Source of the DNA: Mytilus galloprovincialis
Lineage: Eukaryota > Mollusca > Bivalvia > Mytilida > Mytilidae
Assembly (NCBI RefSeq): GCF_965363235.1
Contig: NC_134851.1
Location: forward strand, 40,080,321 to 40,144,320
Length of the DNA stretch: 64,000 nt
Reading direction: 5' to 3'
The stretch's first letter is position 1; each line of letters begins with the position of its first letter. Positions 1-64,000 of this stretch are shown one piece after another. Position numbers and translations under genes: made by a program. The notes beneath the pieces are model-generated. The model did not search any database. It was not told the origin of the DNA and saw only the letters and a list, made by a program, of their open reading frames with translations.

Positions 1-1692
1 TCAACTGTTGAATAACTTTATAATTACTAAAATTCAAAATTATGTACTTCTCCTTCCGTATGTTATGTTTTTGTGTGTCAATTCTATCTTTCCATCAGGT
101 CCATAGTGCACATTTTTTGTCAGTCTAAGTGCACTAAGGAGGCCCTTTCAGTTTGCGATTTCTGTACCTACATGAAAATACCTAAAAGGACCTCCTCAGT
201 GCACTAAGAAGAAACATTTGAAAAGAAGTCTATAATATTTGCGCAATTAAATGATTGTTTTATTGGCGCTAATGAATGTTGCAGTTTTTATGATAAAGTT
301 ATGCAAAAAAAGAATTCGCGTAATTAACTTGTGGTGCAAATTAATTCTTTTTTAGCCAAACTGGATATCGGCCTTCAAAACATTGTGTATACACAAACAA
401 AGCAAGATTTATCTTTTGCGCAGTCTAGCCGGAGAATACAAGTTTTTGCAATTTGTGAAGGACTTTAATTTTAGAATGTAATGAACAAGTAAGAAGATCG
501 TTAAATCGGAAAATGAGCTATGCACGATGAAAGTTTGGTGCGTCGATAAAAATTTCATGGATTCACTTGATAATTGTAAAGTTTCAAGTCTTTAAAAATA
601 ACACCCATTTGTAGAACTGATTATTTCGATCCTTCAAATATGCATGTGTAGAATAATAATAAAAAAAATATATTATTAAGTCTCTTTCATATAGATACTG
701 TAGATTTGTATTTGAACATCGATTGCAAACATAACGTTCAGTGAGAAATATTTCATGTATTCGTACAGAAAACAAATCAACTTCTTTCAGAATACAATTG
801 ATTGGTTATTGAAGTAAATGATTTGCGACAGAATCAGTGACACTTGGCCAGAAGCTTACCTCTAAAATAAAGAAATATAAAAAAAGGTAGAGTTATTTTT
901 AATTCTGTATTTTACTCATAAAGGACTTAAGCACTTTTTACAGTCAATGCCGAAAATATGAAATACATCGATTTAAATTATGTACACAATAAATAATTTT
1001 TGTGTACATAGTTTTCCGTGTCTACATTTGAATACGAGTACAATATAGAAAACCATCATGTTATATATTTAACTATTTTTTTTTCAACAGATTCACAAGT
1101 TTTGTATTTTTAAACCGCGTGTGCATATATATTTTAATGTTTTTTATTTTAATTCCTTACATATGAACATGATACGTGTATTATTCATTCGTTTCAACGT
1201 TTTAAATTGTGAAGCATGTGACTTTAATAAGACTATACGCATTTAAAGTTTGAAACAAAAAACGATAGATACATCGAGGTCGTTTTGCTTGGGTGATTTA
1301 CCTGTAAAAAGCTCGGGTCTCATCCATGTTTAAAACGAATTAATGGATGTTTGAAATAGTTTAACGGGGGCGTGGCCTATTAGTTTAACGCAACTAACCA
1401 GCAACTTGATTTCAATTGATTCACCGCAGAGAAATCTATTTGACTGGCGTTAAAATGAATTGATATGAATTGATATGAATTAAATATAATTTTTAATTTT
1501 TGTCAATCTTTATCAATAAACGATCAATCTCATTTAAATAGCGTTAACACGTTTTTGTCCGTTCAAGTTAAATTCGGGTTACTAGTGTTTACTCCAACCG
1601 CTATGCATTGGCTGATCGATACAAGTTTAACATAAGACATTATCACAAAGACGTGAGAATTACATTTTTTCTTTAATATTTTTGTTAATTAC
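1..1692. other. No gene seen; presumed 3' side of gene A
   Basis: AT-rich sequence with the hairpin at 128..205. No Ig, transmembrane or tail exon of gene A was recognised. In C the Ig3-Ig4 gap is under 0.7 kb, but in D it is about 1.9 kb, so the next A exon may lie off the window. Confidence 0.5.
128..205. repeat. Short hairpin, 21-bp arms
   Basis: AGTGCACTAAGGAGGCCCTTT at 128..148 pairs with AAAGGACCTCCTCAGTGCACT at 185..205, with two mismatches. Confidence 0.75.
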
Positions 1693-3035
1693 CATTTGCG
1701 ATAACGAAGATTTTCCCGTCTTGAAAACGATTGCCGGTACTATCAACAACTCCGTTTGACGCACTACATATGTAGATACCGCTATCCTGATACCTGTTGT
1801 TTCTTTTTAAAATATGAGGCAGAGTTACTCTTCCATCAGCAGTAGAATTTAGATATCTTATGTGTTCTCCAAAGTATGACATATGCTTCCATTGACCATA
1901 TGTATATTTTGCAGGAACACCGTGTGCAAGACAAGGTAAGGTTCGTGACACATCACTGTCGGAAAAATGTATGTGTTGATCAGGAATATTTAAAGGATCT
2001 GAAATATTTGTTTTAAAAATGTTAAAACAATAATGACTGAAAGTAAATCGATGTAAATAACTGACGAAAACCACATTATGTTCTGTCACATTTTCAAATT
2101 CTGTTCCGAGCTTGATTTAAATTTTTTACAGTAGTTTGAAGATACAAAACTGGTTAAATTATACTAAAAGATGATATAGTAAACTGATATTTTGTGAAGG
2201 TTTTTTTTTTATAAAATTTAACTGAAATGGAAAATACTGATTTATGAAAACTATATCGTTTCGATAACATGATTTATTGTAGTAAGTGGTATATTCAAGA
2301 TTTGTAATAATACTTAATTTATGTTTCATTGGTTTTATTTTACAAAGTGATATTTCACAGTCATGGAAATAATTTCTCGGTCATAATGTTCTGAATCCCA
2401 GACAGTCAACGTTTTTTCTTACTGTTTCCCATCTTTCAAGACAAGTAAAAACACAGTCGGCGTTTTATACTCTAATGCATTCTTTATCGATTTTGTTTAA
2501 AACTTACACTGAAAGGTTTTGAATTGGTAAGATCTTCTTGGACAGTTGAAATGCAACCAATACATTGACGTTTTTTTGGCACGAACAGTTAATTACCCAT
2601 GACAAGGAACCGTATTATAGAAATGCATAACAAATAATTGTAATTAATCAACACATGAAGTGTCTGGTCCAATGTAATTAAGATGAATCCTTATTTAATG
2701 CTACTTACAGCAGCTGTTGGACGAATAAACGAAATACAATTAAATATAGTCGATTTTAGGAAAAAACTTACATAAAACTTTAAGTTTAACCTCAGCAGTT
2801 ACAAATCCATACTCATATTGTGCATAACATTTATAACCACCGCTATTGTAACGACTGGCGTTTACAATTTTATGACATAGAAGATTCGTATGCTGTTTTG
2901 TAGACAGTATTACATTTTTCTGATTCCACCACATATCTATGGTTGCCGGTCTACCATCAAAGGTACAACAGAGTGTTACAGATTGTCCCTCATAAACGTT
3001 GTTTGGCGTATAGTTCATTGTTAAATGTAATGCGT
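1693..3035 (-). CDS. IgSF receptor gene A, partial: Ig2 and Ig3 exons
   Basis: Two Ig-domain exons of a receptor-like gene that continues past the left edge. Exon 2772..3035 (264 nt, phase 1 to 1) has acceptor tacag and donor GTAAGT. It encodes an Ig domain with the first cysteine in TLCC, the core tryptophan in MWWN, and a GGYKCYA second cysteine. Exon 1693..1998 (306 nt, phase 1 to 1) encodes the next Ig domain, with NIPDQHIHF at its start and RYQDSGIYIC around the second cysteine. Both are clear paralogues of gene C and D exons of identical length. No Ig4, transmembrane or tail exon was found at 1-1692; they may lie outside the window. No Ig1 exon was seen upstream, and the putative leader exon is decayed, so A may be a broken copy although these two exons are fully open. 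Function (surface recognition) is inferred from the family. Confidence 0.72.
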
Positions 3036-3419
3036 CTGTATATACGAAAAAGAGTAAATACATAAAATTCTAAATATTCAAAAAGAATATCATTATTACA
3101 GTTAACATAAACTAAATTGTAGGATTTATATTGAAAACAAAAGACCATCATAGTACAGCTACATGACCTTGATTAACATTTTTTTTCACGACGCACACCT
3201 TAAAACTTTTCTGTTTAAATATAACAAATCATGTATTTTGCATAGAAAAACTAAAACTGTGCCATTTAAAAACATATTATATTCCTTATTTATTATAAAA
3301 CAAAAATCACCAAAGGACTAGTTTAAGACTTTGGTAAATCTATTCATGACACACAATCAGTACAGGTGCATCACGTAGGAGGAATATCGCTTGTATTGTT
3401 ATTCTTTATCTAAAAGACA

Positions 3420-3690
3420 CAGTGAGGCCTTCAGCAAGAGACTGAATTTTCGGCTCTCCCTTGACACCATTTGCAAGTATGGTCTTCAGGAAATGATGAT
3501 AGTCCGTCGGAAGGGGACGATACATGGCTGACCCGTGTTAAGAGAGAGAGAGAGAGCCATATCTCTTGCAGGTAAAAAACACCCATGCAGATTTCGTAAA
3601 AGAGCAGGATAATGCCGCTACAAGGCAGCACTGGCATCCGCAAAGTACAAAGGGATTAATATAAGTTGCATTAACTTGTTTCCCAATCCA
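3420..3690. repeat. Mytilid repeat (AATGCCGCTACAAGGCAGCA...AGTTGCATTAACTTG)
   Basis: An inverted, diverged copy is at 9680..9870 (AAACAAGTAATTACAGCTTA...GGCTGCCTTGTAGCGGCATT). A (AG)n run is at 3541. It lies between gene A exons. Confidence 0.65.
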
Positions 3691-4204
3691 CTAAAAATAA
3701 ATATGTTTTAACTATGAGACACAAATCTTGCACTTATAATGTATCCTGGTACATGTACAGACATTATGTGTATCCCCCTTTTTACTTTGAGTTTTCCAGA
3801 TAATTCAATTTGACGGCTATCCAACTGTTTGAGGATCATGTACAAAAAAAAAAAAACAGTACAAAAAACGCCATAAAAGAGACGTAGCTTATGAAGCAGG
3901 TAAATAGAGAAAATGCAACTTTTATAGCCATTAACACATACATGAAATATTAACCGATTAAGAAAACATAAGACTTGCATATCATTGACGGACCATAATC
4001 TCTTCTATCCATACAATTTGTATCAACTACTAACATGAATAACACTAAAACCTAGATTTTATATTTTTAGCCGAAACATAAATCCATCTCTTCCTTAATC
4101 TTGCTCATTAATTAATTAAGTCATTAGCTTTTGACTAATATAACACACAAAACATTATGCATTAAATATGTTGAACCAAATTTAAAACCATATAAAGGAA
4201 TAAA

Positions 4205-4330
4205 AGATGGGACATTCAAACTCATAGATAAAAAATAAGCTGACAATGCCATGGCTAAAAAAAGGGAAAGACACACAGACAAATATTAGTACACAAGACA
4301 CAACATAGAAAAACTAAAGACTTAAGACTA
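4205..4330. repeat. Mytilid repeat (GGGACATTCAAACTCATAGA...GACAATGCCATGGCT)
   Basis: Copies or inverted copies are at 10655..10830, 24485..24680, 24815..24930 and 44570..44670, and at 54130..54340 (with the GCTCCGGAAGGGTAAGCAGA end). Confidence 0.65.
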
Positions 4331-5267
4331 TTGAAACAATACACATGACAATTTGATCTATTGCGTACCATTCTAACATAACACTACTGTTTACTCCTTC
4401 GATCGTCGTGGTCGTTTACATATCTCAATTATTACGTCACGATTGTGCATGTTGACACCATACAGACATCAGTAGCTGTAAATATATATGCTCCGAACAC
4501 ACATAGCTGTTATATGATAGTTTGAAACGGTATACGTAATACGGGCAACTTTAAGAATTTTTTCACTGATAAGATGGAATTGTGTCTCAAATCAAAAGAT
4601 GAATTGTTTTGCAGTGGTGAATCTTTAATTATAAGACTAGTTAATTAACCGATTATGACTTAATTTTTATTTTGACGTTTTAACTCAACTACGATTCGCA
4701 TAGCGGTAGATGCATGTTTACATTTGTAACAGAAGGCGCTTTCCCACGGCTTCATGTGTTTTTGGCGTTATATAAACCAAACTTAATTTTACAAAGTCAA
4801 TGTAAATTTCATAGAAATAGAGTTTTCTCGCTTTTGAAAAATGATGATTTATAACTCAATAATGAATTTTGGATTTTGTTTGCTTAACTGGTTGTTTCGT
4901 TGTGTGCGTGTTCAGATTTTGTCTTAGTTCTTCTTTTAGGGCCGTATCATCTTGTTGATATAAATCTACTTCACGAATTAAAACAAATACAAGTATTTTT
5001 AGATATACATGAGATACTTCATTGATAATTAAACTTTCGATGGATTTTACTGAATTCAAAATACAAAACATTGAAAGCAATACTTGTCTTGAATTGATTA
5101 AACTCCAATTGAATGAGAAGGTCCGCCGTATAGAGAATACGTATAATTACATTATCAAATCAACATATCTTGCATTTTATAGGATTGAGAATAATTCTTT
5201 TTTCATATAAATACAACTGAAATTTGGGTACAAGTTTGTCTTAAGTAAAAGTAATTAAAACTAGAAA

Positions 5268-5369
5268 ACGAATTAGTTGAGTATGAATTGACACAGATAC
5301 AAATTAATTGAGTACGAATTGACACAGGTACGAGTTAGTTGAGTATGTATTGACAAAAGTACGAGTTAA
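5268..5369. repeat. 31-bp minisatellite, three units plus a partial one
   Basis: Units start at 5268, 5299 and 5330, each ACRARTTARTTGAGTAYGWA followed by TTGACAMARRT. A partial fourth unit follows. It lies between the A Ig2 exon and the decayed A leader. Confidence 0.85.
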
Positions 5370-6477
5370 CATGAATCCTCTGACAAAGATGCCGAAAATA
5401 TTTTATTATCATTAATAGAACATACAGAAGTGTTTTTGTAGTTAGGCATTTTACAAGAACTCGTATAAAAAGGTGTTCCTTACTTGATATTAACGAATTA
5501 TCCGGAAACCTCGGGCGGAACTCTCAGTTAAGATTTCCAATTCTGTTATTATTTGTATTTTTAATTCCAAGAGGGTAAGTCTGAAAGGGATGCTGCCTTT
5601 TATATCCATGAAGCATTGTTGAATTATCTTTTATCGAAGGATCATTGCTTATTCTAATTAGATGCACTAAACCTTTACAAAATAAAAATGAACTTACATT
5701 ATATACAACTATAACCCGCTTAGGAGGTAAAAAAAAGCCCTAGATGAATAACAATTACTCGGGTTAATAATGTTGGATATTCACCGACCCAAAGGGCCAT
5801 AACTGTAGGATTAAACCGTACAAACAATTAAAAATGTGTTTTCTAATAATTTATTTAACATGCTTAAGGTCAAATATGCTTATGTCTTTTCTCGTCACAT
5901 CAGCTCTACAAAACAGTTTGTATTGTTCATGTATGTCCATTTTGTAAATCAAAGATTAATATGTTTTTTAATTACGTCATCTGAGTTCCTTATCTCAAGG
6001 TCGATTAGGGATATTGACCCAGCTTTATAACAGTAATACGTTGTATTTATGTTATCATGACGGACATATAATGGTCCAGGCGGACATATAATGTGTTCAA
6101 AACTATGCATAATATTATTGTAGAATTTGGGCCCAGTTTTAAGTAAAAGTCACTTTTTATGACCAGCTTGCATTTAATCAATTATTTCCTTGCTTTGCGC
6201 ATTTTCGAGTCAGATGTTCAACAGTATAAGCAAACCATTTGCAACACCAATAATTTCTTTTTATGTGAAGGGGATCTACTTGATAAATATATATTTTACC
6301 GAGAGTCCGAATTTGATATTAAATGGAATAAGTTCATAAAATTCATTTGTGTTTTATACTTTCAATATATTGTGTTTGAACTTGCTTCATTAATCAGGAA
6401 ACTGGTTGTTACTCGGCTAGTCACACCTCATAAAATTGATGACAGGAAGAAATTAGAAAGTCATTTAACATAATTAC

Positions 6478-6545
6478 CTGTTTAGAACAACAGAACAGTT
6501 AACAGTTGCCAGCTATATCGTATATAAGTTTTTTTCTTCTTTGAA
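6478..6545 (-). pseudogene. Decayed leader exon of IgSF gene A
   Basis: The minus strand here aligns with the leader exon of gene C (40402..40468). It shares the YIRxSWQ core, the hydrophobic stretch and a donor after ACAG. The C start codon is replaced (AAAGAAG where C has GGATGAAG), and an in-frame TAA precedes the splice site. It lies about 3.4 kb upstream of the Ig2 exon of A, with no recognisable Ig1 exon between. This suggests that A lost its 5' end or now starts elsewhere. The identification rests on alignment by eye to one paralogue. Confidence 0.5.
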
Positions 6546-6601
6546 TCTATCTCGTAATGATAAGTTCTCTCATACTACAAAAACGATGAAGGTTTTTACT
6601 T

Positions 6602-6865
6602 GTGTATGTGACTGTTTTCTACCTAGTCCAGTCTAAGTGCCAAACTGGATATTCTTTTGATTTGCACTTGAGAGTACTATCGATATTGCTAGATATTGAA
6701 TGGGAAATAAAACAAGAATCTCGACATATCAAACGTGAGAAAATTGAACAATCGGAAATAGGATGTAGGATTAACGAATCATGTGTTATTCTTCCTGTAA
6801 AGTCACATTCTACTTCCACATTCACTTCACACAATATCATAATACAATGTAACAATGCTATTTGA
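6602..6865 (+). other. Unassigned open frame, 87 codons
   Basis: An open frame of 264 nt including stop, with acceptor-like CTAG/CCAG sequences at its 5' end. The reverse strand is also open here. No family recognised; it contains an acidic/basic helix-like stretch and two late cysteines. It lies just upstream of the decayed leader of gene A, in the A-B intergenic region. It may be chance or an unknown repeat. Confidence 0.2.
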
Positions 6866-9459
6866 AACAAAGAAATCTAAACCTGGTATGGGTTACAGGC
6901 TTGAAATGAAATATAAAAAGAGCAATGTTAAAACATAGGATGTAATAATTTCTATATCTGTTAGTTTTTTTTTGAGTGTCGATCATTATTGGATTATATT
7001 TGTATTTAGTTTTCGAAACCGATATTAATCTACGTTTAATATGTCTGTTTCTTTCGCTGATTAATTTTCCGGGAGACAAGGCTGAGTTTTAGTTATTGTG
7101 GCTATCTCAACCTAATATTTGTTTGCCAGTTGAACTTGTCTTTACTTACCTCAAATATCAGTATCAATTGTTGTGGACAGTGTCCATAAATTCAATGTCG
7201 CAATCAACACGTGTAAGACTGTACTAAAAAAAGATAGAATATAAAAGTGATACCATACGACAAAAGAGCATAAGTTGAGGATAAAAATAAGCTAAACATA
7301 TTGAGCTTCCTTTAGAGATTTTTTTTAATGCCGGGAAAAGACGGACGCGGACTTTTAGCTTATATTTGTATTGATGTTATTTGGGTCTCAAATTAAAAGA
7401 AAAAAGAAAGATATAATCTGCTTACACTTTGTTAAATCACCTTTTATGAGCTATTGAAGCCTGATATGATAAGAAAATTGGGTGTTTTGGGGCATAATAT
7501 TTTACTATGTATTGTAGGAATAAAACCAAGGACTCTGAATATTGACAAAAATTCCTAAACCTCTTATAAGTGCATCCTTAAGATGGCTAGGGTGCCTTCC
7601 TCCATCTCGGATTTTTTAAGGAGCAGAACACAGTTGGTCTAGATCTTTGATGAAATTTACCAATTTTGAGAGTAGAATGTGATTCATCTGTAAGACTTTT
7701 GATGTAAATATAAACAATAATAATATTTGTTTTATCATATTTACGGCTTTAATTTCTAAAAAAAAAAAGACACCATATTTGTATTTTTCAACTTTGCCAA
7801 ATAAGGGGAGATAGTTCTGACATTTTATCTTACAATTCTACCAAGTAGTTTTCCTTTTAATCACACAAAATTCGAATTTTTTTCCATGCATAATTGATAT
7901 AAAATCTCACAATTTTGCACCACCTTTAGCTTGAGAAAAAAGTCCGGTGACCCATACTTTTTATAATATTTTTGACAAAAGCATAATACAAACTTCATTT
8001 TGACAAATTATCAAAAACATTTATTCTTTATTAAAAGAGGCCCCAGCCAACCCAACAAGATGTGTTCAAAATTTTGGTAAAATATTTAAATATACAATTT
8101 TAAATAAACGCTACATAAAACATATAAATCATATAACATGTATAATAAACTGCAAGTTTCAATTAATTGTAACATTACAGTCTATTTCATAAAGTCCAAC
8201 TTTATTTCTCGAGATTTTTGTTTCCTGTTGCATGACACACGAGGAAACATTGTTGTGGACTTTGAAACCTTTTAAGGAAGAAAGCACTCAACTATCTACG
8301 TCCAAAATTCCAAAAAACAAGTATTACAAAGACAGCTGGTAAATTAATTATGATTATTCATATATAAATGCGGTTGACTTAATACCTTAAAACTTAAAAC
8401 ATGTAAAAACTGTAATGACATTCAGATTCATCCTAATCAACCAATATATACTACACAAAATATAGATTAACAAAATTCCTCTTTGTCAGATAATTTATAA
8501 AATATAAGAAAGAATCGATGTAATTTTCCTATTTTTGACTGCTAAATATGGAAAAATAAGACATTGTATAGTTTATTTAGTTATCACCACGAGCATTATA
8601 AATCCAATAAAAACGAAACCAAAGACATGAAGCTGTGAACAAATTACTTCTTTCCAAAATAAATACAGTTTCAAAATGATAACAAAAATCCTTCCAATTT
8701 CATGTTTATTGCAAAGGCACCGGCGAAATTTCAGTATAATTTAAAAATAGGTGCCATTATTTTACAGGGTTTGAATGTTTCGACTTTACGACAAATTGTA
8801 TAAAATGTTTAACAGGAAGAAATAGTACAATTACAATTGTTTATTACAATTTTGTGTACGTCATGATACTTATTTCTCTTTCCACTTGACACTATTAATT
8901 ATAATACTATTTGAAAGGATTCATCATAATAAGTCTTATAAGAGAAGGAGTTATTAAGGTGAATACCACATTACAAGGTTAATTTTAAAACATTATATTA
9001 TATTTAATCTGTCAATACAACTGGTAAATCATTTTAATTTGATTTTAAACTGAAAATGGTAAAGAAACAATACACTTAAGAGTTTACGGAGGACAGAGCT
9101 ACTAATTTACTGTTTATTGTGGAAAAATCCGTTCGAGATATGAGTCTATAACTTATAAGTGTGTTGGTGTGTAAGTACAATTGCTTTGAGGGCATATCTT
9201 GCAGGTGAGTTTAAGTTATCATTTCTCCTACACTAAAATGTGTTTCAAAGAATAAACAAATATGTGAATGTCATCCGAATTTGTTTCTAGCTGTTTGTTG
9301 TGTATTGACGTCTCGAATTAGTTTAGCATAAAACAACATGTAAAAACAAAAAGATAAAGTTTCTACAAAGTTAACTGGGATGTAACATGTGTAATGTGCA
9401 CTGATAAAACGTTGAATGACAATCTATTGGCGACAACAGATAACTTTTTGTTATTTGAG

Positions 9460-9540
9460 CATCACTGATGAATCTTTTGTAGACGAAATTCGCGTCTGGC
9501 GTCAATACAAAATTTCAATCCTTGTATCTATGATGAGTTT
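9460..9540. repeat. Mytilid repeat (CATCACTGATGA...GTAGACGAAATTCGCGTCTGGCG)
   Basis: Matches, in opposite orientation, the copies at 30564 and 35203. It is one of the most abundant repeats in mussel sequence and the main basis for the host call. Confidence 0.75.
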
Positions 9541-9679
9541 ATATATTAAAGCTTAATACATATCATAGTTAAACTTTTTGCTCAGTCAACACCAAACAGT
9601 AGGGAAGCATTTGTGCTTACAGTTTCCAAAGCATATTTGAAACTCATGAGATCAGATAATTTGCATGTAAGTTAAAACA

Positions 9680-9870
9680 CATTTATTTACAGTGGACTGG
9701 GAAACAAGTAATTACAGCTTATATAAATCCCTTTGAGGGTGCGAGGGCTGCCTTGTAGCGGCATTAACCTGTTCTTCTTCGATATCTGTAAGAGGATGCC
9801 TTTTACGTGCAAGAGATGTGGCTCTCTCTAGACACGGGCAGCCACTAATTGGCCCCTTCCTATGAAATAT
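9680..9870. repeat. Inverted copy of the 3420-3690 repeat
   Basis: Shares GGGAAACAAGT, CTGCCTTGTAGCGGCATTA and AAGAGATGTGGCTCTCTCT with the reverse complement of 3420..3690. Another common mussel repeat (GAGAATGGAAATATGGAATG, CAACAACCCGACC) follows at 9910..10010. Confidence 0.6.
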
Positions 9871-10394
9871 CATCGGTTAATAAAACAAAAAAAAATAAAT
9901 TCATAAAATTGAGAATGGAAATATGGAATGTGGCATAGAGACAACAACCCGACCAAAAGTAGAAAACAGTCGAAGGCCACGAATGGGTCCTCCACACATC
10001 GAGAAAATTTCAAACGCGTTGTTTACATGTAGTTCATCTTAATGTGTACAAATTGTACAGACATTTTCATGAAAAGTATAGAAATAGCTTTAAACCCTTT
10101 TATAATTATACGTTTGTTAACATCTTCCTGAAATTAAACAAAACATATGTTATTTTCTTATCTAATTATGTCTTTTCTGTAATAAAAGAAAATGAAAAGT
10201 AGTGATCAAATCAACATAAATGAAATCGAAGTTATATATTAATAATATTTTCTTTCTGTCAATTTAATGTTTGAATTTTCTTTCACGTATTTGTTATGCA
10301 AGCGTAAATTTAAGGTTTCAAAATGATTGATGTCTGGATATAGAGTTCGTTTACTTACAGTTGGATTTTTATTTTTAATTCAAAGACCAGCAGC

Positions 10395-13300
10395 ATGCAG
10401 AAACAGATCGTCTGCCAGTTACTGTATATTCTGATGATGACATTGAGGACCGGTAAGTTTCAATTTTAACATATTTAAGCTTGTGCTTGAAAATTATACC
10501 TTCAACATTTACATGATTGAGTAGCTTAAATGTACGCCATATGATCTCTTGTTGATCATACATGAAGTCTGTTTGGCAATCATATCAAATCCTCTCATTT
10601 TTAAAAATCAATAGTCGATTGATATATGCTGTTCAAATGAATGCTACGATACATGTTTGCTGCTTCGGAATATCCCCTTTGAACAATGCTGAATATGTTG
10701 CTTAGTCTTTAGTTTTCTATGTTGTGTCTTTTGTACTATTTTTTGTCTTTTTGTCTCTTTTTATTCTTTAGCCATGGCGTTGTCAGTGTATTTTCAATGT
10801 ATAAGTTTGACTGTCCCTCTGATATCTTTCGCCCGTCTTTAGTATTGATAATATCTTAATCCTTGTAGAGATGACTAACTATCATAAAATTACCCGATTT
10901 AATCATTAGTTATGATTATATTGTTTATTAACAATTCTTTGTATAAATATTTTCTTCGGGTATTACCATTTGAAGAATAGCGTTTTTTCATCAAATACAA
11001 ATCTAGCAATTTCTCATTTATCATTAAAAAAGAATAAGGGAGAGATAAATAAACCAGGAAAAGAATAGTAAGGCTATTTATTTTGCCATACAAAAACAGT
11101 GATAATAGTTATCAGAGGTACCAGGATTATAATTTAGTACGCCGATATTAATTTGATTACAGAAAAAATGTGTTGTGTGACTATAGAGAAAAAATAACAA
11201 TTATATTTTTTAAAGAAATATATAAAAAATTGTAAAATTCAAATATTGACATACGAGAAAGTACTATAATGTTTGTGACTATCGTTTTCTTATGTCAAAA
11301 AAGATGAATTGCATCGAAACTTATTGCAGTTTAACTCTGTCAAGATAATATGCATCATGTCTGATCACGGAAAAAAAGAAAAACCCCTATACCGTAAAAT
11401 AAAATCGCGATGAAAATTTCACATCACAAAATTTAAAACCTTTTTTCCATTGAAACCAACATACTCAAAAATATGATATCATTCGCTTTTTTCAACAGTG
11501 TTAGTTCCTTATGAAATAGGGAATTGTGAATGGTATTTCTATAAAGTAACACTATTGTTTAAGTTCTACAACATAAACATATATTTATTTTTACAGTTTC
11601 AATGGTAGAGATCATTATTATGAACGAAAAACAAGGAAGCATACTTCGTGGAACTGAAAATCAACTTCTCTCTCTAGAATGCACACTTGACGGTGTAAAC
11701 ACCGGGGAAACTCTTATTTGGATACGAAACGGCGAAATAGTGTCAGAAGGTCGTCATGGTTATGCGTTGTTTACCTTTATTCCAACAAAGAAAGATCATT
11801 TGTGTGAATTTTCCTGTGAAGTGCACGATACATTGAAAGGCAATATCAAAGAAAAGGTTATAACACTGGATATAAAATGTATGTTGAAATTTGTTTTTGT
11901 TTGTTTTTTAATATCAGTATTTGCTCTATTGCAGTTTCGAAATAAAAAAAACCTCATTAACCTCTAAATCACTTACATTATATGGTTTCATCACTACATA
12001 AAACACGAAAATACGGTGTCAACATGTTCAATGTATAAAAAAATAGATATTTTTTAGTGACGGAATCAGTTGTGGAGAAAAAAGTTACTATGTTGAAAAA
12101 CTTGTGTCTAATCCATTTGTCATTTTAGAAAATAAAATATGTTTAAACTAAACCTGAAAATAGAAATATCATATTGAATAAAACAAAATATTCCAATTTC
12201 CCATGCCAATAAAGACACATGTTTCTAAAATTTCTTAAAGGTTCAGACGAGATGTTAAGAATAAGAACTAAAGCAAAAAAACAAAAAAACAAAAAAACAA
12301 CACAAAACAGATGCTGTTGACTAAATATATTTCAAGAGAAAAATGAAACTTTTTTTTTGATGGGACGGATGTAATTTCTAAACTTTTCTAAAATTTTTAT
12401 TGATAAATAAAACACTAACACAAACTGTAAAAGAAAACATATGACAGCTTCTAAGCACTAATCTAAATAAAAAGTTAAATCACAAAAATACTGAACTTAG
12501 AGGAAAATCAATTCGGAAAGTCCATAATCACATGACAAAACGCATAAAAAACGAATGGATGAGACCTGTCATATTCCTGACTTGGTACAGGCATTTTCAA
12601 ATGTAGAAAATGGTGGATTAAACCTAGTTTTATAGCGCTAACCCTTGCACTTTGATGACAGTCTCATCAAATTCCGTTATATTTACATTGATGCGTTAAC
12701 TAAACAGACACAATAAGTAAAATAGTCAAAATATGGGTACAGCAGTCATCATCGTATAACAATTTTAAAAGGAACAATTTAACAGAACACAAACACATCT
12801 ATCTACAAGCCATTCATTGATTTGTGTGTCTGTCGTCAGAAATGTTGTATACGTCACATAGATTTGTCGTTCAATGTACATACAAACAATTTTAAAATTT
12901 ACACAGGCAATGTTAGCATACAGGGTTAAAAAATCAAAAGTATGTAAGAATAAATTTCAGAAATAGACCGAGATTTCAATTTACCTTTAAGTTCAATAAA
13001 TAATTTTTTTCTTTAAGTTGATTTAGTTATCTTTTTTTGTTTTTGTCATACTCAATAATATAGACAATACATACTTTTTTTATAGACAAGCCGTTGCTTG
13101 ACTTCAGCTTAACAGAGGAAAGCTTTTTTATTCAAGGAGAAACAAAAACACTATGTTGTAGTTCAGACAGCAATCCGTCAACTGATGCAATGTGGCTGAA
13201 AAACCTAAAAGTATCAGTAGAATAAAGGCAACAGTAGTATACCGCTGTTCAAAACTCATAAATCCATGGACAAAAAACAAAATCGGGATAACAAACTAAA

Positions 13301-16300
13301 ACCGAGGGAAACGCATTAAATATAAGAGGAGAACAACGACATAACACTAAAATGTAACACATATAGACAAAATCCCACGAGAATAACAAATATAACATAT
13401 ATATATAACATCAAAACCAAATACATGAATTTGGGATAGACAAGTACCGTGACACGTCTTATCGCAATGTGAATTTACACTCAAAAATAAGAGAAAACAA
13501 ACGACACAACGTTATAATGTAATACACACAGAAACGAACTATAATATAACAATGACCATATTCCTGACTTGGTACAGGGCATTTTTAAAGGAAAAAATGG
13601 TGGGTTGAACCTGGTTTTGTGGCATGCCAAACCTCGCACTTTTATGGCCATGTGAAATATAACATCAAAATGACAACACAGGACTACAATATAAATAAAT
13701 TGGAGAACACAATTGACAAAGAATCACACGAACAACAGCCAACAAAAGGCAACAAGTTCAAAATTTTAATACGCCAGAAGTGTATTTTGTCCACACAAGA
13801 CCTATGTGTGACGCACAGATACAAAAGTTTGAAAGCCGAAACGAGTACAAAGTTGAACAGCATCGAGGACCAAAAGATCAAAAAGGTTGTGCCAAAAACG
13901 GCAAGGGTTTTCCGTTAAGTTACCAGAAAATCCCTATAATTTACAGTAATTTATACTTTTGCAAACAGTAAATTTAATAAAATGAATATTCAAAAGATGT
14001 ACATGATAAAGCTGAAGTATTAACTAATACAGGAAACAACTGAAATACATTTACATAACCAGACATTTGAAACACAAAAGTAGACACATCCGAATACGTT
14101 TAAACCTCTACGCCAAGTGACGTCCTATTTGAAACTGAAAAATGACGAAAAAATGACGTCATTAGAATTAGTAAAACAGAGCATCAAAAAATGAAAAATG
14201 ACGAAAAAATGACGTCATTAGAATAAGGATAATTTAATATTATATATTTGAACTAAATACTGATATTGCATTTAATAACAAAGCACATTTTAATTCTTAT
14301 TAATTACATTATAAAAGCAATGTTTGCCTTACTTTGATGAATATAAGTGATAGCGATAGTGGAAAATATTCATGTTTTGCAGCAAACAAAATAGGATTTG
14401 TCGAACAAGAAATCAACCTCAATGTGTTATGTAAGAAACAGTTGGACTAGACATTGATCCTTTATTTTTGTTTTTAGAAAAGGATTTCTTTTATATAATG
14501 TTTGAATCTCAGAGGTGCAGTAATAAATATGAATATATTTCTACTGAAAATTATTGAGAAAAATTGTGTAAAGGAAATGTCGTATATTTTCTTTCAAAAG
14601 TCATATCTTTGATGAAAATTCAGAAAGTTTGAGTTGTTATACATTGTTATATTTATCGATAAATATTGACTCTTTCCAAAATTTTGTTTTATTTATTTGG
14701 AAGCGTTGTAATGAGTTTTATGTTTAAAACAAGAAATCTTTTTATAATAAAGGATTTTTCATTTCAGATATTGTCTACACTGAAAACTAGATAAATTCCT
14801 GGCATTTTCATTTACTTTTTATTTAAAAATGTCAATTGTTTAAAAATTGTAAAATGACTTTGTTATTCAGATCTGGTCAGAATATTTTGCAAGCATTTAA
14901 GCATTTATGATTATAATAGTAACAAATACCTGACATTCGAACAATAGACTACGAAATGTCTGCACAAAAGTGAATTTCAGTGAATAAATCGATTGAAATT
15001 TAATTAGAAACTAATCACGATTTGATGTGACAACCGAAATTGATAAATTTGGTAGATTTAAAGTAGTTCAAAATAATTCGTTTATTGAAACAAATGAACA
15101 CACTATTAATCACCAACAATTTTTAATTATCTATTATTCTTGTTACAATCCTTTTTTCTGTACAATACCAACAATTATCTGTATCAATTAATCAAGTTAT
15201 TTGTTTGCCACTGAACCTTTGTGTCTTTTCTACGTAGCAAATCTTGTTTTCATCATATTCTTAACAAAGTCCATTGATAAAAACAATCCAGATATCATTA
15301 TAATAATATATATCCAAAGTATCAGATTTATCTTTCTTTGGTTAATTTACAAGTTGACTCATTATTTTTATATGTATTATCTTCTTTTCAGATCCACCAT
15401 TTTTTGTAGAGGAACACAAAATCATACAGTTTGGAAAATTAGGAGAACACATTCAGATAAAGGTGATTGCACACACTGTATCAAGCATTGAATGCTGTCA
15501 TATTGAAGGAGAAAACAGAAGACAAATACCACCTGATATTGAAATTATTTCTAAAAACACAACGCATCCTTTCCATGGTACGATTACTATTGTAGAAGAA
15601 CTGGAAATTGCAGTGAGCTTTGCCGAGTTGGAAACAAGTGATTTTCAGAAATATAAAATTACAGTATGCAATCATGATGGGAATAGTACTTGTATTGTGG
15701 AATTAAGACCTATGAATACAGGTAAGCATACACAAATCTGCTGTAATCTTTCAAGATGGATTTGGGTTGCTATAAGTGTTGTCATGCGTCGTTTTGCAAC
15801 ACCATTTTGTCGTTATCAGTTTAATTGTATTGTTGTGGTACCTTTTAAGAAGATAAAATTGTTCGACCATAACATTCATGCTATCCTTTTCTATTTTTAT
15901 TCCAAACCATTACTGCTTGTAGGAAGTCCATCGACCATGAAAGAATAGAGAGAAAAAAATTCCGATTCTTAGTCCACTTATAAAACGTTGTCAAGTTCCT
16001 TAAAAGTTTGTGTTACAACGTTCAAATATAATACATACCATTTATTGTGACAGGGATGTTAGATTGAGGCAAAAGGGCATACCCCTACATATCATAATAA
16101 TAGTTTTTGTCATGAAGATTTTTCGGATATTAAAACATACAAATTGGAAAAATGTAAGATTTACACGTAAGATTCCACCACAGAAATCATACCAAAATAT
16201 CCAATGAAAAGGTAAATATTAAAGAAAAGCACAGTTCTTATTTTTACATACAATGATATATAATTAAGGTCCTAATGTTATTGCTATGATCTCAATATTG

Positions 16301-19300
16301 ATCCTTAAATATTTGTAGAATTACCCCATGTACTAAGTTTGGATGTTATTCTTCTGTCTTCATTGACTACCATACTGCTGGTAGCAGGAATTGTTTTCGG
16401 TAAGTATGAATATGAATGCATCTTTATTCTGACGAGTAAATGTAGGCAAAATAAATTAACTTCAGAAGGACGAAGAATGAATTTTACTTAACGATGTACA
16501 CCTCTGAGGAGCCAAAAATTTCTAGAATTAAACTTGTTTTCTAAACCTGTTTTTTGGGTTTATCAGACTGTAAAAAAAATAATTGGTGACGAAAAAATCA
16601 TATGGTAGTGCACTTCTTTTTTTGCTACGGCCCTTTGAAAGTACCCAATTTTGATGATTTTCCCATTTTTCATCAATGTTTACCTATTTGGGGGCTATAA
16701 TCATGAAAAAAAATTACATTTCCACAATTAAACTTTTTGTCATACCTTCAATAAAGATGAAGGGGACCAATCTGAATAAATTTGAATTAAAAAAAACTAT
16801 AGGTAGGTGTTAATATAAGAAATTTTTATCATATTTTGATGCTTTTTTGTGTCAAATTTTCCATGTTGTCAATTTTGTAAATGTGTGATCTTTCTCCGTT
16901 ATAAGTACAAATTGCATATTTTTTCAACTTCTTTGTTATAAATGATTGAAAAAATACATATCTAAGAAATTTGAAAAGAAAACAAAGATGTGGGATGTAC
17001 ATGTTTCGGGTAAAATCATTTTTTGTATCCCTCACCCATTTTCTTCAAATTTTGGCGAAAAAGATTGACTTGATTGGTAATAAAATTTGAAAAATTGATT
17101 ACTCAAAAACTACTCATTGGAAATTTTTTCACAGAGTTAAGTTTGATTATAACATTTTTTAAATTCATCGATATTTTCAACTTGTATCACATATTTTAGA
17201 AGAAATAATTCCAGAACGAGATTTCAACGAGACTGAAACGTCAGAAGAATACATTCTTAACATTAGTCAAGTTTGTCATGGATTCTAGTTTAAAGAATTC
17301 AATCTGTGGTCGTTTCGAGAGAAAAAAAAACCATCAAAATATGAAGCAGGCCTTTAGTTTCGGTAGTCGATACACAGTGCACGTATGAATCTTTGTTGGT
17401 GACCGTCTTCTAGACTCTACTGAGCTACTATTGATGACACTTCTTAACTGTTAATCGAAATTTGAAATGACATTGAAATTACACTTAGTTTTGAGCTCAC
17501 CTGGTTTATATGTTATTATTGAGCATTTCTGGTTTCCATGTTCTCTTCTGAAATTGATTGGTCGATTTTGCATTGACAGCTCATTATAAATAAGTTTAAA
17601 TTTAGTTTCGATCGAATAATCTACAATACCACCATGATCATAAACCTTTAATTATAAGTGACAATTTTTATCTTCTGAGCTACAGACTGAAATTTTTTAA
17701 AACTTTAAGGAATTGATGATAATATTCAAGAGTGAAATTTGTTTGATTTTTTTTGAATTTTATACTCTGACGGAAACATCAGTTGATATACAAATGCCAT
17801 GTGTAAGAATAAATGATTTTTGAAGCTCTAATTTTTTTCTGTTCTATTACAGCATTGATTAACAGATTAAAGCATAAAAGGTACGAGCCCGTTCTATTCT
17901 CTCTCTGATATTATATTTATATATCAATACTTTATCTCAGAACGTCATCATTTTTTACATTAAGTACTTTCGATAAAAGTACAGTAGTAAGACAGCTTTA
18001 TACATGTCATAATGGATTTAATAACAACCGTTAGAAAATACAAACAAACATAATTTTGAATAATTATATAAAACGGGTTGTAAATATAAGATATGAAAAG
18101 CCCATTTACATTTAGATAACAAGTATAGCTCATAAACAACACAGATCTATCAAAAGGTACACATTTCATTCAAGTTGTAGAACGATTTGTTTTCACATTT
18201 CAAGACCGCGAAAAACACCCATCTACCTAAATATGTGAGTTAAGTTCTTATGTCGATGCTTTAATATCTTAAACAAGTATAGTAATTTTGCATCTACATA
18301 AGAAACAGCAGAATGTTATTATAAGATATAATGTTTCTCTTTCAGAATACAAACAACCGATGATGATATAGAAGTTGTGGAAGATATTATAAAATAATTT
18401 AATGCACTTTTACTAGGAAAAGTACACAAAACTGTTAAAAGTCTTACTGATTTTCATATTTTATAAGTACATCATCAATGCAACATTTACTATATTCACT
18501 ACTGTTAACAATTTAAATGTTATGAAAGAAATGAAGGTATTGTAAAATAAGTTATAGAATCATTGACAAAATGGTTACCAAAATGTAAACGCACAAAAAG
18601 TTCGGAAAATATTTTATAGAGAAAAAACAAATTGATCAAATAATCGCCTTTAAAACACGGGATGCACTAGAAGATGAGGCTGTTTAGGATATTTACCCAA
18701 TCTGACGAAAAGAAGAATTAAAGGTATAGCCCATATCCCAAGTTGTGAAACTTAATCCCTCGCCAGTTAAGTATAGCATCTGATTTGTTACGTCAATCAA
18801 GATTGACAGTAAAAAATTACATTGCCTTTCATGTCCAAGTTAATATAGTAAACTTCTTATTTGGAGAACAATGAACATAAATTGCCAGAAATTATTAGTT
18901 GATAATAATGAGTGTAAACTCTTTGATCTGAAGGTTTTCAATTTGCAGTTTCAGAATTTAATGCATCCTTGGTAATATTTTCAAAAGTGTACACCAAAAC
19001 GTCGTGATTGGTTGAAAATGTCATAAACAATGGAAATTCAACCAATGACTATACGTTATTTTCATTTTGGGATACGAACAATGGAACTACCCATGATTCC
19101 TCTTTATATTCTGAATCGTCTAATTAACACTTTCATATACTACAGATAGTACAGAAGCTGTGGATAATGTACTTTACCAGTCTAATGCATTTAGATACAC
19201 TGAAGCCACAAAACGAAGTACTCTGTCAAAAAGTGCTACAGTTTCAAACAGCCAAAGAAGTAGTCCAACTAATGAAGGTACGTGTTTTCACCATTCTAGG

Positions 19301-20898
19301 AGATTAAGGAACCATTTTATCTTGGCATCAAGTTAAGCTCGTGCATGTTATGTCAGGTACTAATTTTTTTTTTTTTTTTTTAACAAAATGACGTTTGCCG
19401 TTCAGACACGGTTTTTGTGATATTGAATGATTTAACTGTAAATTTCAGGAAAGATTTTTTAAATCTACTTATGATCTTTTATATTGAAGTGACATGTTGA
19501 ACTACACATATGTGTTATATACATTTCAATTAAAAAATATATTCTTAATAAGTTTATTTTTCTTCAGAAAACCAAAGACCGCAAAGGTTCAGCAACAGGT
19601 TCCAGGATTCGGTAAGTTATGATCTTTCTTGCACTCTAAAATGTCTACGTGTTTCAATTACTAACTGCTAATGTGTTTTCAATTTTCATTTATTTTAAAA
19701 TATGCAAAAGTAAGTAGTCTGTAATTAGTGTTTATGGTTCAGAAAGGCAAAATTTAGAAAATCTTCAAAGTACGTGTTTTGATAAGTTATTTTTAAATCT
19801 TAAGATTACAATATATGCAATGAAACAAAATCACATTTAATAAAAAAAAAAATAGAGTATAGACACATTATCAAAAACAACTGCTTTACCTCAAACAATA
19901 ATATATTATTTTAATTGAATGAATGGTATTTGTGAAGCAGTAATATTGCATTTTTTTCAATTTTGCTGCAAGCTAAAAGTTTTTTTTTATATAAATAAGG
20001 CCGGTAGTTTTCTCGTTTGAATTGTTTTACATTGTCTTATCGGGGCCTTTTATAGCTGACTATGCGGTATGGGCTTTGCTCATTGTTGAAGGCCGTACGA
20101 TGGCCTATAGTTGTCTGTGTCATTTTGGTCTCTTGTGGACAGTTGTCTCATTGACAATCATGCCACATCTTCTTTTTTATATTGTAATTATCAATCACTT
20201 TCAAACTATTGAATCAAGTATTGAGACCGAAAGCAAAATTAAAATATCTTGAATCGTCGTTTTCTGATACATTGTACTTAAAAAATATGATGTTGTCAAA
20301 ATCAGAGGGAATTACTGTTTTTTTATAAGTTAAAATCACCATGTATTATCGAAGATACGAAATCGGCACCAAAACAAAAAAATAGAACTGTCTGTCTGGT
20401 AGTAGTTTTAAGACAAATGTAAATCGGCTTTTCCAAGAAAGAATGTTGTTTGCTGAAATTATGTAGAGTTTAAATAAAAGCAATTCAAGACCTAAGTGAA
20501 AAAACTACCATACACTTGGAAGAAATTGAACAAATATGGCCACAAATAAGCTCTATGTCAGAGTATTCAACCAAATTAAACCATATTTATTCAAAAAGAA
20601 AATCATTTTATCAGTAAATTACATATCCACAATAAAATGCTGTTTTCATTTTTGTTTTATTTTTTAGAGAAGACAGTTGAATTATGCAGATATAACATTC
20701 AGTTCTACTTTACCCGGCAATGAAATGCGTATCAGAGGACTCGGAAACAAAACGGAGTATGCTGATGTTGATTTAACAAATGGTCAGACCGGTGTCCTCG
20801 ATACACTAAATGAATTAAACACTGACGACGAAGATTTCGTTGAAATTGAGGATCTTGATATATTTTCACATAGAAAGAATGAAATTGATACTGTTTAA
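10395..20898 (+). CDS. IgSF receptor gene B with ITIM/ITSM tail; Ig2 exon interrupted
   Basis: Multi-exon cell-surface receptor candidate. Exons: 10395..10452 leader (ATG, hydrophobic QLLYILMMTL, ends phase 1); 11597..11878 Ig1 (282 nt; Cys in LECTL, Trp in LIWIRNG, Cys in FSCEV); 13086..13222 and 14319..14430, the two halves of Ig2, separated by a repeat insertion; 15392..15721 Ig4-type domain (330 nt); 16319..16399 transmembrane helix (VILLSSLTTILLVAGIVF); 17853..17880 basic juxtamembrane exon; 19146..19277 tail exon with DNVLYQ; 19568..19611; and 20668..20898, the last exon with ITIM LNYADI and ITSM TEYADV. No Ig3 exon was found, so B has one Ig domain fewer than C and D. Ig2 cannot be read through the insertion, and no phase-correct exon joining 17880 (phase 2) to 19146 (phase 1) was established. 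B may therefore be decaying, or may use the short tail at 18346. Its tail exons are fully open and conserved with C. Confidence 0.68.
12480..12890. repeat. Mytilid repeat (TCCTGACTTGGTACAGGCAT...ATGGTGGATTAAACCT)
   Basis: Related copies are at 22487..22760, 24000..24200, 39945..40085 (inverted) and 50340..50650, and in the gene B Ig2 insertion at 13223. The first part also matches CGGAAAGTCCATAATCACAT, seen inverted near 40050. Confidence 0.65.
13223..14318. mobile_element. About 1.1-kb repeat insertion inside the Ig2 exon of gene B
   Basis: The Ig2 reading frame runs from 13086 to the codons for KVSVE, then meets TAA in repeat sequence beginning ATAAAGGCAACAGTAGTATACC. It resumes at 14319 (NVCLTLMNIS...SCFAANKIG) and ends at a normal donor at 14430. 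The two halves total 249 nt against 264 in the paralogues. The start of the insert matches repeats at 22487 and 50340. It also holds the common mussel motif TCCTGACTTGGTACAG with ATGGTGGGTTGAACCTGG, and a 56-bp tandem duplication. ATAAARGCAA is present at both ends and might be a target-site trace. No in-frame splice pair that would remove it was found. Confidence 0.7.
14137..14225. repeat. 56-bp tandem duplication with CRE-like TGACGTCA
   Basis: The string GAAAAATGACGAAAAAATG, followed by ACGTCATTAGAAT, occurs at 14137 and again at 14193, a 56-bp period. Each copy holds the palindrome TGACGTCA, the consensus CREB/ATF site. It lies inside the insertion that splits the gene B Ig2 exon. Confidence 0.8.
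14431..15391 (+). other. Gene B intron where an Ig3 exon would be expected; none seen
   Basis: Genes A, C and D have a 306-nt Ig3 exon with the NIPDQ and YQDxGIY motifs. No trace was found here. The Ig2 exon ends in phase 1 and the Ig4 exon starts in phase 1, so loss of Ig3 keeps the frame. Confidence 0.6.
16400..17852. other. Gene B intron between TM and juxtamembrane exons, no exon seen
   Basis: A low-complexity, repeat-like block lies at about 16490..17170 (CGATGTACACCTCTGAGGAG and homopolymer-rich sequence). The rest is AT-rich without features. Confidence 0.4.
18346..18397 (+). other. Alternative short-tail terminal exon of gene B (candidate)
   Basis: An acceptor (tttctctttcag) opens a reading frame in phase 2. 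This matches the phase of the 17880 donor, giving IQTTDDDIEVVEDIIK and then TAA at 18395..18397. Spliced here, B would end in a short acidic tail without tyrosines and without the ITIM/ITSM. An optional 30-nt exon (18205..18234, donor GTGAGT) keeps the same phase and could lie between them. It resembles the 32-nt exon at 34062..34093 of gene C, but the 2-nt length difference would break the frame into the long tail. Splicing is inferred from sites only. Confidence 0.4.
20010..20185. repeat. Mytilid SINE-like repeat (TATAGCTGACTATGCGGTATGGG...GGCAATCATACCACATCTTC)
   Basis: The sequence runs GGGGCCTTTTATAGCTGACT, GTTGAAGGCCGTACGATGGC, and CATGCCACATCTTCTTTTTT. Whole or partial copies are at 24290..24470, 28045..28140, 31070..31205, 31660..31765, 36955..37080, 47750..47905 and 58225..58375, and inverted at 59575..59705. 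It accounts for the small open frames at these places. Confidence 0.7.
20668..20898 (+). other. ITIM/ITSM-bearing last exon of gene B
   Basis: 76 codons plus stop, acceptor ttttttag, phase 0. It carries LNYADI (fits [ILVS]xYxx[ILV], the ITIM consensus) and TEYADV (fits TxYxx[VI], the ITSM consensus), with tyrosines 25 residues apart. These are followed by an acidic patch, TDDEDFVEIEDL. The gene C last exon matches in order, spacing and the EDFVEI block, though much of the sequence between has changed. Phosphotyrosines in such motifs recruit SH2-domain phosphatases such as SHP-1/SHP-2 in vertebrates; the same role here is inferred. Confidence 0.8.
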
Positions 20899-21029
20899 GA
20901 AAAATGCAAACAAATACATTGAAATCAACCAGCAAAGATTTATCGATATCACAATAATATATTATCATAAGGTTTTGATATGTTTTGTTTCAACGTTCCT
21001 AATGAAGGTGAACATAGAAAAGTATTTCG

Positions 21030-21548
21030 GTCGCACCAAATAACTTAGTCATCAATTTCATATTGAAATTGGTTGTTACACTATATCAGGAACTCCCATA
21101 GATAATAGGATTTGTAAGAACTGTAATATTAATTTGGTGGAAGATGAGTAACATTTTTTTTTTATTAAACTGTCCAAAATTTTCTCACTTAAGACAAGAG
21201 TTAAGTCTACAACTGTTTAAAAAAAACAACATTACTAATGTTACACATATTAACTCCCAGTTTATGTGGTTGTTAAGTAATGACACTGAGGTATGCAAAA
21301 GTAAAGCTTAGTACCTTAACATGTGTTTTTTTTACTTAGAATAAAAGTATGAAATATATTGTTTGCTATTTACAATGTACTTATCTTTTTTTTATATTAG
21401 AGTTACTCCCCTTGGCACACATACTATTTTGCTAAACGTGTAGTATTACTTTTAGTTACCTTGTTTAAATGTTATTCTTTGATGTATCTATGCTTTAAAT
21501 GAATATGATCCTAGTTGAGCTTTCTTGAATAAAATATTTCGTATTTCG
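21030..21548 (+). mobile_element. LINE 3'-end fragment
   Basis: The plus strand encodes a decayed LINE C-terminal region: HQFHIEIGCYTISGTPIDNRICKNCNINLVEDE, then frameshifted sequence related to the usual HFFxxCPxFxxLR block. AATAAA at 21528 and a short (TTTCGTA)n tail follow. It starts 130 bp after the stop codon of gene B, so it may lie in the B 3' UTR. Confidence 0.7.
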
Positions 21549-23066
21549 TATTTCAATTAAGTCTTATTCTCTTTATTTCGAACTGTTTTTTTTTAAGTTT
21601 GAAGAATTTGCCTTAACCTTGTGCTTTGTTTCTTAAACCTTGATAACTAGCTTGACCAGAATTTTGTGGGGTCAATTAATTAATGAAATGTATAAGACAC
21701 ACAAACGTGAACTATATAAATTTAAAATGTTTATGATTGAAAATAAAGGGTTTCATTGAGGCGGCAATCAGTCAGTTGTACTCATTGATGTCGATTGTAA
21801 ATAAAAGTGTTTGATACATTTGTATCATTGAGGAAACATAATGCAGTTTGACATTTTAATGAATAAAAGTAAACAACTGTAATACAATGTCAAATCACGT
21901 TTAATAGCATATCATAAAAAAGATTCATTAACCTAGGTTATGCTATGACAGATTAATTGATTTAGAAATGAAGAAATAAATGGTATATTCAATGATTAAT
22001 AATTAAAACCAATTTACCTACTCGAAAAATAGAAGACAAATCATCAGTTGAACTATTTATCTCTATTGCTCTTTCGCAAATTTTTTTTTATACTTTTTTC
22101 TCGAAGAGAGATTTTTTTGGCAGAATTGTAAAATAACAAGTATATTATTATAATATTGACAAGAAAGATAGATTATGTATTTTTTGTAAGACAAGATCCT
22201 TTAAAGACGAATTTCATTTTTTTATTGGATTGAAATACGTATAATTATATTATCATAACAAAAATGTTAGAACACTCATTACTGTTAAAAGATGTGAGAA
22301 AACGTAAATTGTCTTGCATTAGGTTGTTATTGAATAAAATTCAAGTATTTATGTTATATAAGATGTTAGTACTGGTTTTGTTTTTAATAAGTTGCGCATA
22401 ACTTATTGACTTATATCATGTCGTCATTTATATTTTGACTTTGTCTATTAACTAATTACATTGGATGTGAACTGATTGATAAATAAAGGCAACGGTAGTA
22501 TATAGGTGTTCAAAAGTCATAACTTGATGAAGAAAAAACAAACCCGGGTGTCAAACGAAATTGAGGAAAACACATCAAATATAACAGTTAAAAAAAGGAA
22601 CAACAGGAACACTGAAGTGCAACAAAAGCAAACGTCAACATAAATAGAAACGAAATATTTGATAACAAGTTCCATATTCTTGACTTTGTACAGACTTATA
22701 AGAATAAATGGTGGGTTGAACCTGCTTGTATGGCTAGCAAAACCTCCCGCTTATATCACCATGTAAAAAGGGATTTGTAACTTAGATGAACACGCTACGT
22801 GACAGAAATTGATTGACATTTACCAAGTCTCTCGCAAAACATAAGTTCATCAACATGATCAATACGATAGTTCAACTGTAATGCAAGTAAATGCAAGATT
22901 CCTATATCGGTGTTTTGTTTCTTATGTCTTTGTGTTTATTGTTTTTTCATTCAAGCCAATCAGATAATTTAAAAAAATTTCAGCTGATTACTATAGCCTT
23001 GGTCACGAGAAAGTGTATGCGGTCATGAACATGTTAAACATCGCCTTATCATTTCTATATCTGTCC

Positions 23067-23632
23067 TATAGTTGCCGTCAGCTGAAATTCGTAGCGGTTA
23101 TCGGTAAAAATAATCTAAACTATCAATCGCGTTCACTCGAGATATAGTTTTTCACATTCCATTCATAAATCGCAAAAAGAAAAACCACTATTGACCTACC
23201 TTTTAAGTGATCGCACTGTAATAATCCTGACCTACACTTTTTCATAGACGATTTTGAATGGTGGAATCAGCCATTGTTTTTACCGGAAGTGTTTCCGTGG
23301 AGTTCAATTTCACAAAATTTGCATAAAGCGCGGGAAACCTTATCACATCAATGAAAGGAACATTTCAGGAAACTGCGTACAGTGACGAATGTCATATGTA
23401 AACAAATGATCCTCATAGAAACGAAGATGGCGGAATTACAATGGAAAATATTCTGGAAAATGTGAAGGTCAGGATTATTACAGTGTGATCACTTAAAAGG
23501 TAGGTCAGTAGTGGTTTTTCTTTTTGCGATTTATGAATGGAATGTGAAAAACTATATCTCGAGTGAACGCGATTGATAGTTTAGATTATTTTTACCGATA
23601 ACCGCTACGAATTTCAGCTGACGGCGACTATA
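23067..23632. mobile_element. 566-bp MITE-like element with 177-bp terminal inverted repeats
   Basis: The left arm 23067..23243 begins TATAGTTGCCGTCAGCTGAA. The right arm 23456..23632 is its near-perfect reverse complement, ending TTCAGCTGACGGCGACTATA. The core 23244..23455 is unique and relatively GC-rich. TATA (or TA) flanks both ends, fitting a TA-target transposon derivative. No transposase is present. It lies in the B to C1q intergenic region. Confidence 0.88.
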
Positions 23633-25204
23633 AGAAACAATAGTGTTAATTATTTGGTGTTGCTTGCAGTATAGGGTTTTAAATTTTAAAGATATTCTTA
23701 TCTATATAATTTATGTTTTCAGAAAAAGGCTAACGCAAAGAAATGTTGTAAAATCCTAACATTAGGATAATAACTGCTTAATATCGATTCTTCTGTACCT
23801 CATGCAAAATGTGTGAGCATTTGCTATCATTTCGTAAAAACTTTCATAGAACAGTTTTCAATTCTAGAATGCAAATGTTGGTACACAAAAACAATGGCAA
23901 TTAAAGATGATGCACTCTTTGACCCATAATACTAAGATACATGTATGGAGTAGGGAATGTGTTCAACTCCAAGGACAATTTAGAAAGGTACTCATCATAT
24001 GACAAAATAAAAAGCCAAATCACATCAAACGCATTGAAAACATTTTGTCATAATTGTGACTCGGTAGGGGCATCACGTTATGTATAAAATGGTGGATTAA
24101 ACCTGGTTTTATAGTAAGCTAAACCTCTCAGTTGTATGACAGTTTCATTTAGTTAAGTTATATTGACAACACTCTGTGAGCAAACCAAACAGACATGATA
24201 CGTATAAGGTAAAAGGAATTGGGGTATTGGTGTCAACATTGTGTTTTAATCCTATACCCTTTAAAAAAAAGTCAGGCTCCTGTAATTCAGACGTTGTCGT
24301 ATGTGAAGGTCTGTCAAATTTCAGTTTTTCGAAATTGTTTGTATACATTAAGCCTTTACTTTTTCTCATTGTTTAAGGCGTATCGTTTATCTATAATTAC
24401 TTTTATCTTTGTCATTTGAGATCTGTTGGAAAGTTGTTTCATATCTCATCTTCTATTTTTTTTATACAAGACTGCATCTTACCAAAACAGAGGCGAATGA
24501 TATCAAAGGGACATTCGAAGTCATAATTTTAAAATAAACTGACAACTCAATGTAAAAAAAAAAACGAAAGAAAAAAAAACCCAATTGAAACAACAAAACT
24601 CAAAACATTAAAAAAATATACATATAAAAATTTGAGACTAGTCGAAAAAGAAATAGTTAACTAAACACTAAGCAAAACGAACTTTCCTAAAACCTTTAAT
24701 ACTACGGAAAGTCAAGAGAAAACCAGCGCAGTACTCAGGTTCCAAACCGGTTCACTCCTTCATGAAACTATCTAATGGAGCAACAGCTGAAAGAATCATT
24801 ATGTAAAATAGGGGCTGAAGATACCAGAGGGACTTCCAAACGCATAGATTGAAAACAAACTTACAACGCAATGGCCAAAAGAATTACAAACAGACCAACA
24901 ATAGCACACAAGAAACAAAATAGAAACCTAAAACCTTACCAACAGGTCTTCCACAAAACTGGGATGATATCATCAGCTCAGGAAAGGTAAGAAGATTATA
25001 AGGTATTATTGGATTAGAATTCATTTTGACATTAATTAAGCTGGGCTGCGTTAACGATGTTTTAGAATAAACCAATGTTTGACTTGTTTCATAATTCGTT
25101 TTTCAGTGATTTAAAAAAAAACGTATGTTATGAGGTTGGTATTTTTTTCCCTCTTCCTCAGCCTAAAGAATGAGTAAATGTTTCGTGGGTATTCATATCA
25201 TTTT

Positions 25205-25875
25205 TAGCTCACTTGGCGTCCGTCATCCGTCGTCGTCCGTCGTCGTTAACTTTTACAAAAATCTTCTCCTCTGAAACTACGTGGCCACATTAAACCAAAC
25301 TGGACACAATCAGCATTGGGGTATCTAGTTTAAAAAAATGTGTCCTGTGACCCGGCCAACCAACCTAGAAGGCCGCCATGGCTAAACCTAAAACATAGGG
25401 GTAAAATGCAGTTTTTGCCTTATAACTCGAAAACCAAAGCATTTAGAGCAAATCTGAAATTGTTTATCAAGTGAAGATCTGTCTGCTCTAAATTTTTCAT
25501 AATTTTTTAATAATATTATTATAGATAGAGATAAACTGTAAACAGTAATAATTTACAGCAAAGTAAGACCTAAAAATAAGTCAACATGACCAAAATGGTC
25601 AATTGACCCCTAAGATGTTATTGCCCTTTATAGTCAAATTTTAACAATTTTCATAAAATTTGTAAATTTTTACTAACATTTTCCACTGAAACTACTGGGT
25701 CAATCATTATAGATAGAGATAATAGTAAGCAGAAAGAATGTTCAATAAGGTAAGATCTACAAACACATCACCATCACCAAAACACAATTTTGTCATGAAT
25801 CCATCTGTGTCCTTAGTTGAATATTCACATAGACCATGGTGAGCGACACAGGCTCTTTAGAGCCTTTAGTTTTTG
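25205..25875. repeat. Mollusc interspersed repeat (AGCTCACTTGG ... GTGAGCGACACAGGCTCTT)
   Basis: Begins TTTTTAGCTCACTTGGCGTC, contains the GTCCGTCGTCGTTAACTTTT and ATAACTCGAAAACCAAAGCA blocks, and ends CCATGGTGAGCGACACAGGC TCTTTAGAGCC. I recognise these as a widespread bivalve repeat. Some copies occur near genes. No coding capacity. Confidence 0.65.
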
Positions 25876-26450
25876 TTTCTAATTTCGATGCAAAAGGATT
25901 TTATTCATGATGATATAAAACATAGGGAAAAATGTAATCAACGCTTATCTTTAGAAAAATTTTGACAGTGATTATTCAACAAATGTTTCGCGAGAACAGA
26001 TTTGCAGGATGCAATCTTTTAAACTAACATGGTAGTCATAACAGTTTCATTTTATAACATCAAAGGGTTACCTAGAGTATGAAATGTGTCTCTATACTTT
26101 CCCTTCAAACAGTATAACTCTAAGCGCATGTATATTGAAGTAGGACGTTGTATTGTGTGGTAATACCGTCCGGTCAGATTGCGGACGTTAAATCTGATGA
26201 CTCATACGCGTTAAGAGGAATATCAAAGTTATTGGGAACATAAGAAACGGCTCCGTGCTTGTCAAATATCTTTCCTTAACCGAAATGCCCCCATTTCCAT
26301 GTGAAAGTCCCACATAGGAGGAAGATTTCATAAATATTCTGTATCATGGTTATGAATTCATATTTCAACCAGTCTAAATAATGTTGTTTATGTATATCAG
26401 TTGGCATAATTTCAGACTGAATGAATTAAAATTTTAATGGTTTGTTTTTA

Positions 26451-26591
26451 GCTTATGGATTTTTGCTCACAGTATTTTTGTTCTATTGGCTATTAAACAT
26501 TGCGAAGGCTGTTGGTGATATTATTTTTAACACCTACGGAAACTCGGAGAATCGGATTATAAACATGCACAGATGCAATCAAGAGATTTAA
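26451..26591 (+). other. Orphan exon-like frame with a membrane segment
   Basis: A good acceptor (ggtttgtttttag) precedes a phase-1 frame, AYGFLLTVFLFYWLLNIAKA and onward, open for 46 codons to TAA. It contains one strongly hydrophobic helix. No partner exon was found nearby on the plus strand, and no family was recognised. Confidence 0.2.
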
Positions 26592-27389
26592 ACTTGACGT
26601 CGAAATACTTAGAACGTATAACACATGTTTTTATTATTGCTATTGTGTGCAATTAATGTCAATAATGTATTAAAGACACTGTTACACACAAATGGCATTA
26701 TGTACAATACTGTAACAGTACAAGTATTTGAATATTTACGACTCCAAACGGCCGAAATAAAACAACGGACTGTTTTAACAGCGGTATACACAGCTACTGT
26801 TGCCTTAATCAATCAATCATCTGGTTAAATATAGAACATTTATTTGCAAAACCTTTCAATGTGAACAATAAACAGTTGTTTGAAAATTATTATACCCTCG
26901 AATATGAAGCAGAAGCCTCATTTATGACTGGCTTGAGATCTCAACCCTCCCTCTATACCTCTAGCTAGCCAATGTAGAAAAGAAAACCCAATAAGCACAA
27001 TAAAACTCAGTTCAAAAGAGGTCTGAGTCCGATGTCAGAATAGGTAACAAAAAAATCTTAACACAATAACAATGAAACATAGATTAACAAAGGACTACTA
27101 GCAGTTACTGACATGACATGCCTGCAGCTCCAGACCCCAATTAAACTGACTGAAAGATTATGTATTCATCATATGAATATCAAGTACAATCCCTCCCGTT
27201 ACGGGTTTAGTATTATACTATCATAAAAATATAAGAAGAACGTAACTCGTATCATGCAAACAACTGGTTATAGAAAAATGTGTTTATTAACGATGCAAAG
27301 ACCCTACAGTCATACATATTTCCTATATCAGAGATTCAAAGTATCAGTATCTACCATTTGCACCTTAATTGTATACAATGTATGCAATT

Positions 27390-29800
27390 TCATGTTTTAA
27401 TGATAGAAATGCACGATTCTACAGGTCCTGTTGCAATTGTCATCGCCCTTAACGTTTTTACAAAAACAGTATCATTTACGTCTAAGTTTGTTGACACCAC
27501 ACTTGAAGAGGTGGTATACCAATTCTGGACATATCTCGGTGAATTTATTTTTAATATCCGATAATTATTACGTGTAACTTCATACTGTGCTTGATCTGTA
27601 ATGGACATAATAACTACAGATATCACATAAAATCCAGAAACTTTGCAGGTAAATTTTCCGGTAGACTGGAAAGACGCAAGATCAATGTTTCCTGTAGAAG
27701 CTTTGGTCGTTTGAAATTTAACAACTGTTCCTGAGTCAAACATTCGTCCACCAAAACAACATGCACACAAACCAACTGCAATAGAAAAGGAATAATGTTA
27801 TCGCATTAGAATTGCAAATAAATAATAAGTAATTTTAATCAGTTTTGATAGATGTGTGATATGTATTAATCTCGGTGTAAAAAGGATAAAATTGAATGAA
27901 ATTAACGGGGAAAAGTCGGAATACCTCAAAATGCTGCCGTATTTTGTGTTACACATTTTGTATGTTTCCTGTCGATTGTGAGTAGCCTGCATATAAGTAG
28001 TTGTCATTGGTCATATCAGATGTTCTCTGCCAATTTTGTGTTTGGTTATCATTTTGTCATAATGCAGGTATTTCATTTTGTCATGTTAGAACCTTTTATA
28101 GCGAATTTTACGATAGGTGTTTTGCTTATTATAAAGCTCCCATTACAGTTAGGTGCTCTTAACCACGTCATTTTGGTTAAGGCGGATTTTTGTCATGAAT
28201 CTATCGAGAGAAAACAAATCCAGTTTGAATTGCTTAACTAAATGGCGTAAACCAACTTTTAAGATTCCTGCAAGTTGTTAAATGATCCCCTATTGGATAG
28301 ATTTAGAAACAACACAATTAATAGGATCAAACATTGATGGCTTTTACCTTTGTAGAAAATTCGAAAACTAAAACTCATATTTCCTGTTTTGACAGATGTT
28401 GAATCGATTCAAGAAGATAATTAAACAATCATAAAAAAAAGTGCCCGTTTTGTTTTCTTTTTGCGAGTGCAATGTAAGCGTCTGTTTATAAGGCGTTATC
28501 GCATGTAAAAATTCAAAATCAATTATCTTTTTTTAAAAAGAAGTTATTGTATTATATATATCTTTGTTTATACTCAAATTTAATCTTTTGGAAAAGATTT
28601 TAAACTTACTATGGGTATATGTAGATTATTTTACTTTCACAAAGATAAACTAAGTAGAGTAAAGCTTGATCACTTTAAAGATAAACATAAGTTACTTTTA
28701 GTTTTCATTTACCGAGGAATCTACAATTTTTCAATTTCTCATGAACTTGTAAATAACTTAACCAAAAAAATATAGTTGGTATTGGTCAGTGGGAAAGTAA
28801 CACAACAACTAAAGAAAGAAAAGGGGAACTTCAAGCTGAATATAGATGTATGAATGTACTTTATTTAGGATATTGAATTAAATCGATTTATTGAAATATG
28901 GATAAAGCGCACATGTATCATACAAAAGCACACACATCCGTTTAAAAAAGCGCAAATGTGATATTATAAAGCGTTTATTCATAATTATATGTACCGTTCG
29001 ATATTTAGATGAAAATAATAATACATACTGTCTTTTTGCTCCGAAATAAAGTTTTGGATCATCTTATTCGTCTCATTGGAGTCTCTTTCGACCTTATCCA
29101 TCTGGCGATAAATCGACTGGTTAAATTGCTTTTGGTTTTGCAGGAGATTCGACTGTAAACGTTTAAGGTCATTTTCACTTTTATTCTGGAACTCACCGAA
29201 TTTCGTTGAAAATGAATCTAAAACATTTTTCACTTTTTTTTCCGATTGGAGATATATATTTTCAACAGTTTCCTGATAGGAATCATTAAGTTGTACTTTC
29301 TCCTTGTTAAATCGTGTCCTCTCTTGTTGGAGAGTGGCTTGTAATTTGTCAAACACATTTTCTCTTTTTTGCTGAAATTCGTTGAATTTTTCCATTTTAG
29401 TCGATACCGAATCCAAAACACTCTTTACTTTACTTTCCGATTGAATATAAATTTGGTCAACAGTTTCGAGAAAGGAATCATTTAATCGCATATGCTCCTG
29501 ATTAAGTGTATCCCGCATTGATTCTAAAAAAAAATCAGTTTTCTTCTTGGCATCGTCAATTTTATCAAGGTTTGACGGAACTAACTTTTCCCAAGTTTTC
29601 ATTTTTTCGTCATATATTTCCAATTTATGTTCTATACGAACAAGTTTTTCAAGTATTCTTTCTTCAAAATGATATTTGGAACACTGAAGAGATGATTCCA
29701 CGTCGGATCCAATTGAACTACCATATGAACCAGCATAGTGCATACAAATTAAGCTAAAAATCATACACACGGACATTGCTACGATTTGTTTGCTTAACAT
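27390..29800 (-). CDS. Secreted coiled-coil C1q-domain protein
   Basis: Two-exon gene. Exon 1, 29029..29800 (772 nt), starts at ATG 29800 with a signal peptide (about 26 residues, ending MHYAGSYG) and then a long coiled coil. Donor GTATGT, phase 1. Exon 2, 27390..27775, has acceptor attgcag and encodes a C1q-like jelly-roll domain: TGKFTCKVSGFYVISVVIMS in the middle and a terminal CISIIKT. Total 385 residues. The coiled coil holds an internal duplication of about 55-60 residues (LNDSFLETVDQIYIQSE... and LNDSYQETVENIYLQSE...). In bivalves C1q-domain proteins are a greatly expanded family of secreted pattern-recognition lectins; coiled coil plus C1q head suggests a trimeric or larger extracellular protein. 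It lies alone between IgSF genes B and C. Function is inferred from the family. Confidence 0.9.
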
Positions 29801-31931
29801 ACAGTTTTAAATGCTTCTAGATAAACATATACCAATGGATTTATACGTTTTATTTCTATCAATTTTCAGCTGCCATAGAGTTAGGAAGAAGAAACATAAG
29901 TTCAAAACATAAATTGGAAACATCACTTTATATTTGAAAGATTTGATTTGTTAGATAGCTTTACACATAAACATGTTCATCTTAATTTTCAATTGGAGTT
30001 TCGATTTTAGGAATTCAAGCACTAATTGATTTACATTTATATGTTTCATATCATAAATTTTACTTCAGTTAATTTGTTTAATCAATATAAACATAGATAT
30101 GTCTTTCTCAATTTCCACTAAACCATGGTTCAAATCTGTAAGATATAATGCTTTTTTTAACTTTAAGTTAGATATTTAGAATAAATATATGCATAAACAT
30201 GTCTATCACAATTGTCGTTAAAAACTTACCATGAAGAATTTGCAACAAAAAAAAAATCAGTTTTAATGTGTTCGAAATCATACATTTTAAACCTAAGATG
30301 AATTGTTAATATCTTGCACGTGTTGTTTTGTGTAAGTTTCATGTGCAACATCTTCATCATTATAAGAAAAACATGGATACTATCTCTACAGCTGTCAAAA
30401 TTTAATCTGTAAAACTTTTAACATGTTCAAGTTACATAAGAATGTCTACATTCCTTTTTTCTTAGGGGTCTCACAACCAGTAAACAAAATAAAATTGATA
30501 AATCAAATTAAACTTTTATAAAAGTCACTAAGAGTATATTTTCTTTTGTTAATAAATCAACTCATATATACCAGGATTAATGTTTACACTTACGCCAGAC
30601 GCGCGTTTTGTCTACAAACGATTCATCAGTGACGCTCGAATAAAAACATGTTTAAAAAAACCAAAAAAAGTACGAAGTTGAAATGCATTGCGGACCGAAA
30701 TTCCAATTTATAATTGTACATCAACAACTATATTATCATATATTTATTTTTGCAATTTTTCATGTACAGCACAATTCAAACGAAATGAGCTTGTCTTTGC
30801 CTTTATCGCATTATGCCAAAGTTTGTTTTCAATTAGTTTATACCCCGGTATTGCAAATACTAAAAAGGAATGTATATATCAAAATAGATAACACAATATG
30901 ATGCTTACTAGATATAGTTCAAACTCAAATATTGTCGATTATAGACAGGAGCCTGTACATGCTGTAATTCCGTGGTTGTCGTTTGTAGCTGTATATCATA
31001 TTTGCTTTTTCGTTTATGGTTTTGTACATTAATCAGGTCATGAAATTGTTTTGTTTTAATTGTTTCATTTTTGTGCTTATCAGGCCTTTTAGTGCTAACT
31101 ATTCTGTATGGGTTTTATTTGCTGCTGATTACTGTACGGTAAACATATTGTCAACGTATATGCCATTTGGTCTATGGTTGAGAATTACAATTTTAGTATC
31201 ACATCGCCTAATTTTTTATAAGTATCTTGATAAATGATACAAGTTAACCGCTGAACGATTTTGTTCACGTTCTGAATATGAATGAAATATCAGCAGTTCA
31301 ACATTAAGAAAACAGTATTTACTTTATCAAAATATTTTATGATCAGAAGCTTAACGTTTGGACAGAAAATCCCGCAAAATGTAATTGAACTATCTTGTTC
31401 ACGTTCTGAATATGAATGAAATATCTGCAGTTCAACATCAGTGAACCGGGAAATTTTCGCAGTAGTTTAACAAAATGGCCTGATAACAAAATAACGTCAG
31501 CCAATCAGAAGACGCGTTACATCCAAAATTGAATTATATATATATAGATAGAGTAGAATTTTTCTAAATATAATTAAAACTTGATAACATTTTTCTTACT
31601 AATGGTTTATAATATTGAGAGAACTTTTATCAAAACGTTAAAATTCAGCGTGTCAGACGTAACAGACTACGGTGACCTATAGTTGTTAATGTCTGTGTCA
31701 TTTTGGTCTTTTGTGGATAGTTGTCTCATTGGCAATCATACCACATCTTCTTTTTTATATTCATATTTGTTACTGCTTCATTTAGATAAAAATATTAGAC
31801 TTCTACCTTCTTTTTTGAACAAGACTAAATTGCAAGTTATTACATTTAATAGATAATAAACTTTCAAATGTTTTTTTAAATACAGTGTTACAATTTGTTT
31901 GATACATTTCATTTAACAAATTGCTGCAAAT
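29801..31931. other. C1q gene 5' flank to gene C 3' end, no gene seen
   Basis: Mytilid repeats at 30564..30690, 31070..31205 and 31660..31765. The C1q promoter is expected just above 29800 but not identifiable. Confidence 0.5.
30564..30690. repeat. Mytilid repeat (ACGCCAGACGCGCGTTTTGTC...CATCAGTGACGCTCGAAT)
   Basis: Includes ATACCAGGATTAATGTTTACAC and CGCCAGACGCGCGTTTTGTC. Same family as 9460 and 35203. It lies upstream of the C1q gene. Confidence 0.75.
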
Positions 31932-32159
31932 TTAATGTTCTTTTCTTTTGTCAACAAAATTCTTTAGACCCTGAATTTCAACAAAGTCTTCTTCTTCCTC
32001 ATCACTACTCGTTACATTACGGGAATCGACGAGACTTGTGGCTCCTCCTGAAACAGTCACATCGGTGTATACTGTTCTGTTCTCAATACCTATGATATGC
32101 ACAACATCGTGTGTCGAAGTTGGAGGGAAAATAACGTCTGCATAATATAACTGACCTGT
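31932..32159 (-). other. ITIM/ITSM-bearing last exon of gene C
   Basis: 75 codons plus stop, acceptor gtgtttcag, phase 0. QLYYADVIF gives an ITIM (L-x-Y-x-x-V) and RTVYTDVTV gives an ITSM (T-x-Y-x-x-V), with tyrosines 25 residues apart. The acidic stretch DEEEEDFVEI follows. From family knowledge, human PD-1 (Tyr223/Tyr248) and BTLA (Tyr257/Tyr282) have the same motif order and the same 25-residue spacing, which suits the tandem SH2 domains of SHP phosphatases. Confidence 0.85.
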
Positions 32160-35100
32160 CTGAAACACAAATGACACCTTATACTATAAAAAAAAAGATG
32201 AAAGTATGGTTTCCAGTGAGACAAACTAAACTTTGCAGATACGAAAAGTGTACGAAAATGTCAAAATCTCAACATGTTTTTGCACGTAATGTAAATTTGA
32301 AACACTTTCGAAAACAGAGAAAATAATAACATAGACATACAAAGATCAACATTCAATAATCACCCCGTGTCTTTTTTTATCCCTTTTCAGCATTTGATAT
32401 TGTTATTGAAGGATCCCTTCAGAGGCATGTGACGGAAAACAGCAACCTATATGCAAAATATTTTGTATATTTATTTACTGATTGGTATGATTTGTGGACT
32501 GCAAAATGTACAGTACATGTATGTCAAGCCAGTTTTTAAAATTCTTCAGCCCCTCAGATTTAGTATCGATCCACAAATTATACTTGAGTAACACGGCAAA
32601 TGCTTGAGGTGAAGGGATTTGTGCCTTTTGAGTATTGAAGCTTGCATTATTCAGTAATTTATTTTTTATTTTTGTAAGAATTTGGTTCCGAGCGTTCCTA
32701 GCCTCCTGGTTAAAGCATTTTTTTTGACAAGCGCAGTGCCTGACATAACTAAAGATTTTACGTTGAGTGGAGTTTTTACTCTATCCACAATTTAATAATA
32801 AGACATTGAATATGGTGCTTACCATATTTATTTTAAATTCACACCTAGTGTGTGAACATTTTCCACAATCGAGGTTGAAATATTTTCAGTAATTTTGTTT
32901 TTAAATATAACTTTCTTTGCGGAAAAGGTCTTATTAATGAGGGCCATATAGTGACCTGTATTTGATTATATCAAATGTCTTTATCTTACTTTAGGGAATA
33001 TGTGTTGCCCATAAATGAAGGCAGCACGGTGACTTGCATACGTAGTTGATTACAACTCTGTGCTTAGGTATTTTTGGTTGTCGTATTGGCAGTCATGTCA
33101 TAACTTTACAAACGTTTTTTAATTCTTTTTATTCAGTAAAATGGAATGATAATAATAATGATTATGATAAAAACGATAAAATACAATGCTTAGTACTCGA
33201 ATATATCTTACCAATGGACCCGAATTCTGTTCTCGTATATATGAGCTGCGGTTATAATCTGAAAAAAATTAAATGATTTGTGCTGTAATGCAGAACGCTT
33301 TCTCATATTGAGTAACGTTGTCAAATTCAAATATTTCCATGTGCAAATTGACGAATTGTACAACCTGAAAAATGATCAATTAAGCAGTTTACATTAATAA
33401 ATATTCAATAATGAATATGAAAGACTAGTTATTTGTCTAGAATTTCCTTACCAAAAACTTCTACACTAGTTTGAACTGGTGTTGGTCGAACATCTACCGA
33501 CTGAGTTGCAGTTTGATACACAATATTTTCAACAGGCACTGGTTGTCCTAGAACAAGAATGAAAACATTACATTAGTTGCGATACAGATCTATTGAAAGT
33601 TGAAATGCAAAATAGAAACATAACAAAACATAGCAAAAAAGGAGGCTGATTGTTAGCCCGTTTGAATTCTTCTTTGTAGCATCATTTAAAGAGATTTCGC
33701 ATCAATATTGCTTTATTAGTAACCCCTCCTTTTTCGTATTTGTGCTATGAAATTCAGTGCAAAATTTTCATACTTATATCAGAAATGCACGGATAACAAC
33801 ATATACCGATTGTTAACATAATATCGCGGAGTTCGCCATTTACATGTAGTACTTGTACCAACAAATTCAAAGAAACTGTTTCTATCAATAATATAAATTA
33901 ACTCATCATAGATACCAGTATTGAAATTTTATATTCTTATAACATATGTTTGTTTTAAAGGTATACTCGACTGGCGAATGAAATAAAATATAACAGTTAT
34001 TCGCCGCGGTTTTGTGGTACATACTCGGGTTCACATGACATACTTTTTTCAGCTCACTCACTGTCAGGAATGTGTGTTTCTTGAATATTCTTGCTGGCAT
34101 TTGGTATAGATCAAAGTGTAAAAGAACACATAAGGACTAAGCTGAGACACACTTGCTATAGAAACAAATTAAATCAAAAAGTTAATATATTTTGAAATAA
34201 TTCATCTAGAGTAATTGTGAGCTATATTGGTGTCCTTTTGTTTTCAAAAATTATTTGGATTTTTTTATTCTCTAAATGACAAAAGTTTTCCTTCTATTGA
34301 CTCTAACTCTGAGATATTCTCTGATATTCTGAAAAAAGTATAAATCAAAACCAACATGACGAATTGTACACCAACAATATTATTTTTCAAAAGAACACTT
34401 TGAAGGATTTAAACAATACATAAAATGAGACAGAGGAGCAAAAATTAAAAAAAAAATATGGGAGTTGTAAAAAAAAAAAAGGAAAAAGAATATGTTTTTC
34501 CAGAAAGGGTGCAATAAAATGCTATAGATTGAAAAAAGCTAATTATATTGACAAGGTTTTTACCACTTTACCTTCTGTTTCTCTTTCTTCCCAGGAAAAC
34601 TGTAATAAAATATTAAAGTGCATTTTAAATCTGCATGGACCAAACCTACATCTATGGATTTCTTTTCTAACAATAGTACTGACAGTGGCGTAAAACAACA
34701 ATAAATCAAACAATCAATATAAATATGTATATCAGTAGGTGTGTAAACGCAAGTTGAAAATTAAGGCTTAAAAAATAGACGATGACGAAACATTTATTGT
34801 TGCGCAGGCAATATTTTGAAATACGTACTTAAATGTCAACAGTCCACCAGTTTGAATATTGATCAAGTGTGAGAGTCTGGACAGAGTACATGTACATATA
34901 ATAGAGGTAACAAAATATGCAAAATGGAATACAATTGACAAAAAAAAAAAGGATTAGAAAAAAGTGTCAAAAAGAAATGAATGACCCTATTCAGACACTT
35001 TATTCTTATTCATTTAAAAAAAATCAAATTAGAAATCATATATTCTTCGATTCTTGCAATTTATTCACTTTTAAATTTTACATGTAGATAAGGCAAAGTT

Positions 35101-38100
35101 TCTCTCCCTATTAAATTAACCAAATGTCTCCAACCCTTATCCCATAGGTTTTATATCACAGGGCCTAACTATTGTTTGTTTAATGCTAAATAAACTCATC
35201 ATAGATACCAGGACTAAATTTTGTATATACGCCAGACGAGCGTTTCGTCTACAAAAGACTCAGTAGTGACGCTTGAATCCAAAAAAGTTAAAAAAAATAA
35301 ATAAAAAAAAGCCAAATAAAGCACGAAGTTGCAGAGCATTGAAATTCAAAATTCCTAAAAGTGTTGCCAAATATAGCTAGGGTAATCTATGCCTGACGTA
35401 GAATTAATTATCGCCCTTAACATGTTGTAATATTTGCCACTGGACATTCACCAACCAAAAAATCAATCAAACATAATCGGATGATTGGGTCTACAGAAGT
35501 AGTATCGACCCTCTGCTAGTAGTTGACAATAATACTGTGTAATGCGTCCGATCCGCTATACACAAAGCTGTAAAAATAGATCTGAGAACAAAGATGTAAA
35601 AAGTAATCTGAGAAGAACTCTGTTATTCTAATGAATGTTACCTGCTGCTCCTGTAATTGGGACACACATTACCACAAGTATTGCCAAGATAAGTACCGCA
35701 ATTTTTGTTTCACCAGTTTTCTTCTCTTCTAAAGATATAAAATAAATGATGTAACAATACTCTATAAAATAGTTACTGTAAGACATTTATTCAATAATAT
35801 ATCGACTAAAGCAATATGGTTAATACTAGTTGTACTGTTTCTTTTTGAAGCTTTTAGGTTTATCTTCCTATTCGCAATGACACAAACACTTAACAGTTGG
35901 ATTTTTAAATATGTCTGTGGTACGTTGCTGATATTAAATAAAATGTATTCTGCAATGAAACATTTTTTGGACGGACGAAAAATTCGTCATATTCAAAACA
36001 TATGTCAAAGTATTTTTGTTGGTTTTATAGGCGATCCGCGTATAAACAATGTTGATCTTCTTAGATATCAAAGAATACCTTTTCAGAAAAAAATCAGAAC
36101 AAAATATCAGTGTTATATAATAGTGCAAGATAAAAACAATTAGTGTACTACGTTATTGAAAAATAAATATTTTATTCTGAATCTCTACTAAGCAGCGAAG
36201 CATTAGTGTTCTTTTTCTTTATTTTTCTTGCATACCTATTTGTTTTATGCTGGTTAATTTTATAATTCTATAAACGTAAACAATGAAAGAAATATGTATG
36301 TACATGTATATGCACGGCTTTAAATTAAATATTAAAACAAATTAGTTCTTTTTTATAAATGAAGCACATGAAGCTTACCTATATCGATTGGGCCTGATGT
36401 TATATTTACTACAAAACTGCTATTGCTGTAACCATTACACAGTGTTACAGTATAGTCCTGACGATTACTCTTATCAGATATGTTGAAGCTCAAAACGATT
36501 TCCATGGTTTCGACTGATATTTCAGTTCCATGGAAAACCATAGTACTGTTAATATGTGTAATCTGTATGGAAGCTGTTATATCCTTATTTCCACTCTTAA
36601 CATTATTAGATTCTATCTCTGAGGTACTGTATACAATGAATTTCAAAATAAATGTTTTCCCTGGTTGACTATACTGCTCATGTTCAATTTTCGTCATAAA
36701 TATGGGCGGTCCTTTGAAAAAAACGTTATTTTGTCATTTGGATAATTAATGAAAAACGTAAAATATAGAACTCGCAATATAACCTTTTATACAGAATATG
36801 CAATCTATGGTCTTAACTGCAGATATTGGCCAACTTTGGTCAAACTGAATAGTTCTAATTAAACATGTCCTGCTTTCCCACCAAACTAGTAGTTCCATCT
36901 ATAAGTAAAAGTATTGACGAGTTTGTTGTTTAAGTGCTTGAATTTGTTTTGGGATTTTTATAGCGTAATATACAGTATGTGTTTTGCCCATTGTTGAAGG
37001 TCGTATGGTAATTTATTGTTACTTGTATCTACGCAAGTTAGTCTTTGATGAATGTTGTCCCTTTGGCAATCCTTGAACAAATTATGAACATTTTGAAGGG
37101 ATGGGGACGAAGGGGTTAGTGTTCATCATTTGGAGAGCTCTGAATGCATGGCCTCCTTTAGTTGTATTTGTAGATATCAAAATGAATGTCAGTGTCATGA
37201 CATATCTGCTAGAAATACTAACGAACAGAGTTTGCAAACTCTGCTTTGGCTAAAAAAGTGTGTGTGTTTTTTTGTGAGTGTTCTATCTCACCTATCTATT
37301 TCGTTTCAATCTATAAAGAATCAGATGGTTTATAAACATATCGATGCTCTTTGTGAATACATCTTACCATTTGACATAACGAAGATCTTTCCGGTCTGAA
37401 AACTATTTCCAAAACTATCAACTACTCTATTTGACGCCGTACATGAATATATACCGTTGTCCTGGTACCTTTCAACCTTATTTGCAATTGGCGGTAAAGT
37501 TACTTTGCCGTCAGTTGAAGGATTTAAGTATCTAATGTGTTCGCCAAAGAACGAAAGATGATGCCATAGACCATATGAATATGTTGCAGGTACCCCGTAT
37601 GCAAGACACTGTAGGGTTCGTGACAAATCAGTTTCTGTAAAATGTATGCGTTGATCAGGAATATTCGGAGGATCTAAAAGAATGAATTACAAACAAACTC
37701 GTCAAGTTTATAGATATCAAAATAAGTATTCCATTAAGGGTTGGTGTATTTCTAAAACAAAATTTTGTTTGATATCACGTTGTTTTGCGATGTAATACGT
37801 AGAACTTTATTCAGAGAGATGCTCTCTGATATTGCAATAGCTTTCATAACTATTTATGGATTCCGAATGGTTCGTTCCTAGTGATTGTTTTTAATTTTAA
37901 TTTTTAAGAATGAATTTTGGTAAAATTTCACATCGACAGGGTAGATGCAAAGCTAAACCTGTTAAACCTTTTTGTTTTGACATTCACCGGAAAAGCTTGG
38001 TCGTTTGTGTGCTTTATCGGTTGTATTGATACCGTCTTGAAACAAAAGGAAATATGGAATTTAAAAATTCCGAACTTTAACAAAACTACATGTAACTTTG

Positions 38101-40468
38101 AATTCAGATATTGTTTTTGGGGCAAATACCAGTCATTAGAAGAAAGCTCCATTGCCTTGCGACTTAGAATCTACAGTTGGCTCGACATGTTTTTGTTTGC
38201 AAATCGCAATCCTCAACATGTTCAACAGTGATTGTTTTTAAAAAAGACACATTTAACAATATCGATTATACAAAATTTGAAACTTTAAACTTACATAAAA
38301 CTGTAATAATAACCTCATCATGTATTGTTCCAATCTCGTTTTCAGCAAAACATGAGTAACTACCGCTATCTTCACGACTGATATTGATAATTTTATGACA
38401 TAAGACGTTTGTATCATACTTTGAAGACAGTAATCTACGTCCCATGTTCCACCATAGTTCTAGTGTTGGCGGTCGACTCTCGGAGCTGCAGCAGAGTGTT
38501 ACAGATTGTCCCTCAATAACACTGTTTGGTGTAAAGTTCATAGACAAATACGGTTTATCTACAAAAATAATTAACATATGAATGGCATTGATTAATCGAT
38601 CTTCGGCAATTTTTTAAGGGAGTTCCAAACATATGTTCCTATTCAAATGCAATGATAGTTAAAAAAATGGAGGGTACAAATCAAGTAGAACCCCTACCCT
38701 TGATCTGCGACTGCCCAATAAGATTTCTATAGATGGTTATGTCTATGCTTTACTAAATCAAATGTTTCGAACAATTACATATCGGTTGATTCACAACAGC
38801 ACACCATTTAAAGAGAGAAGGGCGATAGAAATGGGTCAGTGCTCGACGAAAAACGGCGAAAAGACAAACAAAAGCCCACAACATACTAATCACTGAAACT
38901 AAAAGTCTAGATACACGAACTTCACCTTAAACCGGGAATGAACCAATCATGTGCTCCGTAATGATCAGTTGTTCCTTGTCTACTTTTTTTTTGCTTAATG
39001 TCATGCAACCCTTATGATTAACAGACATACATGTAAAAGACAAAATTCAAATAAAAAATAAAAATCTGGATGACAAACGTATATACAAGAATTAATCTGA
39101 AGTTGAACTCACAACTGATATCAAGCGTAGCACTGGTCTTCCTCCTTATACGAACAGCCAAATTATACATGTCACACGAAAACGTTGAACCGTGATCTTC
39201 TTTCCTTGGAATAAGAGAATATACTAGAGAACCACGCCTTGACTCTTTTACGATCAGTCCATCTCTTTTCAGAACTGTTCTGGTATATGCGAACGGACAC
39301 TGCAAATGAAGAGGCTTGTTAACTATTCCCGGAATAATTGATGTCGTTCCCGTTATGATATTAGAACGGTATGGTGAACCTGGATGTACACAAGCTATAA
39401 AAATGAAAATTAAATTAAACGACTATGTAATGAGAAGTTACATAAATTAGAAATTACTCATTCACACACTCAGGCAAATTTCGCAAAGGTCAATCGCACA
39501 AGAACCTGACGTGAAAATCAGCTCAAACGAGCTTATACGTGAATTTCATGTGAACTAGATATCCACGAGTTTCACGGGAACTTGTTGAAAAGTTGTATGA
39601 ATTTTACCTAAACTTCAACAACAAATGGTATTGTTCATCATTTTTTATTTGAATTTGAAAATTAATATGTTATTTGAATAACGTTTTTTTGAAAATATGT
39701 GATTTTCATACGAGATTCATGTGCAACTCGCATGAAATCGTTTCCCCTGATATTCACTCGCAAGCTCGTTTAAGTTGCAATTCATGTAATTTCAAGTTTC
39801 CGGTATACGTACTTTTTTTATTATTGTAATGTAAGAAGTTGAAAGGTTCTGTAGGGTCTCTAGGAGTCAAATTAAACAAACATCTCGCCAAACAATCAAT
39901 ATGTGAGTGTCAAAGAACTCAGACTCACGCTATGTCATGATTTTTCCTAAAATAATGATTACATTTTCAGTAAATTTAGTCAGGAATATGACAGTTCTTG
40001 TCCATTCGTTTTTTATGTGTTTTTGTCATTTGATTTTGCCATGTGATTATGGACTTTCCGATTAGATTTTGACTGAGTTCAGTTGTTATATATCAAGAAA
40101 TTGCATGTTTTACAATGTAACTTCTGCGTATTTGCCAATTCTTGGGGTCTGGAGTGGATGGAACAAGGGTATCTCAACCTTTGTGCCTTTTTTATTTATA
40201 ATTAAGCCATCATTTTATATCCTTTGTTTTTTATTACCCTGATATTTTGTTTCCCTTTTTCTAAATTATGTTGCCCTCAATTCTTATATTCATTTTATTC
40301 TGTATTGTCTATTCTGTAAACACAATTTAGACCATCGATATAGCCAAAGAACCGATGAAAATCAGAGAAAGAGAAAAATGTTGTATATGTAAAATAAATA
40401 CCTGTGTTATACAAAATTAATATCAGAACCTGCCAGCTATGTCGTATAAAATTGTCAATTTTCTTCAT
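31932..40468 (-). CDS. IgSF receptor gene C: four Ig domains, TM helix, ITIM and ITSM
   Basis: Complete 11-exon model, 1770 nt, 589 residues, every junction GT..AG and in phase. Exons: 40402..40468 leader; 39113..39394 Ig1; 38295..38558 Ig2; 37368..37673 Ig3; 36379..36711 Ig4-type; 35642..35728 TM; 34572..34599 basic stop-transfer (FLGRKRNR); 34062..34093; 33452..33547 (ENIVYQ); 33212..33258; 31932..32159 last. Approximate residues: signal peptide 1-22, Ig domains 23-417, helix 427-446 (IAVLILAILVVMC, uncharged), tail 447-589. ITIM LYYADV is centred on Tyr520 and ITSM TVYTDV on Tyr545; an acidic SSDEEEEDFVEI block follows. Ig1 keeps both cysteines but has Leu at the core Trp position. Likely a plasma-membrane recognition receptor signalling through SH2 phosphatases (inferred). 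The 32-nt exon at 34062 is the weakest call; gene D has an exon of the same length and phase at that place. An ATTAAA poly(A) signal variant is at 31845..31850. Confidence 0.85.
35203..35345. repeat. Mytilid repeat (CTCATCATAGATACCAGG...GCCAGACGAGCGTTTCGTC)
   Basis: Same family as 30564, inside a gene C intron between the TM exon and the juxtamembrane exon. A half-copy (ACTCATCATAGATACCAGTA) is at 33900. Confidence 0.75.
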
Positions 40469-41140
40469 CCTTTGAATATAAAAGTTACAACTTCTAAAAT
40501 TATTATGATAATGAATATTACTCCGAAGCCAATGATTATGTTTTTTTAATACTCTTGACTGATTGAACCAATAATAACCAAAACTAAAATTTATGATGGT
40601 CTGTATTAAGGAAACAATTGTTATTAATCTATTTTTTTCATTATTGGCCGGAAAGACAAGTCAATTGAATTCAAATCATTAAGTATTGAGTGCGTGAAGT
40701 AGAACAATGTGATTGGGATGAATCATCATGACTGACTGTTTGTAATGCTTCCTGTTTTCTTTAATTTGCTATTCCTGGTCATATAAGGACAGCACGTTTG
40801 ATTACAGCAAAACAGATTATTAAAACTAAGAGGAGTTAGATTTATAAACGTTACAGCATTGAAAACAAATATTGAGATAAAAAAAGCATTTAAGTTTAGG
40901 ACATCATTAATTTTATATTTTAAAGTAACTGAAATATCCAAATGTTTCGCCTTTGCTGGATTTTGATTATTGATGTTGTTTCGTGTCGCTATGTTGATAT
41001 CTCTTTGACCTTTGACCCTCTTCTCCTTATATTTATATGAACAATAGGCAAAATGATTATTTTGTGGGTTTTTTTACGATACAATTTATCGTACAGGAAA
41101 CTTAATTGGGTGTCTATAAAATTCAAGGTGCATAACATTA
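40402..41140 (-). promoter_or_regulatory. 5' flank of gene C, conserved with gene D
   Basis: Upstream of the C start codon, the sequence aligns by eye with the flank of D. Shared blocks include AGTATTGAGTGCGTGAAGTAGAA (C, near 40683) against AGTATTAAGCGCGTTAAGTAGAA (D, near 59483), and a further block near 41090..41135 against 60785..60830 (AGGAAACT...AAAATTCAAG). The promoter should lie here, but no TATA box or start site can be fixed. Confidence 0.5.
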
Positions 41141-41412
41141 AATGTTGTTTACGTATTTAGACGCAGATCAAAATTGCATTCTGCTATTTCAGCCTTTAAA
41201 GATGGAAGTATAATTGATTTAAATGCAGCATGTGTTTACAAGTCAATCTGCACTACTATTAACACAATAAAGGGGAAATTCAAAATGGTAATAATAAACA
41301 AGCAAAGAATTATTTTAGACACAGAATTTAAAGTCTACAAACCTTTTCATAATGAAGAAGAAGAATAAAATGAAATTGTATCTTTATTTTAACATAAATG
41401 AAATCTATGTAT

Positions 41413-41580
41413 TTCTGCAAAAGCAGTTGCTAGGTCAGCAAACAGAGCTTTTGGTCTGGTTATATCTAAGTGTAAAGCTATGGGTGGCATTTCATATGAC
41501 GTCTATAAAAACTATTTGATTCACTTGTAAGTTGTATTGTTGGGTATGGTGCCGCATTACATAGTTCAGAACTTTAATGA
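41413..41580 (+). mobile_element. LINE reverse-transcriptase thumb fragment
   Basis: The plus-strand frame AKAVARSANRAFGLVISKCK, followed by AMGGISYDVYKNYLIHL and a stop, matches the region after the RT domain in LINEs (typically KAxxRAxGLLxxKxKxxGGMxYxVF). It lies between the 5' flank of gene C and the 3' region of gene D. The open frame just upstream (41174..41368) may belong to the same element but is not recognisable. Confidence 0.65.
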
Positions 41581-44500
41581 ATTACCAGTCGCCTGAGAGT
41601 ACGATTTAATATTCAAATTTAGTTTTTACTTTAAATTTCAATTGTTTGATAATTGTTCCTTCCTTGCAAACTAGACATACGGAAACATAGAAATGTGATT
41701 CATTGATTAATATGTTAACTCAATCGAATACAAACCAGTCTCAAAAAAATAACTGACGGGTTCCTGAACCTGTAATGTTTAATTGCATTTTTGCATGAAA
41801 TTGAATCAAACCTTTTTTTTTCTTATTTTCGGTGGAACATTTGTTATAATTCTTTGCTTTTGCTGGATTCGGTTTAAGGATGTTCGCTACTCTGTTTAAA
41901 AATAACAAGCTTTTTAAAAGACAGTTATAAATTGAAAGTATATAAATAAAGACAATAAAAAAGCAGAAAAAAATGGAGGGTCCGTGTGCTTGTTTTCGAG
42001 ATATAAGCTATTGAAAATTTGCCGGAAAATAATTCTCTCTAGATTTTTCTTACATTTAACATTGGCACCTTTTTGTTTAAAAAACTATGAAAAAATAACA
42101 AGGATTTCATAAGATTTTGAAATATGGCTGTTTAAACTATATGTTATAAAAATATAAAGAGAAAAGTAGGGGTTAGTGGGCATTTTTTTTAAATGTTAAT
42201 ACATGGATAAAACCAGAGGATTCCGAAAATCTGGCAAAAATTCAAAAATTAGAGGAGCAAACATCCTTAATCTATTTCTAACAATTTTAGATATAATTGT
42301 CAAAATATGAAAAAGCAAAGTGTGAAGCTTGCAGTTAAGGAGAAACTTATTGTTGGTAGAAAATGTGACTTATTTGTAGATTTTTAATATTTGACATTTT
42401 TCCTACAATATTCAGTCAATCTTCGACTGTTTCAAGAAATGAACAACACGCTGAACTTTGTAAAGCATCACAGTTTTAGGGCAAAACGTCTTTTACGTAG
42501 CAGACAGACAAATGAGACCATTTTGATTTATGTGTAGCTCTTATAGTTACTTTGATCATTTTTCTGTAATTTCTCTCTACAATTTCTCTTTTATCACAAT
42601 GTATCATTTCCAACAAAACTTAAAACGAAACGTTTCAGGGCAAAATAGTTTACACCAAAATGAAAAATATGAGTTGAGATCATTATTTAGGGATGCCGAC
42701 TCATGATAGGATTGCAGTTTTATTTTAGAGGTGAAGATTTTAATAAAATTCTACAAAAGACGAAGAACGACAGAAACCAATTAATGTTAATAGCCTATGT
42801 TGATAGTTTTGGTCAGGTGAGCATTTGATAAGGTTCAAAATTCATATTTTTACATTTGGTATTATATCTTATAATGTGCATTGAAAAACTAAACATAATT
42901 TGATGATAAATTACAATACCATTCAGTTTCAACAATTAAAAACGTTTGTTCGGTAGTCATATCAAATTGGGTTGTGTTATTTAAACTATGGACAAGATTA
43001 CTAGTATACAGTTAAATCTGTGTAAAATTTTGGAAACTGCTATTTTTCAATCTATCGCTTCTTTTACCTTGACATTGGATGTTTGTCTCTTATTTAGGTA
43101 AACAAAAAATGATGCATGCGTGTCCTCTAACCCTATCTAACTTAAACAATTGCTGTTAATTCCTAAGTAGTAACCAGATAAAACATGTTTGTGAAATAAA
43201 ATGATGTTGGCTATCTACATACACTATTTTTTCAGTAACACATGTAATATATTGTTGGCCTTCGTATGTTTTTATTGTCCAGTTGGTATTTTCTTACAAT
43301 CTTATTCTTCTCTCTCCTTCAATCAATGACAAGGATATCAATTGGTTGATATATATGTGTAAATTTTTATCAATTGGCTGATACATATGTGTAAATTTTA
43401 CTAATTTTAGTTGTGATATCAGAATTATGTATAAACAGGAATACTTAAATTTTTACAAATAATATTTCCATATTTAATTTAATAACGTATTAAGATCAAG
43501 ATACTGGTTAAACATATTATTATATAGGTATCATGCGCGATAACACACTTTGCATAATTATTATTCGGAGACACCTATGAACAAAAGAATAATCATGGAT
43601 AACAAAATAAGAATACTAATGTGTTGTAATAAATATCAAGAATAAAGTACGTGATAGAAAGGTTCATATCAATTACAGAGAAACAGAAAACAATTACGAT
43701 CATTGTTTATACAAATATGTCTATATATGGTGACTTAGATAAAAGATGATATTGAGTATATATGGTTTGTATAGTTCGTTGGTAAAACTGATGACTTACA
43801 ATAAACGGTATATATTTTCACGCCAATACAACAGCAGAGTATATTAACAAATTAAAAAAGAAAGAGTGAAAAATACAGTGAGATATGTGTGTATATTAGT
43901 ATATATTGTTTGAAGGGACAACTATAACACTTTTGTGAGAATTGTCAGCAATTATTATACTGGAGTGATAAGGACTACACATGAGTGAAATTGATCAAGA
44001 CAAAGTAAACACGAATATTCTGTCCCACACAGTGCCGGTTAGAATTGTGTACAATTAATGAATAAAACATATATTTTCCTCGCGAAATAAATAAGTTTAG
44101 AATCATTTGAAAAAAGGAAAATGATAAAGGAAGCTTGGTACTCTTCACGCAACATTTTTCTGATTAATATTTTAGGCGATACATCGATCTATTTATGAAC
44201 ACATGTGTTCTCTTTCGCTTGTTGATTTGAAAGTGAATAATAGCGACTCCACGCACTAATGATCTTGGAATAAAATATGTTATGTTTTGCTGCTGGTTGT
44301 TATGTTGATGTGTATTTAGATTTGATCTACCAAACAATGTATATACATGATAAATGTAATTGAATTCCCGGTAATGCTTTGGTCTCGATTATGTTTGGTG
44401 ATTACTAAATTCGGCATGGTACTATCACTTTAAAACTTCAGACCATATAGCAAGGTTGTTCTAATTTACAGTTCTGTTCTGATAAAATGTTTTAATGCTT

Positions 44501-45967
44501 CTTTCGTCCCGAGTATTCTATATGAAGGTTGTTCAAAATACACACAAGGCGTACTCTTAAATACGCGAAAGATAAGCGAAATGCCATGTCTAAAAAATAA
44601 AAACAGACGGCCAAACAAACAATTGTACACAAAGAACAACACAAAAAACACAAAAAACTTAAGTCCGTTCAAATGTTTAAACATGTATGTTAGCGTTTTC
44701 CTTAAATTAAAACGGAGATTATCACAGCAATACTGTGCTTCTTTTCTTATAGTAATGAATTCTAAAGATAGAAAATTTCAAAGAACGAGGTTGTATATTA
44801 GGCATCATACATGTGATATGGCCCTTGAAATAAAAAGAAAATAAATAGACACATTTTTTAATCATTTCAAAATTACCTGTCCTTGAAACACATTTGCCCA
44901 GATATATCAAATGAGATGTCACTATGATGTAATTAACATAAAAAAAAAACATATCGGAATTGGCATACCTAACCAAATCTGGTTTTTTTTCTAAAACATC
45001 AAATACACATGAGCACATTTTCATAAGACAAAACGATCAAAACAAAATTAAGACATTTCATTTAGGTTAATATACAATACAATAAAGTGGTTGTACAATA
45101 CACCAAGCTGTGAGTCGACCAGAAGGGTTTCAAAGATGAGAATACATTTCATTGACCTGTCACCTTCTCCAAGTCTCATTAATGACAGTAAAATTTTTGG
45201 TACGGGTAATATCTCTATCTGTGGAACGAACATGATCATGTCGCGATGTTATATTCAAGGTCCTCAATTAACACCAAACATGAGAGTAACTTGTATCCCC
45301 ACCTCTTTTTACATTCCGCATAGATTTTTCTGGAGGTATAGGAAAGCCTACAATGATATGAACTATAATTAGACATCCAGTAGCTACCGTTCTAATGTAC
45401 AAATTAAAAAAAAAACACGTAAAGTATTTTAGTATGATTTTTTAAACTATATAGTATATTACTTGTCGACTCTTGTTCAGTCTAACATTTATGTTTTATA
45501 AATACTGCAGTAATAAAATTCAAATCATACCACGAGTATTATTACCAGACATAGAAAAGGAATATATTTGGGCAAAGTAGTCTACAAAATATCTTTTTTA
45601 ATACCATCGTCGATCATCACGGTCTTTTGGTTCCAAATTTGAGCATCGATAATGAAGCGAATGTGTCAGTACTACATTTAAGTCGTTATTTTGAAAGGCC
45701 TGCAACTATATTCTGTAAATGTTATATATAATTTCTATTAATTTTGATATCAGAAAATATACTATATATGCTATTCTTAGGTTTATAGTTTTGGTCTGAT
45801 GTACATAGCTTGATTTACTCAAATAATAAGTTCATGTGCGCTGAACTATGCTTAATCATTTTACTATATTATAAGAATGTTGATGAACATCAAATCAACA
45901 CTATGAATTTATATATTTATTGTTTTCCTATCACATGCTGAATGTTTAAGCAATATCAATATGTTAC
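41581..45967. other. Region where the tail exons of gene D would be expected; none recognised
   Basis: Repeat-like AT-rich sequence at 41890..42800, and a repeat copy at 44570..44670. An unassigned 93-codon plus-strand frame lies at 45091..45372. I looked for YADV/YTDV-like and EDFVEI-like coding on the minus strand and found none. Confidence 0.45.
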
Positions 45968-48900
45968 CCTCTGCAAACTCTGTTATCCCTTCAGATGCGC
46001 TGAAAAAAAAGGAAACTTGATGTCACGTATTTTTGTATTCACACTGAACAAATATTGAAATGGTTTTTATTTTTCACTTGTATTTATGTATTACTTCTTA
46101 GGTTCTGACAATGAGTAGTTGTATGGACTTGCAGTTCAAATCTTGGTTTTATTGATTTAAATATACAAAGTGTAAAAGTATTTTCGAATTGCATTTCGGA
46201 AGTTTAAATGCAAGATAAACAAAGGAAAATATTTAGCATACCTGCTAGCATTGCGACTCGTGTTTCTTTTTCTAGTCAGAAAAACTATAATGAAAAAGAA
46301 TATATCAAAACACTCATAGAAATAATTCTTAATCATCGACAAAATGTCATAAAGTTTGATAATACTACTGAATAACATTATTTAGTTACGATTACAGGTT
46401 CTATTGCGATTTGTATGAACCAAGTATAGGAATTACAGAAATAATATTTTGTCTGTATGCAGCAAGGCTAAATTAATTTTGTGGTATTCAGACAAACACA
46501 ACAAATGCAAATAAGGTAAAAAAAAACCTGGAACATTATGTGCAAAATCAAAACGACCCAAACTGATCACAAGTATTAAGCAGATAATTCCTCATATTTT
46601 AACAGGTCGGGAACACTACCTTATATGGATATGCATGAATTACATTTAGTTATTTTTTTTACATGTGACGCAATATATGTTTACCTGGGCTTTTGACCAA
46701 TCCAATAAATGAGTAACAATGCATGATTTACTACTACATATTTAAACAAGTAAACAAGTGTTATTTACTGAAATGCAACACATTTTTTCATGCATTTCGG
46801 GATTCAAAATTTAGCTCAGTTTTTACTTTTTGTATATACATTTATAGTTCGCGTTATAAAGTAATTTGTCTATGCTCAGATTAACGAAGAGTTGTTTCTA
46901 TGCAAAAAATCGAGTGTTTTAATTAGCCGATATATAGCCATTAATATGATTGATGATGACACGGAGATCTTCGGTATTCGTGCACAACACAGCAAAGAAA
47001 CAACAGTGAAGAACACAATTATCCATAAGAAAAACTAACTAGTGTAAAGCTAGCCGGTTATAACAGTCGGTGATAATATACACGAGGACAGCAGCTTTCG
47101 TATAGATAGTTAAAAAATGAGGGATCCTTAATTTTTGTGTTCTTAGAAAAGGTGAAGACTTTATAGAGTGTGTCAAATATCTGTTGGGGTCATTAAAATT
47201 TCACAGTTTAAAAAAATAATGATATCGTACCTTCTTTTATGATTAAAAAGTAATAAATCGAGGAAAAGTATTATTTTTTAAGGAGTTGGTCCGGTAAGGG
47301 CCGATTTTGGCCTCAAATTTTAAGTTCATCTGATGAAAGATTTTGGATATTTTTTAAACACTTAAGTGTCTTTTTTAATTCATTCAATTAGTGTATGTAA
47401 AAGATTTTTACTGATTTAGTCATTAAAAAGGCTCCGAATAAAGCTTAAATATGAAAAATCTATCAAATATGCCAAAAAACGTCACTTTTCAGATGGTTTT
47501 GTCAAAATTGAAAGTGGCCGCATCCGTGTTCATCCTCAACCTTTATATATGTTATGTAATATCATCAAATACAACTTACATTTCAATGTTATGAATGAAC
47601 ACGAATGCGGCCACTTTCATTTAAGACGGAAACCATCTACAATTTAACTAATTTTCACAATTTTGTAAAACTGCTATACTTTGGGGTCAAAAAGGGGTCT
47701 TACTGAACCGACTCCTTTGTCATGAAGAATCAATAACGTATAAAACATATAATCCGGGGATTTATAGCCGATTATACGCTATGGGTTCTTCTCATTGTTG
47801 AAATCATTACGGTTGCCTATCATTACTTAAGTCCCCTTCATTTGAACTTTAGTTGGATAGTTGTCCCACTGGCAATCATATCACATCTCCTAATTTTGTA
47901 TACAAACATCTTTCGTGTACAAACATGCATAAAGCTTATATCATCAATCATATTCCATCTGAACTGCAAAAGACATTAATTTTGTTTTTTATTCTTATCT
48001 GACAATGTTAACAAAATCTATAAGTATTGACTTTTGACATATTTCAGTATTTTTTTACTTTTTTTTCTCTTCCAAACTGTTTTCATTGTTCTGACGGTTA
48101 TAAGGCAATCAGTAGTACTTTCATTTAGCTTTAGTATTTTCAAAGTTCCTTTTTATCAAATGGAGATAATGATTTATTATTTTATTTTTAACAGACTCGG
48201 ACATTTGCCAACCTTAATATAATCATTTATGATGTTATCCATTTGTATGTGCGACAAGGGCGTGAACTTTGACATATTTTGCGAAAATTGTGGCGTTGGA
48301 TCTAAACCTATTACATTACTTTTATTTATAGTTTACTTGTCAGCGTTGAATCAATGATTGCTTACTTAAAAAGGTGGTGTCCTGGATGGATATCGCATTT
48401 GGCACTCATACCTCATCTTTTTGTTTTTATATACAAAGCAAGTTTAAGAAAACCGTATTGGGCAATATAACACCCACTATGATCCAGAGGATTTATATGA
48501 TTGAAAATACTGCACATAAGTCAATAGACAGCAGCCGATCGATAAAATTCCTCTAAAATATATTTTGGGATAAAATCAACAACAGACGGACTTTATCGTT
48601 GGTCAAAACTATACGAAATGTGTTGAGCTATTTGTCGTCCCCCTTTTATAAGACTTTTTTTGTAGCATACCGAATATCATGGTGTCCAATAGTTCAAGTC
48701 TTAATAAAAAGTATATACATCCAGTTCAGATAGTAGTGTTTCTGTGCTAGTTCTTCGTGTTTTTCGAAGTACAAATGTTTTTGAAATGTCGATATACAGG
48801 TTTAAATAAGCTCAAAAATTTGTCATACTGGGCATTAGTCACTTCATATCAAATTGTATTGTTCACGCCGTGAAATTAATGCACAGATAAAATGCATAAC

Positions 48901-51900
48901 AATGAAAAAAAACCTGTTAAACTAAATTTAAAAGGCGAAACAGAAAGTCAAATTGTGTAGCCAGTAAAAGCTGCTTTTTTAATCTGAGCATGCAAATTGA
49001 AGGTTATGTTATATATTTTACGTTAAAAATAATTGCAGAACAAAAACATGTATAATGAGAGTCCCTTACACTTTATTAGTCGACAGTTTTCCCACTAATT
49101 CCACGTGTTTTCAAGTGGTAAGAAACTCGTTGTAATCCACAATACATTGTAGTTCATTGAATTGAGTGGTCAGTTTTTCAAGGCCATATTGACCTTGAGT
49201 TATGGAAATTACTATGCAGATATATTATGACGTCAGGAAATCTAGAGTTTTCGACCTGTTTAACGAATAATCGGTTATGTAGATATGCAAAACAAAATTA
49301 GACCTAGATTTTGGATTTTGTGTTATGACTTTTATGAGATTTTGTAAAAGCAAGGAAAATTTTGATACTGTCAGGAATCAGTGTAACAAACCCCAAACAC
49401 ATTGTTCAACTACAGTAGTCGACAGCATCATTTAAAGGATGTCATAGAATCTCACTCATAGGGTAAAAAATCCTACTCAGATAATGTTTTTTTACAGATA
49501 TCAGCAAGCTCATTCGTTTTAGAATATAAAGAGTGTGAACAAAATAATACTTACTTGTTATCCCTGAAATGACCACACACAACACCAGTATAACCGAGAT
49601 GACAATTACAGCAATCTTAGTACGTTTTGACTTCATTTCATCTAAAATGTTGTGACAGCTTGAGATACTATGTTTTTTTATTTCGTAAAGGATATTGTTC
49701 GTTGCATATTCATTAGAAAGAACGATACCAGTTTCACTAATGATATACATTTTGTAATACTGATGAAGTGGGCATGTTGTTTGAATTACTATATTTCAAT
49801 TAAAAAATAATGTTGCTGTTGAAGGTAATGAATAAAACATAAAAAAATATTGCCAAAAAATGTGGGGTTGGTTTGGACATTCAAACACGATAAAAAAATG
49901 ATTTTTTGGTTTGCTTGGTAGATTTTATTATAATAGTTCAATACTTCAAACCGTAACAGACTTTCTGTAAGTTTTTTCAACCCGAAAAAGGTTAATAGAT
50001 ATATTGATATGCATATGCATAAGGTTGATTCCCATCTGATGCATACGTAGCTCTTGTCAAACATTACATAAATCATTGTAAATCATTCGGTAAAACAATT
50101 TTTCTGCAACCAGAATATTACTTTTTCAAAATTACCTCTCCATACGCCGCTAAGTTTATTGCAATCGTGGAAGCCATTTTAGAGATGACGCGATGATGAT
50201 TTAGCTTTTGAAAAACTGATAAATGTATCCATGTTTCACCATTACTACTATCCTTACGTGACAGTTGTATTTAAACAGACTATGTATCGTCTAGGTATAA
50301 AGCATCATTGACTGTATTGTTATACATTTTAAAGGCCATAGATAAAGGCAAAAGTTGTATACCACTGTCATAAATCGATTGAGAGAAAACAAATCGGGGT
50401 TATAAAATTAAACTGAAGGAAACACTTCAAATATAAAATAAATTCAGCGAAAAAACCTAAACACTGAAGTGAACAAAAAAACAAACGACAAAGCAACACA
50501 CACAGAAATGAACTACCATTTTCCTGACTTGGTATTGGACATTTTAAGAAAAAATGGAGGGTTGAACCTGATTTTGTTGCTAGCCAAACCTCGCAATTTT
50601 ATGGCAATGTAAAATATAACACTAATATGACACAATTACATGACAGTAATACAGTTCAAATAAATTCATAAACATTCAGGACAGATAAATACACAAATAA
50701 ACAATGCAATAGTTCATTTTGACATGTTAACCACACAATAAAAACGAACACGTAAAACAACATAGAATAGCAGGACATAAAGACAGCACAACAGAACCAC
50801 GAACTTACTTTCATACGACTGGACCAACGCCACAAAACAGATGTAAACAGTTTGTCATGTATACCTTTTATAACAAAGAGTTCCATGAAGTTTTGTTTGA
50901 TTTCAGTTTGATATCAGCTTTAATATGAAACAGAATTATTGACAACCACCTGCATTGTAAATCATCAAATTGTGTGTAAACTCTAAATTAAGACCAGCAG
51001 TGGATAACATTATTGACCTATATTTTTTTGTTGTGAATTGTTGTCTCCTTGTCAATCATATAACACATTATCTTTTTTTCATATTTTTTTTTTTCATTAA
51101 ATCGGAACTCAGAATTATTTTACAGCTTTTTGTTTATTTTGTTTTGAAAAGAAAATAATCGTGTAAAATAAAATCTTACCTACATCAATTACCGTTGGTG
51201 TTAACTCTATAACGAAACTGCTATTGCCGTAAGCATTACACAGGGTTATTGTATAGACCTGCTGGTCACTTTCATTAAATATGTTGAAGCTCGAAACAAC
51301 TTTAATTGAGCTAACAGATATTTCAACACCATGAAAAATCCTAGTTCTATTCACAGATGTCATCTGTGCTGAGGTTTTTATTTCTGTTTTATTGTTATCA
51401 ACGTTAAAACATTCTAAATCAGATGAACTGTAGACACTGAATTTCAGATTTAATATTTTCGCTCGATTAACATACTGTACATGTTCATTTTTCTCCAATA
51501 ACACGGGCGGTCCTTTAAAATAATGTAATATAATAATTGTTTTTTAGATAATTGCAACGAAAATTAAAAAAGAGTATTTCCTAGCTGTCACCTTAATGTG
51601 AGCTGTTATTTTCATGTATTATATATGTGTCAATGAAGTTTAAACCATTGTATTTATTCATATTAGACCTTTCCAACATCTCTCGACACCGACTAACAGT
51701 TTACAGGTAAAATGGATGGGTCGTCTCAAAGACAAAAAAACATCATGAATTTCACTGCGTAACATATTGGACAGGCGCTTATATACTGTTTTGATTATAT
51801 AGCTTCAGAATATATATCAACCAAATAAATAAATAAATATATATCTCTGTCGTATAGTCTTCTTATTTGTATGTATTTACACGACATTTCATGTTCAATT

Positions 51901-54900
51901 GATTAAAAAATACTGCAATCATTCTGCTTCCCGTCAATTTTATGATTATGTGAGTATTTCACCAAATATTTGTCGCATGCTAATAACGATTAATTTGTTG
52001 GTGTAAAAAGTTTTATGAAATGTTTTTAAATAATAAGTTCTGGACTATCCGTCCGTCCGTATCACATATGTTTTTTTAAGCGATCTCCACCTTAGTTGCT
52101 GTACATATTAAATTTTTGAGGGATAATCTTAGTTGCTGTACATATTCAATTTTTGAGGGATAATCACATAATGATTTTTAAGGTCGAAGGAACATAGCAC
52201 ATCTAATTTTTTTATCGACGGACTTCTGCGCTTCAAGATATCTTGTTAGAGTTGATGTTTTTCCTTGATGAGTTTTGAAAAAAATATAATTGACTTCTTC
52301 TTTCAATGTTACAACATTTTTAAATGTTGTTATATTGAAAGGAGAAGTCAGTTATATTTTTAAAGCAGTGCATTTTTTGTACATACCTGCGTACGGAATT
52401 AAATTTATATGTCAAACACCTCAAGTTAATCGTAATCCAGAACATTTGAAGAGAAAGAGCAGAAAACTCAAACGCGTGATAATACAGAATTTAAGTGGAA
52501 CACCAAATTGGTGAATTGAAAAGATACAAAGTATTGAGTACATTATGGAGGCACCCAAGGTCAAAACTAATAGACATTGTGGACACATGTGGCGCCCTTG
52601 TCAACAGACATAAAACATTTTTTAATAAAATATCAAATACAATAAAACTTGCTTTGTTCTTTTCATTTTCAAATTCCATCAGGACAACTAAAAGTTCAAC
52701 GTCTAAAAAGATGAAAAGTGACTAAAAGTCCATCATTTTCTTTATAATAAATTAGAAAAAAAACATGTCATTTGGACTCTGTAGGAAAGTTGCATCATTG
52801 TCAATGAAAGCAATAAAATCAATAATGATCTCACCTTTTTTAATTTTTGAGAAGACCCCTCACATTTTACCTGTGGTGGTCGTTCTCAACTGTAGGTATT
52901 GAGAGTTGTTGAAAAGTTCTCGAAAATATGTTACATTTGTCGATGGTCATGAAACAAACCACAAGAGATCAATCTTGCATTACAGATTTCGTATGTGATC
53001 CAAGTCTTAAAACGAGATTACAATTTTGACTGTTGGTTTTAAGGTTTTTGGTGGCGCAAGATTTCCGAATACATTTGATTATTATGAATCTCAGAAAATC
53101 TTGCATTTATATATCTTCTGTTGATTTTTTTTGGTTGATTTATTAATATCCAAATAGCTCGGGAATTTTTAAACTAGCACCCTTACTAATTCATTTAAGA
53201 AATGAATGTCGTTTCTATACAGTGTCATATCTGTTTAATATGGAAACTGTACTTACTTTGTTGCGTTGTGTGTTATACACGATTATCAGATCAATTCGTT
53301 TTGGTCAAAACTATAAATATAAACACACTATAAAGACATATTGAAGATCTTTGAAAAACATTTTACCATTTGACATAACGAAGGTCTTCCCGGTCTGAAA
53401 GATATTTCCGCTACTATCACTAACTCTATTTGACGCAGTACATAAATATATACCGTTGTCCTGATACCTTTCCATCGTATTTGAAATTGGCGGTAGAGTC
53501 ATTTTACCATCAGTTGAAAAATATAAGTATCTAATGTGTTCGCCAAAGAACGATAGGTGCTGCCATCGACCATACGAATACGTTGCAGGTATCCCGTATG
53601 CTAGACACTGTAGGGTTCGTGATACATCAGTATCGTTAAAATTTATGTGTTGATCAGGAATGTTTGGAGGATCTAAAAGAACGAAGTAATAAAAACAGGT
53701 CAAAACCAGATTTAATTAAAAGTAAATAAACATTGAAACCAATGGCTATTAACCAGTATTCAATTACGTTTTGGTGAATTTCTAAGCAAAAGCGTTTTGT
53801 TTTAATAGAACATTGTGTCGAGTTGATATACGGATAATTTTTTTCACAGATATGCTTTCATATATGACATCAGAAATCCGTATCCTGGATTTCAATATGT
53901 GGTTTCCTAGTGTATTTTTTTCGGATATTTTTTATTAGGTGAAGATTGGTAATATTTTATCCCCGTCGAGGTGGACAAGGATAAACCTTTCAAATCTATT
54001 TGTTTTTATATTTGCTGAAACGTGAATTCTTCGATTTTTCTTCTTGGAGCGAAGATAATATTTAAGTCATATGAAACTTAGATCTAAACTCAAAAATTAT
54101 ATATGTTTTATGTACTTGAATACTATAAAAGAGGGACAAAAGATACCAAAGGGACAGTCAAACTCATAAATCGAAAGTTACTGACAACGCCATGGCTAAA
54201 AATGAAAAAGACTAACAGAAAAACATTAGTACAAATGACACAACATAGAAAACTAAGGAATAAACAACACGAACACCACCAAAACTTAGGGGTGATCTCA
54301 GGTGCTCCGGAAGGGTAAGCAGATCCATTTGTGGCACCCGTCGTGTTGCTTATTTGATAACAAATCCGGTAAATAGTCTAATTCGGTAGGTCACATTCAT
54401 GAAAGGGAAGGGGATTGTAGTTACGACGTAAGGAACATATCCGATATCATTTGTGAAACGGTTATTCCATAACGGTCAACCAACTCGTGATGGCGTCCGT
54501 AAAATTTACGAAGAGATGATTTCAACTTCATCATTTAGAACTCTTGGTTTTATAGCTTCCTTGTGAGCAGCAAACCTCTATCAAGAAAATCATGATAGGA
54601 AATTCAAGCACGGGAATATCGCTTCAATTGGGAGATATACATGTATACCCCGTATGCAGGTGCTGCTGGAATGTTGCTACTTAGAAATGAAAAATTTACA
54701 ATTGGAAAGCTGAAATCATCTCTTTTGTCGTAAAGTTTTGTTTTCAACCGACCCTCATTGTCAATTTCTAGAAGATGTAAGTGAAGATATGAGGCCGACT
54801 TAACTGTATCTGTAGTATCCCTTATCTCCAGTTCGGTGGGATAGATGCGTTCCACATAGTCACCAAATTTTTAATTATTTAGTGAAAGAACATCATCTAT

Positions 54901-57900
54901 ATAGCGGAAAGTAGAGTTAAAGGATATCGCTAACTTCTTATCTTTCTTCCTTAGAAGTTCCTGCATGAAGTCAGCCTCAAAATAATAAAGAAACAAGTTG
55001 GCAAGTAGAGGGGCACAACTTGTTCCCATTGGAATGCCGACAGTCTGTTGAAAAAACACGTCCTCCAAACTATAAATTAGGTGTACGTGATTGGTTTGTA
55101 AAACAAAATCCTTTATTTCATCACAATCTACAACTTACATGTTCTTGTAATAGATTATTGTCGTCCTGTACAAAAGTTGGCCTATATTTTCCCGTAAGCA
55201 GTGACTTAAGTACTAGACTTCTCGTTAGAACTTAGGCCAACGCACAGCATAAAGTCGAGGGGAAAACCGAGATGAAAGAATGTAAACAAAAGTGGACTTG
55301 AATGTAAAATAGTGGTGACTGATTCTTAAGAACACATTAAATACAACAAATCATTTAAACATTTATAAAAACGGGCAAGTTTGATACGCAAATTGGAAAA
55401 TGAAAAAAAATAATATGATGGCCCTGAAAATAAACTTTTATTTATCGTTGTCCACATGCTCTGTGTTGATTATTGATCAATGTCACAATCCGATAAACTT
55501 TGACAACAACCTCCAAAGTTAATTAGCTTGCGATCAACGTGTATTAATTAAAAGAGGAGCATACACTTGTTTTTATGTACAATGTTTTTAAACAATACAC
55601 TTGCTTGTTTGTCTTTATTGGTGTTTAAAGTAAATAATTAGGTTTGTGCTTTAAAGATATGATATTTCGAATTAGTCAATACTTGTCTCAGTGTATAGAT
55701 GGTTTTTCTTAAAGTAAGTTAAGTATAAGATACAAAATCGTATAAGTTTAGATGAAGGGGTTTTCCAATCCCGACTTACCATGAATGTTTGTATGTTTTT
55801 GTGCAATAAAAAATATATTTATCGTCGCTGGGCTTCTAAAATGTCGTATATGACTTTTTTGAATCTTTGGTATTACAAAATAGCATAAAGTTAGACCAAT
55901 CAAAATGTGTAAAATAAGAAATATTACAAAATTGCCAATGTCAGTTGTTTATAAAATTTGCTTCCAAAATGTTGTATGAAAACTTGAAAATCGGTGTAGA
56001 ATGGCCTTGGGAAAAAATTAATTGTACATTTCTTTATTTCTGTGAAAATAATTTAAGTTCTTGGATAATCCAGAAATGTCAAAGTTTTTATTTCACTGCC
56101 ATTTACAAAAATGTTCAAGTTCACATACGACATTTTGGAAGCATGCATTTTGCCAAAATTTTCAAAGCCTGTTTTGTAATTTACAACATTTTAGAAGCCC
56201 AGCGACGTTATGTTACCGGTATGGCAATATTGAGTTAATTTATTTAGACCTACAATGTATGTATGTTATAAGTTATGCAGGTCTCAGACACGGTATTTAA
56301 TGTCACATTCCGGGCTTAGAGTTTATTTTTCCAGAGTCGAAGGCGAAGGAGGTATAAAGCCTAGCCGGAATGTCACAATATACCCTTTCTGAATCTTGAA
56401 TTATAAATTACCGATATAATAAGGATTACCCCGGCCTTTTTTCCATATCAGGTACCTTTTTAATCCAGGACCATGCACTTTATGCCCTATGTATTTTTTG
56501 CAAAATCGGTAATTTTGTTATTTGTTGTGAAAATAATTCGTTCCTATTTCAAAAATTTGTATAACATTTATTTAGAATTAAAAACTTTAAAGAAGGATGC
56601 ACATCATAGTTTTCTTTTTGTAAGCCTTTGACGTTCTTTAAGATTACAGTATAGCTGAAGATTACGTCACATAATCCCGTTCTTTATGATGGCGTTGTTA
56701 AGGTTCCTACTGGGTTGAAACACGTCGAATATACCCCGGTAGTTTCCTGATTATATAATGACATCGCTGTGGTGTTATCCAACCACAAAAATCAAGCCAT
56801 TTGTAATCCGTAATAAATTCGGACATCTCTGTGTTGTATTTAATCGCAAAAATAGACACATTTGTAATCCGTAATATCATATACATATATAGATTCCACA
56901 ACTGCAACAAGTGTAATACGATATTTCTCAACTCGAGACAGTTAAATTTTAATATTTAAAGCGCATGTCTTGCCGAGCTTTTTAAATAGGTAAAATTTAA
57001 CTGTCGAGATCGGAGAAATATCGTAATACACGAGTTACAGTGGTGAAATCTGTTTATCTAATGATTTTTATCCTTCCTTTGCAAAGATTTGAGGAAATTT
57101 GTGTACTTTTGATGTGACATCATGAGGCATGGTCGACTTTTTTCATGACGTCACAATAAGAAAATTCAGAAGAAAACATGAAAAGTTAACGTCACAATTA
57201 AATGTTAACCAATCATTTGCTGAGAACAGTTTGTTCACTAGTGAGGAGAAATATCTTTCTCACAGCGGTCAGGAAACGTGAAAATAGCACAAACATTTGC
57301 GAAATTTATATTATTCTGAGCTCTTATTTCCTGCCAGTTTTGTATATCCCAATATATATATATCTGTCAGTCGATGCTGATACAGGGCAATGATAGGGAG
57401 CTTGAGCAAGTACCAACTGCAACAACAAATACCCGAATAACAACTAAGTGTATCTTGTACTGGGATATCATGATTTTTAATATTATAACTATTCTGATCA
57501 AACCCGAACGGGCTCATATATAACCTGTCAAGGTAACCATTTTTATTACAAAGCTGGTACAACTATATTTCATTCCATTGTGATATTCAGACCAAAACTC
57601 GGTTTAACCACAGCAACACACTAGTTGAAGACACATAGATATTGCATTTCCGGAGGTGGATATACGGAAAAATACCAGTCTTTCCTTGTACTTTTCTCCA
57701 ACACACCTCCTTTATAAGAAGTATTTTGTTAAAATTAAAAAAAAAAATTAAAAAAACTACAGAAAAACAAAAAACAACAAAAAAATACACATTTAAAAAT
57801 GTCGACTAAACTCTTAAACTTACATAAAACTGTTAACTTAACCTTATCATTTTCAGTTCCAACCTCGTTTTCTGCAAAACATTTGTAACTACCGCTATCC

Positions 57901-59253
57901 TCACGACTGATACTTGTTATTTCATGACATATGACGTCTGTGTATTCATTTATAGACAGAACTCTACCTGCCATGAACCACCACATTTCTATTGTTGGCG
58001 GTCGACTCTCGGAGCTGCAGCATATTTTTACGGATTGTCCCTCAATAACACTGTTTGGTGTATAATTCATAGACAAAAACGGTTTATCTACAAACATATA
58101 TTTCCTATGATTTGCATTGACGAATCGATCTACCTCATATAAAACATGTAATTTCAAAAGATATTTGTGTCCATGCTTTGGTAATTCAAATTTTATTGAA
58201 CAAAATTCATTAAATTTGTCATTTTAAGGCTTTTTAAAGCTTACTATGTGGTATGAGTTTTTCTCTTTGCTGAAGGCTGTATAGTGACCATTACTTGTTA
58301 ACTTCTACATGTATCTTATTTGGTCTCCGGTGGAAATCTGTCTCAATTGCAGTTATACCAAATCTTCACTAGTGTGGATCTCTTCTTATAATTTTTATAT
58401 GTATACAAGAAAAAACATAAAATTAATTTCAATATATTTCATGTGAGGGATTAAAGGAGTAACTAGAATTCATCGCAATATTGGTTAATAAATTCTAATT
58501 TGAATTATAACTAGAAGTATCGGACATTTTTACTCCTTTATAAGGCCTACTGCTAATAATCTTTTAAGGTAAACTTACATCGTATATCAAGTGTAGCAGT
58601 ATTCTTTGTTCTTCTGCGACCAGCAGCAGTATACGTTTCACAAGAAAACGTTGAGTTGTGGTCTTCTTTTTTTGGAATAAAGGCATATACCAGGGCACCA
58701 AACCTGTCCTCTTTAACGAATCTTCCATTCCTTTTCATAACTGTATTGATGACACTGAATGGACACTGCAGATGTAGAGGTGTGTCTTCTTCTCCGTGTA
58801 TAACGGAAGAAGTTTCATTTATAATACTAACACGGTGTGTTGAACTAAGATGCACACATGCTTTAAATTAAAGAAAATTAAATTAAACTACAAATGAACT
58901 AGAAGAAACATAAATAAAAGTTAACTCATGTACTCATATCATTATTGGAAAAGGTATTAGGGAGCTACCATTTGAATTTGAGGGAGAGGGGGCTAGGACG
59001 AAATTTGAAAACAATAGGCAGAACAGGAGTTTTAAGTAAAACAAAAAAGAAGGTGAGAAAAAGAGTAGGATGACACACTTTGTAAAAAAAAACCAGGATG
59101 ACACTTCAGGTAATAATAAACTTTTAAAAATTCATGGTCAAAGAATCGACGAAAATTAGAGGAAGAGAATACCTATTGCAAATAAATATAAATACCTGTT
59201 TCATACAAAACTATAATGATAACCCGATAGCAAAGCCGTATACATGGCTCCAT
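45968..59253 (-). CDS. IgSF receptor gene D: four Ig domains and TM helix, 3' end not resolved
   Basis: Tandem paralogue of C. Exons: 59196..59253 leader (MEPCIRLCYRVIIIVLYET); 58579..58860 Ig1 (282 nt); 57824..58087 Ig2 (264); 53367..53672 Ig3 (306); 51180..51512 Ig4-type (333); 49555..49641 TM (87; IAVIVISVILVLCVVISG); 46242..46284 juxtamembrane (43, basic FLTRKRNTSRNASR); 45968..45999 (32, SEGITEFAE). All are in phase, giving about 468 residues, and lengths match C except for 15 extra nt in the juxtamembrane exon. The counterparts of the C ENIVYQ exon, 47-nt exon and ITIM/ITSM exon were not found at 40.5-45.9 kb. D therefore either ends in an exon I missed, or is an ITIM-less copy. Ig1 has Met at the core Trp position. 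Introns are longer than in C because of repeat insertions. Confidence 0.75.
47280..47717. mobile_element. MITE-like element with terminal and internal inverted repeats
   Basis: The left end AAGGAGTTGGTCCGGTAAG pairs with the right end CTTACTGAACCGACTCCTT. A second inverted pair lies inside: AAAGTGGCCGCATCCGTGTT near 47510 and ACACGAATGCGGCCACTTTC near 47600. Noncoding. It sits in a D intron between the TM exon and the juxtamembrane exon. Confidence 0.7.
52091..52164. repeat. 37-bp tandem duplication
   Basis: CTTAGTTGCTGTACATATTA... (52091..52127) is repeated with a single change at 52128..52164. Noncoding, in the D intron between the Ig3 and Ig4 exons. Confidence 0.9.
52281..52361. repeat. 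Strong hairpin with about 37-bp arms
   Basis: AAAATATAATTGACTTCTTC TTTCAATG... pairs with ...CATTTAAAAATG loop ...ATTGAAAGGAGAAGTCAGTTATATTT with few mismatches, and the loop is under 10 bp. It could be a tiny MITE or a folded RNA such as a miRNA precursor. Nothing in the sequence decides between them. Confidence 0.75.
54290..55090 (-). mobile_element. Penelope-like retroelement fragment, degenerate
   Basis: Reverse-transcriptase fragment on the minus strand. VGIPMGTSCAPLLANLFLYY is followed by FRYIDDVLSLNN (catalytic YIDD), then YPTELEIRDTTDT and the downstream YISQLKRYSRA and SSLRKFYGRHHELVDRYGIT blocks. These blocks are the signature of Penelope-like or related RTs common in bivalves and corals. 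The reading frame has several stops (first just after the YIDD block) and a shift near 55065. No GIY-YIG endonuclease was seen. It lies upstream of the Ig3 exon inside an intron of gene D. Confidence 0.8.
55823..56207. mobile_element. Nested inverted-repeat element (four copies of one motif)
   Basis: Outer arms: CGTCGCTGGGCTTCTAAAAT at 55823 and ATTTTAGAAGCCCAGCGACG ending at 56207. Inner arms: TTGCTTCCAAAATGTTGTAT at 55958 and ATACGACATTTTGGAAGCAT near 56125. The inner and outer arms share GCTTCYAAAATGTYGTA. Noncoding MITE-like structure in the intron between D exons Ig2 and Ig3. Confidence 0.75.
56294..56392. repeat. Imperfect inverted repeat TGTSACATTCCGG
   Basis: TGTCACATTCCGGGCTTAGA at the left and TAGCCGGAATGTCACA at the right, with a purine-rich middle. 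Probably part of a small MITE. Confidence 0.5.
56760..56876. repeat. About 62-bp diverged tandem duplication
   Basis: Two units, GACATCGCTGTGGTGTTATC... from 56760 and GACATCTCTGTGTTGTATTT... from 56822, both ending CATTTGTAATCCGTAATA. Confidence 0.8.
56911..57032. repeat. Inverted repeat with about 40-bp arms
   Basis: GTGTAATACGATATTTCTCA...ACAGTTAAATTTTA pairs with TAAAATTTAACTGTCGAGAT...GAAATATCGTAATACAC. The loop is about 40 bp, and the left arm has a small gap. MITE-like, noncoding. Confidence 0.75.
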
Positions 59254-60026
59254 CCTTATAATATGAGATCAGTCGATGTTTACAGCTTCTAAAATGATGG
59301 TGAAAATGATGATAACGCCGACACGATCATTTTTGCTTATGTGACTATTCCCTTCATTTAAACCTGCACCAAGACTAGGTACAACAAAATAATATATTGT
59401 TCTGTATATAGGAAACACATGTTATTATTCATTTTCATAAATGGTCGGAAAAAATAAAAAGCAATTGAACGTTTACCATTCAGTATTAAGCGCGTTAAGT
59501 AGAAGTCAACAATTAAACAATTAAAAGTATTTTATTATACTTCCTGTTTTCATACATTTGTTATTCATTTGATTGTCAATGAAACACTTCTCTCCACAAG
59601 AGACCAAATGAAACAGAAATGTAAATCACCGAACGACCTTCAACAATGATTAAAAAAAAGCACACCGCATAGCTATAAAAGCTCCCATATGACAAATGTT
59701 TTAACAATTTAAATGAGAAAACTAATTCATGTCCAAAATAATAATAATAAAAAAAAAAAAAAATACACAGCAAGATGCAACAAACGACAACTGAATCACA
59801 AAATCCTGTCTTGGGATACATGTAGGCACATACAGAATATGGTGGTTTACGCTTATATAAATACACGCCAACCCTCCCTCTAAACTGGAACAGTGGTTTA
59901 ACAGTACAACGAATGAACAAACTATAAAAATCATTTGAAAGGGATTTTATTTTCAAATTAAAGACAACACTTTGAATGAAAACAAATAATAATAAAAAAA
60001 AACAATCGCAGAGAAAGGTAACCTTG

Positions 60027-60264
60027 GTAATAACATTAACGGTATCAATTTTCCTGCACCAGATGCGCATTTCGACAAAACATGTCTCTTCAGTGATGCT
60101 CGTGGCCAAACGACATGTATTTGAAATCCAAAACTTATATAAAAGATAAAGAGCTACATGTATTATCCAAAAGGTCCAAAAAGAATAGCCAAATCCGTAA
60201 AAGGAATCAGAGCTTTGTGCATGAGGGAGATACATTCCTTAATTTATAAAAATTTCTAACATAT
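60027..60264. repeat. Mussel repeat, copy 1 of a direct pair
   Basis: Contains CCAGATGCGCATTTCGACAA and TCTCTTCAGTGATGCTCGTG, a motif set I recognise as an abundant Mytilus repeat. Nearly identical to 60389..60615. The overlapping long open frames on the minus strand are chance frames in this repeat. Confidence 0.8.
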
Positions 60265-60388
60265 TGTAACAGCAAATTTAAATAACACAAAAAATCGTAT
60301 GTTCATGCCAGTACCGGAGTACTGGCTAATTGGCTGGTGATACCCTCGGGGACAAACAGTCCACCAGCAGAGGCATCGACCCAGTGGT

Positions 60389-60615
60389 AGTAATAACATT
60401 AACGGTACCAATTTTCCTGCAGCAGATGCGCATTTCGACAAAAAATGTCTCTTCAGTGATGCTCGTGGCCAAACTATTTGAAATCCAAAGCTTATATAAA
60501 AGATAAAAAGCTTGAATCCAAAAGGTCCAAAAAGTATAGCCAAATCCGTGAAAGGAATCAGAGTTTTGTGCATGAGGGAGATCATTCCTTAATTTATAAT
60601 AATTTCTAACATATG
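60389..60615. repeat. Mussel repeat, copy 2 of a direct pair
   Basis: Same sequence as 60027..60264, with small indels. The 125-bp spacer contains CCAGTACCGGAGTACTGGCT, a short palindrome. Confidence 0.8.
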
Positions 60616-61799
60616 TTACAGCTTGTCCTAATGAGTCATACATATCTCATATTTCGCTCTCGCCGTGGTTTGATTGTTGATTTTCTTTTGTGTTATGCTG
60701 TTATCATTTGACTTTATTCCGTATTTCCTTATACTTATATAAACAATAGACAAATAAATATTCAATTTTACCATTGCAATTTGTCGTTCAGGAAACTGTC
60801 TTTATTAGTCTTCTGTAAAATTCAAGTTCTCTAATGCCCATCTGTTTAACGAGCGTGGTTTTTGTCCTTAAAATGTATGAAATATTTGCCACTGCACGTA
60901 AAGCAAACGTCAACCAATTAATCAATATAAAAAACCTGTATGGAAACAAAACAGATTTTAATTCTCTCTTTTAGCCGTTAAAGATTAAAACCTATTTGTT
61001 TGAATTTAGCACGTTTTCATCAGGCACAATTGACACTAAAATCAAGGAGACAGTCAAATCGGTGTGATGAGGAGGAAACGAAAAAGTATGACGCATAAAT
61101 CAGAAGTAAACAGATATTTTTAGAAGAAGAAAAAAGAGAAAAAAAAGTCAGTTGTCTCTTGTCTCTAGATATTGACATTTATGATAAAATCAGTACAACA
61201 TAGTAACTGTGGGTGCTCTCAGATCTGAACTTAGTTTTGTTTTTGTGAGGGATAGATAAATACCCTGACACGCTCGGTCTTTGTTTTGTTTTTATGTTTT
61301 ATTGATTTGTACTGATCTTATTAGTTTTCAAATGATATGGATAGTTTGTTCTTATGTTGTGATGTTCCACCACTGTCCCATGTTAGGCCCCGGAGGGTTG
61401 GCGCCTTTAAACATGTTTTACTTCTTGTGGTTTGATAAAAATTAAAGGCATGTGTGTTTATCGAAATTAATTGATTAATTGTTATACGTATGTTTTACGC
61501 TCAGTGACAAGTATTTCGTGCATTGTTGAGACGAGATTAAGGTAACACTAAATTCAACAGATAGACCGATATAAGGGTCATCCATGGTGAAGGTCGGAAA
61601 TTTTGGACTGCCTCTGGAAAAAGAGGGTATATGGTGGTCCTATGTGGTAGCGAGAGGAATTTTCCTTTGCAACAAGCCACTTACGGGTGCATCAAAAATA
61701 AGTACAAGCGTTCTTTACGTGCAGAGAGTGTAACACTATTTCAACGAGAAATCAGATTAAATGTTCTCACTTTGACCGAACGTGGCTGAGCATTTATAT

Positions 61800-64000
61800 A
61801 TAATATCTTTATTGCAAAATTACACCCATGAGGGTCAAGCAATACAATGAAACAATAATTTTATACTATACAATGCAATACAATGAAATACAATGTAATA
61901 CAATGAAATACAATGTAATACAAAATAATACAATACAATATATGGAATAATAGAACATTAGAGTTCAATTATAAATGTATGTAAAAAAACACCATCATAA
62001 CCTTGCCTGACACGGGTCTGACTCCCTCAGTTCTAAAGACTGTTTAATGAAGACTCCAATATGACAAACAAGTTCAGGGATGGGGTTTAGAATGTGTTTA
62101 AGTTTATTGAATGCATCAAGATGCTGAAATAATGGTACATAGTCTTTTAGATAAGCAAAAAGATTAGAACGCAAAGATATGTTAATGTCACAATACAAAA
62201 AGAAATGATATTCATCATCTAGGACTTCACATTTTTTACATAATCTTTGTGCTCTTGGAATGTTTCTGTACCTTCATAATTCAATGCCTAGGGAATGATC
62301 ACTTAGTCTAAATTTTGAGAGTAACTGCCTATGTATAAAATTATTGCAATTTAAATATTCCTCAGACTGACAATTATTTTTTAATTTCCCATAAAGACAA
62401 AGTTTGGATGAGGAATCCATTTTTGAAAGTTTAATTAAAGTATTTTTTCATATTCCTCTGAAACACACTTTTTTATATTACATTTTAACATATTTTTTGA
62501 TTGTTTAAAAGGTACATTATTATTAGAGTAATTTTCTGGGTTTATTTTCATTTCTTTAAAAATTTTATCTGCAAATGAGTACCAGGAATAAATTCCTTCT
62601 GAATGTAAATTTATGTTTGTTTGTAGAGATTCTTTAACCAGGGGATTAATATCATTACAATTTATTCTATAAAAATACATGAGTGTTTGAGTTTTTATAT
62701 AGGAGTCCAAAGTAAATCTACCTAATTCTGATCTAGCACCTATGTTAGTGGCTGTCTTTTTCAGTCCTAATACTGCTTTACAAAATTTAGAATGAACCTT
62801 CTCAAAGGGATGTTTTTCTGCTAATGCAAGAGTATCACAAAAAGTATTATTTACTGCAGCTCTATTAGATGCCCTAAAAGCTGACTGAAAATTATCCATA
62901 AACCAAATCTCAGAGTTGTATGTCAAAATAGGTCTTATAAGAGTATCAAATAATTTACATGACAAATTAGTGGGAACAAAATTAAAATTGGACATATATT
63001 TTCTCAATAAAAATAAAACTTTAATGCCTTTTTTAGACAGCTCTTCAGTAGTTTTTGTAAAATTTCCCCTATAGTTAATAATATTCCCTAGAAATTTAAA
63101 GTCCTTAACTTCAGTCAAAAATTTATTATTAAACAAGATGGGTGGGGATTGTTTATAAATATTCTGAAAAACTAGAATTTTAGTCTTGTTTGTATTAACA
63201 CTCAACTGCCATTTAGTGCAATATTTATTTAGTTTATCTAATGCATTTTGAAGCCCCTGGTGTGTCTCGGACAATAACACTAAATCATCTGCATAGCTGA
63301 GAGTTTGGATACTTGAAGTATCAAGAACTGGAGGGTTACAATTTACATCAAAAATTGAATGTAAATCATTTATATAACAATTAAACAAAGTAGGACTTAA
63401 ACTGTCCCCTTGTCTTACACCTCTAATTATTGGAAAAAACAAAGAGTGTTCATTGCCAATCTTCAGTGCAGACTGGGATAAACTATACATATTTTTCAAA
63501 GTAGTATAAAATTTCACACCAACACCATCATTTATCAATTTATACAACAGGCCATTATGCCAAACAGAGTCAAAAGCACCACGCAAATCTACAAAACAAG
63601 CAAACAGCTTTTTCTTATTTTTTTTCAAATATTTAGTGACAAGAGTTTTTAAAATAAATATGCTATCAGATGTTCTGTGATTTGAACGAAATCCAAATTG
63701 ATGACTGGAGAACTTATTTTCATAATGCTTTACTAGTCTTTTATTCAAAATAGAGCTATATAATTTTGCTAGACAGTTTAAAATAGAAATGCCTCTATAG
63801 TTACATATGTCTTCTTTATCTCCAGACTTATGGATTAAAACAATAAATGCTTTTCTCCAGATGGTGGGGTAAATACCAGATGATAAAATAAGATTAAAAA
63901 GTTTAACTATGGCTGTTACTGTAACAATGCTACTATATTTTATAATTTCATTAGATATTAAGTCAGGTCCAGTGCTTTTCCCTGATTTTAATTCTTTTAT
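61800..64000 (-). mobile_element. LINE (non-LTR retrotransposon), 3' part with reverse transcriptase
   Basis: A long reverse-transcriptase frame is open from the right edge (64000) to 62435. RT motifs in order: KSTGPDLIS, FGFRSNHRTSDSIF, CFVDLRGAFDSVWH, IRGVRQGDSLSPTLF, and the catalytic LSYADDLVLLS with YADD. The C-terminal region continues in another frame at 62418..61995, with LCKKCEVLDDEYHFFLYC, the cysteine-rich tail typical of such elements. This implies a frameshift near 62430, plus one internal TGA near 62280. The 3' UTR has a TACAA-type microsatellite and AATAAA near 61810. Probably a Jockey/I-superclade (Nimb-like) element; the clade is not certain. The endonuclease domain lies outside the window. 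The copy looks young but is defective. Confidence 0.88.
61855..61945. repeat. (ATACAATG/ATACAATA)n microsatellite in the LINE 3' UTR
   Basis: Repeated tacaatgnaatacaatg units, e.g. ATACAATGAAATACAATGTA. Short tandem repeats are common at LINE 3' ends. Confidence 0.85.

What the first reader, a model, noticed from the sequence alone, without database searches (positions are those of the whole stretch)
31932..32159. Mollusc IgSF receptor tail with paired ITIM and ITSM at PD-1-like spacing
The last exon of gene C encodes LYYADV (ITIM) and TVYTDV (ITSM), tyrosines 25 residues apart, on a single-pass protein with a signal peptide and four Ig domains. Human PD-1 (223/248) and BTLA (257/282) have the same motif order and spacing. 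The full model is in frame over 11 exons. This points to an inhibitory receptor system in a bivalve, arisen by shared ancestry or convergence.
Basis: partly seen in the sequence, partly recalled or inferred. Interest (0 to 1): 0.95.

Follow-up and report, generated by a model that had tools for sequence, protein, structure and literature searches.

The report
Shellfish inhibitory-type immunoglobulin receptor gene cluster
A mollusc-like genome stretch carries a cluster of cell-surface receptor genes, two of which end in the same pair of tyrosine switches that vertebrate immune 'brake' receptors use, but brake-type receptors were already reported in oysters, so this looks like a well-preserved new example rather than a new kind.

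Summary
On the MINUS strand, 32159-31932 is an open last exon with LYYADV and TVYTDV, tyrosines 25 apart. Gene C rebuilds as 9 GT/AG exons, 569 aa, in frame. An 11-exon in-frame route also exists, but its extra exon has weak splice sites, no better than chance. A second tail exon (gene B, plus strand, 20668-20898) keeps both motifs and the spacing at 38% identity. These were the only two ITIM-ITSM pairs in six frames. The exon evolves like coding DNA (dN/dS 0.31), and both ITIMs read LxYAD[VI]xF. Best reading: a type I Ig receptor that recruits an SHP2-type phosphatase. The PD-1 label fails: multi-Ig ectodomain, pY+1 Ala rather than Gly; BTLA and SIRPalpha have the same or similar spacing. Inhibitory Ig-superfamily receptors are already reported in oyster, and ITIM-bearing Ig receptors in Botryllus. 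Further leads, all unproven: a possible tyrosine-free short tail, and conserved NxxY and LIR-like motifs. There is no transcript or binding evidence.

The parts
31932..32159 (-). Gene C last exon: ITIM LYYADV(IF), ITSM TVYTDV (Y-Y 25), acidic stretch with EDFVEI, stop
33212..33258 (-). Gene C cytoplasmic exon 2 (phase 1 in, 0 out)
   Evidence: GT/AG sites and frame
33452..33547 (-). Gene C cytoplasmic exon 1, VENIVY (NxxY)
   Evidence: match to gene B is by phase, place and motif; DNA similarity is not above shuffles (73 of 300 as good)
33859..33881 (-). Weak candidate linker exon (NSFFEFV) that would give an 11-exon in-frame gene C
   Evidence: acceptor 5.2, donor 3.3; 23.5% of random introns do as well
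34265..34328 (-). Gene C candidate alternative terminal exon X (RISENISELESIEGKLLSFRE*), no tyrosine
   Evidence: acceptor score 11.4 and frame from jm; 243 nt after jm (D 242, B 465); DNA similarity to D and B not above shuffles (226 and 214 of 300 as good)
34572..34599 (-). Gene C juxtamembrane (jm) exon (FLGRKRNR), phase 1 to 2
   Evidence: 80% identical to gene D over 35 nt, 0 of 300 shuffles as good; gene B counterpart not supported by DNA (72 of 300)
35642..35728 (-). Gene C transmembrane exon
36379..36711 (-). Gene C ectodomain exon D4 (Ig fold not shown; single Cys)
37368..37673 (-). Gene C Ig exon D3 (sub-threshold Ig hits)
38295..38558 (-). Gene C Ig exon D2
39113..39394 (-). Gene C Ig-like exon D1
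40402..40468 (-). Gene C signal-peptide exon (MKKIDNFIRHSWQVLILILYNT)
   Evidence: 380 alignment columns around it are 65% identical to gene D, E 3e-20; not returned by the hydrophobicity scan
20668..20898 (+). Gene B last exon: ITIM LNYADI(TF), ITSM TEYADV (Y-Y 25), EDFVEI
10395..19611 (+). Gene B upstream exons: SP candidate 10395-10452, D1 11597-11878, D2 broken by about 1.1 kb (13086-13210 / 14310-14430), D4 15392-15721, TM 16319-16399, jm candidate 17853-17880, X candidate 18346-18397, cyt1 19146-19277, cyt2 19568-19611
   Evidence: jm acceptor score only 2.6
45968..59253 (-). Gene D: SP 59253-59196, D1 58860-58579, D2 58087-57824, D3 53672-53367, D4 51512-51180, TM 49641-49555, jm 46284-46242, X candidate 45999-45968; no long tail found
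1693..3035 (-). Gene A: D2 3035-2772 and D3 1998-1693, runs off the window start

Best explanation
Gene C encodes a type I membrane receptor of the immunoglobulin superfamily: signal peptide, four Ig-type exons, one membrane span and a 123-residue tail. When a Src-type kinase phosphorylates both tail tyrosines, the ITIM (LYYADVIF) and the ITSM-like site (TVYTDV) together hold the two SH2 domains of an SHP2-type phosphatase, which then damps activating signals in the cell that bears the receptor, most likely a haemocyte. Shown here: the exon, the frame, the motif pair, its conservation in one paralogue and purifying selection. Inferred: transcription, phosphorylation, phosphatase recruitment, cell type and inhibitory outcome.
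For: 9 in-frame GT/AG exons. Both tyrosines and the spacing of 25 are kept in gene B at 38% tail identity. Tail dN/dS 0.31 at dS 1.45. Codon positions 1, 2 and 3 are identical in 47, 48 and 36 of 73 codons; the two best DNA matches around the exon (E 2.5e-4 and 0.003) lie in it or across its acceptor, the others have E 0.037 or more. ITIM and ITSM stretches hold 10 of 15 identical columns; with EDFVEI, added after seeing the alignment, 16 of 22 against 12 of 51 elsewhere. Both ITIMs have Ala at pY+1 and Phe at pY+5. PMC8631942 (passages): Ala at pY+1 in BTLA, SIRPalpha and other ITIMs; bivalent parallel SHP1/SHP2 binding. PMC12151841 (passages): Phe at pY+5 aids both SHP2 SH2 domains. Shuffled tails give a pair at exactly 25 in 0.0002 (C) and 0.00005 (B) of 20000 shuffles each.
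Against: No transcript, protein or binding data. Only two tails, both from one window. In the 9-exon model the long tail lacks the usual basic stop-transfer residues; these lie in the jm exon, which reaches the tail in frame only through a weak candidate exon. The signal peptide core is short. D4 is not shown to be an Ig fold. The ITSM label comes from vertebrates and has no tested meaning here. Ectodomain matches are generic Ig proteins, neural ones first.
Confidence: 0.62

Rival explanations
1. The receptor is an adhesion or neural-type Ig protein whose tail tyrosines dock SH2 or PTB adaptors for trafficking or growth signalling; the ITIM/ITSM look is incidental and the output is not immune inhibition.
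For: Best sequence matches of the ectodomain among solved structures are contactins, titin, MAG, neurofascin and neurotrimin; immune receptors (Fc receptor-like 5, CD22, Siglec-8, CEACAM6, CD276) come lower in the 60 shown of 192. D1 fold matches include SYG-2, Rst and ICAM-5, also LAIR1 and Siglec-10 and, at rank 2, a bacterial FN3-like module. SHP2-type phosphatases also act in non-immune pathways (recalled).
Against: Both tails keep a full LxYAD[VI]xF plus TxY[TA]DV pair at 25. The genes are a local cluster with fast-changing ectodomains (C/D dN/dS 0.80 in D2, 0.62 in D4, 0.36 in D1, 0.31 in D3), which is more usual for immune receptors (general knowledge).
Confidence: 0.22
2. The genes' main product is a tyrosine-free short-tail receptor (TM-jm-X), and the ITIM tail is a minor or decaying alternative.
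For: The jm exon matches between C and D (0 of 300 shuffles as good). jm-to-X distance is 243 nt in C and 242 in D (465 in B). The short tails of B and C have no tyrosine. Gene D has no detectable long tail.
Against: X is not similar above shuffles in DNA (226 and 214 of 300); gene B's jm acceptor scores only 2.6. A weak in-frame route from jm to the long tail exists in both B and C, so jm need not lead to X. The long-tail exon is under constraint between B and C.
Confidence: 0.1
3. Chance motif pair in an unexpressed exon or pseudogene.
For: Pairs at 16-36 residues arise 0.37 times per 64 kb by chance. Gene B has an Ig exon broken by about 1.1 kb.
Against: Same pair and spacing in two paralogues, purifying selection, intact gene C frame.
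Confidence: 0.04

Closest known systems
Oyster CgIgIT / CgIgIT2 and CgSiglec-1 (Crassostrea gigas)
   Same: Bivalve Ig-superfamily receptors reported as inhibitory (paper titles in the reference lists and review text seen).
   Different: The review describes CgIgIT2 with five Ig domains and an ITAM, while the title it cites calls it inhibitory; CgSiglec-1 has two I-set domains. The passages do not say whether these oyster proteins carry ITIMs.
BTLA and PD-1 (human)
   Same: ITIM then ITSM, tyrosines 25 apart (257/282; 223/248, start of an abstract in the listing).
   Different: Multi-Ig ectodomain here; pY+1 Ala as in BTLA, not Gly as in human PD-1.
SIRPalpha
   Same: ITIM tyrosines 429 and 453, 24 apart; Ala at pY+1. 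Its motif letters resemble YAD[LIV] ... TEYxx[IV] (recalled, from no call).
   Different: SIRPalpha has four ITIM tyrosines; here there are two such sites.
Botryllus FcoR and Hydractinia Alr-locus genes
   Same: Invertebrate receptor families in clusters with ITIM or related tyrosine motifs; FcoR are Ig-superfamily, and in oligomorphic FcoR loci splicing can swap tail motifs (PMC12065747 passages).
   Different: FcoR carry a sushi domain and can carry hemITAMs; role is allorecognition.

Membership tests
PD-1 (CD28/PD-1 family) | Single V-type Ig ectodomain (recalled) | tested here: not met
   Four ectodomain exons in gene C; no PD-1 chain named in the 60 of 192 and 50 of 1647 matches shown
PD-1 (CD28/PD-1 family) | ITIM with Gly at pY+1 (bony vertebrate consensus) | tested here: not met
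   Ala at pY+1 in both tails; literature. A passage cut short mentions an alanine in the ITIM of cartilaginous-fish PD-1
PD-1 (CD28/PD-1 family) | ITIM then ITSM with tyrosines 25 apart | tested here: met
   shared with BTLA, so not diagnostic
ITIM-bearing inhibitory Ig receptor (functional class) | Signal peptide, Ig ectodomain, one membrane span, cytoplasmic ITIM in one open model | tested here: met
   model only, no transcript, short signal-peptide core
ITIM-bearing inhibitory Ig receptor (functional class) | Recruits SHP1/SHP2-type phosphatase and inhibits | not testable with these tools
   needs peptide binding and cell assays
SIRP family | V-set D1 followed by C1-set domains (recalled) | tested here: inconclusive
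   D1 gives generic matches, none with E <= 0.001. A V-set hit passes its cut-off in gene D (29.4 against 26) but lies in D2, and is below it in gene C (20.5)
Oyster CgIgIT / CgSiglec-1 | Sequence homology | not testable with these tools
   sequences not held; the iScience paper is not held
Paired activating/inhibitory receptors | Activating partner with a basic residue in the membrane span (recalled) | tested here: not met
   by eye, no Lys or Arg within the hydrophobic spans of B, C or D (sequences printed); gene A's span was not found, the gene runs off the window

The most novel reading that the evidence does not exclude
A bivalve cluster of checkpoint-like receptors whose output is set by splicing: a tyrosine-free short tail, or a long tail that links an SHP2-docking ITIM/ITSM pair to a PTB-type NxxY site and a conserved Atg8/LC3-binding-like EDFVEI motif, so that one receptor could brake signalling and steer engulfed cargo.
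Probability: 0.08. Interest if true: 0.8.

Novelty: new member of a known kind. Interest (0 to 1): 0.5.

Why it matters
If the tail binds the species' own SHP2-type phosphatase, it gives a compact, testable case that two-site tandem-SH2 docking at about 25 residues is used by inhibitory receptors outside vertebrates. The local set of copies (B and C with the long tail, D apparently without) would let one ask how inhibitory and non-inhibitory versions arise inside one cluster.

Tried and rejected
11-exon model: first I held that no GT/AG route through the jm exon reaches the tail in frame. A recheck showed that this was wrong: two weak routes exist in gene C (33881-33859, 33881-33853) and three in gene B (best 17941-17963), at scores that 23.5% and 22% of 200 random introns reach or pass. 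The longer candidate 33881-33844 was not returned; it makes a stop at its join. I therefore lowered the short-tail rival from 0.12 to 0.10 and the novel case from 0.10 to 0.08. The splice scores come from a matrix built on the window's own exons (21 acceptors, 21 donors), so they are relative.

A tail for gene D: tblastn, a two-sequence profile and motif scans found none. A possible cyt1 remnant near 45481-45431 (NILY) is not supported: cyt1 of C or B against that region is no better than shuffles (185 and 84 of 300). The split of gene B's D2 was not resolved; one search shows repeats in the inserted stretch, and joining D1 directly to D4 keeps the frame.

DNA similarity was not above shuffles for jm C in B (72 of 300), X C in D (226), X C in B (214) and cyt1 C in B (73), and in these the best local match was not at the proposed exon. 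Relatives in viral contigs: 5 pattern matches, 0 confirmed. No mollusc genome or transcript collection was available. Literature: judged from the listings, none of the 3 and 5 papers is about ITIM Ig receptors in Mytilus; of these I opened only PMC5877582 (passages). Not run: genome contigs, search_dna_similar, Rfam, tRNA and promoter scans, RNA models, phrogs, padloc, ncbifam.

Full report
What is there. The window is AT-rich DNA with intron-bearing genes. No whole genome is held for it, so 'bivalve, probably mussel' rests on gene content and my recall of mussel repeats, not on a test. The named stretch, read on the minus strand, is an open exon ending in a stop with LYYADV and TVYTDV, tyrosines 25 apart. 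Upstream on the same strand I built gene C from nine exons with GT/AG sites and matching phases: signal peptide, D1, D2, D3, D4, transmembrane, two short cytoplasmic exons and the tail, 569 residues.

Paralogues. tblastn within the window finds four related genes. A (minus) runs off the window start. B (plus) ends in its own tail exon at 20668-20898. C is the gene of the finding. D (minus) has signal peptide, four ectodomain exons and membrane span, but no tail that tblastn, a profile or motif scans could find. C and D are 65% identical over 380 alignment columns around the signal-peptide exon. No D3 was found in gene B, and its D2 is split by about 1.1 kb that I could not explain as a clean intron.

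Is the motif pair more than chance? Two pairs exist in six frames of the window, both at exactly 25 and both in these two last exons. Markov sequences of the same length give 0.37 pairs on average, and 2 of 60 had at least two, so the pair by itself is weak evidence. The stronger evidence is homology. B and C tails are 38% identical with dN/dS 0.31 at dS 1.45. Codon positions 1, 2 and 3 are identical in 47, 48 and 36 of 73 codons, and the two best DNA matches (E 2.5e-4 and 0.003) lie at the EDFVEI end and at the ITIM end, the latter including the acceptor; the other matches of that call have E 0.037 or more. Identical columns gather in the motifs: 10 of 15 in ITIM plus ITSM, and 16 of 22 with EDFVEI, a stretch added after looking, against 12 of 51 elsewhere.

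How it most likely works. Both ITIMs read LxYAD[VI]xF. PMC8631942 (passages) reports bivalent, parallel binding of SHP1 and SHP2 to ITIM and ITSM of PD-1 and BTLA, and Ala at pY+1 in BTLA, SIRPalpha and others. PMC12151841 (passages) reports that Phe at pY+5 contributes to binding by both SHP2 SH2 domains. The simplest reading is an SHP2-type docking tail. Kinase, phosphatase, cell type and effect are inferred. The ITSM name implies SAP-type adaptors in vertebrates (recalled); here it should be read only as a second SH2 site.

Ectodomain. In the fused gene C protein several Ig models pass their cut-offs, best over D2. Alone, gene C's D3 is sub-threshold and D1 and D4 have no Ig hit. AlphaFold2 on three D1 sequences gives a beta sandwich with mean pLDDT 82.8; its best solved-structure matches include SYG-2, a bacterial FN3-like module, LAIR1, Rst, ICAM-5, Siglec-10 and MAG, none with E at or below 0.001. 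D4 is not resolved (pLDDT 42.4); gene C's D4 has one cysteine where gene D's has two. So 'four Ig domains' is likely but shown for only part.

Between membrane and tail. Between the membrane exon and cyt1 of gene C lie a 28-nt basic jm exon (phase 1 to 2) and, 243 nt on, a candidate exon X. The C/D jm match is real (0 of 300 shuffles as good). Read through jm and X, genes B and C end in a short tail with no tyrosine. X is supported by its acceptor score (11.4 in C, 11.9 in D, 6.5 in B) and by the 243 and 242 nt spacing in C and D (465 in B), but not by DNA similarity, and gene B's jm acceptor scores only 2.6. A 23-nt route of the same phase exists in gene B (17941-17963), but random introns offer routes this good in 23.5% and 22% of cases. 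So both the 11-exon long form and the short form are hypotheses, and long and short tails are not shown to exclude each other.

Other shared tail features. Both long tails carry V[ED]N[IV][VL]Y at the same distance from the membrane exon, and EDFVEI near the end. EDFVEI fits the xLIR pattern printed in PMC5119064 (passages), a paper that also warns of many false positives. Shuffled tails contain an xLIR in 0.24 (C) and 0.15 (B) of cases, so only its conservation makes it worth noting.

Comparison with the known. It looks like an ITIM-bearing inhibitory Ig receptor. It is not a PD-1: multi-Ig ectodomain, Ala at pY+1. Inhibitory Ig-superfamily receptors in oyster are already reported: CgIgIT and CgIgIT2 (cited titles and text in the review PMC11999971, passages) and CgSiglec-1 (review PMC5877582, passages). 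That first review ascribes an ITAM to CgIgIT2 while the cited title calls it inhibitory, and the passages do not state ITIMs for the oyster proteins; I could not read the originals. Botryllus FcoR carry ITIMs or hemITAMs, and such motifs are reported for Hydractinia Alr-locus genes (PMC12065747, passages). I therefore file it as a new member of a known kind.

Noticed in passing
window 27393-29806 (-): A C1q-domain frame (Pfam C1q E 5.7e-9 for a 130-residue piece), with a 273-codon open frame upstream that looks coiled-coil by eye, lies between genes B and C.
   Followed up: partly
window 62438-64000 (-): A 521-codon open frame running off the window end reads like a LINE-type reverse transcriptase (by eye).
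   Followed up: no
window 13210-14310 (+): About 1.1 kb splits gene B's D2 Ig exon; the stretch holds a 45-nt direct repeat, each copy with an AATGACGTCATT palindrome. It may be a mobile element insertion that damages gene B.
   Followed up: partly
window 31974-31991 (-) and the gene B tail: The acidic EDFVEI stretch is among the most conserved parts of the tail and has no assigned function; it fits the xLIR pattern.
   Followed up: partly
window 49730-49650 (-) and 45481-45431 (-): Two short NILY-containing frames in gene D resemble each other (tblastn E 0.08); probably chance.
   Followed up: partly
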